In this document: piece after piece, positions 1 to 33,157 of the stretch
How positions within the stretch are numbered: the stretch's first letter is position 1
Layout: each line of letters begins with the position of its first letter
Notes under the pieces: generated by a model
Database searches by the model: none
What the model was told of the DNA's origin: nothing
Seen by the model: only the letters and a program-made list of their open reading frames with translations
Origin: Polaromonas sp.
GTDB taxonomy: Bacteria; Pseudomonadota; Gammaproteobacteria; Burkholderiales; Burkholderiaceae_C
Direction: 5' to 3'
Assembly: GCA_004293655.1 (NCBI GenBank)
Contig: RDZZ01000048.1
Location: forward strand, 1 to 33,157
DNA: 33,157 bases
Made by a program: the position numbers and the translations under genes

Positions 1-3000
1 CGCCCATCGCTGCGTACCACCCTGTTTTGCCCGACTTGCCCTGGCTGACCACCGGCCATGCCGAATGCGCCGTGCTTGCGACCATTGGACAAAATGCTGG
101 CGGTCATGGCTTCTAAAAAGCGCACACGACGAATCCCGCCATTGCCGCCGTGCCACTTGCCAGCGCCACCCGAGTTGGCGCGAATCTCGTAACTCTCCAG
201 CCGCACCGGAAAGCGGAACTCCAGAATCTCAGGGTCAGTCAAGCGTGAATTGGTCATGTGTGCCTGCACAACCGAGGTGCCATTGAAACCGCCAACAAGT
301 TGACCCCTTGCATCCGTGACGCCGCCTGCGCCACTGCCGCCTGAAATGGTTTCGTAATACTGATGCCTTTCATTGCCAAAGGTGAAGTTGTTCATCGTGC
401 ATTGCCCTGCTGCCATCACACCCAGCGCACCGTACAGCGCGTTGGTGATGCAGGTGGACGTCTCAACATTACCGGCCACCACCGACGCGGGTGGACTGGG
501 GTTGAGCATGCTGCCGGGCGGAATCATCACCTTGAGCGGTTTCAGGCAACCCGCATTCAGCGGAATATCGTCATCCACCAGCGTTCTGAAAACATACAGC
601 ACCGCCGCCATGCACACTGCCGTAGGTGCGTTGAAGTTGTTGGTTTGCTGCGCCGAGGTGCCGGTAAAGTCGATTTCTGCACTGCGGCTTTGGGTGTCCA
701 CCCGAATACTCACCTTGATCTGCGCGCCGTTGTCCAGCGGGAGGGTAAATTCACCGTTTTTTAACCTGGTGATCACGCGGCGTACTGACTCTTCGGCGTT
801 GTCTTGCACATGACCCATGTACGCCAGCACCGTGGGCAGGCTGAACTGCTCGACCATTTTGCGCAGCTCTTGCACACCTTTTTCATTGGCGGCAATCTGG
901 GCTTTCAGGTCGGCCATATTTTGCTGCGGATTTCTCGAAGGATATTCACCGCTTTTGAGCAGCGCGACCATTTCCGCCTCGCGCAACACGCCGCGCTCGA
1001 CCAGCAACACGTTGTTGATTTGCACGCCTTCTTCTTCAATACGGGTTGAAAACGGCGGCATGGAGCCTGGCGTGGTGCCACCAATGTCGGCGTGGTGGCC
1101 CCTGGAGCCCACATAAAACGTCGGATTGCTGGCTGTGCCCAAATAAACCGGGGTGATGACGGTGATGTCCGGCAAATGCGTACCGCCGTGGTACGGGTCG
1201 TTCAATGCATACACGTTGCCCGGTGCCATGCGGCCCGCATTTTCACGAATCACGGTTTTGATGCTCTCGCCCATCGAGCCCAGATGCACCGGCATGTGGG
1301 GCGCATTGGCAATGAGGTTGCCGGCCGTGTCAAACAGCGCACAACTGAAGTCCAGCCGCTCCTTGATGTTGACCGAATACGCGGTGTTTTGCAGTTGCAG
1401 CCCCATCTGCTCGGCAATGTTCATGAACAGGTTGTTGAACACTTCCAGCAGCACCGGGTCCACGGTCGTGCCTGCTGCAAATTCGATAGCACGTTCTGTC
1501 CGTCTGTCCAGCACCAGATGGTCAAAAGCCGTTAAATTTGCCTCCCAGCCCGGCTCGACCACGGTGGTGGCATTCTTCTCGGCAATGATGGCCGGGCCAG
1601 GGATGATGTCGCCGGGGCGCAGGTCTTCCCGCACCACCAGCGCCGCGTCGTGCCACTGCCCACCTGAATACATGCGGACGGTTTCACGTCTGGGAGCAGG
1701 GCGCGGCTCATGGACAGTGTGACGTGGCTCGGCAGGGGTATCCCCAGCGATCATGGACTCCACGGACACCGCTTCAACCACCAGGCCTTTGCCTTGCATC
1801 AAAAATGCAAAGCGCTGGCGGTAGGCCGCCTCAAAACCTGACTCGATCTGGTCCAGCGTGCCAAACGCCACGACAAGCGCTGCATCACTGCCGTCATACC
1901 GAACATGCACACGGTGGGCGGTAGTGATGTTGCCTGCATTGACTTGCTGGCGCTGCAGCTCATCTTCAGCTGTGCCCGCCAGGCGATTTAAAACTTCAGC
2001 AATTTCAGGCAAGGCACTGGCAGTCAGCTTCAATTCAATCGCTTGTTCCCGGATGACATTCTGATCTGCCAGACCCATGCCGTAAGCTGACAAAACCCCT
2101 GCCATCGGGTGAACGAACACCTTCGTCATGCCCAGTGCATCAGCCACCAGACAAGCATGCTGACCACCTGCGCCGCCAAAGCACTGCAGGGTGTAGCGGG
2201 TGACGTCGTAGCCACGCGCAACAGATATTTTCTTGATGGCGTTGGCCATCTGCTGTACAGCGATGTTGATGAAGCCCTCTGCAACCGTTTCAGCACTGCG
2301 GCCCGTCTGGCCTGCCAGGTCATTGAACTGGGCTGCAGCGGCCTCAAAACTCAGCGCTTCGTCTGCATTGGGGCCAAACACTTTGGGAAAGTAACGGGGT
2401 TGCACTTTACCGACCATCACATTGGCATCGGTCACAGCCAGCCTGCCACCGCGCCGGTAGCTCGCAGGGCCGGGGTTGGCACCTGCGCTTTGCGGGCCGA
2501 CGCGAAAGCGCTCACCGTCAAACTTCAAAATCGAGCCGCCACCCGCTGCCACGGTGTGAATGCTCATCATGGGCGCCCGCATGCGCACGCCAGCGACCTG
2601 CGTTTCAAACTCACGCTCGAACTCACCCGCGTAGTGCGACACATCGGTGGACGTGCCGCCCATGTCAAAGCCAATCACCTTGGCGTGGCCCGCCACGGCA
2701 GCTGTGCGGGCCATGCCGACAATACCGCCCGCCGGGCCACTCAAAATCGCGTCTTTGCCCTGAAACACATGCGCATCAGTCAACCCGCCCGACGACTGCA
2801 TGAAAAACAGTTTGACGCCCGGCATTTCACCTGCCACCTGCTCCACATAGCGGCGCAAAATAGGCGATAAATACGCGTCCACCACGGTGGTGTCGCCCCG
2901 GCTGACGAACTTCATCATCGGGCTGGTTTCATGCGACGTGCTGATTTGGGTGAAGCCCACTTCTTGCGCAATGCGCTTGGCAGCTTTCTCGTGCCCGGTA

Positions 3001-3551
3001 TAGCGGTAGCCGTGCATAAAAACAATCGCAACACTGCGCAACCCTTTGGCGTATTGCGTGAGCAGCTCTGTTTTTAATAGCGTCTCGTCTAGGGATTGCA
3101 GTATTTCGCCCTGCGCACCTACCCGCTCATGGGCTTGAATCACGGCGCTGTACAGCAGCTCTGGCAGCACCACGTTGCGGTCAAACAGGCGGGGACGGTT
3201 TTGGTAAGCGATGCGCAGTGCGTCCCTGAAGCCCTTGGTGGTCACGAGCAACGTCGGCTCGCCCTTGCGCTCTAGCAGCGCATTGGTCGCAACAGTGGTG
3301 CCCATCTTCACGCAATCGACGATATGGGCGCTTATCGCTTCGCCGGGTTTTAAACCCAGCAGATGGCGAATACCCGCCACGGCTGCATCGCGGTACTGCT
3401 CCGGGTTTTCACTGAGCAGTTTGTGGGTGACCAGCGTACCGTCAGGCTTTTTACCGACGATGTCGGTGAAGGTGCCGCCCCGGTCGATCCAGAACTGCCA
3501 GCGTTTGTCGCCTGTGCTTTGACTTGAAATAGGTGATGTGTCTTGCGTCAT
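1..3551 (-). CDS. 5-oxoprolinase / hydantoinase, fused HyuA+HyuB type, C-terminus cut by the window edge
   Basis: Minus-strand frame from the ATG at 3551: [46 protein letters not shown] (HyuA N-terminal motif). [10 protein letters not shown] is encoded near 2741 and [25 protein letters not shown] near 1130, both in the same frame as the start. Absent from the ORF track, probably because it runs off the edge. Confidence 0.92.
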
Positions 3552-3572
3552 GTCTTCAATCTTCAGGGCTGG

Positions 3573-4556
3573 TTACTTAATATAGTACGGAACAAAAATG
3601 GTGTTGGCCTCATTGCCAACCGAGCGCACCCATTCGCGTGAGAGTTTTTCACCCATGCGTTTGATTTCGGTATCCACATCGGGCGGGATACGTTCAATTT
3701 TTACGCCGTTGGCGCGCAGCTCTTCTGTGGCGCTGCTGGCCAATGCCTGGCTCATCGCCCAGCCACGCGTTTGCGCATCGCCTGCGGCTTTCAGCACCGC
3801 AGCACGTACGTCAGGCTTCAATGCATCAAACGCCTTGGTGTTGACGAACACCACGTTTTTCGGGAACCAGGCATTGATCTCGTAGTAATACTTGATTGGC
3901 CCCCAGACCTTGTTTTCAACGCCCGTCAGCGCCGAGGTGATCATGCTGTCCATCCGCCCCTCAGCCAAGGCCTTGCCCACGTCGACCATAGCCACATCCA
4001 CAGGCTTGGCACCCAGCAGTTCGGCAATGCGCAGCGTCGTGGCGTTGTAGGTACGCATTTGCGTGCCTTTGAAGTCAGCCAAGCTGTGTACTGGTTTACT
4101 CGAATGCAGCCCCTGCGGCGGCCACGGTACGGCATACAGCGGCTTCAGCCCACGCTCTGCAAAGTGCTTTTCAATGCCTGGGCGCTGCAGCTTCCACAAC
4201 CGCTGCGCATCGCTGTAGGTGCTGACCACAAACGGCACCGAATCAGCCCCCGCAATCGGCATGTCTTTAACCATGCCAGTCATGATGGCTTCGCCCGCCT
4301 GGGCCACACCATCACGCACCGCCTGAGGGATGTCGGCCAGCTTGGCAAGCGTGCTGTTGGGGAAGACTTCTATCGTCAACTGACCACCACTGGCTACGCC
4401 GACTTCACGCGCAAATTGGGCAATATTTTGGGTGTGGAATGACTCTGCTCGATAGCCTGTGGCAAGCTTCCAGTGGGTGGCAGCTGGTGAAACCCCCGGC
4501 GTTTGGGCAAAGCTGACGCTGGCCGCAAGCATTGCAGCATACAAAATGAACTTCAT
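3573..4556 (-). CDS. TRAP transporter substrate-binding protein, DctP family
   Basis: 327 aa with signal peptide. DctP-like THWKLATGYRAESFHTQNIAQFAREV and GTQMRTYNATTLRIAELLGAKPV. Next to dctM/dctQ-type genes. Confidence 0.92.
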   Translation of the reverse strand: MKFILYAAMLAASVSFAQTPGVSPAATHWKLATGYRAESFHTQNIAQFAREVGVASGGQLTIEVFPNSTLAKLADIPQAVRDGVAQAGEAIMTGMVKDMPIAGADSVPFVVSTYSDAQRLWKLQRPGIEKHFAERGLKPLYAVPWPPQGLHSSKPVHSLADFKGTQMRTYNATTLRIAELLGAKPVDVAMVDVGKALAEGRMDSMITSALTGVENKVWGPIKYYYEINAWFPKNVVFVNTKAFDALKPDVRAAVLKAAGDAQTRGWAMSQALASSATEELRANGVKIERIPPDVDTEIKRMGEKLSREWVRSVGNEANTIFVPYYIK

Positions 4557-4598
4557 GGGGTGCGACTGGTTGAAAAGACAATAAAAGTTGTCGGGCGA

Positions 4599-5894
4599 TC
4601 AAGTCATCTTGTTCGGTAGCCAGAGAACAATGTCCTGAAAGAAATACGTACCCAGCACTGCTGCAAACAACAACGCAAACAGAGGTAAGGCCGTGCGTGC
4701 GATGTAGGTGATCTCTTTTTTGGTCAGCCCCTGAATCACGAAAAGATTGAACCCGACTGGCGGCGTGATCTGTGCCATCTCCACCACCAGAACGATGAAG
4801 ATGCCAAACCAGATCAGGTCCAGCCCGGCGGCTTGCACCGTTGGCAGCAGAACCGCCACCGTGAGAACCACCATGCTGATGCCGTCCAGAAAGCAGCCCA
4901 GCACAACAAAGAAACCTGTCAGCAGCAAAATCAAACCGAACGGCGGCAGGTTCAGGCTGCCGATAAATTCAGCCAGGTGACGCGGCAGGCCAATAAAGCC
5001 CATCGCCAGTGTCAGGAAAGCAGCACCCGCCAGAATCAGACCAATCATGCAGTACACGCGGCAACCGGCCACCAGGCCTTCTTTGAACTTGACCCAGGTC
5101 AATGAGCCTTCAATGGCCGACAACAGCAGCGAGCCCGCTACACCCAGTGCAGCCGCTTCAGTGGCGGTGGCAATGCCTGAATAGATGGAGCCCAACACCA
5201 ACGCAATCAGCGACACCACAGGGATCAGGTGGCGTGAGGCGTAGAGCTTTTGCATGAAGCTCATGCCCTCATCGGCTTTGGGAATCTTGCCTGGGTTCAG
5301 CAACGACCAGACGACGATGTAGCCGGAAAACAGCATTGCCAACAGCAAGCCCGGAATCACCCCGGCGATGAACAGTTTGGTGATTGACACGTTGGCTGCA
5401 ACACCATACACAATCATGATGATCGACGGCGGGATAAGCAAACCCAGCGTGCCAGCACCGGCCAGTGTGCCGATAGAAATATCTTCCGGGTAGCCGCGCT
5501 TTTTAAGCTCAGGCAGCGCGATCTTGCCAATCGTGGCGCAAGTGGCCGCCGACGAGCCAGACACCGCTGCAAAAATCGTGCAGCCAATCACATTGACGTG
5601 CAGCAGACGGCCTGGCAGGCGGTTTAGCCAGGGCGCCAAGCCTTTGAACATGTCTTGGCTCAGTTTGCTGCGAAACAAAATTTCGCCCATCCACAAGAAC
5701 AGCGGCAAAGCCGTCAGCGTCCAGCTGGATGTGGAGCCCCAGATCGTCAGCACCATGCTGTCGCCCACCGGGCGGCTGGTAAACAGCTCCATCGCCAGCA
5801 GTGCCACGCCCAGCAGCGACATGCCGATCCAGGCACCTGAGCCGAGCACGGCAAACAGCAGCACAATTAAAAACAGGGTGACAAAAATTTCCAT
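4599..5894 (-). CDS. TRAP transporter large permease, DctM family
   Basis: Polytopic membrane protein MEIFVTLFLIVLLFAVLGSGAWIGM...GTLAGAGTLGLLIPPSIIMIVYG...EMAQITPPVGFNLFVIQG. Start trimmed from the track ORF (5978) to the ATG at 5894. Confidence 0.93.
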   Translation of the reverse strand: MEIFVTLFLIVLLFAVLGSGAWIGMSLLGVALLAMELFTSRPVGDSMVLTIWGSTSSWTLTALPLFLWMGEILFRSKLSQDMFKGLAPWLNRLPGRLLHVNVIGCTIFAAVSGSSAATCATIGKIALPELKKRGYPEDISIGTLAGAGTLGLLIPPSIIMIVYGVAANVSITKLFIAGVIPGLLLAMLFSGYIVVWSLLNPGKIPKADEGMSFMQKLYASRHLIPVVSLIALVLGSIYSGIATATEAAALGVAGSLLLSAIEGSLTWVKFKEGLVAGCRVYCMIGLILAGAAFLTLAMGFIGLPRHLAEFIGSLNLPPFGLILLLTGFFVVLGCFLDGISMVVLTVAVLLPTVQAAGLDLIWFGIFIVLVVEMAQITPPVGFNLFVIQGLTKKEITYIARTALPLFALLFAAVLGTYFFQDIVLWLPNKMT

Positions 5895-5925
5895 GATGTT
5901 TTCTCTTTTTTTAGTTGGAAATGAA

Positions 5926-6441
5926 TTACTCGGTCTTGGCCAACTCACCCTCAATGGGCGCATCAAAAAACGGGCCACCCGTCATGCGGGCAACCAAAGC
6001 ATGCAAGAAAGCAATGGCAAAACCAATGCAGCCCAACGCCATCGCCAGTTGTGGAATCCACAGTGGCGAGGCATCAGCCGACGGTGACACGTCATGGGTG
6101 GTGTACGACACCCAGACCAGCCGACAGGCAAACCAGGCCAGGTACACACCGAGGCTTGACGCAGCCAACAAGCACCAGTACTCCAGCACGTTTTGCGCCC
6201 CAGCAGGCAGGCGCTGCATAACCAGCGTGACGCGGATGTGGTCGCCGTGCTTGAGCGTGCTGGGCAGTGCCAGAAACAGCGTGGCGGCAATCGCATACCC
6301 CGCATAGGCATCCAGACCTTGGATATCCCAGCGCAGCTCACGTGCTGCAACGCCGAGCATGATGGATGCAAACGCCAGCAGCATGGACAGGCACGACAGA
6401 AACATCAGAAAACGGTAGAACTTGTCCATCATGCCTGGCAT
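5926..6441 (-). CDS. TRAP transporter small permease, DctQ family
   Basis: 171 aa, four predicted TM segments, RELRWDIQGLDAYAGYAIAATLFLALPSTLKHGDHIRVTL; sits between dctP and dctM genes. Confidence 0.9.
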   Translation of the reverse strand: MPGMMDKFYRFLMFLSCLSMLLAFASIMLGVAARELRWDIQGLDAYAGYAIAATLFLALPSTLKHGDHIRVTLVMQRLPAGAQNVLEYWCLLAASSLGVYLAWFACRLVWVSYTTHDVSPSADASPLWIPQLAMALGCIGFAIAFLHALVARMTGGPFFDAPIEGELAKTE

Positions 6442-6578
6442 GGTGTACTCCTGGTGGAATGGGTCATAAAAAGTCGATAGCCTGCTATGTATTCAATAGC
6501 TGCTTGCGAGCGTGTTTATTGCTTAAAAAGCAAATATGAGCAACAAATACGGCTTAAAAAATCAAAGAAATCAACCGG

Positions 6579-7547
6579 TCACTTTTTGCGAAAGGCATCC
6601 ACAATGCCCTGGCCATCTGTACCAGCGGTTTTCAGCCAGTCGCCCGTCATGGCGTCACCAATCGCCATCAACTCTTTGCGCAGCGCGTCGCTAGGTGGGG
6701 CGATCTTCATGCCTTTGGCGCCCAGTTCCTTGACAAACTCGGTATCTTTTTGCTCGCTCATGGCCCAACCGCGTGTTTCTGCCGCAGCAGCGGCTTTCAA
6801 CACCAGCTCTTGCGTGGGCTTGTCCAGCGCGTCGAATGCCTTTTGGCTCACGACGGTTGCGTTTCGTGGCAGCCAGGCGTTAACCGGGTAGAAAAATTTG
6901 GTTTGCTCAAACAGTTTGTTTTCAACACCGCTGGCGCTGGACGTCAAAAAGTTTTCAACCGTGCCAGTTGCCAGTGCCTGACCCAGTTCAGCCAGTTGAA
7001 TGGTGGTGGGTTGCGCCTTGAGCATTTGCGCAATACGGGTGGTGGCCGGGTTGTAAGCGCGCATTTTGGTGCCCTTCAAGTCGTCCGGGCCTTTGATTTC
7101 CTTGACCGAATACAGTGACTGACCAGGCCAGGGCACCGAGAACAGCATCTTCATGCCCTGGCTGGCCAGCAGCTTTTCAAGCGCAGGTTTTGATGCGACG
7201 TACAGCTTGCGCGACTCAACATAGTTGGTGGCCAAAAACGGGATCGAGTCCACACCAAACAATGGGTTTTCATTGGCTGCGCCTGACAATAAAAATTCGC
7301 CTGCTGGCGTTTGGCCGGTTTGCACCGCACGCTTGATCTCGTTGGCTTTGTACAGCGAGCCATTGGCGTGCAAGGTGATTTTGAGTTTGCCAGCGGTGGC
7401 TTTGTCAACATCATTGGCAAAGAGTTGCACGTTTTCAGTCTGAAAGCTGCCGACTGCGTAGCCCGTAGGTAAGTCCCATTTGGTTTGTGCAAAAGCGGCA
7501 CCAAAGGCAGAAGCCGCAGCCAGGGATATCAGCAGTTTTTTCATCAT
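6579..7547 (-). CDS. TRAP transporter substrate-binding protein, DctP family (second paralog)
   Basis: Signal peptide, then TKWDLPTGYAVGSFQTENVQLFANDVDKATAGKLKITLHANGSL; clearly paralogous to 3573-4556 and 9519-10484. Confidence 0.92.
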   Translation of the reverse strand: MMKKLLISLAAASAFGAAFAQTKWDLPTGYAVGSFQTENVQLFANDVDKATAGKLKITLHANGSLYKANEIKRAVQTGQTPAGEFLLSGAANENPLFGVDSIPFLATNYVESRKLYVASKPALEKLLASQGMKMLFSVPWPGQSLYSVKEIKGPDDLKGTKMRAYNPATTRIAQMLKAQPTTIQLAELGQALATGTVENFLTSSASGVENKLFEQTKFFYPVNAWLPRNATVVSQKAFDALDKPTQELVLKAAAAAETRGWAMSEQKDTEFVKELGAKGMKIAPPSDALRKELMAIGDAMTGDWLKTAGTDGQGIVDAFRKK

Positions 7548-7580
7548 CAGAGTTCTCCAGTTAAAAATGTCGAAGGCGAG

Positions 7581-8378
7581 TTAAAAAGTGGCAAGTTCGT
7601 GATTCAAGAGGTCAGTGATCAGCATCGCCCCGGGGGCATGGGTGATGCAGAACTCGGGGCGCGCCTGGGCAATGGCGGCTTGCGGGGTCACGCCGCAAGC
7701 CCAAAAAACAGGCACTTCGCCGGGCATCACCTCGACAGCATCGCCATAGTCGGGCGCGCTCAAGTCAGTGATACCAATTTGGGTGGGGTCACCAATATGA
7801 ACCGGCGCGCCATGCACATTGGGAAAACGCGTGGTGATTTGAATGGCACGAATTGCATCTGATGCGCTCAAGGGCCGCATCGACACCACCATGGGGCCGC
7901 TGAAAACGCCCGCAGGCGTTGTGGCAATGTTGCTGCGGTACATCGCCACGTTGCGGTTTTGGGCGATGTGGCGCAGTGGTATGCCAGCTTGCAGCAAGGC
8001 CTCTTCAAATGAAAACGAGCAGCCAATCACAAACGTGACCAGATCATCACGCCACAATTGACGGATGTCAGTGGGCTGATCGGTCAACACGCCATCACGC
8101 CAGACGCGGTAGCGCGGCAGGTCAGTGCGGATGTCAATGTCTGCGCCCAGGCTTGGCAACAAAGATTCACCAGGCTCACTGACTGCCAGCAAGGGGCAGG
8201 GTTTAGGGTTGCGCTGGCAGTAGCACAAAAAATCATGGGCCAACGCACTCGGCAAAATGACCACATTGCCCTGCACATGGCCTTCAGCCAGGCCGCTGGT
8301 GTGACCTGAAAATTCACCGCTGCGAATGGCAACTCGGGCATTGACTGACTTATTGACAGAGGAAAGAGCACTCATCAA
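7581..8378 (-). CDS. DUF1445 family protein (putative hydro-lyase / D-glutamate cyclase-like)
   Basis: 265 aa: [49 protein letters not shown]-type N-terminus, [49 protein letters not shown]. Confidence 0.85.
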
Positions 8379-8509
8379 AACTTCTCCGCATCCGTTTGGA
8401 TTTCCGTGTCATTTGTATGACACTGTTGACTGATGGACGGATTGTGAGAGCGCTTGAAGCCTTTCGCAAATTCAAAATTTTTCGCTTGCAGTATCGATTT
8501 TTTCGATGA

Positions 8510-9424
8510 CTAGGGTTTACCTTTGGGTGACTTTTTAGGCACGATTTTGGTGCTTCCGGTAAAGGCCAAGGCCGACTCCAGCACCACGTCCACACTGTCT
8601 GAACTGGGGTCTATCCGGTAGCTGGCATGAATGGGCAGGGCCTCCACTTTTGCATCGACAGCCAGTGGTTTGAGTCTGGCAAAGCCTTTCATTCGGGCCA
8701 CTGCGGCACGCGGCAGAAGTGCCACACCAAAGCCGCCCTGCACCAATTGCACCATCGCGGAAATAGATGAAATCGCATGCACCTTCTTGGGGTCCAGGCG
8801 GTGTTTTTTAAACAGGTCCAGCAGCGTGACATGCGGCTGTGAGCCTTTTTGAAAGGTCAGCAGCTCCATGTCGGCCAGTTCGGCCACGCTGTAACTTCTC
8901 TTTTTATGCAACAGTGGGTTGCCGACAAACGCCATGTCCATGGGCGGCAAGACATGGTTGCGCACGCCCGTGCTGGCCGCAGGCAGTGCGGCAAACACCA
9001 CATCAAGTGCGCCGCGCGTGACCAGCTCCATCAAAATCGGTGTGGTCTCCACTGTGAGTTCCAGCTCCAGGCCAGGATGGTCAGCACGCAGTTTTTCCAG
9101 CCAGGGGATCAGCCATGAATGCAGCACCGACTCAATGGCGCCGATGCGCATGCTGACGGCCATTTGCTGGGCTGAACCCATTTCCCGCTTGACCTCCCGC
9201 TGCAAGGCCAGCAGCTTGTCGGCATAAACCAGAAAGCGCGCGCCCGCAGTTGTCAGCCTGAACTGCTTGTCACCCCGGTCCAGCAGCAGCACGCCCAGCT
9301 CGTCCTCCAGCGTGGAAATACGGCTGGACATGGCCGATTGCGTCAGGTGCAGCTTTTCAGCGGCACGAGATATGCTTTTAAGAGATGCGACCCAGTAAAA
9401 GGCTTCAACAAAACGCAGGTTCAT
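8510..9424 (-). CDS. LysR-family transcriptional regulator
   Basis: N-terminal wHTH MNLRFVEAFYWVASLKSISRAAEKLHLTQSAMSSRISTLEDELGVLLLDRG; LysR-substrate domain follows. Confidence 0.95.
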   Translation of the reverse strand: MNLRFVEAFYWVASLKSISRAAEKLHLTQSAMSSRISTLEDELGVLLLDRGDKQFRLTTAGARFLVYADKLLALQREVKREMGSAQQMAVSMRIGAIESVLHSWLIPWLEKLRADHPGLELELTVETTPILMELVTRGALDVVFAALPAASTGVRNHVLPPMDMAFVGNPLLHKKRSYSVAELADMELLTFQKGSQPHVTLLDLFKKHRLDPKKVHAISSISAMVQLVQGGFGVALLPRAAVARMKGFARLKPLAVDAKVEALPIHASYRIDPSSDSVDVVLESALAFTGSTKIVPKKSPKGKP

Positions 9425-9518
9425 GGTGACGATGCAGTCTGGGGTATGCCCGATAGTGTTCGCACAGTGTTTGCCAGTAATATAAGTTCACTCATTTTTA
9501 TACCGTTTTGGAGTCATC

Positions 9519-10484
9519 ATGAAGTTCAAGCTTGCCCTGATCGCTGCCGCCTATGCCCTGTGTACAACGGCTTTTTCCCAAACCAAATGGGACTTGCCTT
9601 CGGCCTACCCCGCTTCTAACTTTCACACTGAAAACCTCGTGCAGTTTGCCAATGACATTGACAAAGCCACCGCCGGAAAGCTGAAAATCACGGTACACCC
9701 TGGTGCATCGCTTTTCAAGGCGCCTGAGATCAAGCGTGCGGTACAGGCCAACCAGGCACAAGCCGGTGAGATTTTGCTGGCCAATTTTCAAAATGAGTGG
9801 CAAATTTTTGGTGCCGATGGCTTGCCGTTTTTGGCCGACAGCTACGACGAGGCCGCCAAGCTGTGGAAGTTTCAAAAACCCTTGCTGGAAAAAAAGCTCG
9901 GCGAGCAAGGCATGAGCGTGCTGTATGCGGTGCCATGGCCACCGCAGGGCCTTTACTCAAAAAAGCCGATTGCCAGCGGCGCTGATTTGAAAGGCTACAA
10001 ATGGCGCGCTTACAGTCCAGCCACATCGCGCATGGCTGAATTGCTCGGTGCGCAGCCCGTGACTGTGCAAGCCGCAGAGGTCAGCCAGGCGTTTGCCACC
10101 GGCGTGACCGACAGCATGATGAGTTCAGGCTCCACGGGCTGGGACGCCAAACTGCAGGAAAACGTCAAGCAGTGGTATGACCTGCAAGCCTGGCTGCCCA
10201 AAAATGCGGTGATCGTGAACAAATCTGCCTTTGACGCGCTGGATGCACCCAGCAAAGCCGCTGTCATGAAAGCCGCTGCTGATGCTGAAGTACGTGGTTT
10301 TGCTGCCAGCCAGAAGGCCAACGGCGAAACGCTGGACAAGCTCAGGGGCGGCGGCATGCAAATTTTGCCGCCCAGTGCAGCCCTCAAAGCCGACATGAAA
10401 AAAGTGGGCGACACCATGCTCAAAGAGTGGCTGGAGAAAGCCGGCCCTGAAGGCAAGCAACTCGTGGATGCGTTCTTGAAATAA
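9519..10484 (+). CDS. TRAP transporter substrate-binding protein, DctP family (third paralog)
   Basis: Signal peptide and TKWDLPSAYPASNFHTENLVQFANDIDKATAGKLKITVHPGASLF; GGAG ribosome-binding site just upstream; divergent from lysR. Confidence 0.93.
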   Translation: MKFKLALIAAAYALCTTAFSQTKWDLPSAYPASNFHTENLVQFANDIDKATAGKLKITVHPGASLFKAPEIKRAVQANQAQAGEILLANFQNEWQIFGADGLPFLADSYDEAAKLWKFQKPLLEKKLGEQGMSVLYAVPWPPQGLYSKKPIASGADLKGYKWRAYSPATSRMAELLGAQPVTVQAAEVSQAFATGVTDSMMSSGSTGWDAKLQENVKQWYDLQAWLPKNAVIVNKSAFDALDAPSKAAVMKAAADAEVRGFAASQKANGETLDKLRGGGMQILPPSAALKADMKKVGDTMLKEWLEKAGPEGKQLVDAFLK

Positions 10485-10490
10485 AAAATC

Positions 10491-11003
10491 ATGCTGCGCA
10501 AACTCCTTGATGCGCTCTATGACGGAGCAGCCGCTCTGGCCGCTCTTTTCATGGTGCTGCTGCTGGCGATGGTGCTGCTGTCCATCGTGGGGCGGGAGCT
10601 GGGTTTTTACGTGCGCGGCACGGACGCCTATGCGGGCTACTTTATGGCAGCAGCAGGCTTTTTGGCGCTGGCGCATACGCTGAAAAAAGGCGAGCATATC
10701 CGCGTCACGCTGCTGCTCAACGCTGTCAAAGGCCGCTACAGAAAAGCCATCGAAATCTGGGCACTGGCAGCTGCTGTGGCGCTTTCTGCATTGTTTGCGT
10801 ACTACAGCGTCAAGCTGTCGGTCAACTCCTTTCAGTTCAATGACGTGTCAACCGGCACGGACGCCACGCCGCTGTGGATTCCGCAAATATCGATGGGCCT
10901 GGGTGCGGTGGTGCTGCTGATTGCTTTTATAGATGAGCTGGTGCTGGAGATTCTGGGCAAACGGGCAGATGCCAGCAGCGACGAAATGCTGCATAACGAA
11001 TGA
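10491..11003 (+). CDS. TRAP transporter small permease, DctQ family (second copy)
   Basis: 170 aa, GRELGFYVRGTDAYAGYFMAAAGFLALAHTLKKGEHIRVTLLL, similar to 5926-6441; 6 bp after dctP. Confidence 0.9.
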   Translation: MLRKLLDALYDGAAALAALFMVLLLAMVLLSIVGRELGFYVRGTDAYAGYFMAAAGFLALAHTLKKGEHIRVTLLLNAVKGRYRKAIEIWALAAAVALSALFAYYSVKLSVNSFQFNDVSTGTDATPLWIPQISMGLGAVVLLIAFIDELVLEILGKRADASSDEMLHNE

Positions 11004-11037
11004 CAAAAAACAAAATAGAAGCAAAGTCGATACAAAA

Positions 11038-12333
11038 ATGTCCGATGTTGCCATCACCACCATTTTGGTTTTTTCACTCTTTGCTATCTTGGCATCAGGG
11101 GTATGGATTGGCTTGACGCTGTCTGGCGTGGCCTGGATTGCCATGCAGCTTTTCTCATCCCGTGCTGCGGGCGATGCGATGGCCGTGACCACCTGGGGCT
11201 CATCATCGAGCTGGACGCTCACTGCCTTGCCGCTGTTCGTGTGGATGGGCGAAATTTTGTTTCGCACCAAACTCAGCGAAAGCATGTTCAGAGGTCTGGC
11301 TCCGTGGGTCAGCCGCCTGCCGGGCGGACTGCTGCATACCAATGTGATCGGCTGCACCATTTTTGCTGCGGTATCGGGCTCGTCAGCTGCCACCTGCGCC
11401 ACCATCGGCAAAATGACATTGCCTGAACTCAAACGCCGTGGTTACCCGGACGACATCACGATTGGCTCGCTGGCTGGCGCGGGTACGTTGGGGCTGTTGA
11501 TTCCACCATCCATCATCATGATCGTGTATGGCGTGACGGCTGATGTGTCGATTGCCAAGCTGTTCATTGCGGGCGTGTTCCCCGGCTTGCTCCTGGCATC
11601 GCTTTTCTCAGGCTATCTGGTTGTCTGGGCGTTGATGAACCCCGGCAAAATACCGCCACCCGACGCGGGCATGAGCTTTGGGGCCAAGGTTTACGAATCG
11701 CGGCATTTGATACCGGTGGTACTTTTAATTGGTGCAGTACTGGGCTCTATTTACGCCGGTATTGCCACAGCAACTGAGGCAGCAGCCATTGGCGTCGTCG
11801 GCTCACTGGTGTTATCTGTGGTGCAGCGGTCCATGAGCTGGACGGTGTTCAAAGAGTCGTTGATGGGCGCGACCCGGCTGTACTGCATGATCGCCTTGAT
11901 TCTGGCGGGTGCGGCGTTTTTAACGCTCAGTATGGGCTACATCGGTCTGCCACGCCACTTGGCAGAGTTTGTGTCGAGTTTGGGTCTGTCGCCTTTTGTA
12001 CTGATCCTGGCATTAACGCTTTTTTACGTGCTGCTGGGCTGCTTTCTAGATGGCATCAGCATGGTAGTTCTCACGATGGGTGTGATTTTGCCTATCGTGC
12101 AAGCCGCCAAGCTGGATTTGGTCTGGTTCGGCATTTTTATCGTCATCGTCGTCGAGATGGCGCAGATCACGCCACCCGTCGGCTTTAATTTGTTTGTGCT
12201 GCAAGGCATGACGAGAAGAGAGATCACCTACATCGCCAAAGTCACCCTGCCGTTTTTCCTGCTGATGTGCGTGATGGTGTTGCTGCTGTGGTTTTTTCCG
12301 GGGATTGCAACTTGGTTGCCAGGCAAGATGTAA
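11038..12333 (+). CDS. TRAP transporter large permease, DctM family (second copy)
   Basis: MSDVAITTILVFSLFAILASGVWIGLTL...; very similar by eye along its length to the protein of 4599-5894. Start trimmed from the track ORF (10933) to the ATG at 11038. Confidence 0.93.
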   Translation: MSDVAITTILVFSLFAILASGVWIGLTLSGVAWIAMQLFSSRAAGDAMAVTTWGSSSSWTLTALPLFVWMGEILFRTKLSESMFRGLAPWVSRLPGGLLHTNVIGCTIFAAVSGSSAATCATIGKMTLPELKRRGYPDDITIGSLAGAGTLGLLIPPSIIMIVYGVTADVSIAKLFIAGVFPGLLLASLFSGYLVVWALMNPGKIPPPDAGMSFGAKVYESRHLIPVVLLIGAVLGSIYAGIATATEAAAIGVVGSLVLSVVQRSMSWTVFKESLMGATRLYCMIALILAGAAFLTLSMGYIGLPRHLAEFVSSLGLSPFVLILALTLFYVLLGCFLDGISMVVLTMGVILPIVQAAKLDLVWFGIFIVIVVEMAQITPPVGFNLFVLQGMTRREITYIAKVTLPFFLLMCVMVLLLWFFPGIATWLPGKM

Positions 12334-12386
12334 TTCCATTTCCATATCAGTACGATCAGTACGATATGTTGTTGCTTCGCCTTGGC
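12334..12386 (+). repeat. Diverged dispersed repeat, copy A
   Basis: ttccatttccatatca ... gatatgttgttgcttcgccttgg; compare copy B at 26182-26236 (ttccatgtccatatca ... ggtatgttgttgcctggccttgg). Confidence 0.6.
12346..12365. repeat. 9-bp direct tandem duplication, atcagtacg x2
   Basis: atcagtacg atcagtacg at, read directly. Confidence 0.9.
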
Positions 12387-12528
12387 CGTCAAAGCACTGT
12401 CTGCGGCTTCGCGCCTGATCTCCCATTGATCTGAAAACGCAATAAGCAGGGAAGGCGCGTCGCACATCGACGACGCCCCCAGAGTGGTTTCACGAACAAT
12501 CTCGGCTAGAGGCGATCCAGAGCTGGAA

Positions 12529-14340
12529 TCAACGCCTAAACCCTCCACCAGAATTACCCCGGTTGCCACCGCTACCTGTACGCAAACCGCCGCCACCAAA
12601 ATTCCCGCCACCACTGCGATTGCTACCGCGGCCACCCCCGCCACTGCTTCGGGTAGGCAGGCCAGATGATGGAAAGCCTGCAGACACATGGCTGGTAGGC
12701 TGGCGTTCGTCAAAGTCGTTGTGCAAGTCTGCGCGTGTGTCAACGCGCGGGCCACGTGGGTCTTGGCGCTGCTGCTCCGCGTACTCTCGCGGTACTCGTG
12801 CATCGCGCTGGCGCGGTGCATGCGCTGGGCGTGACTGGACTGACGGTTGTCCGTAGCCAGAGTTTTGGCGCGGCTGACCTGGGTTCGGGGTGCGAGGGCC
12901 TCTACCGAATCCGCTGCCACCGCCACCGCCACCGCCATTACCTTCGCTGCTGCCACGACCTGCGCCAGCACCCTTGCCTGCACCAGCTGGTGCGCGGCCC
13001 CGGCCACCGCCGTTGCCACCGCCCGCACCACTCGCCCCGCGCGATGGCTGTGTACCTTTGTTGTCACGAATGCGTGTCATCATCTCGCTGCGTGCAGCCT
13101 TGGCTGCCGCCTGCATCACGTCACGGCTGGGCGGTTTGCCCAAGCCGCCCCAAATCGTCTGGCGACCCATAGCCAGCGGCTCGGCGCGCTCGTCAGCGTC
13201 AGCTTCAAAGCCGGGCACCTTCACCACTTCAATGTTCTGTTTGGTAAAGCGCTCAATGTCCTGCATGAAGCCTTCTTCGTCCAAGCACACCAGGCTCACG
13301 GCCTCGCCACTGTTGCCCGCGCGGCCTGTGCGGCCAATGCGGTGAACATAGTCTTCGCTGACGTTGGGGATTTCGTAGTTCACCACGTGTGGCAGCTCGT
13401 CAATGTCAATGCCGCGTGCAGCGATGTCAGTGGCAACCAGTGCGCGAATCGTGCCGTCTTTGAAGCCCTGCAGCGCTTGGGTGCGAGCCGTCTGGCTCTT
13501 GTTGCCATGCAGTGCCAGCGCTTCAATGCCGTTTTTGGTCAAATGCTCGGCCACGTTGTTGGCACCAAACTTGGTACGCGTAAAAACCAGCACCTGGCTC
13601 CAGTTGTGCTCGTTGATGATATGCGTCAGCAGGGCTTTTTTCTTGGCTCGCCCTACCGGGTGAATGGTCTGCGTGATGCGCTGCACTGTGGTGTTGCGCG
13701 GCGTGACCTGAATATGCAGTGGGTCGCGCAGCAGGCCGTTGGTCAGGTCACGAATTTCGTCACTGAAGGTGGCACTGAACAGCAGTGTTTGTTTCTGCTT
13801 GGGCACGAGCGCCAGCACTTTTTTGATATCGTGGATAAACCCCATGTCCAGCATGCGGTCGGCCTCATCCAGCACCAAAATTTGCACCTGGCTCAGGTCC
13901 AGCGTGCCCTGGCCTGCATGGTCCAGCAGGCGGCCTGGTGTGGCTACCAAAATATCTACACCACGGCGCAGTTTTTCAATTTGCGCGCCCATGCCGACAC
14001 CGCCAAACATCACCATGGAGGTCAGCTCAAGGTATTTGCCGTAAATGCGAACGCTCTCTTCGACCTGCGCGGCCAGCTCGCGGGTGGGTGTCATGATCAG
14101 GCAACGCACAGCGTTGACACCACGGCGGTTTGTCAATCGCGCCTCGGTGCTCAGGCGCTGCAGCATGGGCAGCACAAATGCGGCGGTTTTACCGGTACCG
14201 GTCTGGGCACCGCCTAGAAGGTCGCCACCGGCTAGAACGGCAGGAATCGCTTGGGTCTGAATGGGGGTGGGGGTGTCGTAGCCTTGCTCAAGCACGGCTT
14301 TAAGAATGGCCGGAGCCAGATTCAATTCTTCAAATGTCAT
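12529..14340 (-). CDS. rhlE: DEAD-box RNA helicase, RhlE-like, with long Gly/Arg-rich C-terminal tail
   Basis: [84 protein letters not shown]. Start taken at 14340 rather than the track start 14616. Tail [26 protein letters not shown]...[12 protein letters not shown]. Confidence 0.93.
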
Positions 14341-14632
14341 GGTTTTGCGCCAGATAGCGCTTCTTGATCGGCCTGTAGGGTGCTTTTGTTGAGAGGCAAC
14401 CCGCCAGTGATAGGCAGATGGGGTCAAAAAGTCGGGCCAGAAAACATCACGTGCCGGCCTGGAAAGCATGGCTGAAATGTGCCCAAATGTTGCAGGTAAC
14501 TGGAGCCAGCAACTGCCAGATTGTCTCACGGAACGATAATAGAAGTTTGCGAGCAAAACCGGACACTCGACACAGTGGGCCGCCAAGCTTCGCTTTTTCT
14601 GTTTATAAAGACGCATTCAAAGACTCAACTCT

Positions 14633-16294
14633 ATGGCTCAATACGTATTCACCATGAACAAGGTCGGCAAAATCGTGCCGCCCAAACGTCACATTCTTAA
14701 AGACGTTTCACTCAGCTTTTTCCCCGGTGCCAAGATCGGCATGCTGGGCGTCAACGGCTCTGGCAAATCTACATTGCTCAAGATCATGGCTGGCATTGAC
14801 AAGGAGATCGAAGGCGAAGCCACCCCGATGCCGGGCCTGAACATTGGCTATCTGCCGCAGGAACCGAAGCTCAACGACGAGCACACGGTGCGTGAAAGCG
14901 TTGAAGACGGCATGGGTGCCGTCTTTGCTGCCAAAGGTTTGCTGGATGCCGTTTATGCTGCCTATGGCGAGGAAGATGCCGACTTTGATGCGCTGGCCGC
15001 AGAACAGGCCCGCCTTGAGGCCATCATCGCAACGGGCGGAACTGATTCCGAGCATCAGCTTGAAATCGCTGCTGACGCCCTGCGCCTGCCGCCCTGGGAT
15101 GCCAAGATTGGCGTGCTTTCTGGCGGTGAAAAACGCCGGGTGGCGCTGTGCCGCATGTTGCTGTCCAAACCCGATATGCTGCTGCTGGACGAGCCCACCA
15201 ACCACCTTGACGCTGAATCGGTGGACTGGCTGGAGCAGTTTTTACAGCGCTTTTCAGGCACCGTGGTGGCCATTACCCATGACCGCTATTTTCTCGACAA
15301 CGCTGCGGAATGGATTTTGGAGCTTGACCGCGGCCATGGCATTCCGTGGAAGGGCAACTACAGCAGTTGGCTGGACCAAAAAGGCGAGCGCCTGGCCAAT
15401 GAGCAAAAAGGTGAGGAAGCCCGTGCCAAAGCCCTGAAGAAAGAACTCGAATGGTCACGCCAAAACCCCAAGGCGCGTCAGGCCAAGAGCAAATCGCGCC
15501 TGGCACGGTTTGAGGAATTGAGCGATTTTGAATACCAGAAACGGGTGGAAACCAACGAAATATTCATCCCTGTGGCTGAACGCCTGGGCCATCAGGTCAT
15601 TGAATTTCATAACGTCACCAAGTCGTTCGGTGACCGTTTGCTGATTGACAACCTGAGTTTTACCATTCCTGCAGGTGCTATCGTCGGCATCATCGGCCCC
15701 AACGGGGCGGGCAAATCAACATTGTTCAAATTGATTGCTGGCAAAGAACTGCCCGACAGTGGTGAGGTCATCAAGGGCGCGACGGTACGCATGGCCTTTG
15801 TGGACCAGAACCGTGATGACCTGGCGAATGAAAAAACCGTGTGGGAAGACATCTCTGGCGGCCTTGATATTTTGAACGTCGGCAAGTTCCAGATGCCCAG
15901 CCGTGCCTACGCAGGGCGCTTTAACTTCAATGGTGGTGACCAACAAAAACGTGTGGGTACGCTCTCGGGTGGTGAGCGCGGTCGTCTGCACCTGGCCAAA
16001 ACCCTGATTGCTGGCGGCAATGTGCTGATGCTCGATGAGCCCTCCAACGACTTGGATGTTGAAACGCTGCGCGCGCTTGAAGATGCGCTGCTTGAGTTTG
16101 CCGGCTCGGTGATGGTGATCAGCCATGACCGCTGGTTTTTGGACCGCATCGCCACGCACATTCTGGCTGCTGAGGGTGACAGCCAGTGGACGTTCTTTGA
16201 CGGCAATTATCAGGAGTACGAGGCTGACAAGAGAAAACGCCTGGGTGAAGAGGGCGCCAAGCCGAAACGTATGCGCTACAAGGCGCTGAAATAA
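14633..16294 (+). CDS. ettA: ABC-F protein EttA (energy-dependent translational throttle A)
   Basis: 553 aa with two ABC domains: GVNGSGKSTLLKIMAG, LSGGEKRRVALCRMLLSKPDMLLLDEPTNHLD, GPNGAGKSTLFKLIAG, LSGGERGRLHLAKTLIAGGNVLMLDEPSNDLD; start MAQYVFTMNKVGKIVPPKRHILKD. Confidence 0.95.
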   Translation: MAQYVFTMNKVGKIVPPKRHILKDVSLSFFPGAKIGMLGVNGSGKSTLLKIMAGIDKEIEGEATPMPGLNIGYLPQEPKLNDEHTVRESVEDGMGAVFAAKGLLDAVYAAYGEEDADFDALAAEQARLEAIIATGGTDSEHQLEIAADALRLPPWDAKIGVLSGGEKRRVALCRMLLSKPDMLLLDEPTNHLDAESVDWLEQFLQRFSGTVVAITHDRYFLDNAAEWILELDRGHGIPWKGNYSSWLDQKGERLANEQKGEEARAKALKKELEWSRQNPKARQAKSKSRLARFEELSDFEYQKRVETNEIFIPVAERLGHQVIEFHNVTKSFGDRLLIDNLSFTIPAGAIVGIIGPNGAGKSTLFKLIAGKELPDSGEVIKGATVRMAFVDQNRDDLANEKTVWEDISGGLDILNVGKFQMPSRAYAGRFNFNGGDQQKRVGTLSGGERGRLHLAKTLIAGGNVLMLDEPSNDLDVETLRALEDALLEFAGSVMVISHDRWFLDRIATHILAAEGDSQWTFFDGNYQEYEADKRKRLGEEGAKPKRMRYKALK

Positions 16295-16312
16295 ATCGGG
16301 TTCGGGGGATTC

Positions 16313-16399
16313 ACCGCAGAGAACGCAGAGGGTCGCAGAGAAAGGATTAAAAAGTCTTTTCTTCCTCGTCTTACTCTGCGTTCTCTGCGCCTCTGCGGT
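16313..16399. repeat. Inverted-repeat element built from CGCAGAG / CTCTGCG iterations
   Basis: Left arm accgcagagaacgcagagggtcgcagag; right arm ctctgcgttctctgcgcctctgcggt. accgcagag pairs with ctctgcggt and aacgcagag pairs with ctctgcgtt. Confidence 0.85.
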
Positions 16400-16415
16400 A
16401 AATGACTTCTTTCTT

Positions 16416-16958
16416 ATGACCGACGAACAAGTACTAACCCAAACCAAGCACTGGCTGGAGACTGCCGTCATTGGCCTGAACCTCTGCCCATTCGCCAAAG
16501 CGGTTTACGTTAAAAACCAGGTCCGGCTGGTGGTCAGTCATGCGCGGCATGCCGATGATCTGCTTGAAGAGCTGGACCGTGAACTGGACCTGCTGGTTGC
16601 CACGCCTGCGCAAGACATTGACACCACGCTGCTGATTCACCCTACGCTGTTTGAAGACTTTCTTGACTTCAACGATTTTCTTGAAGTCGCTGAAGGTGTG
16701 GTGGACGAACACGGCCTCGACGGTGTGGTGCAGCTTGCCAGCTTTCACCCGCAGTTCCAGTTCGATGGCACTGCAGCCGATGACATGGGCAACTACACCA
16801 ACCGCGCGCCGTTTGCCATGCTGCATTTGCTGCGTGAGGCAAGCGTTGACAGGGCTGTGGCGGCTTTCCCGCAAGCCGATGTTATTTTCGAGCAGAACAT
16901 TGCCACACTGGAAAAACTGGGTCACACTGGCTGGCAGGCCCTGGGTTTGAAGCGCTGA
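16416..16958 (+). CDS. DUF1415 family protein
   Basis: 180 aa: TKHWLETAVIGLNLCPFAKAVYVKNQVRLVVS...FNDFLEVAEGVVDEHGLDGVVQLASFHPQFQFDGTAADDMGNYTNRAPFAMLHLLREASVDRAV. Confidence 0.88.
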   Translation: MTDEQVLTQTKHWLETAVIGLNLCPFAKAVYVKNQVRLVVSHARHADDLLEELDRELDLLVATPAQDIDTTLLIHPTLFEDFLDFNDFLEVAEGVVDEHGLDGVVQLASFHPQFQFDGTAADDMGNYTNRAPFAMLHLLREASVDRAVAAFPQADVIFEQNIATLEKLGHTGWQALGLKR

Positions 16959-16968
16959 CATCTTGCCA

Positions 16969-16986
16969 ATGGCTTTTATGGCTTTT
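16969..16986. repeat. 9-bp direct tandem duplication, atggctttt x2
   Basis: atggctttt atggctttt gtggc, read directly. Confidence 0.85.
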
Positions 16987-17141
16987 GTGGCGTTCTCGGC
17001 TGGATTTTCTGGAGCCGGCCACAGAAAGTGCTTGACTGTCTGACAAGTCAGGCAGGCTTTGCCGGGCTTGCCTTGTCTGCCACCTTTACAGCCTACCCTG
17101 CATTGAGGGACACTACTGCAAAAGGGACATCATCCAGCACC

Positions 17142-19655
17142 ATGAGCACCTCATCGCCCCCGTCAAGCGCCGCTTACCAGACCTGTCTGAACGAGGCTTT
17201 CACACAATCTCCCCTTGTCATCAAGCACTGGTGTTCGGGTTTGGCTGAGATTTTGCATGAGCGATCCACAGGCTCTGTCGCTGTTCATGAAAAGCGCATT
17301 TTGCAAGATGCCGCTGTGGCCCTGAAAGCCAATCAGGGCGTTATTGTGGAAGGCTTTGTCCTGGAGCTGACCAAAGCGATCGCCCAACACGCCAAGGCCA
17401 GCAACGCTAAAAAAGACGAAGACGCGCCACATTCTTTTTCATCCCTGCGGTTCGATCAACTCGAACTGATGGGCGACGATCAGGTTCAGGAGACGCTCGA
17501 CAGCGCGCGCTTGCAACAGTTTTTAATGCTGGCAGCGGATGCGGAACTCGCTGATTTTTCTGCGCGCCTCAGCACTGCGCAGGGTTACAAGACTGTGCAG
17601 GCAGACAAAAACCCACTGCGCCCTGAAGTTTTTTCGCAGGCGTTGCTCACATTGCTGCGTCGCCTTCCGGTCGATAACGGCTTGCGCTCACGCTGGCTGA
17701 CATATGGCGCGCAGTTGTTGGGCAAAGAGCTAAAGGCACTGTATGTGCTGCTGGGCAAGCTTCTGGAACAGCAGGGGGTCACGCAGGCGCCTTATCGCGT
17801 GTTGGCTGGCGTTGACGGCCAGTCCCACAAACCTGTCAGCGTTGATGCCGCACACGATCCGGGTTCACCCGCTTACGGCTCCTCCCCAGGCGGGTTGGCG
17901 GGGTACCCACTTCCCGCTGCACAAACTTGGTCATCACAGCCGGTGGACCACCCGACGTATTCTGGGCGGGGCAGGGCGCCTGACGCGCTGCTCGACCCAC
18001 AAGCGCTAAACAGCTCAGCAGGTAGGGCGGGTATAAAGGGTGCAGAAGGCTCAGCGCACATCAGCCGTGAGCAATTACTCACGCTCGACCGCCTTCACCG
18101 CTTGATGGCGGGCGACTACGATGACGCTTTTGAAGACGCACCTCTCGGTGCTGCGTCCTACGGCGCAGCAGGCGTGCAGCATGATTTCTCCCACACCTTG
18201 CCTGCTGCCATGGATGCGCTCGCCGAGCTGGAACAACAAGGGCTGGTCATGGCCAGCAGAGACAAAGTCCGGGCAAAGCCACCCCTGCCGATTACCCTTC
18301 TGCGGGAACAGCTCAAGACGGAGGCCAAAACTCTCGGTCAGGCCTTGAGCATTGAAGTTGTGGGCCTGATGATCCAGAGGTTGACCAACGACGAGCGGCT
18401 GCTCGCTCCGGTGCGGCAACTGATTGCCCAGGCCGAACCTGCATTCTTGCATCTGGGCCTTACCGACCCGCGCTTTTTCAGCGACAAAGCGCATCCTGCC
18501 CGTCAGTTGCTGGAGGCCATCACGGCCAAAAGTCTGGCTTTCTCGAGCCAGGACGCGCCAGGTTTTGAGCAGTTCATGCAGCACATCCGGGAAGTGTCAG
18601 CCGTCTTGAAGGAAGGCCAGCTCAATGCCACGCAGGATTTCGCTGCGCTGCTTGCCGATTTTGAGGACAAGCAGCATCAGGAAACGCCTGAAGAAAGTAT
18701 GGCCCAAGAGGCGGCAGTGCAGGCGTTGTTGCGAGCTGAGCAGCGCAATTTGCTGGCTGAAAAAATTGCACAGGAAATCCGGGTACGCCCCGACTTCATC
18801 AGTGGCAACGGGGCGATTGCCAGTTTTTTGACGGGCCCTTGGGCGCATGTGATGGCCAATGAGCGGCTGCTCGGCGAGCATGGCGGCATTGGCTCTGCCA
18901 AGGCGGTCTATAGCCTGACACTGGGTGACCTGCTCTGGAGCCTGAACACCGCGCAAGCCTCTCGCAACCGAAAGCGGCTGGTCAGGATCATTCCTGGTAT
19001 GTTGAACTCGGTGCGCGAAGGGCTGCTGTCGATTGACTACCCGCTGGAGAAATCCAAAGCGTTTTATGACGCGCTCATGCGCAGCCATGAAACGGCCATC
19101 AAGTCTGTGGCGGACAGACCTGACAACGCCATGCGTGCGCCTGAAGTACCTGAAGCGCTTGAAAAAGCCTTTGAAACCGGCGACCGCAACAACAGCCAGA
19201 CCAACGAGCCCTGGCTGGCACCCAGGGAGGCGCAGCAATCGGGTTTCATGGAGGACTGGAAACCAGACGATAGCACCGACTTTCAGGCCACCGTGCCCGG
19301 CCAACCGCTTCTTGTGCCAGATGCCCAGAGCGGGCGTGAAGGTGTGGCGAGCGATGAGGCCGCCGCGTCGTCGCCAGACAGTGGCGTCGAGCTGCTTTTG
19401 GGCGCCTGGGTGGAGCTGCTCTCAGAAGGCCGATGGCTGCGCGCCCAGCTCACCTGGATCAGCCCGCACAACACCCTTTTCATGTTCACCAGCGGTGGCA
19501 GGCGAAGCCATTCCATGACTTCGCGCATGTTGCAGCAGTTGCTTGCTGCTGACCGTTTGAGGGTCATCAGCGATCAGGGTTTGCTCGAAGGCGCGCTGGA
19601 CAGTGTGGCCCGCATGGCCATGCGCAACAGTGTCGATATTGCCCTGGACATTTGA
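17142..19655 (+). CDS. DUF1631 family protein
   Basis: Large soluble protein starting MSTSSPPSSAAYQTCLNEAFTQSPLVIKHWCSGLAEILHERS, ending in a small basic domain GAWVELLSEGRWLRAQLTWISPHNTLFMFTSGGRRSHSMTSRMLQQLLAADRLRVI. Start trimmed from 17028. Confidence 0.82.
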   Translation: MSTSSPPSSAAYQTCLNEAFTQSPLVIKHWCSGLAEILHERSTGSVAVHEKRILQDAAVALKANQGVIVEGFVLELTKAIAQHAKASNAKKDEDAPHSFSSLRFDQLELMGDDQVQETLDSARLQQFLMLAADAELADFSARLSTAQGYKTVQADKNPLRPEVFSQALLTLLRRLPVDNGLRSRWLTYGAQLLGKELKALYVLLGKLLEQQGVTQAPYRVLAGVDGQSHKPVSVDAAHDPGSPAYGSSPGGLAGYPLPAAQTWSSQPVDHPTYSGRGRAPDALLDPQALNSSAGRAGIKGAEGSAHISREQLLTLDRLHRLMAGDYDDAFEDAPLGAASYGAAGVQHDFSHTLPAAMDALAELEQQGLVMASRDKVRAKPPLPITLLREQLKTEAKTLGQALSIEVVGLMIQRLTNDERLLAPVRQLIAQAEPAFLHLGLTDPRFFSDKAHPARQLLEAITAKSLAFSSQDAPGFEQFMQHIREVSAVLKEGQLNATQDFAALLADFEDKQHQETPEESMAQEAAVQALLRAEQRNLLAEKIAQEIRVRPDFISGNGAIASFLTGPWAHVMANERLLGEHGGIGSAKAVYSLTLGDLLWSLNTAQASRNRKRLVRIIPGMLNSVREGLLSIDYPLEKSKAFYDALMRSHETAIKSVADRPDNAMRAPEVPEALEKAFETGDRNNSQTNEPWLAPREAQQSGFMEDWKPDDSTDFQATVPGQPLLVPDAQSGREGVASDEAAASSPDSGVELLLGAWVELLSEGRWLRAQLTWISPHNTLFMFTSGGRRSHSMTSRMLQQLLAADRLRVISDQGLLEGALDSVARMAMRNSVDIALDI

Positions 19656-19818
19656 CGGCGCGTGTGGGTGCCGCTGTCCGGTGACTTCAAACTCTGGCTC
19701 AGGCGGCCTCACCTTCAGCCTCAGCCTCATCTTCTGTGGACATGAAAACGCAGTCGGGCATTGCATTTTGGAGCATAAAATAAGCGCCTACGGCAATGCC
19801 CATAAGGATTAGATGCTA

Positions 19819-20220
19819 TCAATAAAATAGTGGCTGTACAAATGCAAACCAGCTGCCTGCCAGGTAGGTCGCCACACTTGCCAGATAAACCCGGGCCGAG
19901 TTTTTACGAACGCGCATACAGGTCTGCCGGAGCGCGGGGTCTGTCGGGCAGGGCGCAAAACGGTTTTTCCATTGCAGCACGCCACTGGCTACCAGCATCA
20001 GGCCTGCGAACGCAAAAACGACTTCCTTGTACTGACTGACCCAGACCAGGCCGGGCAAGACGGCCACGAGGCTCGAGAGTGCTGCGCCCGCGCCCAGTGC
20101 CACCAGCAGGGCGGGCAATGCGCAGCACAGCAGCGTGCCTGAGCTTGCAAACAGGCTCAGCCATGAGGTTCGGGCAGACCACGAGCCTGCGCTGTTGACG
20201 CTTCGGAGCAGCGGTTTCAT
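19819..20220 (-). CDS. MerT-like small membrane metal transporter
   Basis: 133 aa: LFASSGTLLCCALPALLVALGAGAALSSLV (CC-P TM segment as in MerT), second Cys pair CPTDPALRQTC followed by a TM segment; overlaps the HMA gene by 4 bp. Confidence 0.65.
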   Translation of the reverse strand: MKPLLRSVNSAGSWSARTSWLSLFASSGTLLCCALPALLVALGAGAALSSLVAVLPGLVWVSQYKEVVFAFAGLMLVASGVLQWKNRFAPCPTDPALRQTCMRVRKNSARVYLASVATYLAGSWFAFVQPLFY

Positions 20221-20567
20221 TTTTGAGCTTTCGCGGCAGCCTTGATGTCGGCAACCGACAGTTGCACGGTTTCAAGCCTGACGACGTCATAACCCGCATC
20301 GATGATCTCGGCCGTGATTTTTTTAGGGTCCAGTTTCTGGCCGTCTTTGGCCTCTATGGCCACAAGCTTTTTCTTGAGGTCCACAAAAACAAGCTGGGCT
20401 GCGGGCATGCCCATCAGGCCTTTCTCAATGCCCTGTGCGCAAAACGCACAGACCATGCCGTTGACCGTCACCTTGACGCTCTCAACGGCCAGTGCCGGGC
20501 CAGCTGCAACTGCAAAAAAGTAAATGCCTGCGCAGGCAGCCATGGTTTTAAGGCTTGGGGTTTTCAT
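20217..20567 (-). CDS. Periplasmic heavy-metal-associated (HMA, MerP-like) protein
   Basis: Signal peptide MKTPSLKTMAACAGIYFFAVAAGPALA, then VKVTVNGMVCAFCAQGIEKGLMGMPAAQLVFVDLKKKLVAI (CxxC HMA fold). Confidence 0.82.
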   Translation of the reverse strand: MKTPSLKTMAACAGIYFFAVAAGPALAVESVKVTVNGMVCAFCAQGIEKGLMGMPAAQLVFVDLKKKLVAIEAKDGQKLDPKKITAEIIDAGYDVVRLETVQLSVADIKAAAKAQK

Positions 20568-20593
20568 GATGTGTGTTTGAAAATGATAAAAAA

Positions 20594-20629
20594 ATGAAAA
20601 AAATGAAAAAAATGAAAAAGATGAAAAAA
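20594..20629. repeat. Tandem 9-bp repeat (atgaaaaaa-type), about four units, upstream of the HMA gene
   Basis: atg motifs at 20594, 20603, 20612 and 20621 with 9-bp spacing. Confidence 0.85.
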
Positions 20630-20668
20630 TGGTGGAGCAGGTTCAGATTTTTTAGATATTCTGGTGCT

Positions 20669-21337
20669 TCAAAAAATATACATAAAGTTAGCCCGCGCCT
20701 GCCGCATGCTGCTGACGCCAAGTTCAACAAAATAGCGCTTGTGAATCAGGCGCAGCATGGGTGTGATCTCGGTTTTCTCAGACAAACCGCGCATGCGCCG
20801 CGCCTCAACGACCAGCCACGGCTGTGTCTCGTCATAGTCCGCCTCGTAAAACGAAAAGCCAGCGCGTGCAGCCACAAAGTCATGGTTGATACCCGGTGCC
20901 CGGTACAGCCGGACAGAAGCCGACACATACAGCCGGGTGGTTTCATAGTCAGCCGACACACCTGGTGCCAGCATGGTTTTGCTGTCGCCAAGGTTATGGC
21001 CCGTCAGCCGGCCCGCACCACCCACAAACCAAAAGTTGGCCTGTGAATGCTCACCGTTGATGCGGTGCAGCAGCCGGGTGTAAGTCAGCTCACTGAAGGT
21101 GCGCGACAACTGCGATGCAGGCCGCCTGTCGTCAGAGCGCATCGCCACCACGCCTGCACCGAAGGCATCGCGCGGGCTGATGGCGTGATTGACCCAGGCT
21201 TCCTGCCAGTTTGGTGAAAAGTCACCCATCGCCATGGTGCTGCCGTTAAAGCCCATGGGGCCTGCGTGCGCAGCAGCGCTGGCAAGCAGCCCAAAAACTG
21301 CCAAAAGTTGGCGGGCAAATTCCCATCGGGCACGCAT
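20669..21337 (-). CDS. Hypothetical secreted / outer-membrane-like protein in the copper cluster
   Basis: 222 aa, signal peptide FGLLASAAAHA, alternating polar/hydrophobic strands, C-terminal aromatic residue ...ARANFMYIF. Confidence 0.7.
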   Translation of the reverse strand: MRARWEFARQLLAVFGLLASAAAHAGPMGFNGSTMAMGDFSPNWQEAWVNHAISPRDAFGAGVVAMRSDDRRPASQLSRTFSELTYTRLLHRINGEHSQANFWFVGGAGRLTGHNLGDSKTMLAPGVSADYETTRLYVSASVRLYRAPGINHDFVAARAGFSFYEADYDETQPWLVVEARRMRGLSEKTEITPMLRLIHKRYFVELGVSSMRQARANFMYIF

Positions 21338-21342
21338 GGCTG

Positions 21343-21699
21343 TTACCTGACGGGCTGTATGGCTGTCACCACGATCGCACTGCCGACTTTCTCGGCCTTG
21401 AAGCGAACCTTGTCACCGGCTTTCAATTTGTCCAGCAGTGCGGGGTCTTTGACCTGAAACACCATCGTCATGCCGGGCATGTCAAGGTGTTTGATTTCGC
21501 CATGCTTGATGGTGAGTTTTTTGGCGTCCAGGTCTAACTTGCGGATCTCGCCATCGGCCATGTCGGCACCTGCCGTTGCTGGCATGTCTTTTTTAGCTTC
21601 CTGTCTGGTCGTCGGCGCGCCTGCATGTGATGCAGCATGCAGCGATGCGCTGGCGCTTAGCAGGCCAGCCAGGATCAGAATGATTTTTGTGTTTTTCAT
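21343..21699 (-). CDS. CusF-like periplasmic copper-binding protein
   Basis: Signal peptide and HGEIKHLDMPGMTMVFQVKDPALLDKLKAGDKVRFKAEKVGSAIVVTAIQPV (CusF H...MxxMTM pattern). Confidence 0.85.
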   Translation of the reverse strand: MKNTKIILILAGLLSASASLHAASHAGAPTTRQEAKKDMPATAGADMADGEIRKLDLDAKKLTIKHGEIKHLDMPGMTMVFQVKDPALLDKLKAGDKVRFKAEKVGSAIVVTAIQPVR

Positions 21700-21744
21700 G
21701 GTTTTCTCTCAAAAGTTAAAAGGGTAAAAATAAAAACACAGGTG

Positions 21745-22248
21745 TCATTGGGTCTTGAGTACAGAAATTCTGCCGACCATACCCGCCTGGTAGTGACCCG
21801 CAATCAGGCAGGCAAACTCAAACTCGCCTGGGCGGTTGAATGTCCAGACCAGGTTTTGTGTTTTGCCTGCGGCTACATGCGCCATGTAGGGCTCGTCATG
21901 TTCCATGCCGGGGAACTTCACCATCAGCGCCGCATGCGCATCGAGTTCTTTTTTGGTGCCGATCACCATTTCATGCAACTGCTTGCCCTGGTTTTTGACC
22001 ACAAAGCGGATCGTCTCGCCTTGCTTGACAGTGATGGTGCTGGGGGTGAACCGCATGTTGTCGCCCATGCTCAAGGTGATTTCCCGTTTTACTGATGCGG
22101 CATCGCCCGCAATGCCCCAGTCTTTCTGCTCTTTCACCACCGCCGAAGTCTTTGCCTTGTGAGGCGTGTTTTCGTGTGCAAAAGAGGTGCTGGCGCAATG
22201 AATCAGGGCACATGCTGCTATCAATTGCGTAGTGTTTCGGATGTTCAT
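21745..22248 (-). CDS. Cupredoxin (plastocyanin/azurin-like, CopI-like) periplasmic protein
   Basis: MRFTPSTITVKQGETIRFVVKNQGKQLHEMVIG...EFEFACLIAGHYQAGMVGRISV, type 1 Cu ligand pattern H...C...H...M. Confidence 0.88.
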   Translation of the reverse strand: MNIRNTTQLIAACALIHCASTSFAHENTPHKAKTSAVVKEQKDWGIAGDAASVKREITLSMGDNMRFTPSTITVKQGETIRFVVKNQGKQLHEMVIGTKKELDAHAALMVKFPGMEHDEPYMAHVAAGKTQNLVWTFNRPGEFEFACLIAGHYQAGMVGRISVLKTQ

Positions 22249-22256
22249 AAGTTTGT

Positions 22257-22300
22257 GTTGATCTGGTTGGTTGATCTGGTTGTTTGGTTGGTTGGTTGGT
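22257..22300. repeat. Composite tandem repeat: gttgatctggttg x2, then (TTGG)4
   Basis: gttgatctggttg gttgatctggttg t ttggttggttggttggt; lies between the multicopper oxidase stop and the cupredoxin start. Confidence 0.9.
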
Positions 22301-23733
22301 CAGTGCTTCATGCCGCTGTGGCCACTTTGTTTGCCCACCACAGGTTTCCTGATTTGCACTTCAACTTGCTTTGCGGGCATGTTTTGCACTTTCATGGACT
22401 GCCCGCCTTCTGATGCAAAGCGCGCTGGGTCTGGCAACGCACCTGTCCATTCATAAGCCACCGTACCGGGCGGGTGTTTGTACCAGCCGGGGTCTTTGTA
22501 GTCGCCGGGTTTCTGGTCTTTGCGCACCTTGAGCATGCTGAACATGCCGCCCATCTCGACGCTGCCAAACGGGCCTTCGCCGGTCATCATCTTGGCGGTG
22601 TTGTCGGGCAGGGGCATGTCCATCTCAGCCATATCGGCCATGCCGCGCTCGCCCATGACCATGTAGTCGGGGATGACGCGGGTGATTTTTTTGACGATCT
22701 CGCGGTGGTCAACGCCTATCAGTGTCGGCACATCATGGCCCATGGCGTTCATGGTGTGGTGGCTTTTGTGGCAGTGAAAGGCCCAGTCGCCCTCTTCGTC
22801 GGCCAAAAATTCAAGTTGCCGCATCTGGCCGACCGCAATGTCTTGCGTCACTTCATACTGGCGGGTTGATTTTGGCGTGGGCCCGCCGTCTGTGCCTGTG
22901 ACCAAAAACTCGTGGCCGTGCAGGTGAATCGGGTGGTTCGTCATCGTCAGGTTGCCGATGCGAATCCGCACCTTGTCATGTTTGCGCACGATCAGCGGGT
23001 CAATGCCGGGGAACACGCGGCTGTTCCAGCTCCAGATGTTGAAGTCCAGCATGGTCATGATTTTGGGTGTGTAGGCACCTGGGTCTATGTCATAGGCGTT
23101 GAGCAAAAACACAAAGTCGCGGTCCACCTCGTCAATCAATGGGTGTTTTGCTTTGGGGTGCGTGATCCAGAAACCCATCATGCCCATGGCCATTTGCGTC
23201 ATTTCGTCGGCATGTGGGTGGTACATGAAGGTGCCGGGGCGGCGTGCCTCAAATTCATAGACGAATGTTTTACCGACGGCAATAGCCGGCTGGTTCAGAC
23301 CGGAAACGCCATCCATGCCGTTGGGCAGGCGCTGGCCGTGCCAGTGAACGCTGGTGTGTTCGGGCAATTTGTTGGTGACAAAAATGCGCACCCTGTCGCC
23401 TTCCACGACTTCAATCGTCGGGCCGGGTGACTGGCCGTTGTAGCCCCACAGGTGGCCTTTGAAGCCGGGCGCAAACTCGCGCACGACCGGTTCTGCCACC
23501 AAGTGAAACTCCTTGACCCCTTGATTCATGCGCCAAGGCAGCGTCCAGCCGTTCAAAGTGACCACCGGGTTGTAAGGCCGTCCTGTATTGGGCACCAGCG
23601 GGGCCATGGTGTCGGGTCTGGTTTGCATCACAGGCTCTGGCAGGGCGGCCATAGCGACGCGGCTGACTGCGGCGGCACTCACTGCTGCGGTGATCACGCC
23701 TGCACCCGCTAAAAAATTTCGTCTGTTGTTCAT
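22300..23733 (-). CDS. Two-domain multicopper oxidase, Tat-exported, with long Met-rich C-terminal extension
   Basis: Tat signal MNNRRNFLAGAGV; HWHGQRLPNGMDG (~aa 130), GTFMYHPHADEMTQ (~aa 168), HPIHLHGHEF (~aa 267), HCHKSHHTMNAMG (~aa 320) of 477 aa. Confidence 0.9.
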   Translation of the reverse strand: MNNRRNFLAGAGVITAAVSAAAVSRVAMAALPEPVMQTRPDTMAPLVPNTGRPYNPVVTLNGWTLPWRMNQGVKEFHLVAEPVVREFAPGFKGHLWGYNGQSPGPTIEVVEGDRVRIFVTNKLPEHTSVHWHGQRLPNGMDGVSGLNQPAIAVGKTFVYEFEARRPGTFMYHPHADEMTQMAMGMMGFWITHPKAKHPLIDEVDRDFVFLLNAYDIDPGAYTPKIMTMLDFNIWSWNSRVFPGIDPLIVRKHDKVRIRIGNLTMTNHPIHLHGHEFLVTGTDGGPTPKSTRQYEVTQDIAVGQMRQLEFLADEEGDWAFHCHKSHHTMNAMGHDVPTLIGVDHREIVKKITRVIPDYMVMGERGMADMAEMDMPLPDNTAKMMTGEGPFGSVEMGGMFSMLKVRKDQKPGDYKDPGWYKHPPGTVAYEWTGALPDPARFASEGGQSMKVQNMPAKQVEVQIRKPVVGKQSGHSGMKH

Positions 23734-23755
23734 GGTGAATCTTGATTAAATGAAT

Positions 23756-25201
23756 TTAGTGGCCAGGCTTTTCGCTACCAGCCGCTTGAGGCGCGGCCAT
23801 CATCACGCCGGTGGGTTTGCCTGTCATTGATGCGCTCAGGGCGGCATCGGCCAGCCAGAATTGCTGGTAGGCGTTGATGGCTGCCTGCACGCTGCTGATC
23901 TGGTCACGTGTGTCGGCCAGCAGCTCAAACACGCCAATCAGCATGCCGTTGTAGCGCAGTACGTTTTCTTCCGCCATGGTTTTACGCAGGGGCACGACTT
24001 CATCGCGGTAGTGGCGGGCCACGTCGTACGCCGTGCGGTAGGCTGAGTAACTTTCACGAAGCTGCGATGTGGCGCTGCGTACTGTGCTTTCATAGCGATT
24101 GGCAGCGGCGATTGACTGCGCGTTCATGGTGTCGCGTTTGGCGTTGCCCCAGTCAAAAATCGGCAGCCGTATGCCCAGCTCGTAGCCGCGTTTGGCAAAG
24201 GCTTTGCCCGCACCGCCTTCGTTGTCGAAAGTGGTGCTCCGGATGATGTCCAGTTCAACATCGAGCAGGCTTGTCAAGAGGTTCAAACCTTGGGCTTTGC
24301 CCGCAGCATCGAGCTGGCCACGTGCCAGTTGCACATCCAGGCGCTGGCCAGTAGCCGTGTTGCTGACCAGTGCCGGAGTGCGTGCGTCTTTTGGCAGGTC
24401 AGGCAATCTGTCAGGCAGCTGCAGTTGACCCGCCTGCGCATCCGTCAAGCCCAATTGCCGCACCAGCTCTTCTCGCGCCGCCAACGCCGCGTGTTGTGCA
24501 GATGCAAGCTGGGCCACGCTGTCAGCATAAAAAACCTGTTGGCGTGCGCGCTGCAGTTTGTTGAAGTTGCCGACCTGTTGCATGCGCTGGGCCAGCTCGG
24601 CGCTGGCCTCGGCTGTGGTGTTGGTTTGCTGGGCATATTGCAGAGTCTGGCTGGCCGCGACTGCCCGCACCCATGCCTGGCGGACTTGGGTGACCTGCTC
24701 GACGACGCTGGCAGACAACTGAACTTTGGCCTGGGCTGTCTGGCTTTGTGCAATGGCTTGCCTGCGTGGCAGCGTGAGCAAATCGAGCAGGCCGAACGAC
24801 AAAATACGCCCCAGCTCCAGCTCGTCTTTGAACGTGACCCGTTCAAACTTGAAGATCGGGTTGGACATGCGCCCGGCTTGGTTAGCCGCTGACATATCCG
24901 CCCAGCTCTGCGCCAGCAGGGTTTGCACTGCGGGGCTGTTGGCCAGGGCCAGCTGCACCGCATCGTCAGATGTCAAAGGTCTTGACAGCAGGTCTGCGGC
25001 AAGTTTGGCTTTGGCGTTGCGCTGCTCAGCCGTTTGGTGAAGTGCCAGCTTGCCGCTGGTAAAGCCCCCAGTCGTTTGATTGGCATGGCCGACAGCTTCG
25101 TCAAAATCAACCGAAGCGCAGCCTGCGAGTGCCAGCGCAGCGACGGCAATTGCAGCCAGCTTGAAATACTTGGTTGCGGTTTTTGTTTGTGCAAGCGTCA
25201 T
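23756..25201 (-). CDS. TolC / CusC-family outer-membrane efflux lipoprotein
   Basis: Lipobox LALAGC; OEP-type repeats (LALANSPAVQTLLAQSWADMSAANQAG...; LYAQQTNTTAEASAELAQRMQQVGNFNKLQRARQQVFYADS...). Confidence 0.85.
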   Translation of the reverse strand: MTLAQTKTATKYFKLAAIAVAALALAGCASVDFDEAVGHANQTTGGFTSGKLALHQTAEQRNAKAKLAADLLSRPLTSDDAVQLALANSPAVQTLLAQSWADMSAANQAGRMSNPIFKFERVTFKDELELGRILSFGLLDLLTLPRRQAIAQSQTAQAKVQLSASVVEQVTQVRQAWVRAVAASQTLQYAQQTNTTAEASAELAQRMQQVGNFNKLQRARQQVFYADSVAQLASAQHAALAAREELVRQLGLTDAQAGQLQLPDRLPDLPKDARTPALVSNTATGQRLDVQLARGQLDAAGKAQGLNLLTSLLDVELDIIRSTTFDNEGGAGKAFAKRGYELGIRLPIFDWGNAKRDTMNAQSIAAANRYESTVRSATSQLRESYSAYRTAYDVARHYRDEVVPLRKTMAEENVLRYNGMLIGVFELLADTRDQISSVQAAINAYQQFWLADAALSASMTGKPTGVMMAAPQAAGSEKPGH

Positions 25202-25515
25202 GGTTGAGCCTTTGGTTTTACTTCGCCCGCCCTTGTGGTGGAGGTGTTTTCAGGCTGAGGTTCAAGGTTTTGGGCCTGCCTGGCATATTCACGCCAGCCG
25301 CCAATGCGTGCCACCTCGTCGTTGGCCGCTTTCCAGTCAAGCATGGGGGCGTCGCTGTAGGCTCTGTAGCCTTCAAACGCTGACTTGTAAGGCGCTGGCG
25401 TTGCCGCTGGTGGCAACGCCGGTGGTGCGGTCTGCGCGCTTACGTGGCCGGCCAACAGTGTGGCTGACGAAAACGCCACCCACAATGTGGGTGCCTTGTG
25501 TGTTTTGCAAATCAT
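25198..25515 (-). CDS. Small secreted hypothetical protein in the copper cluster
   Basis: MICKTHKAPTLWVAFSSATLLAGHVSAQTAPPALPPAATPAPYKSAFEGYRAYSDAPMLDWKAANDEVARIGGWREYARQAQ...; 4-bp ATGA overlap with the downstream OMF gene. Start trimmed to 25515. Confidence 0.75.
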   Translation of the reverse strand: MICKTHKAPTLWVAFSSATLLAGHVSAQTAPPALPPAATPAPYKSAFEGYRAYSDAPMLDWKAANDEVARIGGWREYARQAQNLEPQPENTSTTRAGEVKPKAQP

Positions 25516-25633
25516 TAAAAATCTCCTGAACCATGAGCCGAGCAACTGGGTGAGTTGCGGGAGTCTGCGACGTAGATACCCGGCAGGCATCTGTCAGACA
25601 AGTCAAGTACAGGCCCAGCTTGGGCCTGAGGCT

Positions 25634-26044
25634 CTAGGCGATCGGTGGTTTTTGCCCCAGCGCTGTGGCTGCGCTGGTAAATGCAGTGCGCGTTGGGCGC
25701 AACTGGGTTGAGATCAATACAGGCGGGACTTCAAGTAACGCGGGCAGCAGTGCCACCGTGTGGCAAACCTGGCAGGCCAGGCAGGCACCACAGTGGTCAT
25801 TACCCGTCTCACGGCTTGTTGATTCACCGCGATCGAGCTGGCCAGACGCAGCCTCATGGCAATCAGGTACCGCCTGACTTTGAGAAACAGCAGCAGCCGC
25901 AGGGTCGATTTTTTGTGCGTGAGCAGCTACTGATTCAATGGCCACCGCAACTGCCGCGCTCGCCATCTGCATGGCCATCGCATCGCCAGCCCAGCTGCGC
26001 AAGGGCAGCAGGACGATCATGAGGGCGAGAATCAAATGGCGCAT
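25634..26044 (-). CDS. Small secreted Cys-rich hypothetical protein (first gene of the copper cluster)
   Basis: 136 aa, signal-like N-terminus MRHLILALMIVLLPLRSWAG and Cys cluster NDHCGACLACQVCHTVALLPALL. Confidence 0.7.
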   Translation of the reverse strand: MRHLILALMIVLLPLRSWAGDAMAMQMASAAVAVAIESVAAHAQKIDPAAAAVSQSQAVPDCHEAASGQLDRGESTSRETGNDHCGACLACQVCHTVALLPALLEVPPVLISTQLRPTRTAFTSAATALGQKPPIA

Positions 26045-26087
26045 TTCCCAGTGACGCGCTGGCTGTCAGAAAAGTTCCGCTGTCAAA

Positions 26088-26148
26088 GCGTAAAAACCAA
26101 AACAATTCCTTGGGGGTGCTCTTGGCTACCTTGAAAGCGCTTTTACGC
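26088..26148. promoter_or_regulatory. Candidate operator/promoter region of the copper cluster: gcgtaaaa...ttttacgc dyad with nested aaagcgcttt palindrome
   Basis: gcgtaaaa at 26088-26095, ttttacgc at 26141-26148, palindrome aaagcgcttt at 26134-26143; 45-105 bp upstream of the first cluster gene. Confidence 0.3.
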
Positions 26149-26181
26149 CTCTGATCTCATTTTCCTCCAGTCCCATGTTCA

Positions 26182-26236
26182 CTTCCATGTCCATATCAAC
26201 ACAGTATGTTCACGGTATGTTGTTGCCTGGCCTTGG
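26182..26236 (+). repeat. Diverged dispersed repeat, copy B
   Basis: ttccatgtccatatca ... ggtatgttgttgcctggccttgg; see copy A at 12334-12386. Confidence 0.6.
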
Positions 26237-26341
26237 GAATTTATGCATAACTCTGGCGAGGCTGTGGCAGCCGGCTCAGGCAACTCGTTGCGGTGTTTTT
26301 TCAACAGCCCATCCCGCGCTGACTGCTGCAGCCTTTGCGCC

Positions 26342-26359
26342 GCATCAGACGCATCAGAC
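26342..26359. repeat. 9-bp direct tandem duplication, gcatcagac x2
   Basis: gcatcagac gcatcagac, read directly. Confidence 0.9.
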
Positions 26360-26446
26360 AATAGTGAGAGTCATAAAAAAGAGTCAAAAACAATATTTTT
26401 TTGATAGCAAAGAACGCTTGCAAGACGTGCTGTAGAGCCTGATTTG

Positions 26447-26551
26447 ATGCTTGAAAATCGTACAAAACAAAAATGCACCGTCTGGCTGTACCTGACAGAG
26501 CATCACACGCCAGGCCATGAGCCGAGTCACCATGATCACGGTCATGGATGA
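26447..26551 (+). CDS. Possible His-rich micro-ORF (34 aa)
   Basis: ATG to TGA in one frame: MLENRTKQKCTVWLYLTEHHTPGHEPSHHDHGHG, seven His in the last 17 residues; no clear Shine-Dalgarno. Confidence 0.25.
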   Translation: MLENRTKQKCTVWLYLTEHHTPGHEPSHHDHGHG

Positions 26552-26715
26552 CTGACATTTTTGAAAAACACACATGACGACAGCGGCCTAAACGCTGCCC
26601 AATGCTCAACACAACTGGGTCATCTGCTCTGGCAACTGCATCGCCTGCATTGCGGCGAAAATCACTCTGCAGCCACTGAAAGACCTTATATACTTTATGG
26701 GTTGCCTCTCGCGAT

Positions 26716-26760
26716 AAATTTAGCAAATTTAGCAAATTCAGGAATTTTTGCAAATTTAAA
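26716..26760. repeat. Degenerate 9-bp tandem repeat, five units
   Basis: aaatttagc aaatttagc aaattcagg aatttttgc aaatttaaa. Confidence 0.88.
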
Positions 26761-26780
26761 TTCAGTTGCAGGCTGGCTGA

Positions 26781-26806
26781 TTCGCGTGGTGCTTTCGCGT
26801 GGTGCT
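26781..26806. repeat. 13-bp direct tandem duplication
   Basis: ttcgcgtggtgct ttcgcgtggtgct, read directly. Confidence 0.92.
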
Positions 26807-26849
26807 TCTTAGAAGTGACGGCTGAAAAAGACAAAACCAAGGGTACATC

Positions 26850-29800
26850 ATGGACTCTTCGCAATTACAAGAAGCTACAGACTTTCAAAATCTGCAGCCT
26901 GATTCAAGTCACACACAGGCGCAGGACGTGCCCCCTTTTGCGCAGCAAGGCCAGGCATTGTCCGCGGCCAACAGCCTGCAGCCAGCTGCCCCACCACACC
27001 ACGCCCTGAATGCCGCAGGGCGTAGTTTGTGCGGGCAGCAAGACGCGCAGTTTTTCAATTTGTCTCTGGATTTGCTCAGCGTGGCCAGCCTGGATGAAGG
27101 ATATCTGCGGCGCGTCAACCCGGCCTGGACGACCTGCCTGGGCTGGAGTGCAACCGAGCTGACCAGCCGAGCCTGGCTGGACTTTGTACACCCTGATGAC
27201 CATGCATCAACTGTCAAAGCCCATGAGCAGCTCTTGCAGGGTAAAGCGCTCTATGAGTTTGAAAACCGCTACCGCTGCAAAGACGGCTCGCACCGTCAGT
27301 TGTCGTGGAACATTCACCCCAGCATGGATTCCCGCGAGCTTTTTTGCATCGCCCGGGACGTCACAGCGCGTCGGCACAACGATGCGTTGCTGCGAAGAAA
27401 CGACGAGCAGTTCAGGCTGATGGTCGAAGGCAGCGAGCAGGTTGTCTTCTACACCCGCGACAAGGCGCACCGTTTTACCTACCTTTCGCCGTCGATACTC
27501 AACGTGATGGGCTACCAGCCAGTCGATGTGATCGGAAAGACCAACAAGTGGCTTCAAATAGCTGGCGACCCGCTAAACGTCAGGGCGCGGCAGACCCTCA
27601 TCAAAACCCTCAAGGAGGGCCGGGCCATTCAGCCGTACACCATCGCAGCCCGGCACAAAGACGGGCGTCGCTTGGTGCTTGAAATCATTGAGAGCCCCGT
27701 TTTTGAAGGCAGCAGCATCGCCAGTTTTCAGGGCTTTGCCCGCGACCTGACCGAGCGCATGCGCACGCAAAACGAGCTGGCATTGTCAGAGTTGCGTTTT
27801 CGCAGCTTTTTCGAGCAGGCCGCCGTTGGCATGGTGGTTACATCTGAGACGGGCGAGTTTGTTCGGGTCAACCAGCGGTTTGCAGACATCATCGGGTACA
27901 CCCAGGAAGAAATGGTTGGCCAGCGGTGCTCGCACATGACTCACGCCGATGACCGGGGACACGAGGCTGTGTCGGTAGCGCAGTTGCTCGATGGGCGCAT
28001 GGACTCGGGTGCCTGGGAAAAACGCTACATTCACAAAAATGGCCATGTGGTCTGGTGCATGCTGAGCATCTCAATGCTGAGCATGCAGGGTGATGGCGTG
28101 CGGCAGTTCATTTGTGTGGTCGAAGACATTTCCGAGAAAAAGCGCGTGCAGGAGAACCTGCAACGCAGCCAGGCCATGCTGCGCATTGCCGGTGCTTCTG
28201 CCAAACTGGGCGGCTGGATACTGGAGACGCAGGGCAACGTGCTGCATTGGTCTGATGAGGTGCGCGCCATTCATGAAGTTGCGGGCAACTTTGAGCCTGC
28301 ATTGGCTCAGGCGCTTGAATACTATCCCGAGGACTGCCGTGATGCGGTGATGGCAGATTTAAAGCGTTGCCAGGAAGACGGCGTGCCCTTTAGTTCCGAA
28401 TATGAACTGACCACCGCGACGGGCAAGCGCGTCTGGGTGCTTGCCATGGGCGAGGCCCTGCGTGATGCCCAAGGCGGGATTGTGGCCGTGCAGGGTGCTC
28501 TCCAAGACATCACAGCCCGCAAGCAGACAGAAGCCTCGCTGCAGGCCAGCCAGCGCCGTTTCCGCGAGATCGCCGACACCTTTCCCTTCATTGTCTGGAC
28601 GGCTGAGCCTGATGGTCGGGTTGATTATGCGAATTCAGCCTTCAATGACTACCTGGGCCTGGCGGGCAGCGAGGAGCCCCAACCCGACTGGACTGCCTTT
28701 GTTCACCCCGAAGATTTGCCGCGTTGCCTGCAGGCCTGGCAAACGTCTGTACGTACAGGTGGTGTGTACTCGATTGACTATCGCCTCCAGGAAGTCTTCA
28801 GTGGCAACTACCACTGGTTTCGGGTGGAGGCCCAGGCTGTGCGTGATGCCACAGGGCTGATCACCAAGTGGTACGGCTCGGGTATCGACATCCACGAAAC
28901 CAAACTGCTGGAGCAGCAGGCCAAGTCTTTGGCCCACCGCCTGAGCACCACGCTTGAAAGCATCACCGACGGTTTTTTGATTCTTGACACGCAGTGGCGA
29001 TTTACTTTTTTAAACACCCAGGCCGAACGCATGCTGGGCCGGCCCCGGCAAGAATTGCTGGGCAAGACCGTCTGGACGGAGTTTCCGCTCACGGTGGGCA
29101 CCGCTTTCGAGCAGCAGTACCGCAAAGCCGTTGAAGAAGGCGTGCCAGTCCAGTTTCAGGATTACTACCCGGCGCCGCTGGACCGCTGGTTTGCCACCAG
29201 CGCTTATCCCAGCGATGAGGGCCTAGCTGTGTATTTGCGCGATGTGACGCAGACCCACAAGGATCTGGCGCAACTGCAACTGCTCAGAACCGCCGTGTCC
29301 CGGCTCAATGACATTGTGCTGATCACTGAAGGCGAGCCGTTTGACGAGCCTGGCCCTCGAATCATCTTTGTCAACGAGGCCTTCGAGCGGCGCACCGGCT
29401 ACACCCAGGCAGAAGTGATCGGAAAAACACCGCGACTCCTGCAAGGCCCCAAGACACAGCGTGCTGAACTGGACCGCATCGGCAAAGCGCTCAGGGCGTG
29501 GCAGCCCGTCCGGGGCGAACTGATCAACTACACCAAGAGTGGAGAAGAGTTCTGGCTGGAGCTCGATATTGTTCCGATTGCTGACTCAAAAGGCTGGTTC
29601 ACGCACTGGGTTGCGGTTGAGCGCGACATCACCGAACGCAAAATGGCCCAGGAGGCAATTTTGCGACTCAACAGCGATCTGGAAGACCGGGTGCAGCGGC
29701 GCACCGAACAGCTGGCAGCGGCCAACAAGGAGTTGGAGGCGTTTTCCTACTCGGTCTCGCACGATTTGCGCTCCCCGCTGGCCACCATCAATGGCTTCAG

Positions 29801-30392
29801 CCAGTTGCTGCTCAAATCCCAAAAAGATCAACTCGGCGAAAAAGGCCAACATTACCTGAACCGAATTTATGCAGGTTCGACCAAAATGGGCGAGTTGATA
29901 GAAGGTCTGTTGTCGCTGGCCAGGCTCTCTAGAGGTGATTTGAATCGCCAGGATGTGGACTTAACGGCCATGGCCGCCAAGATGGTGCGAGAACTTCGGG
30001 ATGCCGAGCCCGACCGGGTGGTGGATGTGACGATTCAAGCCGATCTGGTGGTCAATGGCGACGCCGCCATGGTGACGGTGGTCATGCAGAACCTGGTGGC
30101 CAACGCCTGGAAATACTCAGGTAGAACGCCACAGGCACGTGTGGACATTGGCAGCGAAACAACCCCCGACGGGATGCGCTGCATTTTCGTGCGCGACAAC
30201 GGCGCGGGCTTTGACATGGCATATGCAGAAAAACTTTTTCAGGTGTTCCAGCGCTTGCACCAAGACACCGAGTTCAAGGGAACAGGTATTGGTCTGGCCA
30301 ACGTCAAACGCGTGGTGGAGCGCCATGGCGGGCGGGTCTGGGCTCAGGCCGCAGTGGGTAAAGGTGCTACATTTAGGTTCACCCTTGACTAG
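26850..30392 (+). CDS. Multi-PAS sensor histidine kinase (about seven PAS domains, HisKA + HATPase)
   Basis: 1180 aa; repeated PAS/PAC blocks (e.g. SELRFRSFFEQAAVGMVVTSETGEFVRVNQRFADIIGYTQEEMVGQ), H-box FSYSVSHDLRSPLATINGF, N-box MQNLVANAWKYS, G-boxes DNGAGFD and GTGIGLANVKR. Confidence 0.93.
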   Translation: MDSSQLQEATDFQNLQPDSSHTQAQDVPPFAQQGQALSAANSLQPAAPPHHALNAAGRSLCGQQDAQFFNLSLDLLSVASLDEGYLRRVNPAWTTCLGWSATELTSRAWLDFVHPDDHASTVKAHEQLLQGKALYEFENRYRCKDGSHRQLSWNIHPSMDSRELFCIARDVTARRHNDALLRRNDEQFRLMVEGSEQVVFYTRDKAHRFTYLSPSILNVMGYQPVDVIGKTNKWLQIAGDPLNVRARQTLIKTLKEGRAIQPYTIAARHKDGRRLVLEIIESPVFEGSSIASFQGFARDLTERMRTQNELALSELRFRSFFEQAAVGMVVTSETGEFVRVNQRFADIIGYTQEEMVGQRCSHMTHADDRGHEAVSVAQLLDGRMDSGAWEKRYIHKNGHVVWCMLSISMLSMQGDGVRQFICVVEDISEKKRVQENLQRSQAMLRIAGASAKLGGWILETQGNVLHWSDEVRAIHEVAGNFEPALAQALEYYPEDCRDAVMADLKRCQEDGVPFSSEYELTTATGKRVWVLAMGEALRDAQGGIVAVQGALQDITARKQTEASLQASQRRFREIADTFPFIVWTAEPDGRVDYANSAFNDYLGLAGSEEPQPDWTAFVHPEDLPRCLQAWQTSVRTGGVYSIDYRLQEVFSGNYHWFRVEAQAVRDATGLITKWYGSGIDIHETKLLEQQAKSLAHRLSTTLESITDGFLILDTQWRFTFLNTQAERMLGRPRQELLGKTVWTEFPLTVGTAFEQQYRKAVEEGVPVQFQDYYPAPLDRWFATSAYPSDEGLAVYLRDVTQTHKDLAQLQLLRTAVSRLNDIVLITEGEPFDEPGPRIIFVNEAFERRTGYTQAEVIGKTPRLLQGPKTQRAELDRIGKALRAWQPVRGELINYTKSGEEFWLELDIVPIADSKGWFTHWVAVERDITERKMAQEAILRLNSDLEDRVQRRTEQLAAANKELEAFSYSVSHDLRSPLATINGFSQLLLKSQKDQLGEKGQHYLNRIYAGSTKMGELIEGLLSLARLSRGDLNRQDVDLTAMAAKMVRELRDAEPDRVVDVTIQADLVVNGDAAMVTVVMQNLVANAWKYSGRTPQARVDIGSETTPDGMRCIFVRDNGAGFDMAYAEKLFQVFQRLHQDTEFKGTGIGLANVKRVVERHGGRVWAQAAVGKGATFRFTLD

Positions 30393-30397
30393 GCGAC

Positions 30398-32089
30398 ATG
30401 ACACCGGCACCCATTCCCGACAATGATGCGCAGCGCCTCGCCGAGCTTGATCGCTATGAGATTCTCGACACCGGGGATGAAGCGGAGTTTGACGACTTCG
30501 CCCGGCTTGCTGCTCAAATTTGCAACGTGCCCATTGCACTGATCTCGCTCGTGGACAAAGACCGTCAGTGGTTCAAAAGTCGCGTTGGCCTGGATGTTCT
30601 GCAAACGGCCCGTGACATTTCATTTTGCGGGCATGCGGTAACGAGCACTGGCGTATTTGAAGTTCAGGACACTGCCCATGACCCGCGCTTTGCTGACAAC
30701 CCGCTGGTCGCTGAAGGCCTGGCCATACGGTTCTACGCCGGTGCCCCCTTGCTGACCCAAAGCGGCCTGGCCATTGGTACCTTGTGCGTGATCGATACAC
30801 AGCCTAAAACTCTGTCAAGCGAGCAAATCAATGCCCTTGAGGCGCTGAGTCGTCAGGTGGTTCGCCAGCTTGACCTGCGGCTTCTGGTGCGGCGCCAGAA
30901 GGCGCAAAACCTCGAACTGGCAGGGCAGCGCAATTTTCAAAAGATGTTGTTTGACAGCGCCACGGCAGGCGTGGTGTCCATCACGGCGGATGGTCAGATC
31001 ACTAGTATGAACGCCGCTTTTGAGCAGCTGGTCGGCTATGCAGCGGCTGAACTGGTTCACCGGGGAAATATCCGCTTGTTTCATCTGGAGGACGAGTTGG
31101 TGACGCGCGCCAAAACACTGAGCCTGCAACTCGCGCGCCCGGTCGAGCCAGAAGACAGCATCTGGGCTGGTGCCATGGTGGGTGTGCCAAACATGCGTGA
31201 CTGGACATACAGGTGCAAAGACGGCTCCTGTGTATCCGTTCTGGTGTCAATATCGCCTCTGGTCAGCGATGGCAGCGAGTTCGCCCCAGGTGGCATGACC
31301 AATGGGTTTGTGGTGGTGGTGTGGGACATCACCGAACGCAACAAGGCCCATGAGGAGGTCATCAAGCTCAATGCTGACCTAGAGGCCAGAGTCGCCCGCA
31401 GAACTGCCGAGCTGGAAAGAAAGACCCAGGACCTGGAGCTCTTGTCCTACTCCATTGCGCATGACTTGCGCCAGCCGTTGATCACGATCAGCGGCAATAC
31501 GCATCTTTTGAAAAAGCAGGCACTGGACGCTGTCAGCCTTCATCACCTCGAACGCATCGGTGCGGGTGTGCATCAGTTAAGCGTTCGCAGTGACGCCCTG
31601 CTTTATTTTGCCGACCTGTCGCACCGGCAACTCAAGCGGGGCGCTGTGGATCTTGCCCAAATCGCTCGTGAGCAGCTGCTGCGTTTGCAGCAGGACGAAC
31701 CTGGACGCGAAGTGGCAGCATTGGTGCCGCCCCATCTGCCCACCTGGGCAGACAAAAACCTGATGACCGAGGCTGTTAACGAGCTGGTTCTCAACGCCTG
31801 GAAATTCACGGCAGGCCGCGACAGTGGCAGCATAGAAGTAGGCCTCCGCGTTGGTGAAAACGGTGAGTACATCTATTTTGTGAAAGACAACGGATCAGGT
31901 TTTGACATGGCCCACGTACACACGTTGTTCGAGCCTTTTCAATACATCGAAACAGTAGAAGGCTCTGCCGGCCACGGTATCGGTCTGGCCAAAGTCAAGC
32001 GGATTGTGGCCAAACATGGTGGCCGGCTCTGGGCCGAGAGCCAGGTCAACGAAGGTTCTGTGTTTTACTTCACGTTGTCGGGTGTCTGA
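30398..32089 (+). CDS. GAF-PAS sensor histidine kinase
   Basis: 563 aa; GAF with LISLVDKDRQWFKSRVGLDVLQTARDISFCGHAV, PAS/PAC, H-box LSYSIAHDLRQPLITISG, DNGSGFDMAHVHTLFEPFQ, GHGIGLAKVKRIV. Confidence 0.93.
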   Translation: MTPAPIPDNDAQRLAELDRYEILDTGDEAEFDDFARLAAQICNVPIALISLVDKDRQWFKSRVGLDVLQTARDISFCGHAVTSTGVFEVQDTAHDPRFADNPLVAEGLAIRFYAGAPLLTQSGLAIGTLCVIDTQPKTLSSEQINALEALSRQVVRQLDLRLLVRRQKAQNLELAGQRNFQKMLFDSATAGVVSITADGQITSMNAAFEQLVGYAAAELVHRGNIRLFHLEDELVTRAKTLSLQLARPVEPEDSIWAGAMVGVPNMRDWTYRCKDGSCVSVLVSISPLVSDGSEFAPGGMTNGFVVVVWDITERNKAHEEVIKLNADLEARVARRTAELERKTQDLELLSYSIAHDLRQPLITISGNTHLLKKQALDAVSLHHLERIGAGVHQLSVRSDALLYFADLSHRQLKRGAVDLAQIAREQLLRLQQDEPGREVAALVPPHLPTWADKNLMTEAVNELVLNAWKFTAGRDSGSIEVGLRVGENGEYIYFVKDNGSGFDMAHVHTLFEPFQYIETVEGSAGHGIGLAKVKRIVAKHGGRLWAESQVNEGSVFYFTLSGV

Positions 32090-32104
32090 CTGGTTGCACG
32101 CGAA

Positions 32105-32117
32105 GTGAAATTTTCAC
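32105..32117. repeat. Short palindrome gtgaaattttcac
   Basis: gtgaaa-t-tttcac, 15 bp after the kinase stop. Confidence 0.5.
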
Positions 32118-32140
32118 GGTAAATCTTGCGGTAAATTGCT

Positions 32141-32180
32141 GGCTTCCCGGTTTTCCAGTTTTCCGGTTTGCTAGTTGAGA
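32141..32180. repeat. Degenerate 8-bp tandem repeat, five units
   Basis: ggcttccc ggttttcc agttttcc ggtttgct agttgaga. Confidence 0.65.
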
Positions 32181-32293
32181 TGGCTGCCAAGTTCCGAAAA
32201 CCGGTTTGTCGCCGCCGCTCCACACCTTGCGGCTCTGATCTTTGGTGTTTCCAAGACGGCACAACTTCAAACCTCTCCTTACTCGGAGCTTCG

Positions 32294-33109
32294 ATGCTTG
32301 AAAATTACCTGGGGCCGGCTTTGGCCTGCCTATTTTTGAGTGGCTTGCCTGCACTGTGCCAGGCTCAGAACAGCGTACTTCTGGAGGAGTTAACCACGCT
32401 GGAAGTCGCCTCGGCCTTGAAGGCAGGTAAAACCACTGTGATCATTCCGGTGGGTGGTACCGAGCAAAATGGCCCGCACATGGCCATTGGCAAACACAAT
32501 ACGCGAGCCAAAGCCCTGGCGGGCAAAATTGCTGTGTCTTTGGGCAATGCACTGGTTGCACCTGTGCTGGCTTATGTACCCGAGGGCAACATTGAGCCGC
32601 CGACAGAGCACATGGGTTTTGCCGGCACCATTTCGGTTCCTGAAGATGCCTTTAAAAGCGTCTTGCTGGGCGCAGCGCGCAGCTTCAAAAAACACGGCTT
32701 CAAAGATATTGTGTTGCTGGGAGACAGTGGAAACTATCAAAAGGCGCTGGCAGCAGTGGCTGCGCAATTCAATCGCGAGGCCACAAAAACACCGACGCGG
32801 CTGCATTACATGGCTGACTATTACCGTGCCACGCAGACCACCTATGTCGCCGCGCTACGGGCAAAAGGCTTGAGCACTGCCGAGATTGGCACCCATGCAG
32901 GCTCTGCCGACACCTCTTTCCTGATGGCGATTGACCCCGGCATGGTCAGGCCCGAACGCTTTGCCGAAGCAGCCAGCGCGGGTTGGGGCGGCGGCACCTT
33001 GGGCGACCCGCGTGCATCCAATGCAGCCAACGGTCAGCTGGGCGTTGATGTGGTCGTTAAAATAACGACCGAGGCCATCAAAAAGGCGGTGGCTGCGCCT
33101 AGACAGTAG
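32294..33109 (+). CDS. Secreted creatininase-family protein
   Basis: Signal peptide MLENYLGPALACLFLSGLPALCQA; TVIIPVGGTEQNGPHMAIGKHNTRAKALAGKIA, AYVPEGNIEPPTEHMGFAGTISVPED, IVLLGDSGNYQKAL, GTHAGSADTS. Start trimmed from 32168. Confidence 0.82.
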   Translation: MLENYLGPALACLFLSGLPALCQAQNSVLLEELTTLEVASALKAGKTTVIIPVGGTEQNGPHMAIGKHNTRAKALAGKIAVSLGNALVAPVLAYVPEGNIEPPTEHMGFAGTISVPEDAFKSVLLGAARSFKKHGFKDIVLLGDSGNYQKALAAVAAQFNREATKTPTRLHYMADYYRATQTTYVAALRAKGLSTAEIGTHAGSADTSFLMAIDPGMVRPERFAEAASAGWGGGTLGDPRASNAANGQLGVDVVVKITTEAIKKAVAAPRQ

Positions 33110-33131
33110 CGGCTACATCTCTTGTCCCTTG

Positions 33132-33157
33132 TTTCTCATTTCTCATTTCTCATTTCT
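33132..33157. repeat. 7-bp tandem repeat TTTCTCA, at least 3.7 copies, truncated by the window end
   Basis: tttctca tttctca tttctca tttct. Confidence 0.92.

Follow-up and report, generated by a model that had tools for sequence, protein, structure and literature searches.

Among the closest described systems are copper operons that are headed by a small leader. In the CutF-CutO system of Rhodobacter capsulatus (cutFOG), an exported leader protein with copper-binding cysteines and a C-terminal PP is followed by a hairpin behind its stop codon and by a Tat-exported oxidase (PMC9973294, PMC8456105). CutF acts through its nascent chain, whereby the hairpin behind the stop is opened and the downstream genes are expressed (PMC9973294). 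CruR (BP2923) of Bordetella pertussis is a DUF2946 uORF in which 45 residues separate the CxxC from a RAPP end motif; via Rho termination it represses an operon for uptake (PMC9426467). Here, we compare these systems with a cluster of nine genes from Polaromonas sp. A sequence-only reading had described it as a pumpless copper cluster with an outer-membrane channel. This holds, and the cluster is conserved across Burkholderiales. The same reading took the cluster for a single unit that lacks a regulator and carries a CusC-type channel, and on these three points we come to a different view.

Two modules in one gene cluster

In the window (the whole stretch of 33,157 nt that was analyzed), nine intact open reading frames fill positions 19819-26044, all on the minus strand. 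ATGA overlaps join genes 2 and 3 (25201/25198) and genes 8 and 9 (20220/20217), as the sequence-only reading had noted. Genes 7 and 8 are 101 nt apart, and the gaps elsewhere measure 22, 51, 45 and 5 nt. The start of gene 2 is very probably ATG 25515 and not 25590, and the gap between genes 1 and 2 is therefore 118 nt. The features are as follows:

25634..26044, minus strand: gene 1, CutF/CruR/CopL-like exported leader protein of 136 aa with a signal peptide (called by eye), CxxCxxC and a C-terminal ...GQKPPIA (spacing 38)
25610..25628, minus strand: hairpin CAGGCCCA-AGC-TGGGCCTG in the MFE fold, 5 nt 3' of the gene 1 stop
25198..25515, minus strand: gene 2, small exported protein of 105 aa, counted from ATG 25515 (preceded by AGGAG at 25527-25523)
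23756..25201, minus strand: gene 3, TolC-family outer-membrane channel lipoprotein with an LALAGC lipobox (PF02321 in two stretches)
22300..23733, minus strand: gene 4, Tat-exported two-domain multicopper oxidase with a Met-rich C-terminal part (Cu-oxidase_3 and Cu-oxidase_2)
21745..22248, minus strand: gene 5, exported cupredoxin, CopI-like (PF00127/PF13473; CopI models under cut-off)
21343..21699, minus strand: gene 6, predicted CusF-like periplasmic copper-binding protein (PF11604, E 1.4e-28)
20669..21337, minus strand: gene 7, outer-membrane 12-stranded beta-barrel (model pLDDT 88.8)
20217..20567, minus strand: gene 8, exported HMA-domain protein with a CAFC motif, MerP/CopZ-like (PF00403, E 1.1e-8)
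19819..20220, minus strand: gene 9, small membrane protein, distant MerT homologue (hhalign to the MerT profile, probability 84.6%, E 6.8e-6)

Profile matches to OEP/TolC, Cu-oxidase, plastocyanin/azurin, CusF and HMA agree with the gene families proposed earlier, except that gene 9 is merely a distant relative of MerT. Profile searches of the nine-gene cluster also bore out that CusA/CusB, P-ATPase and CopB/C/D are missing from it. Since nothing matched CopB/C/D, we rejected a CopABCD-type operon. An Rfam scan of the window gave no match.

The nine genes form two evolutionarily separable modules. Module A consists of the sensor, a small periplasmic protein, a TolC-type lipoprotein, a two-domain multicopper oxidase, a cupredoxin and CusF. 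Its order recurs in Comamonadaceae and on plasmids (about 60 family loci), with DUF411 present in some cases and absent in others, and it is a widespread cassette of this family and of plasmids. Module B (genes 7-9) joins the 12-strand outer-membrane barrel, the periplasmic HMA protein and the distant MerT homologue. This triplet was intact in 20/20 loci selected by the barrel and in 77 of the 80 selected by the MerT-type protein; these loci mostly lie apart from module A, and module B is an independent, strictly conserved triplet. Since both orders recur to this extent, the gene order of the cluster is not due to chance. Locus counts are not independent across sets, because loci from GTDB and from genome draws are partly shared (e.g., L221/L289, L166/L292, L201/L083). 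An apparently incomplete cluster is thus resolved into two testable units. We infer that the nine genes are co-transcribed and induced by copper.

The leader gene and the hairpin behind its stop codon

Although the sequence-only reading saw no regulator, gene 1 is predicted from its motifs to be a nascent-chain copper sensor heading the operon, similar to CutF, CruR and CopL. Like sensors of this type, it is shorter than 150 aa and has an N-terminal signal sequence, a cysteine metal motif and a PP not more than 15 residues from the C-terminus. A PP within the last 15 aa was found in 99/100 gene 1 relatives compared to 1/669 other cluster proteins. In 99 relatives the spacing from CxxC to PP is 38-41 residues (39.3 +/- 0.5; SD 0.54), whereas the length of the N-terminal part varies with an SD of 23. 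Gene 1 stays under the cut-offs of both DUF2946 (PF11162, E 0.036) and CopL_fam (E 0.0017); at E<=0.1, these models match 10/18 and 13/18 of its relatives, respectively. A Pfam match of gene 1 to KH_NucS_shadow (E=0.005) is regarded as spurious.

As in CutF-type systems, structured mRNA lies between the leader and the next gene. The MFE fold behind gene 1 has a z-score of -2.68 over 161 nt, and hairpins at the matching place in its relatives reach a mean z of -1.7, compared to -0.6 to +0.75 after other genes. Pairwise covariation in the hairpin is slight, because close relatives hardly vary, and the position-specific fold z-scores carry more weight. It is not established that this structure sequesters the Shine-Dalgarno sequence of gene 2. 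The data yield a motif-spacing rule for copper leader peptides, namely (K/R)PP 38-41 residues after CxxC and a hairpin after the stop.

Proteins of the two modules

Gene 2 has no Pfam match, is detectable in 43/60 family loci and is marked in the alignment by the motif S.FEGY..Y.D....W..AND.V...GGWR.YA. Gene 3 was modeled from an alignment of genome loci only, with plasmid records left out (pLDDT 73). Its OEP repeats and the modeled long helices and beta hairpins place it in the TolC/outer-membrane factor superfamily. The channel is not specifically CusC-like, as had been proposed: Foldseek matches TolC, OprM, CusC and SilC alike (E 1e-14 to 1e-11), and its clade is distinct from that of the TolCs in neighboring CusCBA-type RND operons (100/100). 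The gene 4 product has two cupredoxin domains and four HxH motifs (HWH130, HPH172, HLH270, HCH320), as is typical for two-domain multicopper oxidases, and the nearest solved structure is the two-domain laccase 2zwn (E 6e-36). Against the CopA/PcoA model copper_res_A (TIGR01480) it scores 152.6 bits, with a cut-off of 478.95. Aligned with CusF (2qcp), gene 6 has Met in place of W44 and retains the H36, M47 and M49 positions. The enzyme activities of the cluster proteins are putative.

Gene 7 belongs to no Pfam family, and neither do its 21 relatives. Foldseek relates its model to KdgM-type porins and other barrels, and the alignment reveals an aromatic C-terminus. All gene 8 relatives that were read carry CAFC or CSFC. 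In gene 9, Cys32-Cys33, Cys91 and Cys101 are invariant across 17 relatives, in agreement with the MerT layout of a CC in the first helix and a second Cys pair in the loop; the profile alignment pairs the CC. The MerT family PF02411 did not match gene 9 and matched 2/17 relatives (best E 5e-4). A plasmid search found gene 7 nowhere and for gene 9 gave four weak Variovorax matches that cover half the protein. The analysis thus brings out a strictly conserved three-gene membrane set of freshwater bacteria (Polynucleobacter, Limnohabitans, Methylotenera) with an outer-membrane protein that has no family. In a limited literature search we did not find this barrel-HMA-MerT triplet described. The most plausible reading of module B is a copper transport set, which might work either inward or outward. 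As a tentative reading, to which we give serious weight but somewhat less than even chances, genes 7-9 might be an undescribed copper transport system of both membranes, often under its own nascent-chain copper sensor, that Burkholderiales of freshwater and soil use by itself or in fusion with the multicopper-oxidase cassette.

Proposed function and relation to known systems

We favor, with reasonable though far from full confidence, a copper-responsive operon of two fused modules, in which the leader senses copper, module A removes periplasmic Cu(I) and module B moves metal. Copper would bind the CxxC of gene 1 during its synthesis and export. By analogy with CutF of Rhodobacter, the KPP end might then slow the ribosome, so that the hairpin behind the stop opens and the downstream genes are expressed. 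Genes 2-6 would clear Cu(I) from the periplasm, most likely by oxidation and sequestration: the Tat-exported oxidase would oxidize Cu(I), and cupredoxin and CusF would carry or hold copper. Exit might occur via the TolC-type channel, with a partner, if needed, supplied in trans and no dedicated CusAB in the system. In module B, the barrel, the HMA chaperone and the MerT-like inner-membrane protein may hand on a soft metal from one compartment to another, with Cu(I) as the most likely candidate.

Canonical TolC channels require an adaptor and a pump, and TolC is known to be shared between pumps. An alternative, which we consider clearly less likely, is that gene 3 serves efflux by borrowing a general (HAE-type) RND pump, or some other adaptor, that is supplied in trans. 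The modeled full TolC/OprM-like fold would suit such sharing, and the own genome contains several RND permease loci under the HME cut-off. However, no adaptor or pump is constant in the cassette among the plasmid and genome contexts read, and to our knowledge general RND pumps do not move copper ions. These non-HME pumps could drive the channel, a counterpoint to the favored reading.

The operon might alternatively serve copper delivery for cuproenzyme assembly and not detoxification. Streamlined freshwater genomes (Polynucleobacter, Ca. Methylopumilus) have been found to carry module B but not module A. HMA and CusF-like proteins act as chaperones, and leaders of the CruR type are able to control the uptake of copper (PMC9426467). 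Yet no recurrent gene family beside module B points to oxidase assembly, while module A includes a multicopper oxidase and is located in metal-resistance regions of plasmids, together with CueR, P-ATPase and arsenic genes, and we regard delivery as unlikely.

Less likely still is a dispersed Cus system, in which the TolC and CusF of the cluster serve a CusAB heavy-metal RND pump encoded elsewhere. In E. coli, CusF feeds CusCBA. An RND gene lies within a stretch of about 16 kb at 15/60 family loci, some with HK/RR and P-ATPase, and the association of cassette and RND-HME is weakly positive in the family (OR 2.3, p=0.039). But the RND operons near the cassette have their own TolC from a different clade, and within the genus presence of the cassette is independent of RND-HME (Fisher p=0.80). 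Neither an HME-RND (CusA, TIGR00914) nor a CusB adaptor scored over the cut-off in the window, the own MAG or the finished same-genus genome G100, and HME-RND pumps are absent from 22/64 cassette-bearing genomes of the genus, G100 included, and from 22/108 genomes of the family with the multicopper oxidase.

Given how many genus genomes lack such a pump and how few family loci have an RND gene in the vicinity, there is nothing unusual in the pumpless state; cusAB does not routinely lie beyond the same gene order, and what had seemed an oddity is common in Comamonadaceae. Hence, TolC genes behind CutF-like leaders in this family need not serve RND pumps, contrary to an inference that is common in annotation. 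In a minority of relatives, a CusCBA-type operon does lie near the cassette. The own genome encodes a Cu-type P-ATPase elsewhere, and no CopR-type regulator (TIGR01387) scored over the cut-off in the own MAG or G100. A limited literature search did not find the pumpless TolC-MCO-CusF cassette described.

That genes 8-9 are a mercury-uptake remnant is very improbable: gene 9 has both cysteine pairs and gene 8 a weak MerP score, but both stay under the MerT/MerP cut-offs, true MerT genes exist separately in same-genus genomes, and the barrel is nearly always in the triplet, often with a CusF-like gene. A classical mer operon was rejected; the cluster has no merA or merR.

The favored two-module operon resembles several known systems in part. 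With MerT/MerP it shares a periplasmic HMA protein and a small membrane protein that has a further Cys pair besides the CC in TM1, but it adds an outer-membrane barrel and has no MerA/MerR. Like E. coli cusCFBA it combines a TolC-fold outer-membrane lipoprotein with CusF; however, it lacks CusA/CusB, its channel is no nearer to CusC than to TolC or OprM, Trp44 of CusF is Met, and multicopper oxidase and cupredoxin are added. Xanthomonas copLAB, Pseudomonas copABCD and pco likewise unite a CopL-like leader, a multicopper oxidase and an outer-membrane protein in one operon. CopA/PcoA are larger, three-domain proteins, and gene 4 falls far under the copper_res_A cut-off; CopB is neither TolC nor gene 7, and CopC/CopD are missing here. 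CruR shares the position at the head of a copper operon and a CxxC with a proline end motif at fixed spacing, whereas leaders of the gene 1 type have (K/R)PP, 38-41 residues, a structured region behind the stop and detoxification genes. In cutFOG, no gene 2 and TolC channel stand between leader and oxidase; our cluster further differs in its two-domain oxidase, CxxC instead of CxxxC and the attached module B. Both nevertheless share the small exported leader, its cysteines and its PP end, the hairpin behind the stop and a downstream Tat-exported multicopper oxidase.

Composition of the nine-gene cluster

As the sequence-only reading had proposed, the nine genes are co-directional on the minus strand, and all are intact. 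They are numbered from the high-coordinate end.

19819-26044, minus strand: genes 1-6 form module A (leader, gene 2, TolC-type protein, multicopper oxidase, cupredoxin, CusF), genes 7-9 module B (outer-membrane barrel, HMA protein, MerT-like membrane protein)
20588-20623: 9-bp tandem repeat (AAAAAAATG x3-4), lying within the 101 nt that separate genes 7 and 8, where module B has its only sizeable gap
26716-26758: four 9-bp repeats (AAATTTAGC-like) in the ~800-bp region from gene 1 to a divergent PAS histidine kinase
26850-32089, divergent from the cluster: two adjoining sensor kinases, multi-PAS-HisKA-HATPase and GAF-PAS-HisKA-HATPase; no response regulator accompanies them, and by domain they are not metal-type sensors
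3573-12333: TRAP transporter genes in two near-parallel sets, each with membrane subunits and a DctP (3573-4556; 9519-10484), on either side of a D-glutamate cyclase (7581-8378) and a LysR regulator (8510-9424)
32168-33109: amidohydrolase, creatininase family

Pfam confirmed the predicted TolC/OEP, multicopper oxidase, cupredoxin and CusF families as well as HMA; zero matches were obtained for gene 9, and nothing of weight for genes 1, 2 and 7. Of the suggested MerP/MerT-like pair, gene 8 has the HMA domain and gene 9 aligns to MerT by profile. For gene 2, ATG 25515, just preceded by AGGAG, was preferred over 25590.

Some 60 family loci repeat the order leader - gene 2 - TolC - oxidase - cupredoxin - (DUF411) - CusF, which is also found on plasmids of Polaromonas, Variovorax, Acidovorax, Comamonas and a marine Pseudoalteromonas. 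The oxidase was found in 108/151 family and 64/87 genus genomes. It is a Tat-exported two-domain protein with four HxH motifs and scores far under the CopA/PcoA cut-off, while gene 6 retains the CusF positions H36/M47/M49, with Met replacing Trp44. A mobilizable plasmid of the marine gammaproteobacterium Pseudoalteromonas carries a Comamonadaceae-type cassette (L041, 9932-14559; oxidase 80% identical) with an ISL3 transposase behind the cupredoxin, which suggests horizontal transfer. The component families have all been described before, and databases commonly hold the cassette; no account of module A as a pumpless unit was found in the literature searched.

Module B as a separate unit

Genes 8 and 9 followed gene 7 in 20/20 gene 7-selected loci from other families. 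Among the best 80 gene 9-selected loci, gene 8 was present in 80 and gene 7 in 77, the three exceptions being matches near contig ends. The oxidase accompanied only 11 of these 80; directly upstream lay a CusF-like gene in roughly 30 and a gene 1-type leader in many. No additional gene family neighboured module B in the majority of loci. Among its hosts are Polynucleobacter, Limnohabitans, Methylotenera, Ca. Methylopumilus, Rhizobacter, Aquabacterium and Methylibium, and module B appears undescribed in the literature searched. Gene 7 matched no Pfam family and is confidently predicted as a 12-strand barrel, nearest by fold to KdgM-type porins. Gene 8 has a signal peptide followed by CAFC, and in gene 9 C32, C33, C91 and C101 are invariant. 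The AAAAAAATG repeat before gene 8 could tune expression through slippage. A partial same-genus gene 9 copy with an in-frame TAG stop (G836:C31:24379-24591) is apparently decaying; this genome has four HME-RND matches.

Within the genus, the oxidase occurred in 13/13 gene 9-bearing genomes, in most with both modules on one contig. Several Polaromonas loci (L289, L295) carry module A and then a full module B headed by a separate leader and CusF, whereas in the window and in Methylibium (L209, L240) module B is attached straight behind CusF. The nine-gene cluster thus joins two modules, probably after the second leader/CusF pair had been lost.

Pump and channel partner

A CusAB pump is absent in cis, as noted from sequence, and no heavy-metal RND pump (HME-RND) scored over cut-off in its own MAG (79% complete) or in the finished same-genus genome G100. 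Both carry other RND pumps, and a Cu-type P-ATPase is encoded on another contig of the MAG. No HME-RND was found in 22/64 oxidase-bearing genus genomes (no association, p=0.80) and 22/108 family genomes (weak association, p=0.039). Nor does cusAB routinely lie beyond the same gene order, as an RND permease or adaptor occurred within the ~16 kb examined in only 15/60 loci. Such an RND operon can bring its own TolC, and these TolCs and the cassette TolCs form separate clades (100/100). Consequently, the cassette is a self-standing unit, and a channel partner, if any, comes in trans. A published survey also reports cusF from beta-proteobacteria devoid of RND-HME (PMC6769254). The channel has a full outer-membrane-factor fold; the CusC-type label is too narrow, since TolC, OprM, CusC and SilC are equally near.

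Gene 1 and proposed copper sensing

The cluster had been thought to lack a regulator. Gene 1, however, carries copper-sensor leader features: a signal peptide, CxxCxxC and the C-terminal end ...GQKPPIA. PP lay within the last 15 residues in 99/100 distinct homologues, mostly heading modules A and B, compared with 1/669 other cluster proteins. The CxxC-to-PP distance is 38-41 residues (SD 0.54), whereas the length before CxxC varies (SD 23). The single leader that lacks PP (L082/L167) ends in LKTPVV; it stands at the head of a cassette whose barrel is divergent, and is a natural motif variant.

The 50 nt past the leader stop show more structure than expected, with a mean z of -1.6 at A heads and -1.7 at B heads and values below -2 in 37% and 49%, unlike those past other genes of the same clusters. 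Close relatives have a hairpin, CAGGCCC/GGGCCTG, immediately 3' of the stop, and more distant ones other strong hairpins in the same position.

Judged from sequence, gene 1 would most likely sense copper and release expression, Cu(I) would be oxidised and bound in the periplasm, and part of it would exit via the TolC channel. Because the A and B leaders have their end motif in common, copper probably acts on the two modules in the same direction, and we therefore favour a detoxification-linked role for module B.

For CutF, copper sensing by the nascent chain is reported to open a hairpin ahead of an oxidase gene (PMC9973294). The gene 1 family with its post-stop hairpin shows these reported features, and in part those of CruR (PMC9426467). 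Gene 1 itself scores under the DUF2946 and CopL cut-offs; it may thus be regarded as a regulator working like CutF whose formal family membership is weak. The CutF survey found TolC-type proteins as commonest neighbours and attributed them to RND systems, an attribution that fails for this cassette. By its fixed spacing, the leader differs from CutF and CruR as a new form of the same type.
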